Positions 1-48,086 of a stretch of DNA of 48,086 bases are shown in pieces. A program made the translations under genes and the position numbers. The stretch is from Clostridia bacterium (GTDB lineage: Bacteria; Bacillota; Clostridia; Christensenellales; Borkfalkiaceae): the NCBI GenBank assembly GCA_014804995.1, contig JAAUYS010000003.1, positions 1 through 48,086 of the forward strand. The letters run 5' to 3'. The notes under the pieces were generated by a model. The model made no database searches and was not told the origin of the DNA. It saw nothing but the letters and a program-made list of their open reading frames with translations. How positions within the stretch are numbered: position 1 is the stretch's first letter; every line of letters begins with the position of its first letter.

Positions 1-3000
1 TCAACAAGTTTGCAGAATTTAGGTTCGACAGTCTTTAATCTGTCAATAATTTTATCCTTAGACATATACTCTATCTGACTTAAAAACAATGGTTTCTTAT
101 CAAGCTTGAATTTCGTTAAACTATCGTATAAGTTGTCCGAAACGCAAAATTTATTAGTACAAATATCATTATAAACTGTCTGTGCAAAACCAAAGTCATA
201 CTCTTCCAAACAAACATCTTCTTCTTTATAAATATGCGCTCTGACTTCGAGGTCTACTTTGTTTTGAATGCATAAATATATAAGTCTCTTATTTGCCAAA
301 TTCTTTTGAAAAATATCAAGCATATCAAACTTTTTAATCAAAACTATAGGAGCTTTAACAAACATTTCTTGCGAAATATAAGTTATATCATTTTTTGATA
401 ATGTAGTAGTTTCTCTTAATATAATAGCTAGAGTCTCATCATTCGTAATTTTTGTAACCTCAGGAAGGGCGGTTTTAACTTGTTCAATAAAAAATTCGAC
501 CAAAAGCTGTCCATTAATTCTCGTATCTGAATTTGCCAAACAAAGACTTATCTCTTTATTAAAACTTAAGTTTTCCTTATAAAAATCAGCATTTAAAGAT
601 ATATAATAAGCTATTTTATTTGACAAGTTTGGATATGTCCTTAACAGACCCGAAATATTTGAAGCCGGGATGCCAATTTTGTTATTTTCAAGTAAGCAAC
701 CCATAACATTTTCAGATGGCAAAGTAGCCGGATAAGTCATCCGATTACTTTGTTTTTTTATTATTTCCGTCCTAGTTGGAAGAGAGATTTTTTCGTCATT
801 AATCAGTTCTCTAAAATCAGCATCTTTGAGTTCCAATTTTTCAGTGTTCAGCATAATCTCGCTTACATAATAACCAATATCAGCCAGTATATATGCCGAA
901 GTATCTTTGCTCTCCAAGTCTTTAATTAGAGTATTTCCACCTAGCTTTATTTTCTCTTCTTCATAATCATATAAGTTCGTTAAAAGATAAACAACATTTT
1001 TGTAATTGATACTCCAAATATTGCTTCTATCTATTTCTTTTAAGTCTTCTTTCGTGAACCCGAAATCCGCCAAATTTTCTATGATTATACCATGCGCTTT
1101 GAGAAAAGTTAATTTGTCTTTAAAAGTATATATTTGCTTGATAAATTCTTCATTGCCTTGTAAATAACTTTTGAAAATATCGAGTTCTATCTGCCTATTA
1201 ATTTCAGCTTCGGAACAATTTAACAGAACAAATTCCAGAAAACTTACTATTTTTTCTGATACCAAATCCGACTCTGTTATTAATTTGAATAAATCAGTTT
1301 TCTCCTCAACAATATATTTAATAAATTTTTTCGAATAAGAATCCTGCGAACGAATATAAGCGATTAAAAAATCACCTATTATTTTATCTGTAGAGTTTAG
1401 CAAAAGCTTTAAAGAATCAAATCGGTCTGTATTGGCTTCCGAGTTTTCAAATATATAATTGACCATATCAAAATTCAGAATACTGTCCACCTTGAACTTA
1501 TCGGCAGACAAATCGATTAAACCGATATTATCTAATTTTAAATCAAACTGGGGATCTTCTCTATTGAGTACAATCAAACAGTATTTTTCAACGTTTTTAG
1601 ACATAAATGTTTTGCCTTTTCTAAACAAATACTCTTTAAAATTATCGTTAATGTACCCGTTTTCTATAATCATTTTTAAAATGGTACTAACTGTTACACT
1701 TTGAAAAACTGTTTTATTATTAGCCTTGATATATGAAATTGCTCCCGAATATCGGCTCTTCTTATCATAAAGCTCGTTACTTTTCTTCTTTAACGTGTTA
1801 AGACCTTCTTGTTCGGAAGCGGTAAGAGTTGTTTTTCCATTATAGCTAGCTATTGATGAAGTGTTTCTATCTATTTCTTTATCAACATTAGCTATTTCTT
1901 GATTTAACAAAGTAGTAGCGTAATTAATTAGTTTTGTTAATTCTCCCTCTTCCCGCTCAAACTGCGCAAATTCTTTCGGGCAGAAATTCTTATACGCCAT
2001 TAGTGAAAATAATTGAACATGCTTATAGGTCTCTTCGTCTCCTGCAATTTGTTTAAGCCCACCTTCATTAGTGAAAGCAACACAGTCGTTTATTATGCAG
2101 TTTAATAGACGCATATCTTTTATGTAGAAAGATATATCATGAATAAAAGATTTGGGTAACCAGTTTTCACCCAAATTGGATTCCTTCAATCCTTCTAAAA
2201 TCTTATCGCGTACATTAAGTGTAGATAGGATTGGAGATATTGTCAAAATAATATCAAAAAACTTTACTCTATTTGTGGCATTCTTAAATATTTCATTACG
2301 CGTAGCATATAAAAAAGTAATTTTACCGCAATTGGCTTTGACTTTTTCGTTAGCATTCAAAATATTGTTTAGTTCGCGTAATTTTGTAAAAATACTTAAG
2401 TTGTTAAATCTATCTAAATCTTCAAAAATAACGACATTATATTTCGTCCTTTGAAAGAAGTATATAACCTCGTCTAAAAATTTATTAAGTAACGATTCTG
2501 CTTTGTCGGAAAAATCAATTTCAATATCGTAGACTGATATTTTAGAAATACTTATTGTCTTCACAATCAATATAGCAAACACCAAAAATGCCAGTCCACC
2601 AACTACGGGATAAACAATTTGGCAGAAGGGGAAATCGAAAATTTGAGTTCCGGTAAAGTTAAAGCCAAACAACGCAAATGCGGAACAACAAATAGCAGCG
2701 GAAATAATTAAAAAGAATAAACTCCAAAATTTACCGGCAACAAAGTTATTTATCCTTTTTATGTGTGAATGCGGTAAATCTTTTTTCTCTTTCTTATAGA
2801 GCATTTGCTGTAAGATGCTCTTTTCCAAAGCATTATCAATGTTAGATGAAATTTCATCATCTTCATTTGATTCTTCAGAATTGAACCTTGCCAAAGATAT
2901 ATTTAAGTATTTTAATTTCAATTCTTTAGCTGTATCATTCTTTTCAGGCACATATGTCTCTTGGAATGTTTTTAAAAAGCTACTCTTCCCGGCACCATAT

Positions 3001-3122
3001 TGTGCTACAATACCAATATTTTTTACATTATCATCCGCTACGCAATTCAATAGCAATTCAGCTTCTGAATTATAATCCGCGCTATTCTTCGGATATAATG
3101 GTAATAATTTGGTTTCCTCCAT
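1..3122 (-). CDS. YobI-type membrane P-loop NTPase (3' end cut by window edge)
   Basis: The reading frame stays open from an ATG at 3122 to the left edge, giving at least 1040 residues. A GGAG ribosome site lies about 9 bases upstream. The N-terminus has the LLPLYPKNSADYNSEAE block typical of YobI-like NTPases, a Walker A (AQYGAGKSS, about 40-48), two membrane helices (about 132-154 and 168-189) inserted in the NTPase domain, and a Walker B (VVIFEDLDRF, about 230-239). The rest is a long helical region with no motif I recognise. YobI-like proteins are large STAND/KAP-related ATPases thought to act in cell defence; a role in phage immunity here is inference. The gene is AT-rich and sits just past the 3' end of tRNA-Ser, a usual place for acquired cargo. 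Confidence 0.85.
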   Translation of the reverse strand, partial: MEETKLLPLYPKNSADYNSEAELLLNCVADDNVKNIGIVAQYGAGKSSFLKTFQETYVPEKNDTAKELKLKYLNISLARFNSEESNEDDEISSNIDNALEKSILQQMLYKKEKKDLPHSHIKRINNFVAGKFWSLFFLIISAAICCSAFALFGFNFTGTQIFDFPFCQIVYPVVGGLAFLVFAILIVKTISISKISVYDIEIDFSDKAESLLNKFLDEVIYFFQRTKYNVVIFEDLDRFNNLSIFTKLRELNNILNANEKVKANCGKITFLYATRNEIFKNATNRVKFFDIILTISPILSTLNVRDKILEGLKESNLGENWLPKSFIHDISFYIKDMRLLNCIINDCVAFTNEGGLKQIAGDEETYKHVQLFSLMAYKNFCPKEFAQFEREEGELTKLINYATTLLNQEIANVDKEIDRNTSSIASYNGKTTLTASEQEGLNTLKKKSNELYDKKSRYSGAISYIKANNKTVFQSVTVSTILKMIIENGYINDNFKEYLFRKGKTFMSKNVEKYCLIVLNREDPQFDLKLDNIGLIDLSADKFKVDSILNFDMVNYIFENSEANTDRFDSLKLLLNSTDKIIGDFLIAYIRSQDSYSKKFIKYIVEEKTDLFKLITESDLVSEKIVSFLEFVLLNCSEAEINRQIELDIFKSYLQGNEEFIKQIYTFKDKLTFLKAHGIIIENLADFGFTKEDLKEIDRSNIWSINYKNVVYLLTNLYDYEEEKIKLGGNTLIKDLESKDTSAYILADIGYYVSEIMLNTEKLELKDADFRELINDEKISLPTRTEIIKKQSNRMTYPATLPSENVMGCLLENNKIGIPASNISGLLRTYPNLSNKIAYYISLNADFYKENLSFNKEISLCLANSDTRINGQLLVEFFIEQVKTALPEVTKITNDETLAIILRETTTLSKNDITYISQEMFVKAPIVLIKKFDMLDIFQKNLANKRLIYLCIQNKVDLEVRAHIYKEEDVCLEEYDFGFAQTVYNDICTNKFCVSDNLYDSLTKFKLDKKPLFLSQIEYMSKDKIIDRLKTVEPKFCKLV

Positions 3123-3310
3123 TGTATATAACTCCAAAATAAAATTTCTCTTATAATTTATAACCCTTTTTTTACCATATTAGACAATTTTTTACATTTT
3201 ATTTGCCGATTCCTAATAGAAATTAAGCTGTATGTTACAATTTTATTTAGCTTTTAATTTTGATAATGTTACGTTAATTTATTGAATGTGCTGAATAACT
3301 TTCAAGTGTA

Positions 3311-3343
3311 AAAAAACGGGCGACATATAATTATGTTCGCCCA
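3311..3343 (-). terminator. Terminator downstream of tRNA-Ser
   Basis: On the minus strand a GGGCGA-CATA stem with one bulged A pairs across an ATTA loop and ends in CGCCC, followed by a T6 run. It lies directly after the CCA end of tRNA-Ser and probably ends its transcript. The reverse direction has no T-run, so it should work one way only. Confidence 0.7.
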
Positions 3344-3347
3344 TTAT

Positions 3348-3435
<88 letters not shown>

Positions 3436-3851
3436 ATCTGAAAATATTAAGTTTTTGGGTGCAAAATCAAGCAAAAATCATTTTGTAGAAAAATTTGTAG
3501 AAATCTCCGATTTGTCGTTTAATTTGTAGAAATTATCAACCGTTGGAGTTCCTACGATAATCTGCCGAAAACATATCGTTTTAGACCGAAAATCAAACAG
3601 TTTAGCAGATTTCAAAACAGTCAAGTAAATCCGTTGTAGAAAGATTTAGGGAAATAAACCCATTGAAATCAATCGCATTTCAAGACCGCCGCATTCGACC
3701 GCTCTGCCATCTCTGCATTTATTAAGTTTTATTACGTGCGGGCGAATGCGAGCATTCGTCGTACCGAAGCACGCAGTGCTTACCGCTCTGCCATCCTTCC
3801 TTTTTAAAACATTAATATTCTATCAAACAAAAACGGGCGTGTCAATCAAAT
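3436..3851. repeat. Relic attachment region: tRNA-Ser 5'-half repeat, TTTGTAGAAA repeats, palindromes
   Basis: No gene is seen here. Bases 3397-3433 (inside tRNA-Ser) are repeated perfectly at 3678-3714, 281 bp away, and ATTAAGTTTT follows both copies. Between them TTTGTAGAAA occurs at 3482, 3494 and 3523, with GTTGTAGAAA at 3633; these resemble integrase arm-binding sites. A third partial tRNA-like piece (CCGCTCTGCCAT at 3783-3794) follows two small palindromes, CGAATGC/GCATTCG and AAGCAC/GTGCTT. The simplest reading is the scar of an integrative element that lost its cargo, or one end of the element carrying the YobI gene. Confidence 0.65.
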
Positions 3852-4595
3852 TTACTTTTTATCGGAGTTTTCTCCAAGGACGTTTTTTACCTGACGCTCC
3901 ACTACCTCTTTAAAGTTGAAATTCTTTTTTATACCGTCCATTCTTCCCGTCTTATAATAGCTGTAAATTTGCTTGTCGGAAGCGTATATTAAGTGGTCGT
4001 ACAGGCACACGTTGTTCATACTGCAAATAAGTTGCAACTCCATTGTGAATTTATCGTCGCGCACGGACGGGTTTTCGTTCCCGCTTAAATGGTTATGCGC
4101 TACTAAAATTCCGTAAGGTTTAACCTTGGCTATCATACTTGCAAGATAGTCCGTCTCCACCTCCACTTTATGCACTTCGTTATCGGTAAAGGTCAAAACG
4201 CTTACAATCTTTCCGTTCTTTTCAAGGCAGTAAAGTTCAAGCGTTTCCGCCTGTTTGCCCCTAAGTCTCAGCTTAATAAATTCCGTAAAATCGCCGTAGC
4301 TTTTCAAGACGGCTACGCCTGAAGACGAGGGGCTTATTCTCTTTAAACACTCCCCCGCACACTTTAAATACAGGGCTACGTTTTCACCCACGCCGTCTAC
4401 TGCAGTAAGCTGTTCCGCACTGGCTGAAAGCACGCCTGAAAGCGAGCCGAAAGCATTTAAAAGAGCGTGCGCCACGGGGTTGGTATTCTTCCTCGGGTAC
4501 GCGTTGAAAAGCAAAATTTCAAGAAGCTCGTGGTCGTAAAGCCCGTCCCCTTCTTTAAGTTTTTCATACATTCTTTTCCTGTGTCCTTCGTGCAT
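3852..4595 (-). CDS. radC: RadC-like JAB/MPN domain protein
   Basis: A 247-residue protein starting MHEGHRKRM. This start is preferred over an ATG 20 codons upstream because a GAAGG ribosome site lies 7 bases before it and the extra residues are not RadC-like. The N-terminal half is helix-hairpin-helix-like (EILLFNAYPRKNTNPVAHAL; AVDGVGENVALYLKCAG). The C-terminal half has the JAMM metal motif H-x-H-x10-D in AHNHLSGNENPSVRDD. RadC proteins are probably metal-dependent hydrolases of unclear function; the old name DNA repair protein is historical. It is divergent from the phosphatase gene on the plus strand. Its 3' end meets the tRNA-Ser scar region. Confidence 0.88.
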   Translation of the reverse strand: MHEGHRKRMYEKLKEGDGLYDHELLEILLFNAYPRKNTNPVAHALLNAFGSLSGVLSASAEQLTAVDGVGENVALYLKCAGECLKRISPSSSGVAVLKSYGDFTEFIKLRLRGKQAETLELYCLEKNGKIVSVLTFTDNEVHKVEVETDYLASMIAKVKPYGILVAHNHLSGNENPSVRDDKFTMELQLICSMNNVCLYDHLIYASDKQIYSYYKTGRMDGIKKNFNFKEVVERQVKNVLGENSDKK

Positions 4596-4699
4596 AGCAA
4601 ACCTTCGCCCCGTTAATATTTTAATTATAAATTTCCGCCCGCAGTTTGTCAACAAAGCTTCTATAAAAATCGTCAGGTTGAAAATTTATTTGTTTATTA

Positions 4700-4728
4700 T
4701 TGACTTAAAAAATAATGTTGGCTATAAT
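4700..4728 (+). promoter_or_regulatory. Strong promoter with start codon at the expected +1
   Basis: TTGACT (4700-4705), a 17-base spacer and a perfect TATAAT (4723-4728). The ATG of the phosphatase gene is at 4735, seven bases after the -10 box. The predicted transcript therefore has almost no leader, and no ribosome site is possible between the two. Confidence 0.8.
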
Positions 4729-4734
4729 TATGCT

Positions 4735-5532
4735 ATGCGTATAGAGCGGATTAAATTGAAAAAGCTTTCCAACACCCGTGATTTAGGCGGGTTCCCCACG
4801 GAAAGCGGAAAGACAATTAAATACGGTAAACTCATACGGAGCGGACGGCTTTACAACATCCCCGAAGAAACGGTTGCAAGCCTTGAAGCTATGCACATAA
4901 CTACAATTGTAGACCTGCGCATAGAACGCGAAAGATTAGACTACCCCTGCGTTGAAATAAAGGGCGCAAAGCAGGTTAATTTGCCCCTCGTCATAACTGC
5001 CACAACGGGTATAACCTATACCAAGAGTATGGCAAGCACTATGAACGCAGAGAGCAAGCGCATTAAAAAAGAGTTCGGAACTGCCGACGAGTATATGAAA
5101 AGCGTTTACGAAATTATACTCTTCGACAAGCAGTCGCAGGCAAAATTGAAAGAGTTTTTTGACCTTGTCATTGCTGACGAAAACTGTATTTTATGGCACT
5201 GCAACGCCGGCAAGGACAGAACGGGCATAACGGCAATGCTGCTTGAGTCCGTCCTCGGCGTAGACGAAAAGCTGATAATCGATGACTACGTCATTTCAAA
5301 TAAGTTCCAGCGCACTAAGCGCACGCTTCAAAAAGCGGGGCTTCTAATTGCGCCCATACGGCACGACTTCAAGCAAATTTTATACGTTTTAATGAAGGCT
5401 AAACCGACGTTCATTACCTCCTCTATTTCGGCGATAAAGGAGCGGTACGGAACTGTAATAAACTACTGCAAAGAAGCGTTGGGTCTTACCGACGACGACA
5501 TAAATTTTTTAAGAGACAAATACCTTGAATAA
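4735..5532 (+). CDS. Tyrosine/serine protein phosphatase (Y_phosphatase3 family), probably leaderless
   Basis: A 265-residue cytosolic phosphatase. RIERIKLKKLSNTRDLGG is the usual N-terminal block of this family, and HCNAGKDRTG carries the C-x5-R phosphate-binding loop with catalytic Cys and Arg. It should remove phosphate from tyrosine or serine residues, or from phosphoinositides as some relatives do; the substrate is unknown. The frame extends up to a TTG at 4678, but that would place the promoter -10 box inside the gene, so ATG 4735 is chosen. The gene stands alone between radC and glmS and ends at a strong shared terminator. Confidence 0.88.
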   Translation: MRIERIKLKKLSNTRDLGGFPTESGKTIKYGKLIRSGRLYNIPEETVASLEAMHITTIVDLRIERERLDYPCVEIKGAKQVNLPLVITATTGITYTKSMASTMNAESKRIKKEFGTADEYMKSVYEIILFDKQSQAKLKEFFDLVIADENCILWHCNAGKDRTGITAMLLESVLGVDEKLIIDDYVISNKFQRTKRTLQKAGLLIAPIRHDFKQILYVLMKAKPTFITSSISAIKERYGTVINYCKEALGLTDDDINFLRDKYLE

Positions 5533-5538
5533 AACCCG

Positions 5539-5572
5539 CCGCCCCGACGTAAAGATATGTCGGGGCGGTTTT
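5539..5572. terminator. Bidirectional terminator between phosphatase gene and glmS
   Basis: CCGCCCCGAC and GTCGGGGCGG form a perfect 10-bp stem with a 10-base loop, followed by TTTT on the plus strand and preceded by AAAA. It lies between two converging genes. Confidence 0.85.
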
Positions 5573-5602
5573 ATATGTAAAAAGCAAATAGCTTTGCTTG
5601 CT

Positions 5603-7372
5603 TTATTCTACGGTTACGCTCTTTGCCAAGTTTCTGGGTTTGTCGGGGTCGCGCTTTAAAACGACTGCCGTCTTATAGGCAAGCGTCTGTATAGCCACTG
5701 CCGTAACTAATGGCGAAAGATATTTGTCGCATTCCGGAAGAAGAATAACCTGCAACTTGTTTGAAAGCCTTTCCTTTACCTCTTTTACGGTGGTAATTAC
5801 CGCAACCTTGCCCCCGCGGGAAAGAACCTGCTCCACAGCATTTTCGCTCTTTCCGGCAAGCGCTGGGTCGGTAATTATAAATATCGATGCCACGTTCACG
5901 TCAATTAGCGCAAGCGTGCCGTGTTTAAGCTCTGCGGAGGGATAGCCCTCGCCGGGGATATAAGTAATTTCTTTCAGCTTTAAACTGCCTTCAAGCGCGA
6001 CTGCGTAATCTATATCTCTGCCCATAAAGTACACGCCCGTGCTTGAAGCGCACACGTGTGCAAGTGAACGCATATCCAAGCTTTCAAGCGTACTTCTGCA
6101 AACGGGAGGAATTTTCAAAAGCTCTTTGGCGCGGTCGCCGTCAAGGCTTTCGCCCGCAAGCACTATTGCCGAGAGGTACAGGGCGGTAATCTGACCGGTG
6201 TAACTTTTTGTTGCGCACACGCAAATTTCAGGACCGGACGCCACGGGTACGACTACCGTTGCAAGTCTTGTCAACTGAGAAAGTCTTGAATTAGTAACGG
6301 CAATGACCCTCGCGCCCATAGAGAGGGCTAGCCTTGCGACTTCTACCGTGTCGGCAGTTTCCCCGCTCTGGCTTACGGCAAATACCGCTGTGTTTGCGTC
6401 CATAACGGGGTTTTTGTATCTAAGCTCACCCGCGGTTTCGCACTCGACGGGTATGCGGGCAAAACACTCAAAATACCTTTTGCCTATAAGGGAAGCGTGA
6501 TACGCAGTTCCGCACCCCGTAATTATTATGCGGGTAACGTCCTTAAGCGCTTTTGAAAGCTTTGCCTCGATGCTGTTAAAAGCCTTGTGCGTAGCCTCTA
6601 TGGACATAGGCACTTCTCTAAGCTCTTTAAGCATATAGTGGGGACACCCGTCCAAGCCTAAGCTTTGGCAGACGGCAAGGTTGGGGGAAACTTCCCTTGA
6701 AACGGGTTGCAGGCTTTCGTCGAATATTTTTACCCCGTGCGCGGTGAGTTCGGCAAAGTCGCCGTCCTCTAAAACGCTTATCTTGTCGGCAAGTCCCGCA
6801 AGGGCGGGTTCGTCGCTGGCGCAAAAATACTGACCGTCGCCAAGCCCCAAAATTACGGGGCTTTTGTTTTTGGCTACTACTATTCTCTCCTCGTCTTCGC
6901 ATATTGCCATCAGTGCATATGACCCTTTAAGCAATTTAACGGTTTTGAAAAGAGCCTTCAGCAAATCGCCGTCGTAGTTTTGGGCAATGAGGTGGGCGAC
7001 GACTTCGCTGTCCGTATCGGAAAGAAATTTTACGCCCTTTAAAATCAAGTCTTCTTTAAGGGGCAAATAGTTTTCTATAATTCCGTTATGTACTATTGAA
7101 ATTCCACCCGCGGAATGGGGGTGCGCGTTCTCGTCGGAGGGTAAGCCGTGCGTAGCCCAGCGGGTATGACCGATACCCATATCAGCCTTTAAACCTTTCA
7201 ATAAAGGAAGAAGTTTTTCAACCCTGCCTTCGCGCTTTACTACGGTGATTTTACCGTGCGACAGAAACGCGCAACCCGCGGAATCGTACCCGCGGTATTC
7301 AAGTCTTTTAAGCCCTTCGTATATTACTTCGGGGGCGTTTTTAACGCCGATACACCCTATAATACCACACAT
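5603..7372 (-). CDS. glmS: Glutamine--fructose-6-phosphate aminotransferase (isomerizing)
   Basis: A 589-residue enzyme making glucosamine-6-phosphate from fructose-6-phosphate and glutamine, the first step to UDP-GlcNAc for peptidoglycan. Cys2 in MCGIIGCIG is the glutaminase nucleophile; GHTRWATHG and HNGIIENY are conserved glutaminase blocks. Two SIS sugar-isomerase domains follow (TGCGTAYHAS, SQSGETADT; YIPGEGYPSAELKHG), and the end DKPRNLAKSVTVE is the family C-terminus. It begins 10 bases after glmM, so the two are co-transcribed. The gap is too short for a glmS ribozyme, so the riboswitch-type control known in bacilli is absent here. Confidence 0.97.
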   Translation of the reverse strand: MCGIIGCIGVKNAPEVIYEGLKRLEYRGYDSAGCAFLSHGKITVVKREGRVEKLLPLLKGLKADMGIGHTRWATHGLPSDENAHPHSAGGISIVHNGIIENYLPLKEDLILKGVKFLSDTDSEVVAHLIAQNYDGDLLKALFKTVKLLKGSYALMAICEDEERIVVAKNKSPVILGLGDGQYFCASDEPALAGLADKISVLEDGDFAELTAHGVKIFDESLQPVSREVSPNLAVCQSLGLDGCPHYMLKELREVPMSIEATHKAFNSIEAKLSKALKDVTRIIITGCGTAYHASLIGKRYFECFARIPVECETAGELRYKNPVMDANTAVFAVSQSGETADTVEVARLALSMGARVIAVTNSRLSQLTRLATVVVPVASGPEICVCATKSYTGQITALYLSAIVLAGESLDGDRAKELLKIPPVCRSTLESLDMRSLAHVCASSTGVYFMGRDIDYAVALEGSLKLKEITYIPGEGYPSAELKHGTLALIDVNVASIFIITDPALAGKSENAVEQVLSRGGKVAVITTVKEVKERLSNKLQVILLPECDKYLSPLVTAVAIQTLAYKTAVVLKRDPDKPRNLAKSVTVE

Positions 7373-7382
7373 AAAAAACTCC

Positions 7383-8732
7383 TTACTTTATTAAGCAGTT
7401 TGCCTCGATTTTTGAAGAAAGTATTTTACAGGCTAAGGCGCAGGATTCTTCGCTTTCGCCCTCCGCCATAACGCGCACCACGCGCTCAGTACCCGACGGA
7501 CGGACTATAATTCTAACGTCCAAATCGTGGGTAAGCCTTTCCGAGAGGGATAAAACCCCGTCCATAGCCTTGACCTTATCCACGACGGGTACGCTTAAAG
7601 CAACCTGAGGGAAGCTTTTATAACCCTTTAAAAGTCCGTCAAACCCGCCGTTTTCAACCATAGCTTCCATAATCATAATCGCGGTAACCAAGCCGTCGCC
7701 CGTAGTTTCGTATTTAGAAAACACGACGTGTCCGCTTCTTTCCCCGCCCAAAACCGCGCCCGTTTTTGTCATAGTATCGCAGACGCATTTATCCCCCACG
7801 GCACAAATTTCACAGTCTATCCCGCGGGAGGAAAGGGACTTCACAAGCCCGCCGTTACTTAAAACGGTGCAGACTATTTTAGAATGCGCAAGCTCGCCCC
7901 TGCTTTTAAGGTAATTTGCCGAAATATACATTTCCTCGTCGCCGGAGATGACGTTGCCGTTACCGTCAACGGCGATACATCTGTCTGCGTCGCCGTCAAA
8001 GGCAAAGCCAATGTCCAAAGAGTTTTCCACGACCAGGTTTTTAAGCGCTTCGATATGAGTAGAGCCGACGTTATCGTTTACGTTGGTTCCGTCGGGGTCA
8101 ACGCCTATGCAGTAAGTCTTAGCGCCGAGGGCGTCAAACACGCTACGCGCAATGTTAAAGGCGCTGCCGTTAGCCCCGTCAAGCCCGACGCGCAAGCCCT
8201 TATAAGAGCAGGTTGCAAGCGAAATAAGATGCCCTATATAGCGGTTTCTGCCGGCAACGAAGTCTACCGTTCTGCCTATGTCCCTGCCACGCGCAAAGGG
8301 GACGTCTTCCCCGCCAAAGGGAGTAAAATCTCCGTCCAGATAGCTTTCCACCACGGAAATGACGTTATCGTCCATCTTTTCGCCCTGCGCGTTAAGAAGC
8401 TTAATGCCGTTATCGTAAAAGGGGTTGTGGCTTGCGGAAACCATTATTCCGCAGTCGAACCCCTCGCACCGCGTAACGTACGAAACGGAGGGGGTAGTAG
8501 TTACGTGCATTATGTAGGCGTCCCCGCCCGAAGAAGTCAGTCCGCACGCAAGTGCGTATTCAAGCATATAAGAAGAAAGGCGGGTGTCCTTGCCGATAAC
8601 GGCACGGCATTTACGCCCATCACGCAAGCCGAAGTACCAGCCGAGAACCCTGCCGACCTTGTAGGCGTGTTCGGCTGTAATAGTTACGCCGGCTTCGCCC
8701 CTGAACCCGTCTGTTCCGAAATATTTACCCGT
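7383..8732 (-). CDS. glmM: Phosphoglucosamine mutase, apparent ACG start codon
   Basis: Converts glucosamine-6-phosphate to glucosamine-1-phosphate. Motifs: GKYFGTDGFRG at the N-terminus, the phosphoserine loop SASHNPF, metal loop DGDADR, and RPSGTE phosphate binding. Family members normally begin M-x-K/R-YFGTDG. Here the codon at that position is ACG (8732-8730), placed 6 bases after a perfect AGGAGG, giving the usual length of about 449 residues. The only in-frame ATG is 12 codons upstream (8768), inside a CCGCA/TGCGG hairpin region without a ribosome site. A 38-codon ORF in another frame (8800-8684, AAGG site) overlaps this start. A sequence error (ATG to ACG) is the main alternative. Confidence 0.93.
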   Translation of the reverse strand, partial: TGKYFGTDGFRGEAGVTITAEHAYKVGRVLGWYFGLRDGRKCRAVIGKDTRLSSYMLEYALACGLTSSGGDAYIMHVTTTPSVSYVTRCEGFDCGIMVSASHNPFYDNGIKLLNAQGEKMDDNVISVVESYLDGDFTPFGGEDVPFARGRDIGRTVDFVAGRNRYIGHLISLATCSYKGLRVGLDGANGSAFNIARSVFDALGAKTYCIGVDPDGTNVNDNVGSTHIEALKNLVVENSLDIGFAFDGDADRCIAVDGNGNVISGDEEMYISANYLKSRGELAHSKIVCTVLSNGGLVKSLSSRGIDCEICAVGDKCVCDTMTKTGAVLGGERSGHVVFSKYETTGDGLVTAIMIMEAMVENGGFDGLLKGYKSFPQVALSVPVVDKVKAMDGVLSLSERLTHDLDVRIIVRPSGTERVVRVMAEGESEESCALACKILSSKIEANCLIK

Positions 8733-8800
8733 ATAAAACCTCCTGCCCGCATATCTGCGGAAAAACATATCAGTAAAAATACATTTAAATCACGGCGCAT

Positions 8801-9139
8801 ATATCCTTGCGGTAAAGGGGGGCTGCTCTTCTCCCCTTAAAAAGAAAATTTGCGGGGCGGTAAGTTCGACAAATTTCGATAAATTGCCTCCTCTTCCCCC
8901 GCCTTTCGCCCGTTTTTGCCGTCATAGCGCATATGTGTTTTAAAAGAAGTGTCTTTTATTACAGTTGTATTTAAAAACCTATGTGTTTTAATTCACTTTA
9001 ATTTCGGTGCAACCTTTCACCCGCAAAAAAGCCGTAATAAAGCATATGCCCTAAAACTTATTTGTGTTACCCTGCATTTTATCCCCGCCCCTCCCTTTAC
9101 AATTTGCGCCGAGGGAAAATTCTATCACTCCGCAATTTA
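8801..9139. other. Intergenic region, no gene seen
   Basis: The stretch between glmM and ktrB has no convincing coding frame on either strand. The minus strand holds an ATG-started 31-codon frame ending near 8839 without a ribosome site, which I do not call. GCATATG-type words recur (around 8929, 9043, 9155). I cannot place a clear promoter for glmM. Confidence 0.4.
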
Positions 9140-9168
9140 TTGACAACAAAAATTGCATATGCTAAAAT
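9140..9168 (+). promoter_or_regulatory. Promoter of ktrB-ktrA-comFC with overlapping palindrome
   Basis: TTGACA (9140-9145), a 17-base spacer and TAAAAT (9163-9168). The -10 box lies in an inverted repeat, TATGCT-aaaatta-AGCATA, which could be a regulator site or a leader hairpin. Confidence 0.75.
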
Positions 9169-9190
9169 TAAGCATATTTCAGGCGGATAA

Positions 9191-10537
9191 ATGAAGAAAA
9201 AATTTAAGATAAAAATGACCGTTTGGCGACTTCTGGCGCTCATATATTTTGCCGGAATGATTTTGGGAAGTATGCTTTTAATACTCCCCTTCGCCACCAA
9301 AGACGGGCAGAATACAACTTATATAAACGCGCTGTTTACCGCGGCTTCGGCAGTATGCATAACGGGCCTCTCCCCTTACGACATTGCAACGCACTGGACG
9401 CTCTTCGGACAGATAGTCATTTTATTACTCGTTCAGCTTAGCGGGCTTGGTTTTATGACCTTGGTGTCCGCGGCGTTCCTTATCTTCAAGCACGGAATGG
9501 GTTTAAACAGCCGTAACGCCTTTATGCTTGACTCCCGCGGGAAATATACCGGCATTGTTACGCTTTTAAAGCGCATAGTTATCGGCACTTTTATTTGTGA
9601 AGGCGTCGGCGCAGTGCTTCTTATGACACGGTTTATTCCCGACTTCGGTTGGGGTAACGGAATTTATTTTTCCATCTGGCACTCAATATCGGCGTTCTGT
9701 AATGCAGGGTTTGACCTTATGGGTACGGTGCAAAACGGCGGTTTCGTTTCACTTACCGGATACGCGACCGACCCCATAGTAGTCCTCACCATCTCAGCTC
9801 TGGTTATTTTAGGTGGCTTGGGGTTTGCCGTATGGGGCGACGTTTTAGATTGTAAGTTCAGATTTAAAAAATTTGCGCTTAATACCAAAGTCGTACTTAT
9901 AATGAACTGCATACTTATTTTCTTAGGTACGGCTTTCTTCTTGCTTTTCGAGCGCGACACCCAAAACGGAATGAACTTCGGTCAAAGACTTTTGGTTTCG
10001 TTCTTTGAAGCTATAACTCCCCGTTCTGCCGGTTTTACCACTTTCGACTGCTCAGAACTTTCTAACAGCGGTTTCCTTTTGACTATTTTGTTTATGGCTA
10101 TCGGCGGAGGCTCCGGCTCTACTGCCGGCGGTATAAGGGTAGGTACTTTTGCAGTTCTTTTAGTCGGTATGACGGCGGCTTGCACGGGTCGGCGCGACAT
10201 AAACATAGGCAAAAGAAGAATAGAGTATTCCCTTCTGTCCCAGGCGCTTGCAATTTTGGCGGCTTTCCTTACCGGTATTATACTGTCCACGCTTTTAATA
10301 GGAACTATTCAACCCGAAGCATCGTTTAACGTAGTCTTCTTTGAATGTGTTTCGGCTTTGAGCAATACGGGGCTTACAATGGACTTTACCCCTCATCTTA
10401 ACGTTGCTTCACGCCTGATAATAATATTTTTAATGTACATCGGCAGGGTAGGAATTTTAACGCTTACTCTTGCTCTTGGCGAAAGAAAGACTGTTGCGGA
10501 AATACGCAAGCCCGTAGATACTCTTCTTATCGGCTAA
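9191..10537 (+). CDS. ktrB: Potassium uptake channel subunit KtrB (TrkH family)
   Basis: A 448-residue membrane protein with about eight to ten helices in the M1-P-M2 repeat plan of the Trk/Ktr/HKT superfamily. The four pore loops each keep the filter glycine: SAVCITGLSPYD, SAFCNAGFDLMG, PRSAGFTTFD and SALSNTGLTMDF. A glycine-rich gating loop in the third repeat is seen as AIGGGSGSTAGGIRVG. The length fits KtrB rather than the longer TrkH. It forms a dimer that sits on a KtrA ring; ktrA follows 33 bases downstream. The start is the first ATG after the promoter, with a weak AGGCGG site. Confidence 0.95.
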   Translation: MKKKFKIKMTVWRLLALIYFAGMILGSMLLILPFATKDGQNTTYINALFTAASAVCITGLSPYDIATHWTLFGQIVILLLVQLSGLGFMTLVSAAFLIFKHGMGLNSRNAFMLDSRGKYTGIVTLLKRIVIGTFICEGVGAVLLMTRFIPDFGWGNGIYFSIWHSISAFCNAGFDLMGTVQNGGFVSLTGYATDPIVVLTISALVILGGLGFAVWGDVLDCKFRFKKFALNTKVVLIMNCILIFLGTAFFLLFERDTQNGMNFGQRLLVSFFEAITPRSAGFTTFDCSELSNSGFLLTILFMAIGGGSGSTAGGIRVGTFAVLLVGMTAACTGRRDINIGKRRIEYSLLSQALAILAAFLTGIILSTLLIGTIQPEASFNVVFFECVSALSNTGLTMDFTPHLNVASRLIIIFLMYIGRVGILTLTLALGERKTVAEIRKPVDTLLIG

Positions 10538-10570
10538 ATAAATTCCCCGCGAAGCGGGGACGGAGGCAAA

Positions 10571-11236
10571 ATGAAATCAATTTTACTTATAGGTGTAGGT
10601 CAGTTCGGTGAAATTCTCGGCGAAAAGCTTATGAATATGGGCGACCAGGTTATGATTGTGGACAAGGACGAAAATATTATAAACCGCCTTGCTCCCAAAT
10701 TTTCCAACGCGGTCATTGCGAACTGTATGAACGCCGACAACCTTAAAGCCTTGGATATACCCTCTTACGACGCTTGCGTGGTAACTATTGCGGACGACTT
10801 CCAAAGCTCTTTGGAAATTACTTCTATTTTGAAAGATTTAGGCGCTAACTACGTCGTGTCTAAGGCTAACACCGACATACAGCGCAAGTTCTTGTTCCGC
10901 GTCGGCGCGGACGAGGTCATCTACCCCAACCGCGACGTTGCGGAAAAGCTGGCGGTAAAGCTCAACTTTGAAAAGGTTTACGACTATATCGAGCTTGACT
11001 CCACCTACTCTATATTCGAGATTGCCGTTCCCGACAAGTGGATAGGCAAGTCCATAATGGAAGCCAACCCCCGCGCGGTGTACGGGCTGAACATTCTCAC
11101 CCTTAAAAGGGACAACCAGATTACCCCCTCCCCCACGGCTGACACGGTGTTTGAGAGTGGCGACAATATGGTCGTTTTCGGCAATACGGAAAAGATAATA
11201 GAGTTTACGAATAAATTCACCAACAAAAAGAAGTAA
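10571..11236 (+). CDS. ktrA: Potassium uptake regulatory subunit KtrA
   Basis: A 221-residue cytosolic RCK protein. The N-terminal Rossmann fold shows GVGQFGEILGEKL (GxGxFG nucleotide loop) and an acidic end of strand two in MIVDKDE. The C-terminal half (about 140-215) is an RCK_C/TrkA_C ligand domain. KtrA binds ATP/ADP, and probably c-di-AMP in the C-domain, to gate KtrB. A GGAGG site lies 6 bases before the ATG. It is co-transcribed with ktrB. Confidence 0.95.
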   Translation: MKSILLIGVGQFGEILGEKLMNMGDQVMIVDKDENIINRLAPKFSNAVIANCMNADNLKALDIPSYDACVVTIADDFQSSLEITSILKDLGANYVVSKANTDIQRKFLFRVGADEVIYPNRDVAEKLAVKLNFEKVYDYIELDSTYSIFEIAVPDKWIGKSIMEANPRAVYGLNILTLKRDNQITPSPTADTVFESGDNMVVFGNTEKIIEFTNKFTNKKK

Positions 11237-11250
11237 AATTTCTTTAACCA

Positions 11251-11982
11251 GTGAACGACGGCTTTTTTAAAAATTTAAAGAGAGCGCTGTTCCCTTCGGA
11301 CTATACCTGCGATTTGTGCGGTATAGAAACCTTTCGCGGTAACCTGTGCGAGAAGTGCTTTGACAGGTTTGAAAAGAACGACAAGAACGTCTGCCCCGTT
11401 TGTGGCAGAAAGGTATTCCGTGCGGAGATTTGCGTAGAATGCAAAAGCAAAGCGCCCCTTTATAAACAGGCGGTATCTCCCCTCGTTTATTCCGAAAACG
11501 TAAAAGAGCTTATAAGAAAGTTCAAAAACGGCAACGGCTATTTAAAGGACTATTTTGCAGACCTTATTTTTGAAAAGCTTTCCGACCTGCCGGAGTTTGA
11601 GTGTATAGTCTACGTGCCTATGACCGCCTCCGCAATAAAAAAGCGCGGTTATAACCAGACGGAGCTTTTAGCCAAAGAGCTTTCTAAAAGAACGGGCATA
11701 CCCTTAGCCGACGGCGCGGTGATAAAGACAAAAGAAACGCCTCCGCAAAAGGGACTTACCCGCAGTGAAAGAGAGAAAAACCTTTACGGCTGTTTTGAAG
11801 TTGTTAAGCCGGAAATTGTACGTGGCAAAAAGATTTTGCTCGTTGACGATATTTTGACCACGGGAGCTACTGCGGACGCTGTAACGGGAAAGCTTATAAG
11901 GGCAGGCGCTTACAGAATTTACCTTGCCACTATTGCCTCGGTAGAAAACAAACCCTTCTATTTACCAAGATACTTAAAATAA
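11251..11982 (+). CDS. comFC: ComFC-type phosphoribosyltransferase-fold protein
   Basis: A 243-residue protein with an N-terminal double zinc-ribbon (CDLCG, CEKC, CPVCG, CVEC at about 20-62) and a C-terminal phosphoribosyltransferase fold whose PRPP loop reads ILLVDDILTTGAT (about 200-212). The ComFC family is needed for DNA uptake in naturally competent bacteria. Here it is the last gene of the ktrAB operon, and no comFA is visible. The start is GTG at 11251, 14 bases after ktrA; no ribosome site is visible, so translation may be coupled to ktrA. Confidence 0.88.
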   Translation: MNDGFFKNLKRALFPSDYTCDLCGIETFRGNLCEKCFDRFEKNDKNVCPVCGRKVFRAEICVECKSKAPLYKQAVSPLVYSENVKELIRKFKNGNGYLKDYFADLIFEKLSDLPEFECIVYVPMTASAIKKRGYNQTELLAKELSKRTGIPLADGAVIKTKETPPQKGLTRSEREKNLYGCFEVVKPEIVRGKKILLVDDILTTGATADAVTGKLIRAGAYRIYLATIASVENKPFYLPRYLK

Positions 11983-11985
11983 AAT

Positions 11986-12017
11986 AAGCCCCGCGCTTTA
12001 TTAGCGCGGGGCTTTTA
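11986..12017. terminator. Bidirectional terminator
   Basis: AAGCCCCGCGCT and AGCGCGGGGCTT pair perfectly (12 bp) across a 5-base loop, with A- and T-runs on the two sides. It separates the converging comFC and GH4 genes. Confidence 0.85.
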
Positions 12018-12019
12018 AC

Positions 12020-13414
12020 TTACAGTTTTTTCAAATCGTAATAATCTTTAAGGTAAGGCTTCGTCGCCTCCACCATTTCTTTAAACAGCGAATACGCTTC
12101 GTCAACGCTAAGCTTTGAACACAGCGGTTGGTTCACGAACGAGGCAAATATTTCTTCTAAATTCCTCATCTTTATGCCGTGGTAACAGGTTTCGATATTC
12201 ATACCGTTGCGGTACACAAGGTTTGTTACCGCGGGAGGAAGCTTATTTGCCGTTACGGGTTTTACGCTGTCTGCGTCGAACACGCAATTCGTTTCCACGA
12301 CCATTCCGAGTGGCATATCCGGCATCTGCCCCCTGTTAGGCATATTTACGTTGGACACGACTTTGCCGTTACCCAAAACCGCCTGCATTAAAAGCGTTGC
12401 TTCCTCGTCGGAGTGTACCACCTCCACCGGCTTTTTGCCGTGTGCCATAAGCTCGCTTTCTTTAATCTTTTCTGCCTGTTGCTTCTTCCTGTAATCTACG
12501 GTGGTCAAATGGAATAGCCACTTATCAACCGTTTTGGGGTCTTTTAAGTACCAGTCTGAATTGCAGAACTCTACAAGGTGCCTGTCCCCTGCCGCGGCAA
12601 GCACGCCGTAACGGCGGAACAAGTCCATTTTCACCTTGTTGCCGTAGAGGAACGGGTCACTTTTAAAGTCGTCGGGGGCGTGGCCAAGCTGTTCGCCGTA
12701 GCCCCTGTCGTAATACTTATCAATAAATTTGGGTAACAATGCTAAAATATCGTGTCCCTTCCAGTTAGCTTCCGTTATCCAGGTGAAGTGGTTTACACCG
12801 CTTGCGTCTATAGTTATCTCGTGCCTGTCGGGACGGGGAACGCCAAGCTCTTCCTTTACCACGCAGGAAAGAAACTCCTGCGCGTGAAACACCTCGTGGC
12901 AACAGCCGAACGCTTTGACTTCAGGGAATACGTCGTACAACGTCTTTGTACATATCGTCATAGGGTTGGTGAAGTTGATGACCCACGCGTTTGGGCATAC
13001 CCTTTTAATCTCGCTTGCAAAATACTCGTAAATGGGAACGGTGCGCATTGCGCGCAGAACTCCGCCGGGGCCTACGGTATCGCCTACGGACTGATAAATG
13101 CCGTATTTTTCGGGCAGATGCACGTCGGAAGCCATCTCGTCAAACGTTGCGGGGAGTATTGAGCAAGCGACGAAGTCCGCCCCTTTAAGGGCTTCTTCCA
13201 GCTTGTCGCACACGGTGTACTTCCACTTTGATATGGTGCGCTTGTCGGCGTTTATTCTTTCGCCTATCATCGCGTTGCGCTCGGAAGCAGGTCTGTCTAT
13301 GTCGTACAGCGCGATTTCACCGCACATCCCTTCGGTTAGCGCAAGGTCGTACATAAACACGCGCGCCCACAGCTTGGACCCACCGCCTATATAGGCAATT
13401 TTAATGTTCTTCAT
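12020..13414 (-). CDS. Family 4 glycoside hydrolase (NAD-dependent, alpha-glucosidase-like)
   Basis: A 464-residue GH4 enzyme. These use NAD+ and a divalent metal and cleave through oxidation at C3. The N-terminus KIAYIGGGSKLW is the NAD-binding loop; INFTNPMTICTK is a conserved substrate loop; FGCCHEVFH contains the metal-ligand Cys-His signature; DASGVNHFTW follows. A CHEx motif is, as far as I recall, associated with alpha-glucosidases rather than galactosidases (CHSV) or phospho-glycosidases (CN/CD), so I call it alpha-glucosidase-like with caution. It is cytosolic and monocistronic, with an AGGAGG site and its own promoter. Confidence 0.88.
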   Translation of the reverse strand: MKNIKIAYIGGGSKLWARVFMYDLALTEGMCGEIALYDIDRPASERNAMIGERINADKRTISKWKYTVCDKLEEALKGADFVACSILPATFDEMASDVHLPEKYGIYQSVGDTVGPGGVLRAMRTVPIYEYFASEIKRVCPNAWVINFTNPMTICTKTLYDVFPEVKAFGCCHEVFHAQEFLSCVVKEELGVPRPDRHEITIDASGVNHFTWITEANWKGHDILALLPKFIDKYYDRGYGEQLGHAPDDFKSDPFLYGNKVKMDLFRRYGVLAAAGDRHLVEFCNSDWYLKDPKTVDKWLFHLTTVDYRKKQQAEKIKESELMAHGKKPVEVVHSDEEATLLMQAVLGNGKVVSNVNMPNRGQMPDMPLGMVVETNCVFDADSVKPVTANKLPPAVTNLVYRNGMNIETCYHGIKMRNLEEIFASFVNQPLCSKLSVDEAYSLFKEMVEATKPYLKDYYDLKKL

Positions 13415-13453
13415 TCTCAGCCCCTCCTGTTTTCTGCGTCCTGATACAAAAAT

Positions 13454-13486
13454 ATTTTACACCCGCTTTAATAACCTGTCAAGGTT
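13454..13486 (-). promoter_or_regulatory. GH4 promoter with palindrome at -35
   Basis: On the minus strand TTGACA (13482-13477), a 17-base spacer and TAAAAT (13459-13454). The -35 box is inside the palindrome AACCT-TGAC-AGGTT (13473-13486), a plausible repressor site for a sugar-utilisation gene. Confidence 0.7.
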
Positions 13487-13632
13487 GAAATATTTTTTAT
13501 AAAACACAAATATGGAGGAAAACGGATAAAAACCGTTACAAGAACGGAGATTATTTTTTGTTGGCAAATGTTATAGTTATGTCGAAAAAGCGCGAAAATT
13601 GTAAAACGCAATTTTTTACAAGGATAACAAAT

Positions 13633-13848
13633 ATGAATAACAAAATGTCTGCCACAAAAGTACTAGCCTACTTAATTTACGTATTGGAATCAAACTTGTC
13701 AGAGCTGATTTCCGCCGAGCAAAACGAATATATTACGGGCAGTTGGGAAGCCTGCATAGAATGCCTTGAAGTTATCGGTTGCTGGACTAAGGCAAAAGAT
13801 TACGGTTTAGATTACAACCCCGAAATTAAATATAATATTACCCGTTAG
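13633..13848 (+). CDS. Small hypothetical protein, 71 residues
   Basis: Begins at the ATG of MNNKMSATKVLAYLI, with an AAGGA site 8 bases upstream; a TTG further up is less likely. It is soluble, acidic and helical, with no motif I recognise. The last codons overlap the 3' end of the opposing kinase gene by 11 bases. Coding status rests on the ribosome site and a plausible residue composition. Confidence 0.55.
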   Translation: MNNKMSATKVLAYLIYVLESNLSELISAEQNEYITGSWEACIECLEVIGCWTKAKDYGLDYNPEIKYNITR

Positions 13849-15328
13849 TTCCGTCGCGCAAGGCTTCCCCGTCTGAAACAATATGTTCAACGGTAATTCC
13901 CTTGCGGGTGGCACAGACAGCAACTACGCTTTCACGCAAAGTGCGCACGGTAACAGAGCGACGCCCGTCGAAAGCAATTTCTATAAACTTTGTAAACCCC
14001 AATCTCTGCGGGGCTTCGTCAAGCGTAAAGCTTGCGCCGTACTTTGCCAAAATTTCAAAAACCGTAAAAAGTCCTATACCGCTACCGCCGACGCCTGCGC
14101 GTGTAGTAACCTGTTCCAGACCGAGTTTTGCAAGCACTTCTTCGTCAAACTGTTCACCGCTGTCGTAAATGCGTATAAGCGGGTTTTCGCTTGCCGTTGC
14201 GCCAAGCTCCACCCGCACTTTGGCGTTTGGCGAGCCGAGGGCGGAAATCATAGCATTGTCGCATAGATAGCTAAGTAAAATATGTATATCTTCTTTGCGT
14301 AACTTACTTTCTTTAAACCAACTTTCAACGTCTGCAAAAATTCCCGCGCTTACGTTAAAGTTTTTACGCTCCGCCAAAGTAAACAACCGAATTACAGGAA
14401 CATCGATTACCCTTACGCCCGTTTGCGGAATATTTTGTAAACTGCACTTTTCGTTTGCAATGTTCATCTCACGCAAAATACGGTGCAACATATCCCGGGT
14501 GGCGCACGCGTCCGCGCAACCGGTTTGTACTGCGACGCTTTCCGCAAGAAGCGCGCAATCCGGCACGGCTTTATTCAGATAGTGAAAAAGTTTAGCGTAA
14601 ACGGCAACTTGCAAATCGTTTTCAACAGAGTTTAATTCATACTCCTCTATTCTATCCTCCATACGGTTGACGTTTTGCTGTTTTACCGCCTCACGGTAGT
14701 TGTATGTAATATGCCTAAACCACCATAAGATAAGAAGCAGTCCAAATAATGCAATAATAAGCAGAACAATTTCGAAAATAGATTGTTCTGCATTTTTTGT
14801 ATATAACAGCATCATTGTAAAAATACAACCGACGCTGAAAAATAACAGAATTTCAAAAGTAGCGTTTTCGCTTTTTGGATTAACTCCGCTTTGCAACCGC
14901 TTTATTTTAAAAATTAAAAACGTTCCCGCTATCTGAATTACACTATTAAGTAACTGCGCTAAAATAATTTTTAGGTTATCATTGTTTATAAAATTAAAAA
15001 TTACTGCAATTGGCATAGCAATAAAAAATGACAATAGCAAAACTACAATAGATAGTCCAAGCGCTATCGTACCTACCTTAACCGTTTCGTAAAATGTTTT
15101 TCTGAACCGCAAATATAAAAATGTGCTACCGAATATAAGGAAACCTATCGGCACAAGCATTTTCATATAGACCGTTACAAAATACAACACTGTGGATAAA
15201 ACTATGAATATCGGAATATCAAACAAGTCCCAAACTTTCAACTTTATACGTAACAGTTTGGTATAGGCGTACAAAAAGCACGTAAATATGGCAGTGTATT
15301 TAGTCAAGCATATAATAAATTCGTTCAT
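13838..15328 (-). CDS. GHKL-type membrane sensor kinase (AgrC/NatK-like)
   Basis: A 496-residue protein: six or seven hydrophobic helices in residues 1-210, a helical linker (about 215-345), then a HATPase domain with N-box CDNAMISALGS, G1 YDSGEQFD and G2 GVGGSGIGLFTVFEIL. No ordinary HisKA block is visible, as in GHKL kinases that sense peptides. The ATG lies 6 bases after an extended -10 (TGATATAAT) and no ribosome site is seen, so the mRNA may be leaderless. The Spo0A-like regulator gene lies upstream in the same orientation, separated by a peptide gene on the other strand. A peptide-sensing role is inference. Confidence 0.85.
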   Translation of the reverse strand: MNEFIICLTKYTAIFTCFLYAYTKLLRIKLKVWDLFDIPIFIVLSTVLYFVTVYMKMLVPIGFLIFGSTFLYLRFRKTFYETVKVGTIALGLSIVVLLLSFFIAMPIAVIFNFINNDNLKIILAQLLNSVIQIAGTFLIFKIKRLQSGVNPKSENATFEILLFFSVGCIFTMMLLYTKNAEQSIFEIVLLIIALFGLLLILWWFRHITYNYREAVKQQNVNRMEDRIEEYELNSVENDLQVAVYAKLFHYLNKAVPDCALLAESVAVQTGCADACATRDMLHRILREMNIANEKCSLQNIPQTGVRVIDVPVIRLFTLAERKNFNVSAGIFADVESWFKESKLRKEDIHILLSYLCDNAMISALGSPNAKVRVELGATASENPLIRIYDSGEQFDEEVLAKLGLEQVTTRAGVGGSGIGLFTVFEILAKYGASFTLDEAPQRLGFTKFIEIAFDGRRSVTVRTLRESVVAVCATRKGITVEHIVSDGEALRDGTNG

Positions 15329-15391
15329 AAGCGAATTATATCACAATATTAGTTAAAATTCGATAAAACCTCCCAAAATTTAATAGTCATA

Positions 15392-15420
15392 CCTCCTTTA
15401 CACTCAAAAGAAAAAGGAGG
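15392..15420 (+). promoter_or_regulatory. Hairpin that sequesters the ribosome site of the peptide gene
   Basis: CCTCCTTT (15392-15399) pairs perfectly with AAAGGAGG (15413-15420) across a 13-base loop. The right arm is the only ribosome-binding site of the 19-residue ORF at 15432, so initiation should need the hairpin opened or melted. The minus strand also reads AAAGGAGG followed by a 13-codon frame (MTIKFWEVLSNFN, 15390-15349), but its ATG is only 1 base after the site. Confidence 0.65.
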
Positions 15421-15431
15421 GGCGTTTACAT

Positions 15432-15491
15432 ATGTTTTGGAGTTTTCTTAAAAGTTTTTATATGTGGTACAGAACTTTGTGGCTTTACTAA
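15432..15491 (+). CDS. 19-residue aromatic peptide gene
   Basis: The peptide is MFWSFLKSFYMWYRTLWLY: three Trp, three Phe, three Tyr, and two basic residues. It has an AAAGGAGG site 11 bases upstream and a perfect terminator 9 bases after its stop, so the whole 15.39-15.53 kb segment looks like a compact transcription unit. It sits between a GHKL sensor kinase and a Spo0A-like regulator, on the opposite strand. It could be a signalling peptide for that kinase, or a type I toxin-like membrane peptide, whose genes often hide the ribosome site in a hairpin. I do not recognise the sequence. Confidence 0.55.
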   Translation: MFWSFLKSFYMWYRTLWLY

Positions 15492-15500
15492 TCTCAAACA

Positions 15501-15530
15501 AAAGCGGGTTGCAAAATTGCAACCCGCTTT
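15501..15530. terminator. Bidirectional terminator after peptide gene and response regulator
   Basis: AAAGCGGGTTGCAA and TTGCAACCCGCTTT form a perfect 14-bp stem. T-rich sequence follows on both strands, so it can end both the plus-strand peptide transcript and the minus-strand regulator operon. Confidence 0.85.
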
Positions 15531-15534
15531 TACT

Positions 15535-16317
15535 TTATTTATTAAGGTAACTTATCAGTTTTTGTTTGTAGTAAAATACAAACTCTGTAATCGTCGGCAC
15601 GTATTTATCTTTACGCAACGGCGCGGTGTAATACTTCTGTAAATTATTTATATCTGCGTTATTCCAGGTATTGTTAATCGCATATTGCATAGCGTGCATA
15701 ACGCCGTTTTCGTTTTTGCCGAACTTTTTGCCGATTATTTTACCCCAATTTTGATTTTCACCATTGGTAGCCAAAATCACGGCGTCAACCAAGTAATTGT
15801 AACCTACGTTTTTTACGCTTACACCGAGTTTATTAAACTCGGCTTGCACAAAGTCGCGCATCTTGTTTTCTAACTGCTGTTCGGAAGGCAATGCCGGCGG
15901 TTCTTCTTCATACCCCAAAATTTCCGGCATCACTCTGAGCAGGTGGTCTATCACCATCTTTGGCGAATAACCTTTTTGCCATTTTGCGAATTCGTAATCC
16001 GCACCCAGCTTTTTTGTGCTGTTACGCGTAACTTTGCTCGCACTGTTGGTGTTAACGACAATGTACGGCTTGGGGCTAAGAACAACAGAACGCAGTTTGT
16101 CTAAAAGGTCCATTCCGTCGCCACTGCCTTCTTGAAGCTCCAAATCTAATATTACCGCGTTAGGTTTTTGGTTGCGGATAAAGACGAGTGCGTCGTTGGA
16201 AGATTTTAAAACGCCTGCAAGACAAAGTTTATCCGCGTTCGCGTTGACCTCTTTGGCCAAGGCTTTGCAGTCGTTTTCATCGTCTTCAACAATAAGTACG
16301 GTAAGTTTCTTTGTCAT
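15535..16317 (-). CDS. Spo0A-like response regulator
   Basis: A 260-residue protein with an N-terminal receiver domain: acidic pocket VEDDEND, phosphoacceptor Asp in AVILDLELQEGSGDG, and a conserved Thr/Asn switch and Lys (VVNTNSASK, EFAKWQKG). After a linker (about 135-155) the C-terminal part (about 160-260) follows the Spo0A DNA-binding domain plan: GVSVKNVGYNYLVDAVIL, NGVMHAMQYAINNTW and VPTITEFVFYYKQKL. The linker and DNA-contact helix are diverged from true Spo0A, so I call it Spo0A-like. GGAG lies 5 bases before the ATG. It is the last gene of a NUDIX-exonuclease-regulator operon and faces the GHKL kinase across the peptide gene. Confidence 0.85.
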   Translation of the reverse strand: MTKKLTVLIVEDDENDCKALAKEVNANADKLCLAGVLKSSNDALVFIRNQKPNAVILDLELQEGSGDGMDLLDKLRSVVLSPKPYIVVNTNSASKVTRNSTKKLGADYEFAKWQKGYSPKMVIDHLLRVMPEILGYEEEPPALPSEQQLENKMRDFVQAEFNKLGVSVKNVGYNYLVDAVILATNGENQNWGKIIGKKFGKNENGVMHAMQYAINNTWNNADINNLQKYYTAPLRKDKYVPTITEFVFYYKQKLISYLNK

Positions 16318-16330
16318 AAGCGCTCCGATA

Positions 16331-16882
16331 TTACAATCTTATGTATTTATCCGGCGGATATCCCAACAAGCGCATTATTTTCAGTTCGTCGACGGCATCA
16401 CGCAAGGCATTGTGAGTTTCAAAGTACGTATTATCGTTTGACAAAAGCCTAAGCATAGGCTCAACCCCGTACCCTGATTTTAAACGACCGGTAGAGTAAT
16501 GCGGAATTCCTTTCGGAATTTTGGAATTGTACTGAATATAAGCGGATATTCTCATAATATCATACCATTTAAGCCCGGTGAGTTCAGGCAAATGGCAATA
16601 ATCGAACTGAGCATTATAAGCAAAAACCGAATCAACTTTATGCAAATTAATGCATTTAAGTAAATCTTGTATAGCTTTTTGGCGTGAACAAACTATAGGG
16701 TTGCCAACATCCTTTCTGATTAAGGCGTCAGAATACATTCCCCCCGCTCTGTATTCGGGGTCTATAATGTAATATTTAGCTTCTATAGGCGTACACGTTA
16801 ATGCATCAGCCACCACTGCACCGATGGACATTACTCGATTGTCCCACGTTGTCTCTGTATCTAAAACTATAAATTTATCCAT
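16331..16882 (-). CDS. DnaQ-like 3'-5' exonuclease (DEDDh)
   Basis: A 183-residue protein with the exonuclease motifs in order: VLDTETTW (Exo I, DxE), YNAQFDYC (Exo II Asp) and THNALRDAVDEL (Exo III His and Asp). It has no polymerase or helicase part, so it is a stand-alone single-strand nuclease like those related to epsilon subunit or oligoribonuclease. It starts 8 bases after the NUDIX gene and ends 13 bases before the response-regulator gene. Confidence 0.85.
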   Translation of the reverse strand: MDKFIVLDTETTWDNRVMSIGAVVADALTCTPIEAKYYIIDPEYRAGGMYSDALIRKDVGNPIVCSRQKAIQDLLKCINLHKVDSVFAYNAQFDYCHLPELTGLKWYDIMRISAYIQYNSKIPKGIPHYSTGRLKSGYGVEPMLRLLSNDNTYFETHNALRDAVDELKIMRLLGYPPDKYIRL

Positions 16883-16890
16883 CTGTAAAA

Positions 16891-17292
16891 TTAATTTTTT
16901 ATCTTCTTTAAAATTTCAATATCGGCTGGGCAGAAATCGTAATCAGCGATTTCCGCAGGGGTTATCCATTTGATGTCGTTATGCTCTAAAATTTGCAATT
17001 GCCCCCCTAATATGTTGCAATTAAACAATGTTAGGCGCACGGTTACGTCAGGATATTTATGGATAACTTCCGTAAAAATATCGTGCGGTTCAACGGTAAT
17101 TGCAAGCTCTTCTTTGCACTCGCGGACAAGGGCTTGCTCCTTCGTTTCGCCCGCCTCTACTTTGCCACCGACAAACTCCCACAGTAATCCTCTTGCCTTA
17201 TGTGCAGGGCGTTGACAAATTAAAAACTTGTCCTTATCCCATATCAACGCTGCAACAACTTCAACCACGGATTTATCATTACGTGCGTTCAT
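16891..17292 (-). CDS. NUDIX hydrolase, MutT/8-oxo-dGTPase-like
   Basis: A 133-residue NUDIX protein. The box reads GGKVEAGETKEQALVRECKEELAI, here split as GGKVEAGETKEQ and ALVRECKEEL, matching Gx5Ex7REUxEE; EFVGGK and the cytosine/guanine-type tail are MutT-like. It probably hydrolyses oxidised nucleoside triphosphates. The start is at MNARNDKS because an AGGGGA site precedes it; the frame runs 16 codons further upstream without one. First gene of the operon with the exonuclease and the response regulator, or a continuation of the RNase III transcript. Confidence 0.88.
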   Translation of the reverse strand: MNARNDKSVVEVVAALIWDKDKFLICQRPAHKARGLLWEFVGGKVEAGETKEQALVRECKEELAITVEPHDIFTEVIHKYPDVTVRLTLFNCNILGGQLQILEHNDIKWITPAEIADYDFCPADIEILKKIKN

Positions 17293-17383
17293 AATTTCCC
17301 CTTTTATATATAGACACTTTAAACTTATATTTTGTTTCAATTATTTTTAAAATTTCTTCTTTTTTCCTTTTGCCTAATCATTC

Positions 17384-18445
17384 TTAGTCCCCTTCATCCT
17401 CCAGCAAAATATATTTAAGCATATCAAAAGCTGATAATCGCTTTGCTTCTTTCTTTGAACTGCAAGTATGGTAATAATAGTACTCGTATCCGCCCACACG
17501 ACATTCACACAGCCACATCGGGTTACCGTTTTTATCGTGTTTTTCTTCAAAATAATATTCGGGGAATTCTATGTAACCCTTTTGTGCAAGTTCGTGAAGT
17601 TGGCTTACCGCCTTCTCTATTGTGGGTTCACCTACCTCATCTGCCATAGTAAATAGCAAACCTTCATCATATAGATAGTTGTACGCTAACTCCGCCGCCA
17701 ACATTCTTGCTTGGCTTTTGGAGTATCCAAATCCAATAAACGGCTCGCCTTCGTCAATACGCAATTCGCAAACAATATCCCCTTCGCCTGCTTCCATTCT
17801 TTCACGCTGGTTTGCAATTCTAAATAAACGGTACATACGCTGAATGTCGTAATCGTGCTTATCCATAAAGCAATAGTCTGGAAGTTCTCCCGTTTCTTTT
17901 TGATGCCACTGTTGAATCAATGAAACATAATCGTTCTGGTCATCAAAACCGTTCTCTAAATAGAAATCTAAATGAAGCATCATTTCAACGGCATCCTGCA
18001 TAGCTTCAATGTTCCAACCGCTATCTATGGCAACCGCACCAATAATAGCCTCAAACAAATCTTCTTTAACGCTTTCTTCATTTTGAACATTTTTTGCAAT
18101 ATCGCCTTTACCCATAATCAGGTATTCTGCAAATCCAAGCTCATCGATACGTTCCGCCAGCATTTTACCTTCTACCAAGTGCTTTTTCAATTCAGTTAGC
18201 TTGCCTTCGGCATATTCACATTCATATTCATCACGGTCATTCACATTACCGTAATACTCAGTAAGAGCCTTAACGACAATTAAATCTAAAACCTTATCGC
18301 CAATAAACTCTAACACCTCGTTGTTATCGCCGTTATGCGTTTCTACCGTATAACTCTTTCTGGTAAACGCCTGTTGCAATAATAGCCTGTTCTTAAACTC
18401 GTACCCTATTTGTTGTTCAATTTCAACGTACTGTTCATTGTTCAT
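17384..18445 (-). CDS. Ribonuclease III family protein with two dsRNA-binding domains
   Basis: A 353-residue protein. Residues 1-160 form the RNase III domain with the signature NNEVLEFIGDKVLDL and the second metal block EDLFEAIIGAVAIDSGW, so catalytic acids are present. Two dsRBD-like segments follow (about 175-268, ending SKSQARMLAAELAYNYL; about 275-348, ending SSKKEAKRLSAFDMLKYIL). Bacterial RNase III is normally about 230 residues with one such domain. The start is MNNEQYVEIEQQ, 9 bases after AGGAGG; the frame continues 12 codons upstream. It lies outside the usual rnc-smc context, so it may be a second, specialised enzyme. Acidic sequence is frequent between the domains. Confidence 0.85.
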   Translation of the reverse strand: MNNEQYVEIEQQIGYEFKNRLLLQQAFTRKSYTVETHNGDNNEVLEFIGDKVLDLIVVKALTEYYGNVNDRDEYECEYAEGKLTELKKHLVEGKMLAERIDELGFAEYLIMGKGDIAKNVQNEESVKEDLFEAIIGAVAIDSGWNIEAMQDAVEMMLHLDFYLENGFDDQNDYVSLIQQWHQKETGELPDYCFMDKHDYDIQRMYRLFRIANQRERMEAGEGDIVCELRIDEGEPFIGFGYSKSQARMLAAELAYNYLYDEGLLFTMADEVGEPTIEKAVSQLHELAQKGYIEFPEYYFEEKHDKNGNPMWLCECRVGGYEYYYYHTCSSKKEAKRLSAFDMLKYILLEDEGD

Positions 18446-18488
18446 AAAAAAATGCCTCCTTAGTTTTCTCACAGAGGGCATAATAAAA

Positions 18489-18528
18489 GCCTAACGGAAA
18501 AAGACTACCCCTAGTAGCTTCGTTAGGC
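18489..18528 (-). promoter_or_regulatory. Leader hairpin upstream of RNase III gene
   Basis: On the minus strand GCCTAACG pairs with CGTTAGGC, enclosing a second stem (AAG-CTAC with GTAG-T-CTT); TTTTATTA follows. It lies in the roughly 200-base leader before the gene, so it may be an attenuator, or a cleavage site for self-regulation as known for E. coli rnc. Confidence 0.55.
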
Positions 18529-18653
18529 ATCCTTTCAATAAATTGTGTTACATAAATCATTCGGCCTTGCTGTCAATCACTTGCATAATTTACTGCAAAC
18601 CCATAAGTTTTATGTCCGACCATTTATTTCAAAATGCCACTCTATGTATTCTA

Positions 18654-18682
18654 ATTATATATGCTGACAGCCTGCTTGTCAA
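18654..18682 (-). promoter_or_regulatory. Promoter for the RNase III gene
   Basis: On the minus strand a perfect TTGACA (18682-18677), a 17-base spacer and a perfect TATAAT (18659-18654). The leader to the start codon would be about 200 bases. A TTGACA...TATGTA pair closer to the gene is a weaker alternative. Confidence 0.7.
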
Positions 18683-18862
18683 TATCAGTCGTAAAAACTT
18701 TCAAAATTTTTATATTACTACATATGACCTGATTTTTTATATTGCTAAGTTGCTGACTGAAATTGTAGCAATCACGATTAGCAAGATATAATGTAAGACA
18801 TTAAAAAGTCAAGATTTCTACTTTTCACTGGTGATAAGACTAAATGTCACACCTGATGACAA

Positions 18863-18875
18863 AGTCAGAGTCCGT
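18863..18875 (+). other. Candidate attL core
   Basis: AGTCAGAGTCCGT is identical to 13 bases of the tRNA-Gln anticodon arm. The neighbouring decamer TCCGTCATTC recurs at 19076 and inverted at 19028, and once in the tRNA, so a core at 19028-19037 is also possible. Confidence 0.55.
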
Positions 18876-18895
18876 CATTCAACCCACAAAACAAG

Positions 18896-18918
18896 CAAAA
18901 AAGGGGCAAAATTGCCCC
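18896..18918 (-). terminator. Terminator of the defence operon
   Basis: GGGGCAA-AA-TTGCCCC (18903-18918), followed on the minus strand by TTTTTT. It is the first good terminator after the desulfurase stop codon at 19175. Confidence 0.7.
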
Positions 18919-18954
18919 AAAATCAGCTATTTTTAATGATTTTTTAACTTTTAC

Positions 18955-19150
18955 TCCCCTTTTTACTCCCAAATTTTTTCCAAGTTTGGGAGTAAAAACT
19001 TTTCATTCATTTTTTGCCATTAATTTTGAATGACGGACTAAAAAAGTATCTTTTTTATACTCCCAAAAACTTTTGTCCGTCATTCAAGAAAAACAAGAGA
19101 GATTTTAAACAAATTTGGGAGTAAACTCCCAAATTTAGAGTTGCTCCCAA
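18955..19150. repeat. ACTCCCAAA repeat cluster at left end of element
   Basis: ACTCCCAAA occurs at 18965, 19059 and 19125, inverted at 18985 and 19114, with a near copy at 19143. Two copies form a 26-bp palindrome (19111-19136). The same nonamer occurs twice at the right end (34332 and 34344). Paired arrays next to both ends suggest integrase or excisionase arm sites. The rest of 18546-19174 holds no convincing gene. Confidence 0.65.
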
Positions 19151-19174
19151 AATATTATTTTTAACTTGATGATT

Positions 19175-20305
19175 TTAAGTTAATATTTGCTTAATACTGT
19201 TTGCAATTAGCTCGGCATCTTGCAATGAATTGTCTTTCCCAAACGAAACCCGAATAGTTCCTTTAGCGTACTCTTCAGGAAGATTTATTGCTTTCAATAC
19301 ATGTGATATTTGAGTATTTTTACTGTCACAAGCAGCCCCCGTCGACACCATTATATTTAAAATGTCAAGGCGATGTAAAAGCATTTCCCCATCGGCATTT
19401 CTAATGGATAGGCTTATATTCCCAGGCACATGCGCTTTTGACCCATTTACAATAAAATCTATATTATTCTTCGCCAATAAAGATAGAAAGTGCTTTTCTA
19501 TTTTTGTAATGTGTTCCGAGTTGTATACTAACTGCTTACAATTATTATTCAAGGCAATAGCCATACCAACAATAGCCGCAACATTTTCTGTGCCCGCACG
19601 TAGAGCATATTCTTGTTGCCCGCCGTTTTCATGTGCAATAATGTTAGTCCCCTTTTTTATATAAAGAAAGCCAACGCCTTTAGGCCCATTGAATTTATGC
19701 GCCGAAGCAGATAACAAATCTACCCCTAACTTTTTAACATCAACAGGGATATGGCCTACTGCTTGCACCGCATCTGTATGAAAAAGTGCACCATTATAAT
19801 GAGCTAAAGAACTTAATTCTTTAACAGGTTGTATTGAGCCAACTTCATTATTCGCCATCATTATTGAAACAAGTTTCGTTTGAGGGGTAATATACTGCTC
19901 CAATATTTCAAGCGTTATAATTGCTTCATTGTTTGCGGACAAGTAGGCAACCGGTACACCGAATTTTTCAACTTGTTTACAAGAATTTAAAATTGCATGG
20001 TGTTCAATATTACTTGTAATAATAGCTTTGTGGCTCAAATCATTAAATGCAATGCCTTTGATAGCCCAATTATCGCTTTCCGTTCCACCTGAAGTGAAAT
20101 AGATTTCATCAGGCTCAGCGTTGATGCATCTCGCAATTAGCTCTCGTGCTTCTTTTATTGCTTGCTTCGTTGCTCTAGAAAATGAATAGGGCTGTGAAGC
20201 ATTAGCATAGCTTTCTAGCAAAAAAAGTTTCATCGCTTCAAACGCTTCAATATCTAGTTTTGTCGTTGCCGCATTATCAGCATAGATTATTTTTTCTATT
20301 TTCAT
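19175..20305 (-). CDS. NifS/IscS/DndA-type cysteine desulfurase
   Basis: A 376-residue PLP enzyme that takes sulfur from cysteine as a protein persulfide. Motifs: YADNAATT at the N-terminus, TSGGTESDNWAI, MMANNEVGSIQPV, the PLP lysine in SASAHKFNGPKG, and the mobile catalytic loop STGAACDSK. It is the last gene of the brxP operon and overlaps the previous gene by 29 bases. In the dnd phosphorothioation pathway DndA plays this role for DndC, a PP-loop Fe-S protein related to the reductase domain of BrxP. I infer that this enzyme supplies sulfur or matures Fe-S clusters for BrxP. A second, housekeeping IscS is expected elsewhere. Confidence 0.93.
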   Translation of the reverse strand: MKIEKIIYADNAATTKLDIEAFEAMKLFLLESYANASQPYSFSRATKQAIKEARELIARCINAEPDEIYFTSGGTESDNWAIKGIAFNDLSHKAIITSNIEHHAILNSCKQVEKFGVPVAYLSANNEAIITLEILEQYITPQTKLVSIMMANNEVGSIQPVKELSSLAHYNGALFHTDAVQAVGHIPVDVKKLGVDLLSASAHKFNGPKGVGFLYIKKGTNIIAHENGGQQEYALRAGTENVAAIVGMAIALNNNCKQLVYNSEHITKIEKHFLSLLAKNNIDFIVNGSKAHVPGNISLSIRNADGEMLLHRLDILNIMVSTGAACDSKNTQISHVLKAINLPEEYAKGTIRVSFGKDNSLQDAELIANSIKQILT

Positions 20306-20870
20306 ATGCTTTTTTTATTATTAAATTCACTCTTTGGCTTGCTAGTAGTCGGTTATCGCAAATGAATTTTATCCATTTGGTATGAACGAATATTTCTTTA
20401 CATCGAATCTCATAAAACATTTCATAGTGTTGAGATAATTCCTCAATTTTCTGGTTTTGTTTGTCCCAAGTCAAATTATTCAATTTAAACTCTTTCACAA
20501 AAGGGAATAACAGTCTATAAGGAGCACACGCTGACATTTGCCTAAGCCTGCTTATTATTTCTTTATCTGAACTATTAATAAGAAACTCAAAAACATCTTG
20601 ATTTGAAGAATAGATTGAAATATGTATATTTAGACTTAATGCATACTGAATCAAGTCATATATCCTATCATTCTTTGTAAATCTCTCATAATATTTTTCA
20701 TAATATTCCCAAGCCATTGCAACTATACCACACGATAACTCTTTAAAGGAAAACACCGACTTTTGTTCAGAAATATTCTCCACCAAATATTTCATAAGAA
20801 ATAATTTATATGATGTATTTCTAGGTGCAAGCATATTTTCTATAGTTTCAATAGATACTGACTCAATCAT
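20277..20870 (-). CDS. 197-residue operon protein, resembles N-terminus of an HNH endonuclease family without the HNH
   Basis: The block NTSYKLFLMKYLVENI followed by FSFKELSCGIVAMAWEYYEKYY and NDRIYDLIQYAL resembles, from memory, the N-terminal domain of a defence-linked HNH endonuclease family that usually reads SYKxFWFxAIL...MIxxAWYPV. The C-terminal part (about 135-197) has no H-N-H or CxxC pair, so no nuclease site is visible; WIKFICDNR may be a remnant of the linker. It overlaps brxL by 8 bases and the desulfurase by 29 bases, so it is translated with them. It could be an adaptor, specificity factor or inactive nuclease. Function unknown. Confidence 0.7.
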   Translation of the reverse strand: MIESVSIETIENMLAPRNTSYKLFLMKYLVENISEQKSVFSFKELSCGIVAMAWEYYEKYYERFTKNDRIYDLIQYALSLNIHISIYSSNQDVFEFLINSSDKEIISRLRQMSACAPYRLLFPFVKEFKLNNLTWDKQNQKIEELSQHYEMFYEIRCKEIFVHTKWIKFICDNRLLASQRVNLIIKKAYENRKNNLC

Positions 20871-22302
20871 TATAACCTTTCACTTTAATATCAGGCATTA
20901 AATCTCCTCTTGCATATTGAGGATCCATAAAAGCCAATTGTGTTTTAACAATTTTTCTTTTTTCAAATGCAGGCAAAAAACAATAATTATAAAAATCTTC
21001 TGGACTTATATCTGAACTGGTTTTTACATTAGGAAATAATAATTTTAAATACGCCGTTGCTAGCCTTTGAATCGCCTTTTTATCTCTTGTATCCGCATCA
21101 TTCGGAACAACCAAAAATGAATTCACAACCTGTCCATACTCCGGCATAGCGCGCATTGTATTCATTATTTCGCTGAAATATTCTACGTTTAATGTATATC
21201 CAGTAAATATCAAATCTTCCTGCATAACGGGCAATTTCCAGCCTTCTATAAAACCGTGGAACCTAACCAATAATGCCGTATCATGGAAAACTTCAGGCAA
21301 TTCATAAAAGTATACTTTATTCTCAGGAAAACCGCTAGAATTTAAATTAACATTACCCAGTAAAATCATCCCACAAGACGATGTTTGTTTTGTTTTACCA
21401 ACAGTAAACGTTCCGTCCTCCAAATAGTTCTTAAGTCCTCCAACAATTTCGGCTGGATTATCAAATTTGATAGTTTTAATTTCATCCATAGCAACGAAAT
21501 CATATGTTGCCAAAATTCCAGGTGTTTGGGTTCCCATATCATAGAACAATTTTGCTCTAGTTACTTTTCCTCCACTGATATGCCAGCCGTATTTGCTAAG
21601 ATTATTAAACACGTATGATTTACCTGTTCCTTTAGGAGCAAGTTCAATCATATTTAATCGCGGTTCAACAAAAACCATCAATCTTGATAAAAAGTTGATT
21701 TTTTTAGATAAAGAATCAAATTGACTTGAATTTGGATTATATTCCATACAAGACAACATAAAGTCTATCCATTCTTCAACAGAAAATTGACCTCTTGCCC
21801 GACAAAAATAATCATAATCCGGTTTATAAGGTTTGAACGACTGAAAAGTCAACATTTGAATATATCCGAAATCATTATCAAAAGGCGGAACATATTCCAG
21901 GGTCACTATGCCCCAGTTTTCCCCAGTCTTCACATTGCCTTCCGACATTAAACCTTGTGACACCCGCCCTTCGGAAGATCTGATACCCAAATCAGGAATA
22001 GCAAATTTATACCTGTTTGTCTTAATATCAACTTCAACTAAAACTCTTACTAAAACTTTAACTCTTTCATTTTGTAAAAGTCTATTTTTTATATCATCAT
22101 CTTTCGCCGGAATATGTTTTTGTAAAAAATCTTTGATTTTGTTTACATCTGGCTTTCCAACAGACATTGAATATCTTTTTAAAAGCCAATCTTTGATAAA
22201 AGACGGAATATTATATCCGTTAAAACAGCTATAAATAGAAGACGCTTTATAAATGCACTCATCTGTAAAAATATTTAAAACTTTGCTATCTAAATTAGTC
22301 AT
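20863..22302 (-). CDS. brxL: BrxL, AAA+ Lon-like protein of BREX (short form)
   Basis: About 479 residues. The AAA+ core shows Walker A APKGTGKS (about 222-229) and Walker B FVAMDE (about 269-274), followed by a sensor region at LLGNVNLN. The N-terminal half matches the BrxL DNA-binding part in position. The C-terminal Lon protease domain found in the longer type 1 BrxL is not visible, which fits the short type 4 form. The start is uncertain: AGGAGG lies 11 bases before this ATG and only 2 bases before another at 22311. It overlaps the pglZ stop, so translation is coupled. BrxL is needed for phage exclusion in studied systems. Confidence 0.88.
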   Translation of the reverse strand: MTNLDSKVLNIFTDECIYKASSIYSCFNGYNIPSFIKDWLLKRYSMSVGKPDVNKIKDFLQKHIPAKDDDIKNRLLQNERVKVLVRVLVEVDIKTNRYKFAIPDLGIRSSEGRVSQGLMSEGNVKTGENWGIVTLEYVPPFDNDFGYIQMLTFQSFKPYKPDYDYFCRARGQFSVEEWIDFMLSCMEYNPNSSQFDSLSKKINFLSRLMVFVEPRLNMIELAPKGTGKSYVFNNLSKYGWHISGGKVTRAKLFYDMGTQTPGILATYDFVAMDEIKTIKFDNPAEIVGGLKNYLEDGTFTVGKTKQTSSCGMILLGNVNLNSSGFPENKVYFYELPEVFHDTALLVRFHGFIEGWKLPVMQEDLIFTGYTLNVEYFSEIMNTMRAMPEYGQVVNSFLVVPNDADTRDKKAIQRLATAYLKLLFPNVKTSSDISPEDFYNYCFLPAFEKRKIVKTQLAFMDPQYARGDLMPDIKVKGYND

Positions 22303-24817
22303 CAAAGCCATCTCCTCCTATCGATGCGCCCATAGTACCTTGAATTAATAATTCTAAACTATTGCCATTTATAATAATCTTAACATTTTGAGTCTTTATT
22401 TCTGATATAGAACATTCCCACATATTATTACCAACTAGAGACATTATGTGCCTTATCCCACTTTGCTCTTCCAAAATTGGAGCTTCTTCTATATGTGGAA
22501 GTATTTCTATGGTTACTTTGTGGTTTAAACCACTTATCGGTGGCGACAAAACCTTTAAATTATAATCAATATCTTCTTTATCTTTACTATCTGAAAAAAT
22601 AATACACGGCACAACCACTTCTTCAACTGTTGCACCTCCATGAGATTCTCGTTTGGGTTTATCTTTTAATGAAATCTCATTTAAAGAAAATATCCATGTC
22701 GTACCATCAAAATTCGATGTGTATTTGTAATAGTCTTCGCTGTCTGCAATATTTATAAAATCGTTAACTTTTGCGCATCGTCCTTCATGATCGCTTTCAA
22801 AATTATATTTCTTGTTATATTCAATAATTTTACTCGCAACCGTTGCCCCATGATCTGCAATTAAGGCAACTCGCTTACCTGGATACTTTCTTATCAAACG
22901 ATCAATCAATTCTTTGATTACATCTAATGCTGAAGGTATAACATCCTCTGGATGATAAAACTTACCATGGATAATATCTCTGTCAAAGGTGACATTCCAT
23001 TCATCGTATTTACCTTCCAAGATAGCTTTATTTGATGTCGTAATAGAAGGCAAAACACATTTGCAGATGTTTGAATAACTTATATTTTTGCCTTTATCTT
23101 TCAGATAAGAAATAATAAATTCAAAATATTCTGCCCCAACACCATCTAAAACAATCAAAAAATCATATATTTTCTTATTTAGTGCTTCAAGTGGCAACTT
23201 TAAATTACTATTAGAATACCACTGCGGGAAATTTGCAGCATTGTTTCTAACAGCCACATTATAATCATACATAGGAGTATCAAAAATCTTTGATAACCTA
23301 TAAGTATGAAGATATGAAGCTATCCACTGTAATGAATTTCCTATATTTACAGAAGTGTTGTTCCCAATATAATTAAACAAATCTAAATATAGCCCATTTA
23401 CTTCATTGATTTCGATCAAACTTTCTTTAATCAAAAGTATAACTAATTTTTTCTCTTGTTTCGTTTTACATGTCAAAATCTTAGATAAAAATGAATCATA
23501 AAACTCTCTAAATATTGCTCTGAAGTAATCCTCATTGACATGAAACTTGACACAGAAATTATTAACTGAGATCGAAAACAAATCATATTTTGTAATTAAT
23601 ACATTAAAGATTTTTGTTTGTAAAAATGAATAAAATGCATTGTTTATTGCATCTGCCAACATATCATCCGCCGAGGATAATTCGTCCGAATCTAGTCGCC
23701 CAACAAAAAATCTTCTTGCTTTAAAATAAGTTTCTGAAAATAGCAAATTAACAAAAGAAACGATATCTCTATTAAAAGTCAAAAAGTTATTGCTCAAACT
23801 TTTGTCTAAAATTGAGATTAAATACTCGCTGTAATTAATCCTATTTCTTTCTTCTAATAGATAGATGTATAATATTTTTTTATACGACAAATCTGATTTG
23901 TTAAATAATTCTATAAAATTATTTTCGTCAATATTAGTTGTCTTTAGAAGTTTATGAGCAATTTCAACAAGGTTATAACAATTATGTTTAAAGCAATTAT
24001 CAAACAAAAATTTCCAGAAATCCTCTTCGAATAATTCTTGTTTGCAATAATTAAGCTTTACTTTAAACATATTTGTAAGCAAACTATAGTAACTATCTAA
24101 CTTTTCAATTAAAACAAAATTATCTGGCTTTGCCTTTTCGTATAACGTAACCAATGTATCAGATATGCAGACTATGCCATTATTCAAATTTAATCCTTTT
24201 GCTTTATAAAGAGACAGCCATTCTGTTGACGTGGATATTTTATTATTAAAATACTTCCCATCAAAACTTGAATTTGCATAAAATACGCAAATTTGATCAG
24301 AATTATCATCAATAATAAAGCTTGGTTTCAATATTGGATTTATACTTTCATTACGGCTGTTTGATCTTAATTCTATCTCAATTTTCTCAAATAGTGAATA
24401 GCATACAAAATAAATACGTTGTTTATTTTTTTGAGAAATACTTTCTATGTTCGTCATAAAAGAGATAATCAAAGCTTCTAAATCATTTCTACTATAAAAA
24501 CGAATTAGCTCAGAGAATCCCGTAATAAAATAGTCTTTAGTTGGATCTAGTTCATTTATATATTTTAATATTTGAGACTTAGATATCCAACCATCTTCAT
24601 AAGAAAGCAAATCGTATAAATCAATAAATTTTATATTATTAATTTTGTTATCTTTATTTTTTGAAAGATTTACTAGTTCTGAAATCAAATTAGATAAATC
24701 CGCTTCAGCGGTTGATGAGAGTCTCATAAATAAAAATCTAATAGGATACCTATCGTATGTATTAGCTTTTTTCTTATCATCAATTATTAATTTAATTAGC
24801 TCTTGCTGTTCAGTCAT
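22295..24817 (-). CDS. pglZ: PglZ, alkaline-phosphatase-fold protein of BREX
   Basis: An 840-residue protein. The first ~540 residues are helical and poorly conserved; the C-terminal part carries the PglZ/alkaline phosphatase-like fold: FLIVLDGVGAEY (metal Asp near 557), LPSITTSNK (nucleophile loop Thr/Ser), LIADHG (near 654) and ESHGG (near 725). PglZ is the defining BREX core protein and probably a metal-dependent phosphodiesterase or nuclease. It begins 13 bases after brxC and ends inside the brxL start region. The gene is AT-rich like the rest of the operon. Confidence 0.92.
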   Translation of the reverse strand: MTEQQELIKLIIDDKKKANTYDRYPIRFLFMRLSSTAEADLSNLISELVNLSKNKDNKINNIKFIDLYDLLSYEDGWISKSQILKYINELDPTKDYFITGFSELIRFYSRNDLEALIISFMTNIESISQKNKQRIYFVCYSLFEKIEIELRSNSRNESINPILKPSFIIDDNSDQICVFYANSSFDGKYFNNKISTSTEWLSLYKAKGLNLNNGIVCISDTLVTLYEKAKPDNFVLIEKLDSYYSLLTNMFKVKLNYCKQELFEEDFWKFLFDNCFKHNCYNLVEIAHKLLKTTNIDENNFIELFNKSDLSYKKILYIYLLEERNRINYSEYLISILDKSLSNNFLTFNRDIVSFVNLLFSETYFKARRFFVGRLDSDELSSADDMLADAINNAFYSFLQTKIFNVLITKYDLFSISVNNFCVKFHVNEDYFRAIFREFYDSFLSKILTCKTKQEKKLVILLIKESLIEINEVNGLYLDLFNYIGNNTSVNIGNSLQWIASYLHTYRLSKIFDTPMYDYNVAVRNNAANFPQWYSNSNLKLPLEALNKKIYDFLIVLDGVGAEYFEFIISYLKDKGKNISYSNICKCVLPSITTSNKAILEGKYDEWNVTFDRDIIHGKFYHPEDVIPSALDVIKELIDRLIRKYPGKRVALIADHGATVASKIIEYNKKYNFESDHEGRCAKVNDFINIADSEDYYKYTSNFDGTTWIFSLNEISLKDKPKRESHGGATVEEVVVPCIIFSDSKDKEDIDYNLKVLSPPISGLNHKVTIEILPHIEEAPILEEQSGIRHIMSLVGNNMWECSISEIKTQNVKIIINGNSLELLIQGTMGASIGGDGFDD

Positions 24818-24830
24818 ATAATCTCCAAAA

Positions 24831-27800
24831 TTAGACTAACAAATTTTCTATAAAAGCCACAACCTCAGGGAACTTTTTTGCTACTTCAATTAGTATTGAT
24901 TTAAGCTCATCAATAGACTTTTTGCATCCTTCAAGTTTATCAGCAAAAGAAATATCTTCTGTTACACCTAAATCAATCTTGGCAGTAGGCACTTCCATTG
25001 TTGACTCAGAGTTGTTTTGCGGAATGGATTCTGCCATTTTTTGTGTGTAACAAGTTATAATTTGCATAACAACATCAGGTTCTTTCCATAAAGATATTTC
25101 ATACTGAATATGTTGCTTTATGTACATCTTATAACTTTCTAGCTCTTCTTCATTTACCATACTCCCAGTATTTTGTTGCAGAGTGATGTTTATAAATTTA
25201 CCCAACAAATCAGTTTGTCCATCCTTTACTTTATCATAGGCAATGGACAAATCTATTTTTATATTGCCAATATTTTTAAGTAATGAACATATTTTATTTT
25301 GATTAATAGTTTCATCAGCATCTGTAGTAAAAACAAATAATTCATCTAAGGCTGAATTGTATTTTTGTGTTTGTCCATCACTTAAGTACTTTAACATCCA
25401 CAGCGGGAATTTACAGTCTTTTGTAAAAGTTTTTCTAATTTCCCATTTTAAATGAGTAAGTCCTGCTTGATTAAGTTTAAAGATTTGGTTTAAAGTGTCG
25501 ATTAACGTTAGTTCTTCGGTGCTACTAAATCTTACTTTTAATTTTGTATTAGATTTCCCTGTTGATTTAAACTTAAACAAAGCTTCGACTATATCTTTCA
25601 TAACGGTTTTATCTACTTTTATACCGTTATCAGCAACAAATATCTTATCTACAAACTGCTTCAACGATAAAGATACCGCAGCATAAGAAATTGGATTGCC
25701 ATAATAACCATATGGAACATCAAATAAAAAAGAAAGTTTTGAGGTTAAATCAATTAATGGACTTACAGAAGAAGCCTTTAATTCACTTTGCACAGCTTTT
25801 ATTAGCTTGACTATAGGATGCGCTTCAGGAGCATTAGGCAATAAGTTCATATCCTGATCAAAAATATAATTATTATTTTCATCTTTCAATAAACATTTTA
25901 AATTTGTTACTAATCCACCTGTCAATTTTTTCTCAATATCAGCTCTCTTTTGCTCATATAAGAAAGCCTCTATAGCTGCCTTTGAACTTTTTTCCTCCCA
26001 AATAGTATCCTTATTCGCAGTTTTTAAAGTATCCAATCCACAATTGAATACAAATGGAATATATTTGTCACAAATTTTTGATGCCAGACCCGCAACCGTT
26101 GTTATATCTTTTTCTCCTCTAAATACAGTAAATAACTCTCCATCATTAATAATATTATCAATCCAAATTTTAACCCTGCCAGAAGCCTTTGCTCTTTCAG
26201 CTTTAGCCTCTTCATCACTTGTCTTATCAATAATTTCACTTCTAGAGTAAGATTCAATGAAACGATTAAACTCAAATTCAGGTATTATATTTTCAATATA
26301 ACAAAAAACAACATTTGCAAACTCCGCTCTTTTTGAAAAGCTCAAAATACATTGTTTAATTTCTTCAGAGCCTCTTTCTGTATTCGCAATATTCTTTAAA
26401 CTATCACATGTTCCATGAGCAAAAAATGCAACGACATATAATGCATGATTATTTTTAACTTTATTCGCTAACTGAGTTTCTATCTGTGGATTTTTTAAAA
26501 TACAACTAAGATTTATTAATTCCACTTTGCGCATTGTCTTGTTATTATTTTTAGTTATGCGTCGTTTAAGCGGATCAATAGTAGAAGGGAATGTTTCAAA
26601 GCATTTAGTTATTTCATTAAAAAACTCATAATTTTTCTTTTTATATTTATTTAAATCTTCCTGAGAAATTGATGATGTGGAAATCTCAAAAATACCATCC
26701 GGGGATTTTACAACTATATTATTGCCATCTAAATATTCTAATGCGTCATCAACTTCTGACTGTTCATAAATTCCTGAATAGCAATCACAAATGTTTTTTA
26801 TATTAGGAACAACTAAGCTACGCTCATTATTATCTTCCCCAGTGCTAACAACTGAATTAAGAGTGTTTAGCAATAAGACTGTCTTAAATATATTTAAATA
26901 GACAGAGCCCTTCTTTTTAACATCATCAAGATGCATATTATATTTGTTTATAATTTCGGCTAATTTCGTCCCAGAGTTTGCTGTATCGTTATTAATTTTT
27001 AAAAAGAAGTCCCAAATACTATTCGGCGCCAAAAACTTTTCTTCTTCAATTGTTGAATTAATAAATTTTTTAAAACCTACCGTCTCATCATTTAAGAAAT
27101 TGAATACACTTCTTTCAGATGCGCCCAATTGCCTAGAAACAAACGTCGATAAATATGCGGTATAAGGATGAAAAGGATATAAGCTAATAATTTTATTTCT
27201 AATTTCAGTCATATTCCCAACAGTATTTTCACAAATTCTATCTATAAGATTTGAAACTGCCAAATTAGAATTAATTCTGTCATCAACTAGCTTTTTAATG
27301 TATCCTTCATCTTTTCTATCTAAAGTGCTAGATAAAATATGATATGTAGTGTTAGGTTGCATATCATAAGAACAAGTGATAAATCTATCTGAAGCCAGCT
27401 TTCTCTCTTCGGCATCTTTTAACTTGTAAGCATCTGTTTGCTCAAATGTCTTATGAGTAACCAAAAAAATATATATCCCTTCCGGCTCACCTGAATCATC
27501 CAGTGCTTTACTCATTTCTGCAATATCCTGCACCGTATTTAAAATGCTTCTGCATTCTGCGCCAGATAATAAAGATGTAAATTCATCCCACACTATTAAC
27601 AAGTTATTTGCAACACCATTTGCAACCAGTTGATTTTTTACATCTTTAAGCCAATTAACTATACTTGATGTACCGAAAGACGCACCAGTATCGTTTTTAA
27701 ATTTTGCATCAATAATGCTTAAAACATCGCGGTCACAATTTATTAGTCTTTTTTCTATATCATCTTTAGTTTTACAGTAAATTTTTAATTCGTTTTGCAA

Positions 27801-28340
27801 CAAATCAACCCAAAAAGATTCATATCTCGGGTTCTTTAAAACTTTTATAGCCATTTCATAATCTGTTTTAATATTGATAGAAACTCCTGCTCGTTCTAAA
27901 GCGGCACGCGTTTCTTGTTGAATAACATAAGCCATATCTTTTACGTCATTAATAGTATAGCGACCTTTTAAAACAACGGGAAAAGATATATGATCCTTTC
28001 TATATTCTTCGATATCGTACTTTAATTGTCTATCCGACAAGGATTTCACAAAGTCCATTATTTCCGACTGAGGGTCGCACAATAAATGTTTTATAACCGA
28101 TGTGGAATGGCTTTTACCAGTACCGTATGTACCTTGTACCCATATAGATTTCCTATCATTCAAATTAGTTGATATTGGCGCAGTAAAAGCATGGATTATC
28201 TTTTTTAAATTAATTTCAAACTGAGAATTAGTTATAAAAGATTTCCATGATTCGGGACGCTCTTGTGTAATGTTAAATGTATCATCAAAGTTAGGTCTAA
28301 CTCCGATAATTTCGTTATATTTTACTGCTGCAATACTCAT
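24831..28340 (-). CDS. brxC: BrxC, large P-loop ATPase of BREX
   Basis: About 1169 residues. SIWVQGTYGTGKSHS (about 64-78) is the Walker A; NNLLIVWDEFTSLL (about 245-258) is the Walker B; VTHKTFEQTDAY follows as sensor. The N-terminal IGVRPNFDDTFN and SIWVQGTYGTGKS blocks and the size are typical of BrxC/PglY. The ATG at 28340 overlaps the TGA of the zinc-finger gene as ATGA, so I prefer it to a GTG five codons upstream. BrxC-like ATPases form large assemblies with PglZ. The C-terminal ~60 residues look coiled-coil. Confidence 0.92.
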   Translation of the reverse strand: MSIAAVKYNEIIGVRPNFDDTFNITQERPESWKSFITNSQFEINLKKIIHAFTAPISTNLNDRKSIWVQGTYGTGKSHSTSVIKHLLCDPQSEIMDFVKSLSDRQLKYDIEEYRKDHISFPVVLKGRYTINDVKDMAYVIQQETRAALERAGVSINIKTDYEMAIKVLKNPRYESFWVDLLQNELKIYCKTKDDIEKRLINCDRDVLSIIDAKFKNDTGASFGTSSIVNWLKDVKNQLVANGVANNLLIVWDEFTSLLSGAECRSILNTVQDIAEMSKALDDSGEPEGIYIFLVTHKTFEQTDAYKLKDAEERKLASDRFITCSYDMQPNTTYHILSSTLDRKDEGYIKKLVDDRINSNLAVSNLIDRICENTVGNMTEIRNKIISLYPFHPYTAYLSTFVSRQLGASERSVFNFLNDETVGFKKFINSTIEEEKFLAPNSIWDFFLKINNDTANSGTKLAEIINKYNMHLDDVKKKGSVYLNIFKTVLLLNTLNSVVSTGEDNNERSLVVPNIKNICDCYSGIYEQSEVDDALEYLDGNNIVVKSPDGIFEISTSSISQEDLNKYKKKNYEFFNEITKCFETFPSTIDPLKRRITKNNNKTMRKVELINLSCILKNPQIETQLANKVKNNHALYVVAFFAHGTCDSLKNIANTERGSEEIKQCILSFSKRAEFANVVFCYIENIIPEFEFNRFIESYSRSEIIDKTSDEEAKAERAKASGRVKIWIDNIINDGELFTVFRGEKDITTVAGLASKICDKYIPFVFNCGLDTLKTANKDTIWEEKSSKAAIEAFLYEQKRADIEKKLTGGLVTNLKCLLKDENNNYIFDQDMNLLPNAPEAHPIVKLIKAVQSELKASSVSPLIDLTSKLSFLFDVPYGYYGNPISYAAVSLSLKQFVDKIFVADNGIKVDKTVMKDIVEALFKFKSTGKSNTKLKVRFSSTEELTLIDTLNQIFKLNQAGLTHLKWEIRKTFTKDCKFPLWMLKYLSDGQTQKYNSALDELFVFTTDADETINQNKICSLLKNIGNIKIDLSIAYDKVKDGQTDLLGKFINITLQQNTGSMVNEEELESYKMYIKQHIQYEISLWKEPDVVMQIITCYTQKMAESIPQNNSESTMEVPTAKIDLGVTEDISFADKLEGCKKSIDELKSILIEVAKKFPEVVAFIENLLV

Positions 28341-28534
28341 AAAAACAATGTACACCCCTCTTCTTTAAATTGTTCTATTTTATCAGATAAAGCCTCAACA
28401 TTTGTATCCAAATAATCTGCTAAACAGTTCATGCAAAAAAACTCTTTCACATGTTTAGAAATTAATTTTTTATTTAATGCAATCACATCTTTATCAATTT
28501 CTGCCCCGCATCTTTCACAGCAAATTTTTTTCAT
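28337..28534 (-). CDS. Small zinc-finger protein inside the BREX operon
   Basis: A 65-residue protein with two Cys pairs, CERC and CMNC, about 30 residues apart (CCERCGAEID; FFCMNCLADYL), a treble-clef or ribbon-type zinc site. It overlaps brxP and brxC by ATGA junctions on both sides, so the three are translated in step. I do not recognise it as a named BREX component. A DNA-binding or adaptor role between BrxP and BrxC is inference. Confidence 0.8.
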   Translation of the reverse strand: MKKICCERCGAEIDKDVIALNKKLISKHVKEFFCMNCLADYLDTNVEALSDKIEQFKEEGCTLFL

Positions 28535-30936
28535 AATTGCTTCTCCAGTATAGATAGCACATCGTAAGAATTAATGCCCGCATTTAATTTGATATTATCT
28601 AACCCCGCTTGAAGTTCAGCCGTTAAAATTCCTTTTTCGGTTAAGCTTCTCAGTATCGTATTGAATTTATCGAGTGGCAAATTAAATACAACTCCAGGAC
28701 CATTTAATTCTTTTATCTCATATAATTCTGACACGGAAAATGCTACTCTATTTTCTTTTTCGGATATTAAATATAACAAATAAGCTATTGCTACTTCCGA
28801 AATGTTTTCAGAGCCAACTTTCCTAGTCATTCTATTTTGCTTATTACCAGAAACAACCCCCATTTTTAAAGAATAATTGGAGAAATCAACATCTTCGATT
28901 CTACATCCGAATGGAGAGTTTTCAAACATATTTAACAAGGCACCAGCTGGATTTCCTAATGTCGCCTCCGACAATCCAGGAAAACGGTATTGCATCATAG
29001 TAATTAAATCTGGCTTACTATAATCACTTAAATTAGTTAAATCTTGAACATAGCATTCAACAGCCGGAGCATAAAAACATAAATTAATCCATATTAATTG
29101 CCAAGCGATAAATGCTCTCTTCGTGAATATTTTCTGAATCAACAATCCTAGTTCAGATAATTTTTTTTCTTTTAAGTCTACAAGTCTAGCATCTCTTAAC
29201 CAATTTATAGCCGCAGGTATCATTCTTGGACCTAAACCGGGATATTCAATAAACCATTCATTACCGATTTCCATTATGTTGTTGATCCAATCTTCTTTTA
29301 ACCCAAATGTAGAATATCTATCTATGCCTGCAGTTCTTATATTTTTAGCATTCATTCCAACTCCTCCTTCAGATACTCTTCTCCTACTGCCAACTATACA
29401 CCCATAGGAATTTACTTCATAACATTTATGGCAATGAATACAAGCAGTTGTGTTAATTGAAATATTATTCTTTCTAATGGTTAAAGCACCAGTTGGACAA
29501 TCAGCTTCACAAACTCCACATCGTTCGCAATAAGCGGTTTTTGTTAAAACCTTATTCATATAGCTCGTTAGGTGAATTTTTCCGCTCGTCCCTAACATTT
29601 TAACATGTAGTTTATCTTCGCTCGCATCGATTGAAAATTTTATAATTTCGTCGTTGCAATTAATTGTTCCAATATAATTCCCATTCCCATTATCACTTAT
29701 GACATATTTACCTATTGTATTTATCCAAATCTTCCAATCTTGTTTCGGCTTATGTATTACACATTCATAATCTGGTTCCTTTCGCAATATGTCCATTCTT
29801 GTGTCATCTTGCTCCAACCCTTTACCACCAGCATTTTTCTTCCAATTTCCTGAGGATATATAATGGTCAATATGTTCTTGACTCTTTACGCCAATCTGTT
29901 TTGCCATCCGCTCAATTATTTGTATAAATGGCTTGGATATTTCTGGATAGAGGTAATTTATTAAGTATTCGGACCAAGACGATGCGAAAGGACAAATATT
30001 GCACCCTATCCTAGTCAATCCTTTTGTATAGCCATCATTAATGTTTACTTTTGAGCGACATAAAATATATAAATAAACTTCCGTATCACTCCAATAAAAT
30101 ATTGGTCTACAGTTTATTAAGTTAACGTGTTTTACACCTTCACCAACTCTATCATATGATTCTCGGCGCGAACTTTCATCGGCGCGAACACCTTCAAAAA
30201 CTACACATTTTGGTTGCTTTTTAGTTTTTAGTTCGTCTTTTAACGTCCTTGCAAAAAGTGCTGTTTTCCTTACTTTACAACACCACCTATTCATTCTACT
30301 CGGTGGACCATACTTTTCCCATTGTTTTAGGATTGAGTCTTCAGACTTGCAAGTTATAAGTTTAAATTCAGGATATAATTTCTTATAAGTTTTCCTAGTC
30401 GTTTCAATTGTTTCATATGTACACGGCAATTCCATCCCTGTATCCGTGTAAAATACTTTGTACTTTTTTGGGGGAATAACACGAGTAACCAAATCTAAAA
30501 CAACTTGCGAATCTTTCCCTCCGCTAAAAGCCACAGCAAGTAAATCTACTTTATTTGAATAATAGCTATATTGCTCATTAATAAAATCTATTGCTTCATT
30601 TTCAATTATGCTTAATTGCTTCTCATTAACCTTAGAAAGTTGAATTAAATCAATCGGTTTTATCTTCTGAAACTCAAATTGTTTTGGATATATAATTTGT
30701 GGCTTATTATAAAGATCCCCACCCTTTGTTTCAAAAATTAAAGTTCCTTCATAAAAATATTTTCGATCACAACACCAACACACGGGCACATTCTCTTTAG
30801 GAAATGAATACTTTTCAATTCCTAAAATCCTTAATTCATCGGAATAAACTATTCTAGGATCATTAAGTGCTATTTTATCATCAGCAGATTCTACTAATCT
30901 TATTAAATTCTTTTTTTCCCAAACTACTTTATACAT
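28531..30936 (-). CDS. brxP: BrxP, PAPS-reductase-like PP-loop / ferredoxin / DUF4007-like fusion
   Basis: An 801-residue protein, first gene of the operon. An N-terminal segment has CWCC (53-56). The PP-loop domain shows SGGKDS (138-143), RWCCKVRK (Cys 219, 220) and IGCNICPF (Cys 312, 315), placed like the Fe-S cysteines of DndC-type proteins. A two-cluster ferredoxin follows: Cys 470, 473, 476, 480 and Cys 499, 502, 505, 513. The C-terminal region (about 525-801) looks like DUF4007. PP-loop enzymes of this class adenylate or reduce sulfur compounds; DndC acts in DNA phosphorothioation. In type 4 BREX this protein takes the place of the methyltransferase. It should act with the desulfurase at the operon's end. 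Confidence 0.9.
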   Translation of the reverse strand: MYKVVWEKKNLIRLVESADDKIALNDPRIVYSDELRILGIEKYSFPKENVPVCWCCDRKYFYEGTLIFETKGGDLYNKPQIIYPKQFEFQKIKPIDLIQLSKVNEKQLSIIENEAIDFINEQYSYYSNKVDLLAVAFSGGKDSQVVLDLVTRVIPPKKYKVFYTDTGMELPCTYETIETTRKTYKKLYPEFKLITCKSEDSILKQWEKYGPPSRMNRWCCKVRKTALFARTLKDELKTKKQPKCVVFEGVRADESSRRESYDRVGEGVKHVNLINCRPIFYWSDTEVYLYILCRSKVNINDGYTKGLTRIGCNICPFASSWSEYLINYLYPEISKPFIQIIERMAKQIGVKSQEHIDHYISSGNWKKNAGGKGLEQDDTRMDILRKEPDYECVIHKPKQDWKIWINTIGKYVISDNGNGNYIGTINCNDEIIKFSIDASEDKLHVKMLGTSGKIHLTSYMNKVLTKTAYCERCGVCEADCPTGALTIRKNNISINTTACIHCHKCYEVNSYGCIVGSRRRVSEGGVGMNAKNIRTAGIDRYSTFGLKEDWINNIMEIGNEWFIEYPGLGPRMIPAAINWLRDARLVDLKEKKLSELGLLIQKIFTKRAFIAWQLIWINLCFYAPAVECYVQDLTNLSDYSKPDLITMMQYRFPGLSEATLGNPAGALLNMFENSPFGCRIEDVDFSNYSLKMGVVSGNKQNRMTRKVGSENISEVAIAYLLYLISEKENRVAFSVSELYEIKELNGPGVVFNLPLDKFNTILRSLTEKGILTAELQAGLDNIKLNAGINSYDVLSILEKQL

Positions 30937-31008
30937 TGCTTTAATCTTTCAATAATTTTTATTATATTGTCGTAGCTATCAACTTTTTAGCAAAGAACAA
31001 TCTTTTAT

Positions 31009-31037
31009 ATTATAACAAATTACGACACGCTTTTCAA
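31009..31037 (-). promoter_or_regulatory. Promoter of the BREX operon
   Basis: On the minus strand TTGAAA (31037-31032), a 17-base spacer and TATAAT (31014-31009). The predicted leader before brxP is about 65 bases. TACGACA in the spacer (31021-31027) has an inverted partner TGTCGTA in the leader (30968-30974), a possible looped operator or leader stem. Confidence 0.75.
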
Positions 31038-31099
31038 GAATATAGCTGTAACTTTGTCAAGCGCTTGCAAGTAGTTTTTTAGAATTTTTTTGTAGACTA

Positions 31100-31318
31100 T
31101 TAAACAAGACTCCATTTTGCAAACAAATGAAGGCGCATGTGGCAAATATTATTTAACCGACTTCTTGCAATAAAACATCGTTGCTCTAGCTTTCCCTCTG
31201 CACGGCACAATCCTTTTAGTCTCAAACAGTCATATGTTTCTTTTGGCGTCTTGCCGTCGGCAATCATTCTTTGAAAGTCATGGCGTCTTCTCATGAACGC
31301 CTTTGTTCCCCATATCAT
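31100..31318 (-). CDS. Small basic hypothetical protein, 72 residues
   Basis: Starts ATG with AGGAGA 4 bases upstream. It is strongly basic (FMRRRHDFQ, RLKGLCRAEGKLEQRC, IARSRLNNICHMRLHL) and could bind nucleic acid. It lies between the BREX promoter and the mobilisation region, on the strand of the BREX operon. I do not recognise it. An ORF remnant (about 25 codons, ending near 31358) sits just upstream. Confidence 0.5.
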   Translation of the reverse strand: MIWGTKAFMRRRHDFQRMIADGKTPKETYDCLRLKGLCRAEGKLEQRCFIARSRLNNICHMRLHLFAKWSLV

Positions 31319-31618
31319 TTTCTCCTATATTAAAAGACTGCTTCTGTCGATATTTTTTACGCAAATAATAGATTTTTTTGTCGACATTGCGCTATATCTG
31401 CAGTAAACTCAATCCCATTTCCTTCACAGAATTTACTGATTTAAATTAAGCTTGAGCATTGTTACGATGTAAACAATGTGCATTATAGTGTCTAATAATT
31501 AAGACAATCTTTCTTTGCAAAATGTGTCATTTTATGTAAAAACCTCACGCCATAAATAGGGTGTGAGGTTATTTATTAAAATTTATTTTAACAATTTTAT
31601 TAAAATGGTTGCAAAAAC
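31319..31618. other. Non-coding segment with palindromes
   Basis: No full gene. A -10-like TATAAT on the minus strand lies next to the palindrome TGTCT-n8-AGACA, and CATTGTT/AACAATG form another 7-bp inverted repeat just downstream, which looks like an operator region for the 72-residue gene. AACCTCAC and GTGAGGTT (31541-31570) form a hairpin with a T-run on the minus strand. Confidence 0.45.
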
Positions 31619-31782
31619 AGCTTCTTATTCGGCTACCATATGTAAGGCTTTTTTAAAAGTTTTTCAAAAGCGCATAAAAAGGCTTGCTAATCGGCTACCC
31701 ATTGTAGGGTATTTTTAGAAAATTAAAACTATTTTGGGGAAATGTAAACTTTTAGGCGTCTTACTTGGCTACCTATTGTAGA
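31619..31782 (+). repeat. Three degenerate ~28-bp direct repeats
   Basis: Copies at 31619-31647, 31681-31709 and 31755-31782 share GGCTTCTTA-T-GGCTACC-ATTGTAGG. Each has the short inverted words CTAC and GTAG and is followed by a T/A-rich run. They lie upstream of the oriT and resemble iterons or regulator sites. Confidence 0.65.
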
Positions 31783-31834
31783 AATATTTTAAAAAAATTT
31801 TTTAAATATAACAATAACTGTCATATTTTACTTT

Positions 31835-31901
31835 TATAATGCTAAGCTGAGAGGGCACTCAAAATACCATAAGGAGTACAATTTTTATGAACAGCAGTTG
31901 A
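31835..31901 (+). promoter_or_regulatory. Possible mob promoter and four-codon leader ORF
   Basis: TATAAT at 31835-31840 without a clear -35 box, then AAGGAG followed by ATG-AAC-AGC-AGT-TGA at 31887-31901. The tiny ORF has a good ribosome site and may be a leader ORF for the mobilisation transcript. Confidence 0.35.
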
Positions 31902-31929
31902 CAAAGTATATGGTTAAAAGCCCCGCAGG

Positions 31930-31970
31930 GCACACTACTCTTATGAAATAAGTGTAGTGTGCTACACTTA
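31930..31970 (+). other. oriT: MobV-type origin of transfer (oriT)
   Basis: The arms GCACACTACTCTTAT (31930-31944) and ATAAGTGTAGTGTGC (31948-31962) match at 14 of 15 positions around a GAA loop, followed by TACACTTA. This closely follows the pMV158 oriT layout (TAGTGTG followed by TTATACTTT), so the nick should fall after G31961. It lies 38 bases before the relaxase gene. Confidence 0.85.
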
Positions 31971-31999
31971 AAAGATTAAATGAGACAACAAGGAGGTAA

Positions 32000-32983
32000 A
32001 TGCTTATAAGTTATTTAATATGCCATATGGAAAAATATAAACGGCAGGAAGTGAGTCCTGTCGAGGAAGAGAACGAACGGGATGAAACTTACGAGGCAAG
32101 CAATCCGCAGATAGATGCAAGCCGCACAGGCGCAAACTATCACATTGTAAAGCCAAAGAAAAGCTACATAAAGTTTATTAACGAACGGCTAGCCACCCTC
32201 TCCCTTTCAAGGAAATTGCGAAGCGATGCAATCTATATGAACTCGTTTGTGCTTGGTTCAGACGGAGCGTTTTTTGAAAGTATTTCACCGCAAGAACAAT
32301 GGCAATTCTTTTGCGACTGCACAAAATTTTTTGCAAACAAGTACGGCAGAGAAAACATAATTTCGGCTATCGTCCACGTTGACGAAACAACGCCACATCT
32401 GCACTTAAATATAGTGCTTATCGTAAACGGAAAACTGTGTTCCAAAGACTTGTTCGATAAAAAGAAGTTATCGATTTTGCAAACGGAATTTCACGAAGCC
32501 GTTGAGAAGAAATACGGACTGCAACGGGGCAAAGAAGGCAGTACGGCAAAGCACCTTTCCACAGCGGAATTAAAGGCAAAGACGATAATCGAGGCGGCTG
32601 AAAAGCGCAGTACAGAAATAGATGAAAAAGCCGAGCGCAAGCAAGCCGAATTGGACGAACTGACGCAAGAGGTTACGCAAGCCACGGATAAGCCCATACC
32701 CAAAAGGAAATCGGACATAGAAAAAGAGATAACCGCACTCCGGACAAAGACTGTTGTGCAAGACAGAGAAATAGCAATCAGGGCGCAAGACCAAGCAGAC
32801 CTTTTCAAAGAGTTGCAGGACGCCAAGCGCAAAAGCCATGGCGAAGATATAGCATACAAAATGGTTACCGACATGATGTCTGCCTACCCCGATGAGTTCG
32901 ACGCTCTTCTTAAAAAATCACGAGAAAAGAAAACAAACACTACTACTCCCATTCGCAAAAACAGCGGATGGAACAGCAAATAA
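32000..32983 (+). CDS. mobV: MobV family relaxase (Pre/Mob)
   Basis: A 327-residue relaxase. ISYLICHMEKYKR at the start, RTGANYHIVKP, and the metal-binding triad VHVDETTPHLHLNIV (HxDE...PHxH) identify MobV. The second half (about 190-300) is a charged coiled coil, probably for dimerisation or membrane contact. AAGGAGG lies just before the ATG. It nicks the oriT immediately upstream and pilots the strand through a helper conjugation apparatus. It is somewhat shorter than the 490-residue MobM. The integrase gene follows 70 bases downstream. Confidence 0.92.
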   Translation: MLISYLICHMEKYKRQEVSPVEEENERDETYEASNPQIDASRTGANYHIVKPKKSYIKFINERLATLSLSRKLRSDAIYMNSFVLGSDGAFFESISPQEQWQFFCDCTKFFANKYGRENIISAIVHVDETTPHLHLNIVLIVNGKLCSKDLFDKKKLSILQTEFHEAVEKKYGLQRGKEGSTAKHLSTAELKAKTIIEAAEKRSTEIDEKAERKQAELDELTQEVTQATDKPIPKRKSDIEKEITALRTKTVVQDREIAIRAQDQADLFKELQDAKRKSHGEDIAYKMVTDMMSAYPDEFDALLKKSREKKTNTTTPIRKNSGWNSK

Positions 32984-33053
32984 TTTATTCGAATCACTTG
33001 CTATTTACAGAAAACTGTGGTAGCATTTTACGAACAATTATACAAGGAGGACA

Positions 33054-34316
33054 ATGACTCAAGAGAAATTAATCGAAGTACTTAATTTTATTAAAGACGT
33101 AGATTGTTCGGACGAGCAAAAACGCTTAATGCTTGAAATGGCGGCTAACACAATTACCGTTGACAAGCTGAGCGGACTTGTGCAGTCCGACGGGCAAAAA
33201 ACGAGTAAGTTTAAAAAACATCGGAAGGGGCTGAAATTTACCAAAAAGGAGATTTCAAAAATGCCGACAAATTACAAAAACATCTTTGCAACGAACGATA
33301 TGATAGTCCACTACCGTCTGAGAAAAGACGGAGTGTACGAAGCGAGATTTCATAGACAAGGAATAGACATCGAAGTTTCGTCCAAAGACTTGACTAAACT
33401 CAAACAAAAATTCATCGATAAACTTAATAACAAAGACGGACAGCCCGACAAATCCCACAAGAAGAGCAACAAGACGTTTGCAGAATACGCCGACGAGTGG
33501 ATTAACATTAAAAAGGTTACGACAAAAGAATCGACCTATAAAGAATACGTGCGGTTACTCAACCACGATTTGCTTCCCGAATTCGGCGAGAAAAAGGCGA
33601 AAGAAATAGACCGCTCTATGGTGCAGAACTTCCTTTTCATCTATGTAGAAAAGGGCGTTGTACGAACGACGCACAAACTTATGTTGATGCTGAAGTGTAT
33701 CTTTGATATGATAGCTGACGACTACGGAATACCCACGCCGATGAGAAAGGTTGTATTGCCGAACTATGAAACCAAGAAAGGTTCTGCATTCACCTACGAG
33801 GAAGAAAAGAAACTAATCAACCACTGCCTTGCAAACCTAAGCCGAGACACCTCTCACGCATTTATGGTGCTGTTGTACACGGGAATGCGCCGTAGCGAAC
33901 TTGCAAGCCTGAATATAGTAGATGACACTTGGCTTGAATGTGAAACCAGCAAAGAGCGAATGGGCAAGAACGCAGTAATGCGCAAAATACCGTTCACGCC
34001 TATGATGAAACGGGTGTTACCCTACATAGACTTTGAAAAGGCGAAGAACGTAAACCTTAACAGTTTGCACACGGCAATGAAGAGGTTGTTCCCCTTCCAC
34101 CACCTGCACGAACTCAGATATACGTTTATAACCCGAGCAAAAGAATGCGGAGTTCACGGCGAAGTCGTAATGTTGTGGGACGGACACGAGGAAGATAAAA
34201 CCATACATTCTTCGAGAATAGACAGAGGTTACACAGACTTTTCGGACAAGTTCCTGTTAAAAGAAGCGAAGAAGGTTGACTACTTACAATGGGATTTTGG
34301 CGAAGTAAAAACGTGA
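33054..34316 (+). CDS. int: Tyrosine-type site-specific integrase
   Basis: A 420-residue tyrosine recombinase. An extra N-terminal helix region (1-75) precedes an arm-binding-like domain (about 78-125: VHYRLRKDGVYEARFHRQG) and the core-binding SAM-like domain (TFAEYADEWINIKKVTTKEST). Catalytic residues: Arg in LYTGMRRSEL, H-x-x-R in HLHELRYTF, His in WDGHEED, and the nucleophile Tyr in DRGYTDFS. GGAGG precedes the ATG by 4 bases. It sits next to tRNA-Gln, its proposed target, and close to ACTCCCAAA sites that it may bind. Confidence 0.93.
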   Translation: MTQEKLIEVLNFIKDVDCSDEQKRLMLEMAANTITVDKLSGLVQSDGQKTSKFKKHRKGLKFTKKEISKMPTNYKNIFATNDMIVHYRLRKDGVYEARFHRQGIDIEVSSKDLTKLKQKFIDKLNNKDGQPDKSHKKSNKTFAEYADEWINIKKVTTKESTYKEYVRLLNHDLLPEFGEKKAKEIDRSMVQNFLFIYVEKGVVRTTHKLMLMLKCIFDMIADDYGIPTPMRKVVLPNYETKKGSAFTYEEEKKLINHCLANLSRDTSHAFMVLLYTGMRRSELASLNIVDDTWLECETSKERMGKNAVMRKIPFTPMMKRVLPYIDFEKAKNVNLNSLHTAMKRLFPFHHLHELRYTFITRAKECGVHGEVVMLWDGHEEDKTIHSSRIDRGYTDFSDKFLLKEAKKVDYLQWDFGEVKT

Positions 34317-34331
34317 AATTACACCCATTTT

Positions 34332-34352
34332 ACTCCCAAATTCACTCCCAAA
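34332..34352 (+). repeat. ACTCCCAAA repeats at right end of element
   Basis: Two direct copies of ACTCCCAAA 12 bases apart, matching the cluster near the left end. They lie between the integrase stop and tRNA-Gln. Confidence 0.65.
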
Positions 34353-34397
34353 TGTTCAAACTAAGTAATTCGCAAAAATTTTAAAAGCATAAAAAAA

Positions 34398-34440
34398 CGG
34401 CATCTTTAGGTCGAAAATGCCTAAAAATGCCTGTTTTTTT
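34398..34440. terminator. Terminator between integrase and tRNA-Gln
   Basis: GGCATCTTTAGG pairs with CCTAAAAATGCC with one mismatch, followed by TTTTTTT on the plus strand; AAAAAAA precedes it, so it may also serve the tRNA. Confidence 0.75.
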
Positions 34441-34514
34441 GGCTGGGGCGAAGTGATTCGAACACCCGAATGACGGAGTCAGAGTCCGTTGCCTTACCGC
34501 TTGGCGACGCCCCA
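34440..34514 (-). tRNA. tRNA-Gln(CTG)
   Basis: 75 bases: acceptor TGGGGCG/CGCCCCA with G discriminator and encoded CCA, D-arm GCC-AAGCGGTAA-GGC, anticodon loop CTCTGAC (CTG), T-loop TTCGAAT. The anticodon arm contains the 13-base att core. The T-stem has two G-T pairs, which fits a 3' half supplied by the element. Confidence 0.93.
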
Positions 34515-34620
34515 ATATTGTTGCCGAATTGCTGTGAGGAAATTCAGCTTTTTTATTATATATGCATTTTTAAAAAATTACAAGCAATTTTAATTGCGTT
34601 TTTGTTTTTTGTTAAAAATC

Positions 34621-34647
34621 AAGGCGGGGGCTTTTATCCCCCGCCTT
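34621..34647. terminator. Terminator of esterase lipoprotein gene
   Basis: AAGGCGGGGG and CCCCCGCCTT form a perfect stem 16 bases after the stop codon on the minus strand. Confidence 0.75.
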
Positions 34648-34663
34648 TACGATTTAAAATAAT

Positions 34664-36361
34664 TTATGCGCCTGCACTGATATTGCCCGCTGTGTAAGTA
34701 ACATCGGTAAATGTTGCCACTATTCCTCTCGTTGCAAAAAGGCAAAGATAAACGTTATTTGTATCAACACCTGTATACGTTACGTCCGTATACGTAGTAG
34801 TATAAGTGGTCGCTCCTTTTGTTACCTTGCAAGTTATTGTACGGTCTGACTTAACCATTTCAATAGTGTAGGTATCGTCCTTAGTAAATGTTGTACCCGT
34901 AGCACTCTTAGAACCAGCCGTATCAAGTTTGCCGTCAAGTCTTTGATAATTATAAACGCAAGTAGCACTGTCCGAAGAGCCGGTGTATCCTCCCGCTATT
35001 GCGGAGTTACTGTTTATTGATGCATTGTACTTATCAATGTACATATCGTCGCGAAGCATAATACCGAACGCCGACTGTTTGGACGCACTGCTTTCAACAT
35101 TAGTCAATGTTACGGAAGCAGTTATTGTAAAGTTCTGATTGGGGTCAAGCTTTTGGAATACGCAAGCAATACCGTCACCGCCGGAAGCAATTTTACCCTT
35201 GCCGGAAGTATTGCCGATTTTAAAAGAATTCTCGCTCAACTGGTTTACTGTATAATTACTTGCCTTTGCTGCGGATTCGCCACCGATATCACCAAATACT
35301 GAACCATACCATTCGGAATCTGCATTGATTGTCCATTCGCTTGAACGCTTCGTGAGGTCGGGAGCTACATAGTCGGGTTCAACGTAATTTTTGTTGATGC
35401 TTGCCGCATATTCAGTATCGTGGTCAGGTTTTGTAATGTTTGTACGAACATTAACCTTTAATGAGCTATCAGACTCTAAAATTGCGTTTGCAAATCGATA
35501 TGCGTTCATCTTTGCACCATAAAGGTTAGTGTGAGTTTTGTCAAGCCCGTCCCTTACACCGCCTTTCGTTGCCGTCCAGCAGTGATAGTCGCTCGCCTTT
35601 TCGTGCCCGATAGCCGTATAGTCAGCCTTCGTCAGTTCGGTAAGGTCTACAACCGTAGTATTAGTTGCCGTACCTAAATCTCGGATAGCTTGTGCATAGT
35701 TGCCACCAGGTTTACCCGTGGCAACTTCATCAACAATATGTCCGCTACTGCCGGTATAATCGTCTTTCTCGTTAAGTCTTACGATAGGCGTGCAAAGTAT
35801 GGGAGTTGCATTCTTACTTTCTGCAAGTTTTACATAATTTTCATACAGTGAGTACTGGAATGAACCTTCTGTATCTTTATCGCCGTTAGGGTTAGAATAA
35901 ATGTCTGCCTTCTGGTCGTTGTGCCCAAACCCGATAATGAGATAATCACCAGCACTCAAACTGTTTTTCAAAGTATTATAGTTGTTTTCCGCAACAAAAC
36001 TTACAGAGCTTCTTCCTGAGAGGGCAAGGTTTACAATTTGGTTTGCGTCACAGTTGATATAATTGTACAACTGAGTGCCGTAGCCGTAACGGGGAATATA
36101 ATAGTTATCTGAGAACCCGCACACCGTACTGTCGCCGACAAGATAAATTTTGCCGGTGAGCTTGGTTGAGGTGTCCTCTGCGGGGGTATCGTCGCCGGGC
36201 GTTTGGTCGTCATTACCGGGGGTTTGTTCGTCGTCGCCGGGCGTTTGGGTCGTGTCGTCCTTATCGTCGTCTTTGCCACCGTTATCGTTACAGCCCGCGA
36301 TTGCCACGGGAACAATCATAAGCGATGCTAAAAGCATTGCAAGCCACTTTTTACTCTTCAT
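34664..36361 (-). CDS. SGNH/GDSL esterase lipoprotein (rhamnogalacturonan acetylesterase-like)
   Basis: A 565-residue exported lipoprotein: signal peptide with lipobox AIAGC (Cys 24), then an acidic linker with repeats of TPGDD/TPGND (about 35-62). The SGNH hydrolase domain (about 70-290) has GDSTVCGF (block I Ser), LSGRSSVSF (Gly), FGHNDQK (Asn) and RDGLDKTHTN (catalytic Asp and His), the pattern of CE12 acetylesterases acting on pectin. A C-terminal beta-rich region (about 330-560) is probably a carbohydrate-binding or jelly-roll domain. AAGGAG precedes the ATG. It has its own promoter, divergent from pnuC. Confidence 0.88.
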   Translation of the reverse strand: MKSKKWLAMLLASLMIVPVAIAGCNDNGGKDDDKDDTTQTPGDDEQTPGNDDQTPGDDTPAEDTSTKLTGKIYLVGDSTVCGFSDNYYIPRYGYGTQLYNYINCDANQIVNLALSGRSSVSFVAENNYNTLKNSLSAGDYLIIGFGHNDQKADIYSNPNGDKDTEGSFQYSLYENYVKLAESKNATPILCTPIVRLNEKDDYTGSSGHIVDEVATGKPGGNYAQAIRDLGTATNTTVVDLTELTKADYTAIGHEKASDYHCWTATKGGVRDGLDKTHTNLYGAKMNAYRFANAILESDSSLKVNVRTNITKPDHDTEYAASINKNYVEPDYVAPDLTKRSSEWTINADSEWYGSVFGDIGGESAAKASNYTVNQLSENSFKIGNTSGKGKIASGGDGIACVFQKLDPNQNFTITASVTLTNVESSASKQSAFGIMLRDDMYIDKYNASINSNSAIAGGYTGSSDSATCVYNYQRLDGKLDTAGSKSATGTTFTKDDTYTIEMVKSDRTITCKVTKGATTYTTTYTDVTYTGVDTNNVYLCLFATRGIVATFTDVTYTAGNISAGA

Positions 36362-36397
36362 CTTTATTCTCCTTATCTATACAATTAAAGTTTTACA

Positions 36398-36433
36398 GGC
36401 GTTACGCCGTAACGCCTAAGGGAGTACTCCCTT
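36398..36433 (-). promoter_or_regulatory. Two adjacent perfect palindromes in the esterase leader
   Basis: GGCGTTACG-C-CGTAACGCC (36398-36416) is followed one base later by AAGGGAGTACTCCCTT (36418-36433). Both lie inside the predicted 5' leader of the esterase mRNA and would form stacked hairpins. Confidence 0.6.
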
Positions 36434-36451
36434 TAAAGCTTTCCTCTTAAA

Positions 36452-36480
36452 ATTATATATTTTAAAAGGCGTTTTGTCAA
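36452..36480 (-). promoter_or_regulatory. Promoter of esterase lipoprotein gene
   Basis: A perfect TTGACA-17-TATAAT on the minus strand, back to back with the pnuC promoter 36 bases away. Confidence 0.8.
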
Positions 36481-36516
36481 TAGCGGGTTGAAAGTTCTTG
36501 TACCCTTTAATATTGC

Positions 36517-36545
36517 TTGACAGGGCGACAAAAGAAAACTATAAT
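36517..36545 (+). promoter_or_regulatory. Promoter of pnuC
   Basis: A perfect TTGACA (36517-36522), a 17-base spacer and a perfect TATAAT (36540-36545). Transcription should start near 36552, leaving a leader of about 103 bases. Confidence 0.8.
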
Positions 36546-36551
36546 AACTTT

Positions 36552-36654
36552 CAAGAATACAGTTGACGGTTGCCACCGGGTAGCCGTTTAATGCACTCGA
36601 CCGCGCCGTTAGGTCTCAGAAGGCGCGTGTGCGGGTGTATTTTTTTGAAAGACG
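36552..36654 (+). promoter_or_regulatory. Structured pnuC leader, candidate riboswitch with terminator
   Basis: A 9-bp hairpin (36566-36587, arms ACGGTTGCC and GGGTAGCCGT, with G-T pairs) is followed by a long stem (36594-36637: CAC, CCGC, GCC pairing with GGC, GCGG, GTG) that ends directly at a T7 run, only 8 bases before the start codon. This is the layout of a transcription-attenuating riboswitch. It does not match the TPP, FMN, preQ1 or NAD aptamers I can recall. Confidence 0.55.
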
Positions 36655-37386
36655 ATGAAAAAGAAACTTCGCAACCCGTTTAAAAATTTAACCAAGTTTG
36701 AATGGATTCTATGGACCTTTTCGCTATGCGCGATAATTGCCTCTTTCTTTGCCGTGGGAAGCACTGACTATGCTAATCTTGCATCTTCAGTGTTGGGCGT
36801 TACCGCCCTCATATTCTCTGCGCGCGGAGACGCTTTCGGACTTATTTTGATGCTTTTGTTCAGTTTGGTGTACTCCTTCGTATCCTTTACCTTCAAGTAT
36901 TACGGAGAGATTATAATTTACCTGTGTATGCAGTTGCCGTGCGTTACCGTTTCACTGATAAGCTGGCTGAAAAACCCCACGGATAAGGGCAGTGCGGAAG
37001 TTAAAATTGGCAAGTTCAACAAAAAGCACCTTGCAATTTTAGTTCCTGCAACGGCGGTGATATTAGTATCATTCTACTTTATTTTACAGGCGTTTGACAC
37101 CGAGAACCTTTGGGTAAGCACACTGTCCGTAGGGACGAGTTTCGTTGCGCTCTATTTAATGGCATTGCGCCTGCCCGCCTACGCACTGGCGTTTATATTG
37201 AACGATATAGTTCTAGTCGTTTTATGGTCGCTTGCCTGCGTACAGAATATAAGCTATCTTGCGGTTACGGTGTGCTTCGGAATATTTTTAATTAACGACA
37301 GCTACACCTTTATCTGCTGGACGAAGAGAAAGGCAACACAGAATAAAGCCTACAACACCCCGCCCGAAGTTATAGAAGAACAATAA
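36655..37386 (+). CDS. pnuC: PnuC family vitamin transporter (nicotinamide riboside type likely)
   Basis: A 243-residue membrane protein with about seven or eight helices. The C-terminal helices carry the substrate-site patterns of PnuC: ISYLAVTVCFGIFLINDSYTFICWTKRK (here read as FGIFLINDSYTF and CWTK), plus MQLPCVTVSLISWLKN. PnuC-type carriers take up nicotinamide riboside by facilitated diffusion; paralogues carry thiamine or riboflavin. The nearby nadBC-niaR genes favour the NAD precursor. A leader with a terminator suggests ligand control. The ribosome site (GAAAG) is weak. Confidence 0.88.
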   Translation: MKKKLRNPFKNLTKFEWILWTFSLCAIIASFFAVGSTDYANLASSVLGVTALIFSARGDAFGLILMLLFSLVYSFVSFTFKYYGEIIIYLCMQLPCVTVSLISWLKNPTDKGSAEVKIGKFNKKHLAILVPATAVILVSFYFILQAFDTENLWVSTLSVGTSFVALYLMALRLPAYALAFILNDIVLVVLWSLACVQNISYLAVTVCFGIFLINDSYTFICWTKRKATQNKAYNTPPEVIEEQ

Positions 37387-37390
37387 AAGT

Positions 37391-37428
37391 TTACCGCCCG
37401 CCGTAAAATACGGCGGGCGGTAATTTTT
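37391..37428. terminator. Terminator between pnuC and LRR protein gene
   Basis: ACCGCCCGCCGTA and TACGGCGGGCGGT pair perfectly across AAA, followed by TTTTT. Confidence 0.85.
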
Positions 37429-37466
37429 AAGAAATATATAAGAAGTACTGATAATGGTTTAAATTA

Positions 37467-40196
37467 TTATGCATTCAAATCGTCAAACCAGTCTATTACT
37501 ACGTTTTGCCCGTCTTTGCAGGTTACTCTGCAATCCCTAACCGCATAATACCAACCGGTACCCTTTTCAAGAGCGTTCCATTGACTGAGCGTACCTTCAA
37601 AAGCAATCTCTTTAAGCGCGATACAACCATAGAAAACCTGAGTACTCATTTTTGTTACATTGGCGGGAATAGTAACCTTTCTTAAATTGGTACAGTCGCC
37701 AAAACAGTTATTTTCAATGACGGTAACGCTTGCCGGTATCACTAATTCCGTTAAACCGGTACCGTAGAATGCGCGTTCTCTTAACGACTGCAAGGAATTA
37801 GGTAAAGTAATGCTTTTGAGACTTGAACAGTTTTCAAATGCACAACGGGCAATATACGTTACTCCTTCCGGGATATTAATATTCACAAGCGCGGTGCAAC
37901 CGCTGAACATACTGTCACTTATCCCACCCAAGTTTTGGGGAAGTGTAACGGCCGTCAAATTAATACAACCGGCAAACAGGTCGTTGCTGTATTGCTCTAC
38001 CGTTTCGGGAATAGTAACAGACGTAAGTCCGGACTTAGAGAAAGCATAGCTATATAAATTGCGGATATTTGCAGGGATTTCAATTTGTGTAAGTGTAGTT
38101 ATTCCTCCGAAAGCGAAAGAGCCTATCGTTTTAACGTTTTCGTCCGTAGGGATAACACTGTTCTTGCAACCTAATACAACGACTCCTAACGTCGGGTGAA
38201 GATAATCAACTATACAGTTCTGAACACCTTTGTATCTGGTATTGTTTCCGTCCACGGTTAAGCTTTCAATAGCGGAACAACCGTAAAAAGCCCTCTCTTT
38301 TATGTTTTTGACTTTTGAGGGAATGTGTAAAGAAGCTAACTTTGTACACGAGTCAAATGCACCCGTTTCAATATTAATTAAGGACTCCGGCAGTTCTATA
38401 CTTACCATTTCGGTACAGCTATTGAATGCGTACGTCTTAATATCAGTAACCCCTTCCGGTACTATTATCGAGTTAAACTGACAATGGTCAAAAGCGTTCT
38501 GCTCTATTTTTTCAACGCTTCCGTCATTGGGAATTACGCTCGTTTTACAGCCGGCGATAACCGATTTGGAAGATTTTTGTATAATACAGTTACCTTTACC
38601 GGTATATACGGTATTGGCTTCGTCAACGGTAAGACTTGTTAACGCCGAACAGCCTTTAACTATATTACCGTTTATCTTCGTAACGCTTGCCGGAATGTGC
38701 AGGCTTTGCAAACTTTCACAGAATGAAAACGCCACTACGTTAATACTTTCCAACCCGTCGGGTAAATTTATTTTATTAAGATTTTTACAATTTTCAAAAA
38801 CGGAATAACCTATCGTCTTTAAACTGTCGGGTAACTCCACTTCCTTTACGTCAGTGTCGCTGAATGCAGAATTGCCTATAGACACAATGCCTTCGGGAAT
38901 GTAAACGTGGCTAATTTTTTTGTTTTTAGCGAATGCACTTACGCCTATTGAAACAACGGTGTTACCGTTATGGGTAGAAGGGATAAACAAACTTTCCGGC
39001 AAGGTCTTATTCTTGTTGTAACTAGTAATTTCACAAGTACCGTCGCCGTTTGATTTAGATACGAACAATCCTGATAAAACGTAATCGTACTCGTAACCGC
39101 TATCTGTGAGCGTTACGCTGAAATTCCCCCTGTCGTACCTTGCCTTGTAATTAACGTAAAATTCCTTTTCCTGTTTTTCGGGGCGGAAAACCTCGTACGA
39201 AATATCTTCAGCACTACCGACGCCCAAAATGTCCAAAGCAAACGCCACGTTTGAATTACTTTCTTCCTGATTGGGGCTGTACAGTATTGCACCGCCAACG
39301 GTATCGCCATCTACAACTACGGTATAAATATATTTTTTAACCGACACGTTGTTTTCAACGGAATACTCAACCTCCATCTTCACGTAGGTGTTTTTGTTGT
39401 TCTCGTTCGGATATGCAGAAATAGAAAGAGAAGATTCGTTGCCCGCTTTGCCGTCTTTCGGCAAGGTGCGTTCTCCGAGTAGAAGCATTTCCCCGTAGCC
39501 CACGGAAATAACCCCTTCAATGTAATATTTCTGGGGTGCGCCCTCTACGGCAGTGTCTTCGACAACTTTTGCCTCGGTATAATACATATAGTAGTTTATT
39601 GCGTCGCCGTTTGCGCGCACACCGCTTATATTAACGCTGTTTGCGTACTTTGATTCTGCACCCGGTACTTTTACAGGCTCTGCCTTAATTTCGCCGAAAA
39701 AGGTCTCAAATGCGTCAAAGTAATTTTCTATAACTGCAACTTCGCTTTCGGAAACTGAGCGGAGCGCCATTGCGTTCACTGCGGGGGCGGGCGTTACCTC
39801 TTCCATAAAATTGCACAATAGTTTTGCGGTAGATACCGCGCCTATTGCATAATTATCCCCAAGCGACAAGGTTTTATCGTCATCAGTGGGATTTTCTATC
39901 ATCGGCGGGTTTTCTCCACCCAAGGGAGGGATACCGCCCTGGTTATTGCTTAATGCTATGGGCAGAGCAATCGTAAGGCATACAGCCGTTAAGGACGCAA
40001 GCGTAGTTATAGCTATGCCTTTTTTATTTACTCCGCCTAAGACGACGGTATCGCCGTCGGAATATACTGCAGAGGTTTCTTCCTCAACGTCTAAAAGCCC
40101 CTCCGCCTTGGCACTGAGTAAAACTTTGTCATACACGTCGGGAATGTGCGACTTTGCTTCTTTATTCAATTTATCGAATAACTGTTTCTCGTTCAT
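37467..40196 (-). CDS. Membrane protein with anti-sigma-like N-terminus and BspA-type leucine-rich repeats
   Basis: A 909-residue protein. The first ~75 residues are cytosolic and anti-sigma-like (MNEKQLFDKLNKEAKSH; DVYDKVLLSAKAEG); one membrane helix follows (about 82-102, GIAITTLASLTAVCLTIALPIAL). The outside part starts with a Gly/Pro spacer, a unique domain (about 120-330) and at least a dozen LRR_5/BspA-type repeats (IPEGVTSIGNSAF-like units, about 370-880). It lies 10 bases after an ECF sigma gene and is co-transcribed with it. I infer a receptor-type anti-sigma factor whose ectodomain senses a surface ligand. BspA-type repeats in other bacteria bind host or polymer surfaces. Confidence 0.85.
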   Translation of the reverse strand: MNEKQLFDKLNKEAKSHIPDVYDKVLLSAKAEGLLDVEEETSAVYSDGDTVVLGGVNKKGIAITTLASLTAVCLTIALPIALSNNQGGIPPLGGENPPMIENPTDDDKTLSLGDNYAIGAVSTAKLLCNFMEEVTPAPAVNAMALRSVSESEVAVIENYFDAFETFFGEIKAEPVKVPGAESKYANSVNISGVRANGDAINYYMYYTEAKVVEDTAVEGAPQKYYIEGVISVGYGEMLLLGERTLPKDGKAGNESSLSISAYPNENNKNTYVKMEVEYSVENNVSVKKYIYTVVVDGDTVGGAILYSPNQEESNSNVAFALDILGVGSAEDISYEVFRPEKQEKEFYVNYKARYDRGNFSVTLTDSGYEYDYVLSGLFVSKSNGDGTCEITSYNKNKTLPESLFIPSTHNGNTVVSIGVSAFAKNKKISHVYIPEGIVSIGNSAFSDTDVKEVELPDSLKTIGYSVFENCKNLNKINLPDGLESINVVAFSFCESLQSLHIPASVTKINGNIVKGCSALTSLTVDEANTVYTGKGNCIIQKSSKSVIAGCKTSVIPNDGSVEKIEQNAFDHCQFNSIIVPEGVTDIKTYAFNSCTEMVSIELPESLINIETGAFDSCTKLASLHIPSKVKNIKERAFYGCSAIESLTVDGNNTRYKGVQNCIVDYLHPTLGVVVLGCKNSVIPTDENVKTIGSFAFGGITTLTQIEIPANIRNLYSYAFSKSGLTSVTIPETVEQYSNDLFAGCINLTAVTLPQNLGGISDSMFSGCTALVNINIPEGVTYIARCAFENCSSLKSITLPNSLQSLRERAFYGTGLTELVIPASVTVIENNCFGDCTNLRKVTIPANVTKMSTQVFYGCIALKEIAFEGTLSQWNALEKGTGWYYAVRDCRVTCKDGQNVVIDWFDDLNA

Positions 40197-40206
40197 AGTT
40201 CACCTC

Positions 40207-40749
40207 TCAATCTTCAAGAGCTTTCAACATTTTTTCGGTCGCCTGACCGAGTTTATAAGTAACCGTAGAAACGGGTATGTTCATAAGTTCTGCTATCTCA
40301 CGCCGTTTATAGCCCACGGCGGTAACTAAAATCAAAATTTCAAATTCCTCGCGGGAGAGGGTTTTGCGGGCAAGGTCAATCAAAAGCCCGTAATCGTCAG
40401 TTTCGTTAGTTCCGAAAAGTTTTACATTCTCTCTCTCGTCAACGTAAGTCTCGCGCTCACGTTTTTTCTTTAAATTCAGGGCTTCGTTTCTTGCAATCGT
40501 CAGTACCCAACCGATAGCGTTAGTACCGTCGCGATACTTTTTGGCGTTCTTTATCACCTTTAAATAGGTGGTCTGCATAACGTCCTCTGCAAGAGACCTC
40601 TCCCTTAAAATAGACAATGCCGTATAGTACACTGCCCTATGAGTTTTTTTATATACGCTCTCAAACGCGGTCGCGTCCCCGTCTGAAAGTCTTTTCATCT
40701 GCTTGTCGAGCGACACTGTGTCCTCCGATATCTTTAAAAGCGCTTTCAT
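40207..40749 (-). CDS. ECF RNA polymerase sigma factor
   Basis: About 180 residues. Region 2 (about 20-85) shows FESVYKKTHRAVYYTALSIL and AEDVMQTTYLKVI; region 4 (about 125-178) ends with helix-turn-helix KRREIAELMNIPVSTVTYKLGQA. ATG 40749 is chosen; a TTG four codons upstream is possible and neither has a clear ribosome site. The next gene encodes its probable membrane anti-sigma partner. The promoter region has GTAAAACGC, possibly its own recognition element (inference). Confidence 0.9.
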   Translation of the reverse strand: MKALLKISEDTVSLDKQMKRLSDGDATAFESVYKKTHRAVYYTALSILRERSLAEDVMQTTYLKVIKNAKKYRDGTNAIGWVLTIARNEALNLKKKRERETYVDERENVKLFGTNETDDYGLLIDLARKTLSREEFEILILVTAVGYKRREIAELMNIPVSTVTYKLGQATEKMLKALED

Positions 40750-40819
40750 ATATAACAACAATTATGATTTGCGTTTTACCAGTAAATTAGAAAAAATTTT
40801 AAAATTATTTAATGAAATA

Positions 40820-40850
40820 AGCCCGCCACCGTATTTCTTCGGGGCGGGCT
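40820..40850 (-). terminator. Terminator of the nad operon
   Basis: AGCCCGCC and GGCGGGCT pair (8 bp) across a 15-base loop, 7 bases after the niaR stop codon. Confidence 0.7.
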
Positions 40851-40856
40851 GAAAAA

Positions 40857-41366
40857 TTAAATTTCTATCAAAAAGCCCTTTTCCCTTAAAAGAGCTTCAA
40901 TTTTATCCAAAACCTCTTCACTGTCCGCAGAAACGGTATGATAGTGGTAACCGTCGGTTACGGACATCAGGGGCTTTGACGCACCGGAAACCAAGGAGCG
41001 GTACAGCTCTTCCGCGTGGGTACGGTTATATAAATCAAGCCTTGCGGAAATTCTTCCGTACACTCGGTGATTTACGAATATATCCTCTATCCTTCCGCCG
41101 GCTTCCGTTATAAGCACGCCCTCGTCAATAATCTCTTCTAGGGTGTGCCTGCATTTAAACACGCGTGAAGACTGAATTTTATTGTTTAAAACGTAACCGC
41201 GGTTGGTTGCCGTAACGTCAAAGCCGTTGGCACGTATAATGGCCACGTCCTGAACGATTACCTGACGGGAAACGGCAAACCTCTCCGCAAGAACGTTTGC
41301 GGGTATCGGGTTTTCGGCGTTGCCTATAAGGCTCAAAATTTCCTCACGCCTCTTTTCGGCTTTCAT
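40857..41366 (-). CDS. niaR: NiaR (YrxA) transcriptional repressor of NAD synthesis
   Basis: A 169-residue regulator with an N-terminal winged helix (KRREEILSLIGNAENPIPANVLAERFAVSRQVIVQDVAIIRANG, about 5-48, read in parts) and a C-terminal 3H domain (about 75-168) with conserved histidines in FKCRHTLEEI, RTHAEELY and YHYHTVSA that bind metal and nicotinic acid in the family. It represses NAD biosynthesis and uptake genes when niacin is present. It overlaps nadC by 4 bases as ATGA. Confidence 0.93.
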   Translation of the reverse strand: MKAEKRREEILSLIGNAENPIPANVLAERFAVSRQVIVQDVAIIRANGFDVTATNRGYVLNNKIQSSRVFKCRHTLEEIIDEGVLITEAGGRIEDIFVNHRVYGRISARLDLYNRTHAEELYRSLVSGASKPLMSVTDGYHYHTVSADSEEVLDKIEALLREKGFLIEI

Positions 41367-42226
41367 TGCTCCTCCAAGGGCTTTAAATTTTTAAGCGACA
41401 AATCGAGTATCGGCGCCGAATGTGTGAGCGCACCGCTCGATACAAAGTCTACACCTGTAGAAATTATATTCTTTATATTTTCTTTGGTAACGTTACCGCT
41501 ACACTCGGTAAGCGCCTTCCCGCCTATAAGCTTTACCGCTTTTTTCATATCCTCTACGGACATATTGTCAAGCATAATTATGTCCGCACCCGCCTCTAAG
41601 GCTTCCTTGCACTCTTCAAGCGTTTCAACTTCGACTTCAATCTTCCTTACGAAAGAAGAGTACTCTTTTGCAAGCCTTACCGCGTTTTTAATTCCGCCGG
41701 CGGCGCCTATGTGGTTGTCCTTCAACATTACCCCGTCTGAAAGGTTGTACCTGTGGTTGTTGCCACCGCCCACTTTTACGGCGTACTTTTCAAACAGCCT
41801 CATATTCGGGGTAGTCTTTCTCGTATCAAGAAGCTTAGTCTTACTCCCCTTTAAAAGCTCGGCAGTTTGCGCAGTGTAGGTTGCTATACCGCTCATCCTC
41901 TGCAAGAAGTTCAAAGCCGTCCTCTCTCCCTGCAAAATTACGCGCATATCACCCGTTATTTCGCCTATATGTTGGGACTTAGCAACTTTTTCGCCGTCCT
42001 TTACAAAGAATTTAACTTCCGTATCTCCGTCCAAAATTTCAAACGTTCTTTTAAAAACCTCAAGCCCGCAGATAACGCCGTCCTGCTTGCAGATTAAATC
42101 GGCTTTACCCAACTTTTTCTCCCTTAAAACGGCGTTTGTGCTTACGTCCTCGTTTGAAATATCCTCTTCAAGGGCTGATTTTATATATTTATCGGCATTT
42201 AATTTAAGCGTTACGGGGTCTGTCAT
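41363..42226 (-). CDS. nadC: Nicotinate-nucleotide pyrophosphorylase (carboxylating)
   Basis: A 287-residue enzyme making nicotinate mononucleotide from quinolinate and PRPP. Blocks: LEEDISNEDVSTNAVL, LQGERTALNFLQRMSGIAT, DTRKTTPNMR (PRPP and quinolinate site), VGGGNNHRYNLSDGVMLKDNH, and EVEVETLEE. The start is MTDPVTLKL, 8 bases after GGAGG; 16 further upstream codons lie inside nadB. It overlaps the nadB end by 23 bases, so translation is coupled. Confidence 0.95.
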   Translation of the reverse strand: MTDPVTLKLNADKYIKSALEEDISNEDVSTNAVLREKKLGKADLICKQDGVICGLEVFKRTFEILDGDTEVKFFVKDGEKVAKSQHIGEITGDMRVILQGERTALNFLQRMSGIATYTAQTAELLKGSKTKLLDTRKTTPNMRLFEKYAVKVGGGNNHRYNLSDGVMLKDNHIGAAGGIKNAVRLAKEYSSFVRKIEVEVETLEECKEALEAGADIIMLDNMSVEDMKKAVKLIGGKALTECSGNVTKENIKNIISTGVDFVSSGALTHSAPILDLSLKNLKPLEEQ

Positions 42227-43520
42227 TTTTTTCTTCCTCCAACTTTTCAAGTAAAAGCGTTTTATAACTTTCAAGCAATTTATCGGGGTCTGAATAATCG
42301 GTTTTAGCGTTATTTAAAGCATATTCGGGGGGCAATTCCTTTACAGTGCTGTAATTTGCGCCTATATCCGTTGCCGAACGCTTGGCAAAAAGCAAACTCT
42401 CCAACAGTGAATTTGAAGCTAATCTGTTAGCCCCGTGTACTCCGTTGCAACAGGTTTCTCCAACGGCGTAAAGGCGACGCATCGTCGTTCTGCCGTTCAA
42501 GTCGCTTCTAATCCCGCCCATAAAATAGTGCTGTGCGGGAACTACGGGGATACACTCTTTAAAGACGTCGTACCCCTCTTCCTTACACCTTTCCACTATT
42601 CCCGGGAAGTGGGATAAGACCTCTTCCCTGTCAATGGGGCGCATATCCAGCCAGACGTGGGGCGTTCCGTCTTCTGTCATCTTTTTCAAAATTTCGGCAG
42701 TTACCACGTCGCGCGGTTGAAGCTCGTCAGTAAAGCGTTTAAAGTTTTTATCTAATAGGTGCGCGCCCTCTCCGCGGACGGATTCGGAAATTAAGAAACT
42801 GCGTTTGCCCTTTTGCGGGGTGTACAGCGTGGTGGGGTGAATTTGAATGTAATCAATATTGTCTACGGCAACGCCGTGCTTTAAGCATACGGCAACCCCG
42901 TCCCCGGTTAAAATGCGGAAGTTTGTAGAGTGGGCGAATATCCCCCCTATCCCTCCGCAGGCAAGTACGGTGTAGTCGGCAAAAACCTTTCTCACCTTGC
43001 CCGTTAAGTTCTCTTTTACTACAAGCCCAAAGCATTCGTCTTTATCGCAAATCAAGTCCAACATAGTCGTATGGGGCAAAATTTCAACGTTTTTGAGCTT
43101 TTGCACGGCTTTCATAAGGTTTGTGGTTATTTCTTTGCCGGTACAGTCCTCGTGAAAGCAAATTCTGTTCTTGGAATGTCCGCCCTCACGCGTTACCGCT
43201 AAGCTTCCGTCCGCATTGCGCGCAAAATCTACGCCGAGGGAGATAAGCTCGTCAATAACCTCGGGGGAGGACTTAATCATACATTCCACGGCTGAGGGGC
43301 TGTTTTCGCTATGCCCCGCGCGCATAGTGTCGGAAAAGTAGCTTTCGTAGTCCTCTTCGCCCTGTAAACGGCAAATTCCGCCTTGCGCTAAGTAGCTGTC
43401 GCTCTCTTCGGGCTTGCCTTTACATATTATCAATACATTTTTGTCTTTCGGAAGATGCAACGCGCAGTTTAAACCGGCAACGCCCGCACCGACGATAAGA
43501 ACGTCGTACCTGTCTTTCAA
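42204..43520 (-). CDS. nadB: L-aspartate oxidase
   Basis: A 438-residue FAD enzyme oxidising aspartate to iminoaspartate, the first step of de novo NAD synthesis. DVLIVGAGVAGLNCAL is the FAD loop; SYLAQGGICR, TREGGHSKNRICFHED, HPTTLY, and GANRLASNSLLE are family blocks. The start is TTG at 43520 (LKDRYDV), 8 bases after GAAGG. It is shorter than E. coli NadB (540), lacking much of the C-terminal helical domain, as seen in some Firmicutes. First gene of nadB-nadC-niaR; nadA, normally present, is not next to it. Confidence 0.94.
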   Translation of the reverse strand: MKDRYDVLIVGAGVAGLNCALHLPKDKNVLIICKGKPEESDSYLAQGGICRLQGEEDYESYFSDTMRAGHSENSPSAVECMIKSSPEVIDELISLGVDFARNADGSLAVTREGGHSKNRICFHEDCTGKEITTNLMKAVQKLKNVEILPHTTMLDLICDKDECFGLVVKENLTGKVRKVFADYTVLACGGIGGIFAHSTNFRILTGDGVAVCLKHGVAVDNIDYIQIHPTTLYTPQKGKRSFLISESVRGEGAHLLDKNFKRFTDELQPRDVVTAEILKKMTEDGTPHVWLDMRPIDREEVLSHFPGIVERCKEEGYDVFKECIPVVPAQHYFMGGIRSDLNGRTTMRRLYAVGETCCNGVHGANRLASNSLLESLLFAKRSATDIGANYSTVKELPPEYALNNAKTDYSDPDKLLESYKTLLLEKLEEEKNDRPRNA

Positions 43521-43549
43521 ATTTAGCCTTCTTATAATTGATTAGAGAA

Positions 43550-43578
43550 AGTTTACACTAAAACTTTACACCTGTCAA
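43550..43578 (-). promoter_or_regulatory. nadB promoter and candidate NiaR operator
   Basis: On the minus strand TTGACA (43578-43573), a 17-base spacer and TAAACT (43555-43550). TTTACA-CC-TGTCAA (43565-43578) is a near-perfect palindrome covering the -35 box, a good position for repression by NiaR. Confidence 0.65.
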
Positions 43579-43723
43579 GTCATATGTAAAGATTTTTGCT
43601 TCTTCTTGCGTTCTTTTTTGATTAAGCGGTTCTTTAAGGCAAACAAAATCGACAAAATCGTACATTTTTATTTGTGTTAATGCCACGCGCATTACAATAT
43701 GATAGAGCGTAAGGAGTAAATTT

Positions 43724-44233
43724 ATGAACGTTTCTTTATTTTACGGCAAAAAAACGGTTAGCACGGACGGCAAGCGCGGGTACATTATTTCAGTGAACGC
43801 GTACGCAGGAAAGATAGAGTGCCTTGTGTGTGCGGACGAGGACGAGAACGAGTTTATCATAGACGCAAAGAGCATTAAAAGCTACGGCGACAAGATAATT
43901 TACGAAGACAGGGCAACCGCAATGAAAAGGGCAAAACCAGTAAGGCTTGGGCGGGCAAGCTACGACGACAACGGAAAATATTTGGGTTGTATAGAAGAGT
44001 TTACCTGTTCAGGCGCTAAAATTTTAAAGGCGAAAATAGGCAAGAAAAGTTACCCCGCCGACAAGCTTATTTACGGCGACGTTATAATTGCAAAAACTAC
44101 CAACAAATTAAAAAGCGACGTTGTAAAGGGCGGAAAGGTAATAATTAAAAAAGGCACTCCCGTAACCGAAGAAGTGCTTGAAACCGCCAAAAAAGAGGGA
44201 GAATACGTTCAGGCAAGTTTAAAGTCGATATAA
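43724..44233 (+). CDS. PRC-barrel-like hypothetical protein
   Basis: A 169-residue soluble protein with an AAGGAG site 8 bases upstream. It appears to hold two beta-rich PRC-barrel-like halves (about 5-62: KRGYIISVNAYAGKIECLVC; about 72-125: LGRASYDDNGKYLGCIEEF) and a short basic C-terminal region rich in Lys. PRC barrels often bind RNA or proteins. It is divergent from nadB. The next small membrane gene lies 81 bases downstream. Confidence 0.7.
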   Translation: MNVSLFYGKKTVSTDGKRGYIISVNAYAGKIECLVCADEDENEFIIDAKSIKSYGDKIIYEDRATAMKRAKPVRLGRASYDDNGKYLGCIEEFTCSGAKILKAKIGKKSYPADKLIYGDVIIAKTTNKLKSDVVKGGKVIIKKGTPVTEEVLETAKKEGEYVQASLKSI

Positions 44234-44314
44234 AGGCAATTTTATCGACAAAAATAGCGTTATTTCGATGATATTCGGCACCCTTTGCAAAAATTTAAGG
44301 CTATAATTAAACTG

Positions 44315-44944
44315 ATGTTTACCGGATTTTTTGAAAATTTTTACAACTTTTTTATTAACTTACAGACCGATACGGTCATTATGATAATCTGGGGTGCTTA
44401 CCTTGCGCTTTATATAGCCGTGTTCATCGCAAATATGTGTTCGGCTAAAATTAAGCGCGCTTCCAAACGCCCCTTTTTAAGCCTTACAAACGCTTTCACC
44501 GCCCTTACGCTTTCGGCGTTTTTACTGCGTTACGAATTAGTACCCTCTCTCTCCGTTTCAATACTCTTCTGGGCGGTCGGGTACGTTCTTTACGGCTCGC
44601 TTTGCGCGTTCACTAAAAAGAGCGAAAAGCGCGTTCCGGCATACGCCGTACAGCCGTCCGCGGTAGATACGGTTATCCCCCAACAGCCTATTAGGGCTTC
44701 TAAAGCCGAACCGCAGGCGCACGTTCCCGTTGCCAAAAACACGGTGAGACTTGAACACGCCGTTGCTGTAACGGACAACCTTTTGACCAAAAATTTGGCT
44801 AAGTCCGACAGGCAGGAGCTTGAAAAGCTGAAAAATACCCTTGCCGTACTCAAAATAAAGGGAACGCTTAACCCCGCCGAAGCCGATATTTTGAACGATA
44901 ATTTCAACGCGCTTTTAAAGCTAATGGCTAAATACAACGTATAA
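44315..44944 (+). CDS. Small membrane protein, possibly leaderless
   Basis: About 209 residues with three or four hydrophobic helices in the first 110 (TVIMIIWGAYLALYIAVFIA; LVPSLSVSILFWAVGYVLYG), then a Lys/Ala/Pro linker and a C-terminal helical domain (about 160-209, RQELEKLKNTLAVLKIKG and NPAEADILNDNFNALLKL). The ATG is 7 bases after TATAAT in GGCTATAATTA, with no ribosome site; the frame extends ten codons up to a TTG. No family recognised. Confidence 0.6.
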   Translation: MFTGFFENFYNFFINLQTDTVIMIIWGAYLALYIAVFIANMCSAKIKRASKRPFLSLTNAFTALTLSAFLLRYELVPSLSVSILFWAVGYVLYGSLCAFTKKSEKRVPAYAVQPSAVDTVIPQQPIRASKAEPQAHVPVAKNTVRLEHAVAVTDNLLTKNLAKSDRQELEKLKNTLAVLKIKGTLNPAEADILNDNFNALLKLMAKYNV

Positions 44945-44946
44945 TT

Positions 44947-44982
44947 AAAGCCCCGACCGTTCAATGCGGTCGGGGCTTTTTT
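44947..44982. terminator. Bidirectional terminator
   Basis: AAAGCCCCGACCG and CGGTCGGGGCTTT form a perfect 13-bp stem followed by T-runs on both sides, between converging genes. Confidence 0.88.
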
Positions 44983-44994
44983 GCCTTTTTAAGG

Positions 44995-47900
44995 TCAATT
45001 TACATCAATTTGCCGTCTTTTAAAGATGTTTACTATAGTCGTTTTAATACTTTCCGCCGAATAGCCCGTAATGACCGCAACTGCCTTTTTGTATAAATCG
45101 AGTTGCGGTTTATAAGTTTCAATAAGCTTTTCGTCGTCCTTTTTGGAGTACTTATAGTCAATAATTTTTATGCCGAAATCGCCCTCCGCCAGCAAATCTA
45201 TCGCGCCCTGAACCAAAATTGCGTCGTCTGCGGGCGTGTCAAGCAAATCGCGCGCCTCCAAACGGCACAAAAACTCCTGTTCACGCATAAGCTTTGCGCC
45301 CGAAAGGTCGGAAAAGACGGGCATTTTCAATATCTCACTCAGTTCTTCACTGTTTAAAAGGTCATACTGCTCCTTGGAAATTCTGCCCGAATTGAGGAAA
45401 TTAAGCTTTTCTTCCTCTATTTCCTGCAAATTCTTTAAGGAAAAGTCGCAAAGCTCCAAAAACCTGTGGTACGCAGTACCCTTTTCAGTTCCCGTTTCGC
45501 CCTCACCGCCAAAAAGCTCGTGGCGGGCGTAATAAGGTTCGAAGTCTTTGAGCTTTAATATAGCTGAAGCCGAACTTTTTACCGGCAAATCAACGCTTTC
45601 CTTATGCCCGTACTCCAGCATAAACGACTTTTCAAGCTTTTTAACCGTTTCTTCGTCGGGTTTATAGAAGTACGCCTCTTTTTCTTCCCTTTCGGAAAGC
45701 TCTTCCTTGGGCGTTACCTCTTCGCAGACAAACTTAGACATATCAAAGAGGTCCGCATAGCACTTGGCGTCGGAAGCGCCCGCCTCGTCGTAGGGCTTTA
45801 CCTCTTCCGCAAGAATATGCAAACTGCACATTGCACGGGTGCAGGCAACGTAGAAAAGGTTCAGCTCATTGTTAAGCTCTTCTTCGTCCTCTTTAACCTT
45901 TATAAGCCGTCTTAAAACGGTTTTTGCCGTAAGCAAATTTTCCCTGTCGTAGTATTTAGGCGCAAATCCGTAAACTTCGTCAAACGGTATTTCGGAATAC
46001 TCCTGCCCCTTAAAGGACTTACAAATATCGGCAATGATGACTACGGGGAATTCAAGCCCCTTAGAGGCGTGCATAGACATTATTTGAATACTGTCCGAAG
46101 GTGCGGGTGCGGGAGCTGAAATATTGTACCCGCCCGCCTTTATTTTTTGCAAGAAGTCAGAAAGCGGTAGGTCTGCGCCTTCCTCGGCAAGGCGCAAAAC
46201 GTTTTTAAGCTTTAACTCTCCGCCTGCGCCGTAACCGCCCTCTAAGCCGTACGTTTCCAACAATTCGTCAATAAGCTCGCCTGCGGTTAAAACGTCCTTT
46301 AAACTCCTTAATTTTCGCAATTGCCCCCCGAATATGCCCAACTTTCGCGATATTTCTCCGGGCAAACGGGCGTACTTTTCACAGCAACTTCTGAACGATA
46401 ATTTCTCTTTGGAGTTAGTAAAAGCTATTCTTATCTGCGCAAGCTCGTCCTCGCAAAATCCGCCTATGGGGGATAAAAGCGCGGTAACTAAAGGTATATC
46501 CTGTTCTGCGTTGTCTATTAGTGAAAGAATGTCAAGCATCTGCTTTACTTCCGCAAGCTCGCAGATGTTCGCCTCCTGCGCGCCTGCAACGGGTCTGCCC
46601 TCGTCAAGCAAAGCGCGCACTATTCCCTCTGTTGACTCGCCCTTGTTTTTGCGCGTTAAAATGCAGATATCTCCGGGCTGGGTTTCCACGTATTTGCCCT
46701 GCTTTAAGTCGTAGTGCTTTTTTTGCAGTTCTTCTTCAACTATTTTAAGCAGGGCAAGCCCCTCGCGGGTATGGCGCGCTTTTTCACCGTTTCCGCTGAC
46801 GGAGTAGACTGTAAGCTCGCTATCTTCCTCTTCTTCCTTGCCGAAAAGCCGTATTTTAGCCTCTCCTTCGCCCGCAGGATACTGCCCGCCTGCACGCATA
46901 ACGCCGTCTTTTGCGTAATTTACACCGCAGACTTCGGGTGTCATAGCCTCTGAAAACAGCCCATTTACGAAGTTAATAACCCCGTCTGAGCTTCTGAAAT
47001 TGCTTGAAAGCTTTAAAGCGTTGCCGAATCCTTTCTCAAAATTGCGGTATTTTTCGGAAAAGAATACCGATTTACTGCCACGGAAGCCGTAAATTGCCTG
47101 TTTTACGTCGCCTACCATAAACGTTTCACCCGAAAGTGAAGAAATAATTTCTTCCTGTACGGGGTTTACGTCCTGATACTCGTCCACGAATACGTACTTA
47201 AAGCCGGAATTAATTTCCCCCTTTATTTTGTCGTCGGACAGAAGTTCAAGGGTTAAATGCTCCAAATCGCTATAGTCAAGCTTGTTTTCGTCAAGCTTTA
47301 CCGCGGTGTACTCTTCGTCCAGCTTTAAAAGTATTTTAGAAAATGCGCAGGCTATTTTACCGCTTTCAAAAAAGCGCTCTCTTTCAATATTTTCGTCCGC
47401 AAGGTCTGAACGCAAGGCGTTGTACTTTTTGGTTATTCCGTCCTTAAACGCCTTAAACTGCGCGCCCGCCTCTTTATCGTCAACGCCGTCCACGGGTTTT
47501 CTGGTTACGCTTAAAGGGGGCTTTTCGTCAAACAGTCCGCCCTCTGAAAAAGCCTTTAAAGCGTACTCCATTTCAGAGAATATCTGCCCGTAAATATCAG
47601 CCTTTTTTGATATTTTAAACCCTGCCCTAAAGCGTTTAACGGCACATATTAGGGGGGCAATCTTCTTTTTAAGGCTTAAAAGGTAGTCGTTGCACACCTT
47701 TGAAAAGCCCTGCTCTGTATACAAATTTTCCGAAGATGATAACAGCTCTTTATAGTGTGCAATCTGCCTTACTTCGTCATACTTTTCCCAAAGCAGCTTC
47801 TTTAACGACGCGTCGCTACGCTTTTTGACGTAACAACTTAATAACAGCTTAAAGTCGGCGTCGTCCTCTTCGTACAGTCTGTCGAAAAGCCCGTCAACAG

Positions 47901-48086
47901 CTAAAATTTTAAGCTCCTTTGCAACTGCGTCGTCGGAAGAAATAATATCAAACCCGCCGTCCACTCCGTCAAGCGCGTAAAAGTAAGTTCTTATAAGTCT
48001 TGCGCAGAACGAGTGAATTGTAGATATATTTGCGGAGGGTATTTTGGCAAGCTGTGCTTTAAGCCTCTTTTTCGTTTCGCCGTCGG
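44995..48086 (-). CDS. addA: AddA helicase-nuclease subunit (5' end cut by window edge)
   Basis: The frame is open through the right edge, so the N-terminus with Walker A is missing; the visible part starts at DGETKKRLKAQLAKIPSANISTIHSFCARL, whose ISTIHSFC block is helicase motif Ia. Further motifs: VFVDEYQDVNPVQ (Walker B), GDVKQAIYGFRG, NFRSS, MSMHASKGLEFPVV and NLFYVACTRA (motif VI). The C-terminal RecB-like nuclease carries LVQGAIDLLAEG and IKIIDYKYSK. AddAB repairs double-strand breaks and degrades linear DNA, including phage DNA, up to a chi-like site. addB is expected beyond the edge. Confidence 0.95.
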   Translation of the reverse strand, partial: DGETKKRLKAQLAKIPSANISTIHSFCARLIRTYFYALDGVDGGFDIISSDDAVAKELKILAVDGLFDRLYEEDDADFKLLLSCYVKKRSDASLKKLLWEKYDEVRQIAHYKELLSSSENLYTEQGFSKVCNDYLLSLKKKIAPLICAVKRFRAGFKISKKADIYGQIFSEMEYALKAFSEGGLFDEKPPLSVTRKPVDGVDDKEAGAQFKAFKDGITKKYNALRSDLADENIERERFFESGKIACAFSKILLKLDEEYTAVKLDENKLDYSDLEHLTLELLSDDKIKGEINSGFKYVFVDEYQDVNPVQEEIISSLSGETFMVGDVKQAIYGFRGSKSVFFSEKYRNFEKGFGNALKLSSNFRSSDGVINFVNGLFSEAMTPEVCGVNYAKDGVMRAGGQYPAGEGEAKIRLFGKEEEEDSELTVYSVSGNGEKARHTREGLALLKIVEEELQKKHYDLKQGKYVETQPGDICILTRKNKGESTEGIVRALLDEGRPVAGAQEANICELAEVKQMLDILSLIDNAEQDIPLVTALLSPIGGFCEDELAQIRIAFTNSKEKLSFRSCCEKYARLPGEISRKLGIFGGQLRKLRSLKDVLTAGELIDELLETYGLEGGYGAGGELKLKNVLRLAEEGADLPLSDFLQKIKAGGYNISAPAPAPSDSIQIMSMHASKGLEFPVVIIADICKSFKGQEYSEIPFDEVYGFAPKYYDRENLLTAKTVLRRLIKVKEDEEELNNELNLFYVACTRAMCSLHILAEEVKPYDEAGASDAKCYADLFDMSKFVCEEVTPKEELSEREEKEAYFYKPDEETVKKLEKSFMLEYGHKESVDLPVKSSASAILKLKDFEPYYARHELFGGEGETGTEKGTAYHRFLELCDFSLKNLQEIEEEKLNFLNSGRISKEQYDLLNSEELSEILKMPVFSDLSGAKLMREQEFLCRLEARDLLDTPADDAILVQGAIDLLAEGDFGIKIIDYKYSKKDDEKLIETYKPQLDLYKKAVAVITGYSAESIKTTIVNIFKRRQIDVN

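Follow-up and report, generated by a model that had tools for sequence, protein, structure and literature searches.

A Type 4 BREX Operon with Putative Phosphorothioate Marking on a Probable Integrative Mobilizable Element of a Clostridia Bacterium

Gene content and layout

The window, i.e. the whole 48,086-nucleotide stretch of DNA that was analysed, contains a type 4 BREX operon of seven uninterrupted open reading frames, all on the minus strand. The gene order is brxP, a 65-aa zinc-finger gene (ZnF65), brxC, pglZ of the BREX-4 type, brxL, a gene for a 197-aa protein (P197) and a cysteine desulfurase gene (Table 1). Adjoining genes overlap or nearly touch. The overlaps are 4 nt (brxP/ZnF65), 19 nt (ZnF65/brxC, where the listed brxC start is an upstream GTG), 17 nt (pglZ/brxL), 8 nt (brxL/P197) and 29 nt (P197/desulfurase), and a 13 nt gap separates brxC and pglZ. 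The open reading frame listing confirms both the seven-gene overlapping operon described in an earlier note on this DNA and the coordinates of its genes, all of which are intact.

Table 1. Features of the operon and of its probable carrier, with positions in the window
Feature	Position	Strand	Remarks
brxP, 801 aa	28531..30936	-	PP-loop PAPS-reductase domain, 4Fe-4S ferredoxin-like cysteines, C-terminal DUF4007
ZnF65, 65-aa zinc-finger protein	28337..28534	-	two CxxC pairs and a fifth Cys in C-terminal GCxLF tail
brxC, 1174 aa, ATPase, short form of type-4 BrxC	24831..28355	-	PDLC02472, 545.4 bits
pglZ, 840 aa, BREX-4 type	22295..24817	-	NF033445 BREX_PglZ_4, 364.4 bits (cut-off 140)
brxL, 482 aa, AAA+ BrxL	20863..22311	-	TIGR02688, 445.6 bits (cut-off 329.3)
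P197, 197-aa accessory protein	20277..20870	-	homologue of HNH_4 nuclease proteins in their N-terminal part; HNH domain absent
Cysteine desulfurase, 376 aa, NifS/DndA/SspA type	19175..20305	-	DndA 411.8 bits, SspA 408 bits
Promoter-like site 5′ of brxP	31009..31037	-	TTGAAA-17-TATAAT, consensus 11/12, TG before second hexamer
Terminator-like hairpin 3′ of desulfurase	18903..18918	-	~260 nt after desulfurase
Mob_Pre relaxase of probable carrier	32000..32983	+	PF01076, 162.7 bits
Tyrosine integrase of probable carrier	33054..34316	+	PF14659 and PF22022 above cut-off; PF00589 just below
tRNA-Gln (CTG), probable attachment site	34440..34514	-	
att-like repeat copy within tRNA-Gln	34470..34489	+	18/20 identical to 18856–18875
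att-like repeat copy, far end	18856..18875	+	18/20 identical to 34470–34489

One promoter and one terminator had been proposed for the operon. Both sites are present, the promoter-like site being about 70 nt upstream of brxP (positions 31037–31009, minus strand). A scan of the window found 81 promoter-like sites (71.6 expected), which as a class are not above chance, and 10 terminator-like sites (5.5 expected). In view of these counts, a single promoter and a single terminator are only suggested.

A scan of the seven operon genes and of 20 other open reading frames of the window, which did not extend to some smaller ones such as 31100–31318, matched no DNA methyltransferase domain. The absence of a methyltransferase claimed in the earlier note thus holds for the open reading frames scanned. 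The lack of a PglX-type methyltransferase, which is expected of type 4 BREX, likewise refers to the operon and these 20 open reading frames and not to the whole genome.

Core genes

BrxP scores 713.6 bits against the PADLOC model PDLC02510 and displays the domains PF01507 (aa positions 133–316), PF13237 (465–508) and PF13182 (567–794); it is a PAPS-reductase with DUF4007, as is characteristic of type 4 BREX. Its PP-loop motif SGGKD and 11 cysteines are invariant in all six BrxP sequences chosen for alignment. No PDB relative of BrxP was found by sequence, and this counts against the interpretation given below. The joint presence of brxC, a BREX-4-type pglZ and brxL in one operon is also characteristic of type 4 BREX. 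PglZ scores under the cut-off of the general Pfam PglZ model. BrxL scores 627.2 bits against PDLC02505; its residues 31–460 match 8emc and 8emh, and it lacks the long C-terminal region present in the solved 679-aa BrxL. The assignment is supported for BrxL and PglZ-4 by scores that exceed curated cut-offs, and for BrxP, BrxC and the desulfurase by their best PADLOC models.

There is some likeness to Ssp (SspABCD) in the desulfurase and the PAPS-reductase (SspD, 52 bits), and a weak one in BrxC (SspC, 78 bits). Unlike Ssp, the locus has PglZ and BrxL, and BrxP is a fused PAPS-reductase/ferredoxin/DUF4007 protein. The likeness to Dnd consists of a desulfurase resembling DndA (412 bits) and a distant PP-loop relation between BrxP and DndC (27 bits), but the operon is without DndD, DndE, DndB and DndFGH. 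The locus does not qualify as Dnd: the DndC equivalog score is 21.1 bits against a cut-off of 290.4 bits, and neither DndD nor DndE is among the seven genes. The host assembly has no second DndC-type protein, the sole match to the DndC model being BrxP itself.

Comparison with other loci

The count of loci in which each of the four core genes was matched came to seventeen. Dropped before this count were L042 and L047 (cut by contig ends or stretch limits), L049 (brxP only, with a stop), L059 (brxP only, at a contig end), L152–L155 (short stretches) and L180 (a contig without brxP, found via its zinc finger); L062 was kept despite having brxP in two pieces. One locus, L019, from a goat-cecum MAG, has the identical seven genes in the identical order, with 47%–89% identity.

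The four core genes, the DUF4007 fused to BrxP, an operonic desulfurase, a small zinc finger and the lack of a methyltransferase are common to the present locus and to type 4 BREX as described in PMC12839542 and PMC11931770. The locus is unlike other type 4 BREX in the presence of P197. In addition, its BrxC is short (most others have ~1400 aa), and its zinc finger is situated between brxP and brxC, an order shared with L019, whereas it is beside brxL in the other zinc-finger loci.

Cysteine desulfurase

The PLP-binding Lys204 and the catalytic-loop Cys326 align with those of solved cysteine desulfurases, which identifies the last gene of the operon as one of these enzymes. It is not a DndA equivalog (TIGR03235, 303.6 bits against a cut-off of 480 bits). 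The earlier note made its reading depend on a non-random linkage of the desulfurase to brxP, and such a linkage is found, with the desulfurase in the operon in 11 of the 17 loci. It is missing from the other six and is therefore not essential. Four other desulfurase-like genes in the host might serve BrxP, a point that also counts against the interpretation given below. In a desulfurase tree the BREX copies are not separated from the host's own (support 52/46), and none of the nine inner branches is strongly supported. In a 2026 survey, 255 of 457 taxa have the desulfurase, often with a small zinc finger as companion, and the enzyme is regarded as a possible sixth core component of type 4 BREX (PMC12839542).

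P197

P197 had been described as an HNH-family-like fragment. No HNH domain is matched in P197 or in its L019 ortholog, whereas PF13395 is matched in the protein encoded at positions 928–2007 of L008, one of the HNH_4 nuclease proteins of 359–400 aa. The N-terminal ~170 residues of these proteins align with P197 at approximately 25% identity; P197 resembles the part preceding the nuclease and, unlike these proteins, ends ahead of the HNH domain. An HNH nuclease role was rejected because the domain is missing. P197 has no family match, apart from a single NCBIfam match below cut-off. A profile search of the PDB yielded nothing, a plasmid search likewise, and no relatives were found in viral contigs among 583 pattern stretches. 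A structure model from the two-sequence alignment has a pLDDT of 41.6 and is therefore too poor for a fold search.

P197 might be the functionless remains of an HNH nuclease gene. This would accord with its homology to the front of HNH_4 proteins, with the occurrence, in relatives from 12 of 14 other genomes, of an HNH-like motif in the remaining portion, and with its presence in only two of the 17 loci (here and in L019, i.e. one of 16 others). However, the gene is intact in both of these separate loci and in both overlaps its two neighbours. The L019 ortholog, at the same place and 47% identical, ends at nearly the same residue (193 aa against 197 aa). Identities of 57%, 71% and 47% at the three codon positions show a coding constraint. 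A gene remnant is thus unlikely, and P197 is better regarded as a conserved accessory protein without HNH domain, a small addition to the published record. The earlier note held both small genes to be less described; this applies to P197, which seems undescribed, but not to the zinc finger, already published as a companion of the desulfurase (PMC12839542), itself also described.

ZnF65 and a phage lineage

A zinc finger is present in 15 of the 17 loci, and all five cysteines of ZnF65 are found in 12 of 12 aligned type 4 BREX relatives. The structure model of ZnF65 has a pLDDT of 89.9. A fold search gave no match at E ≤ 0.001 in the PDB or BFVD; weak matches (PHD fingers, AsnC, DeoR, KorA) were not taken as evidence. 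A PDB sequence search yielded one chain only (E = 0.79).

In one IMG/VR phage lineage, ZnF65 is fused to a BrxP-like C-terminus, where it replaces DUF4007 (8/8 contigs). After the fusion gene come another BrxP-like gene and a free zinc finger. BrxC, PglZ, BrxL and the desulfurase were not matched in the examined stretches of this lineage; for BrxC, the empty answer from one 53-kb record is uninformative.

The invariant fifth cysteine and the phage fusion raise the question whether ZnF65 serves BrxP specifically as a sulfur-relay partner, with this cysteine as persulfide carrier. The position of its gene, directly behind brxP and overlapping it here and in L019, would fit such a role. Outside BREX, however, 17 of 18 places of the family in a 200-genome order-level sample immediately follow a gene for GH27 alpha-galactosidase, an enzyme without sulfur chemistry, and several of these members retain the GCxLF tail. 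The family is not specific to phosphorothioation. Moreover, the BREX finger has been likened to HTH regulators (PMC12839542). A sulfur relay is accordingly rather improbable, and ZnF65 is more probably a small partner or regulator.

The pairing of one zinc-finger family with two unrelated enzymes, and its fusion in phages, go beyond the record. A doubtful extension would make ZnF65 a physical part of a BrxP modification head that was taken by phages, and P197 a nuclease-free adaptor specific to one bacterial subtype. Phages of this kind might add thio marks to their own DNA and in this way be taken for self by type 4 BREX. The fusion makes it testable whether the zinc finger is part of the modification enzyme and whether phages use such a module as a self-marking counter-defence.

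Probable mobile carrier

The relaxase and integrase genes adjoin the operon, and an att-like repeat within the tRNA-Gln gene has its only other match in the window at the far end (Table 1). An integrase, a relaxase and att repeats at a tRNA gene are the components of an integrative mobilizable element. The AT-rich operon (31.5% GC) is probably mobile-element cargo, since it adjoins these genes between the tRNA-Gln and the matching repeat.

It is distinctly unlikely that the operon is fixed host DNA. In favour of it, no empty integration site was found in relatives, no tRNA being found near the one gene closely related to the flanking RNase III gene, and the integrase/relaxase part shares the GC content of the flanks (42.7%), unlike the operon. 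Against this, the integrase ends beside the tRNA-Gln, with the relaxase gene and the 18/20 repeat completing the arrangement. The L019 copy adjoins a serine recombinase instead, and BrxP was matched in only 10 of 301 family genomes at E ≤ 1e-60, mostly partially. A plasmid search with the whole operon DNA yielded nothing.

Interpretation

The locus is very probably a type 4 BREX defence operon on a probable integrative mobilizable element, with putative phosphorothioate marking. The earlier note proposed that this BREX sulfur-marks self DNA with the desulfurase feeding BrxP, and suspected a published link to phosphorothioation. The link is in print: PMC12839542 treats type 4 BREX as phosphorothioation-based, and PMC11931770 places brxPCZL among three gene families synthesising phosphorothioates. 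The proposal agrees with both, and the catalytic residues are present. Sulfuration of a base or another site by a BrxP acting like a tRNA- or base-thiolation enzyme is highly improbable in view of these two papers, even though the nearest general BrxP families are PAPS-reductase-like (PF01507) and archaeal PRK13795-type, the DndC model match is weak (27.2 bits) and type-4 BrxP is described as lacking the Cys pair unique to DndC (PMC12839542).

In the proposed phosphorothioate pathway, the desulfurase would take sulfur from cysteine and hold it as a persulfide on Cys326. BrxP, with its PP-loop, Fe-S centres and putative DNA-binding DUF4007 part, would activate the backbone phosphate and insert sulfur, giving phosphorothioate marks. 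BrxC, a relative of SspC, may be the partner ATPase. PglZ and BrxL would either execute the exclusion of unmarked phage DNA or license it. Within the module, ZnF65 probably acts as a small partner or regulator. P197 is probably an accessory subunit without nuclease activity that arose from the front half of an HNH nuclease protein.

The operon is a clean and complete example of a BREX with putative sulfur marking, carried by a probable mobile element. All of its genes lie within one operon of <12 kb, which makes it convenient for heterologous reconstitution.

Operon content and published record

The operon consists of seven unbroken, intact open reading frames, with five of its six gene junctions overlapping and the remaining one being a 13-nt gap. 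Models from PADLOC, NCBIfam and Pfam assign brxP, brxC, pglZ, brxL and the desulfurase; the same models give no family match above cut-off for the 65-aa zinc finger (ZnF65) or the 197-aa accessory protein (P197). This confirms the seven-gene type 4 BREX operon described in an earlier note, which also proposed that the system marks self DNA by sulfur chemistry and that a link between BREX and phosphorothioation may already be in the literature. The brx genes have reportedly been tested genetically in Bacteroides by Yuan and colleagues. Both PMC12839542 and PMC11931770 cite Yuan et al. 2024, and the latter lists brxPCZL as one of three phosphorothioate-making gene families. Type 4 BREX with sulfur marking is thus already known in its main lines (PMC12839542, type-4 BREX section; PMC11931770); the proposed interpretation is supported, and is already in print. 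Beyond this record are one apparently undescribed accessory protein, P197, and two incidental findings about ZnF65.

Features of the operon, its probable carrier and related loci
Feature	Position	Strand or context
Operon, in order: brxP, ZnF65, brxC, pglZ, brxL, P197, cysteine desulfurase	30936 to 19175	- strand
Mob_Pre relaxase, tyrosine integrase		adjoining operon
tRNA-Gln (CTG)		beyond integrase
BrxP-like/ZnF65 fusion, second BrxP-like gene, free ZnF (in most)	L060 2403-5940; L061; L145-L151	phage contigs
ZnF65 relatives behind GH27 alpha-galactosidase genes	L181-L194, L196-L198 (17 loci)	

Catalytic residues and proposed sulfur route

Alignment to solved desulfurases places the PLP lysine of the operon desulfurase at Lys204 and the catalytic-loop cysteine at Cys326. 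The BrxP PP-loop SGGKD is kept in all six aligned, hand-chosen sequences, as are eleven cysteines (219, 312, 315; 470, 473, 476, 480; 499, 502, 505, 513). In the proposed route, sulfur would pass from the desulfurase to BrxP and on to the DNA backbone, BrxC would be the ATPase partner in marking, and PglZ and BrxL would carry out exclusion after marking. The chemistry here is that of the literature and of family knowledge; what the analysis itself shows is gene content, residues, order and linkage.

Five more genes of the aminotransferase-V family are present in the host assembly, and four of them can be aligned with the operon desulfurase (25%–44% identity). The desulfurase encoded in the operon may therefore be an aid and not a requirement. 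A second DndC-like protein besides BrxP was not found in this assembly, which is 84% complete.

Comparison across loci

Seventeen loci had matches to all four core genes. Besides the window and L019 (a contig from a goat-cecum Clostridia MAG), they comprise twelve further loci from genomes or plasmids and the three IMG/VR contigs L058, L062 and L063. The loci came from BrxP searches and are therefore a non-random sample, in which ZnF is present in 15, the desulfurase in 11 and P197 in 2. L019 has all seven genes in the window's order (identities: BrxP 76%, ZnF 80%, BrxC 72%, PglZ 59%, BrxL 89%, P197 47%, desulfurase 60%), and a Methanosphaera plasmid has the four core genes only, without ZnF or desulfurase. 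BrxC is short (1160–1189 aa) in the window, L019, L039 and L056, compared with ~1393–1420 aa in the remaining complete loci.

In L062 (6656–12010) brxP is split into two pieces about 3 kb apart, with the rest of the type 4 BREX locus matched. Directly 3′ of the L019 desulfurase is a 178-aa open reading frame (21790–22326) with no Pfam match; no counterpart of it follows the window's desulfurase. We take its motif to resemble that of a GIY-YIG-type nuclease. Loci L014–L018, from the window's own genus and family, encode shorter BrxP-like proteins (571–576 aa in the three listed) without the C-terminal DUF4007 part, followed by 287–293-aa open reading frames; these are probably Ssp-type systems.

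P197

P197 had been described as an HNH-family-like fragment. Its alignment is to the N-terminal portion of the 359-aa protein L008 (928–2007), whose HNH_4 domain lies in the C-terminal part; P197 itself has no HNH domain. Searches of family (301), phylum (398) and class (391) genomes, in overlapping samples, gave relatives in 14 other genomes. Twelve display an HNH-like motif downstream in the same open reading frame; the other two (241 and 316 aa) have none. BrxP, BrxC, BrxL and desulfurase were not matched in wide neighbourhoods of six of the 14, and the single PglZ match near a relative (L053, E = 0.0076) is not meaningful.

For P197, the three codon positions are 57, 71 and 47% identical in a comparison of the window with L019, the pattern of a constrained protein. 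Because of this constraint and the missing HNH domain, P197 is read from its sequence as a nuclease-free accessory protein of this BREX subtype, and not as a nuclease. The literature searched yielded no HNH-less accessory protein of BREX; PMC12839542, where it deals with HNH, names nucleases near BREX that are standalone or fused and no HNH-less part.

ZnF65 and the phage fusion

Five cysteines are kept in all 12 BREX copies of ZnF65, four of them as two CxxC pairs and the fifth in the GCxLF tail at the C-terminus. ZnF65 could be, though this is unlikely, a dedicated partner of BrxP in its sulfur role. In one phage lineage a 578-aa BrxP-like protein carries the ZnF65 domain as a C-terminal fusion (8/8 contigs, at least 91% identical). 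A second BrxP-like gene lies 3′ of the fused one, and most contigs also encode a free ZnF copy, in which His serves as the fourth zinc ligand. L060 is a real phage, as shown by nearby matches to helicase, endolysin, spanin and tail fibre. BrxC, PglZ, BrxL and desulfurase were not matched in the stretches examined, and the gene set is a candidate self-marking module of the phage.

The distribution of relatives speaks against a dedicated sulfur role. A sample of 200 genomes from the host's order gave ZnF matches in 22 genomes, at 23 places: five belong to type 4 BREX (window, L044, L046, L048, L180), one (L195) is in neither context, and 17 (17 of the 18 non-BREX places) are directly 3′ of a GH27 alpha-galactosidase gene, often overlapping it; Pfam Melibiase_2 was confirmed in all nine scanned. 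With at least two contexts represented, the ZnF65 family is probably a general small partner or regulator.

Probable carrier element and flanks

A 20-bp stretch of the tRNA-Gln recurs at 18856–18875 with two differences (18/20) and has no third copy in the window. Judged by this layout of relaxase, integrase, tRNA-Gln and repeat, the operon carrier is a probable integrative mobilizable element of ~15.6 kb (18856–34514). Operon GC is 31.5% versus ~44% on both flanks, but the integrase/relaxase part (42.7%) is unlike the operon and like the flanks, and no empty integration site was found; both count against a simple mobile-element story. The L019 copy adjoins a serine recombinase instead.

Further short GGGAGTAAA-type repeats lie near 18960–19140, and a 15-bp match (TTTTACTCCCAAATT) is at 34328–34342. 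Beside the element (17384–18481) is a 365-aa RNase III whose C-terminal part is a dsRNA-binding domain. Another RNase III, shorter than this one, is encoded on G000 contig 36 of the host assembly. Of nine other genomes of the genus, only one gave a close relative of the flanking enzyme.
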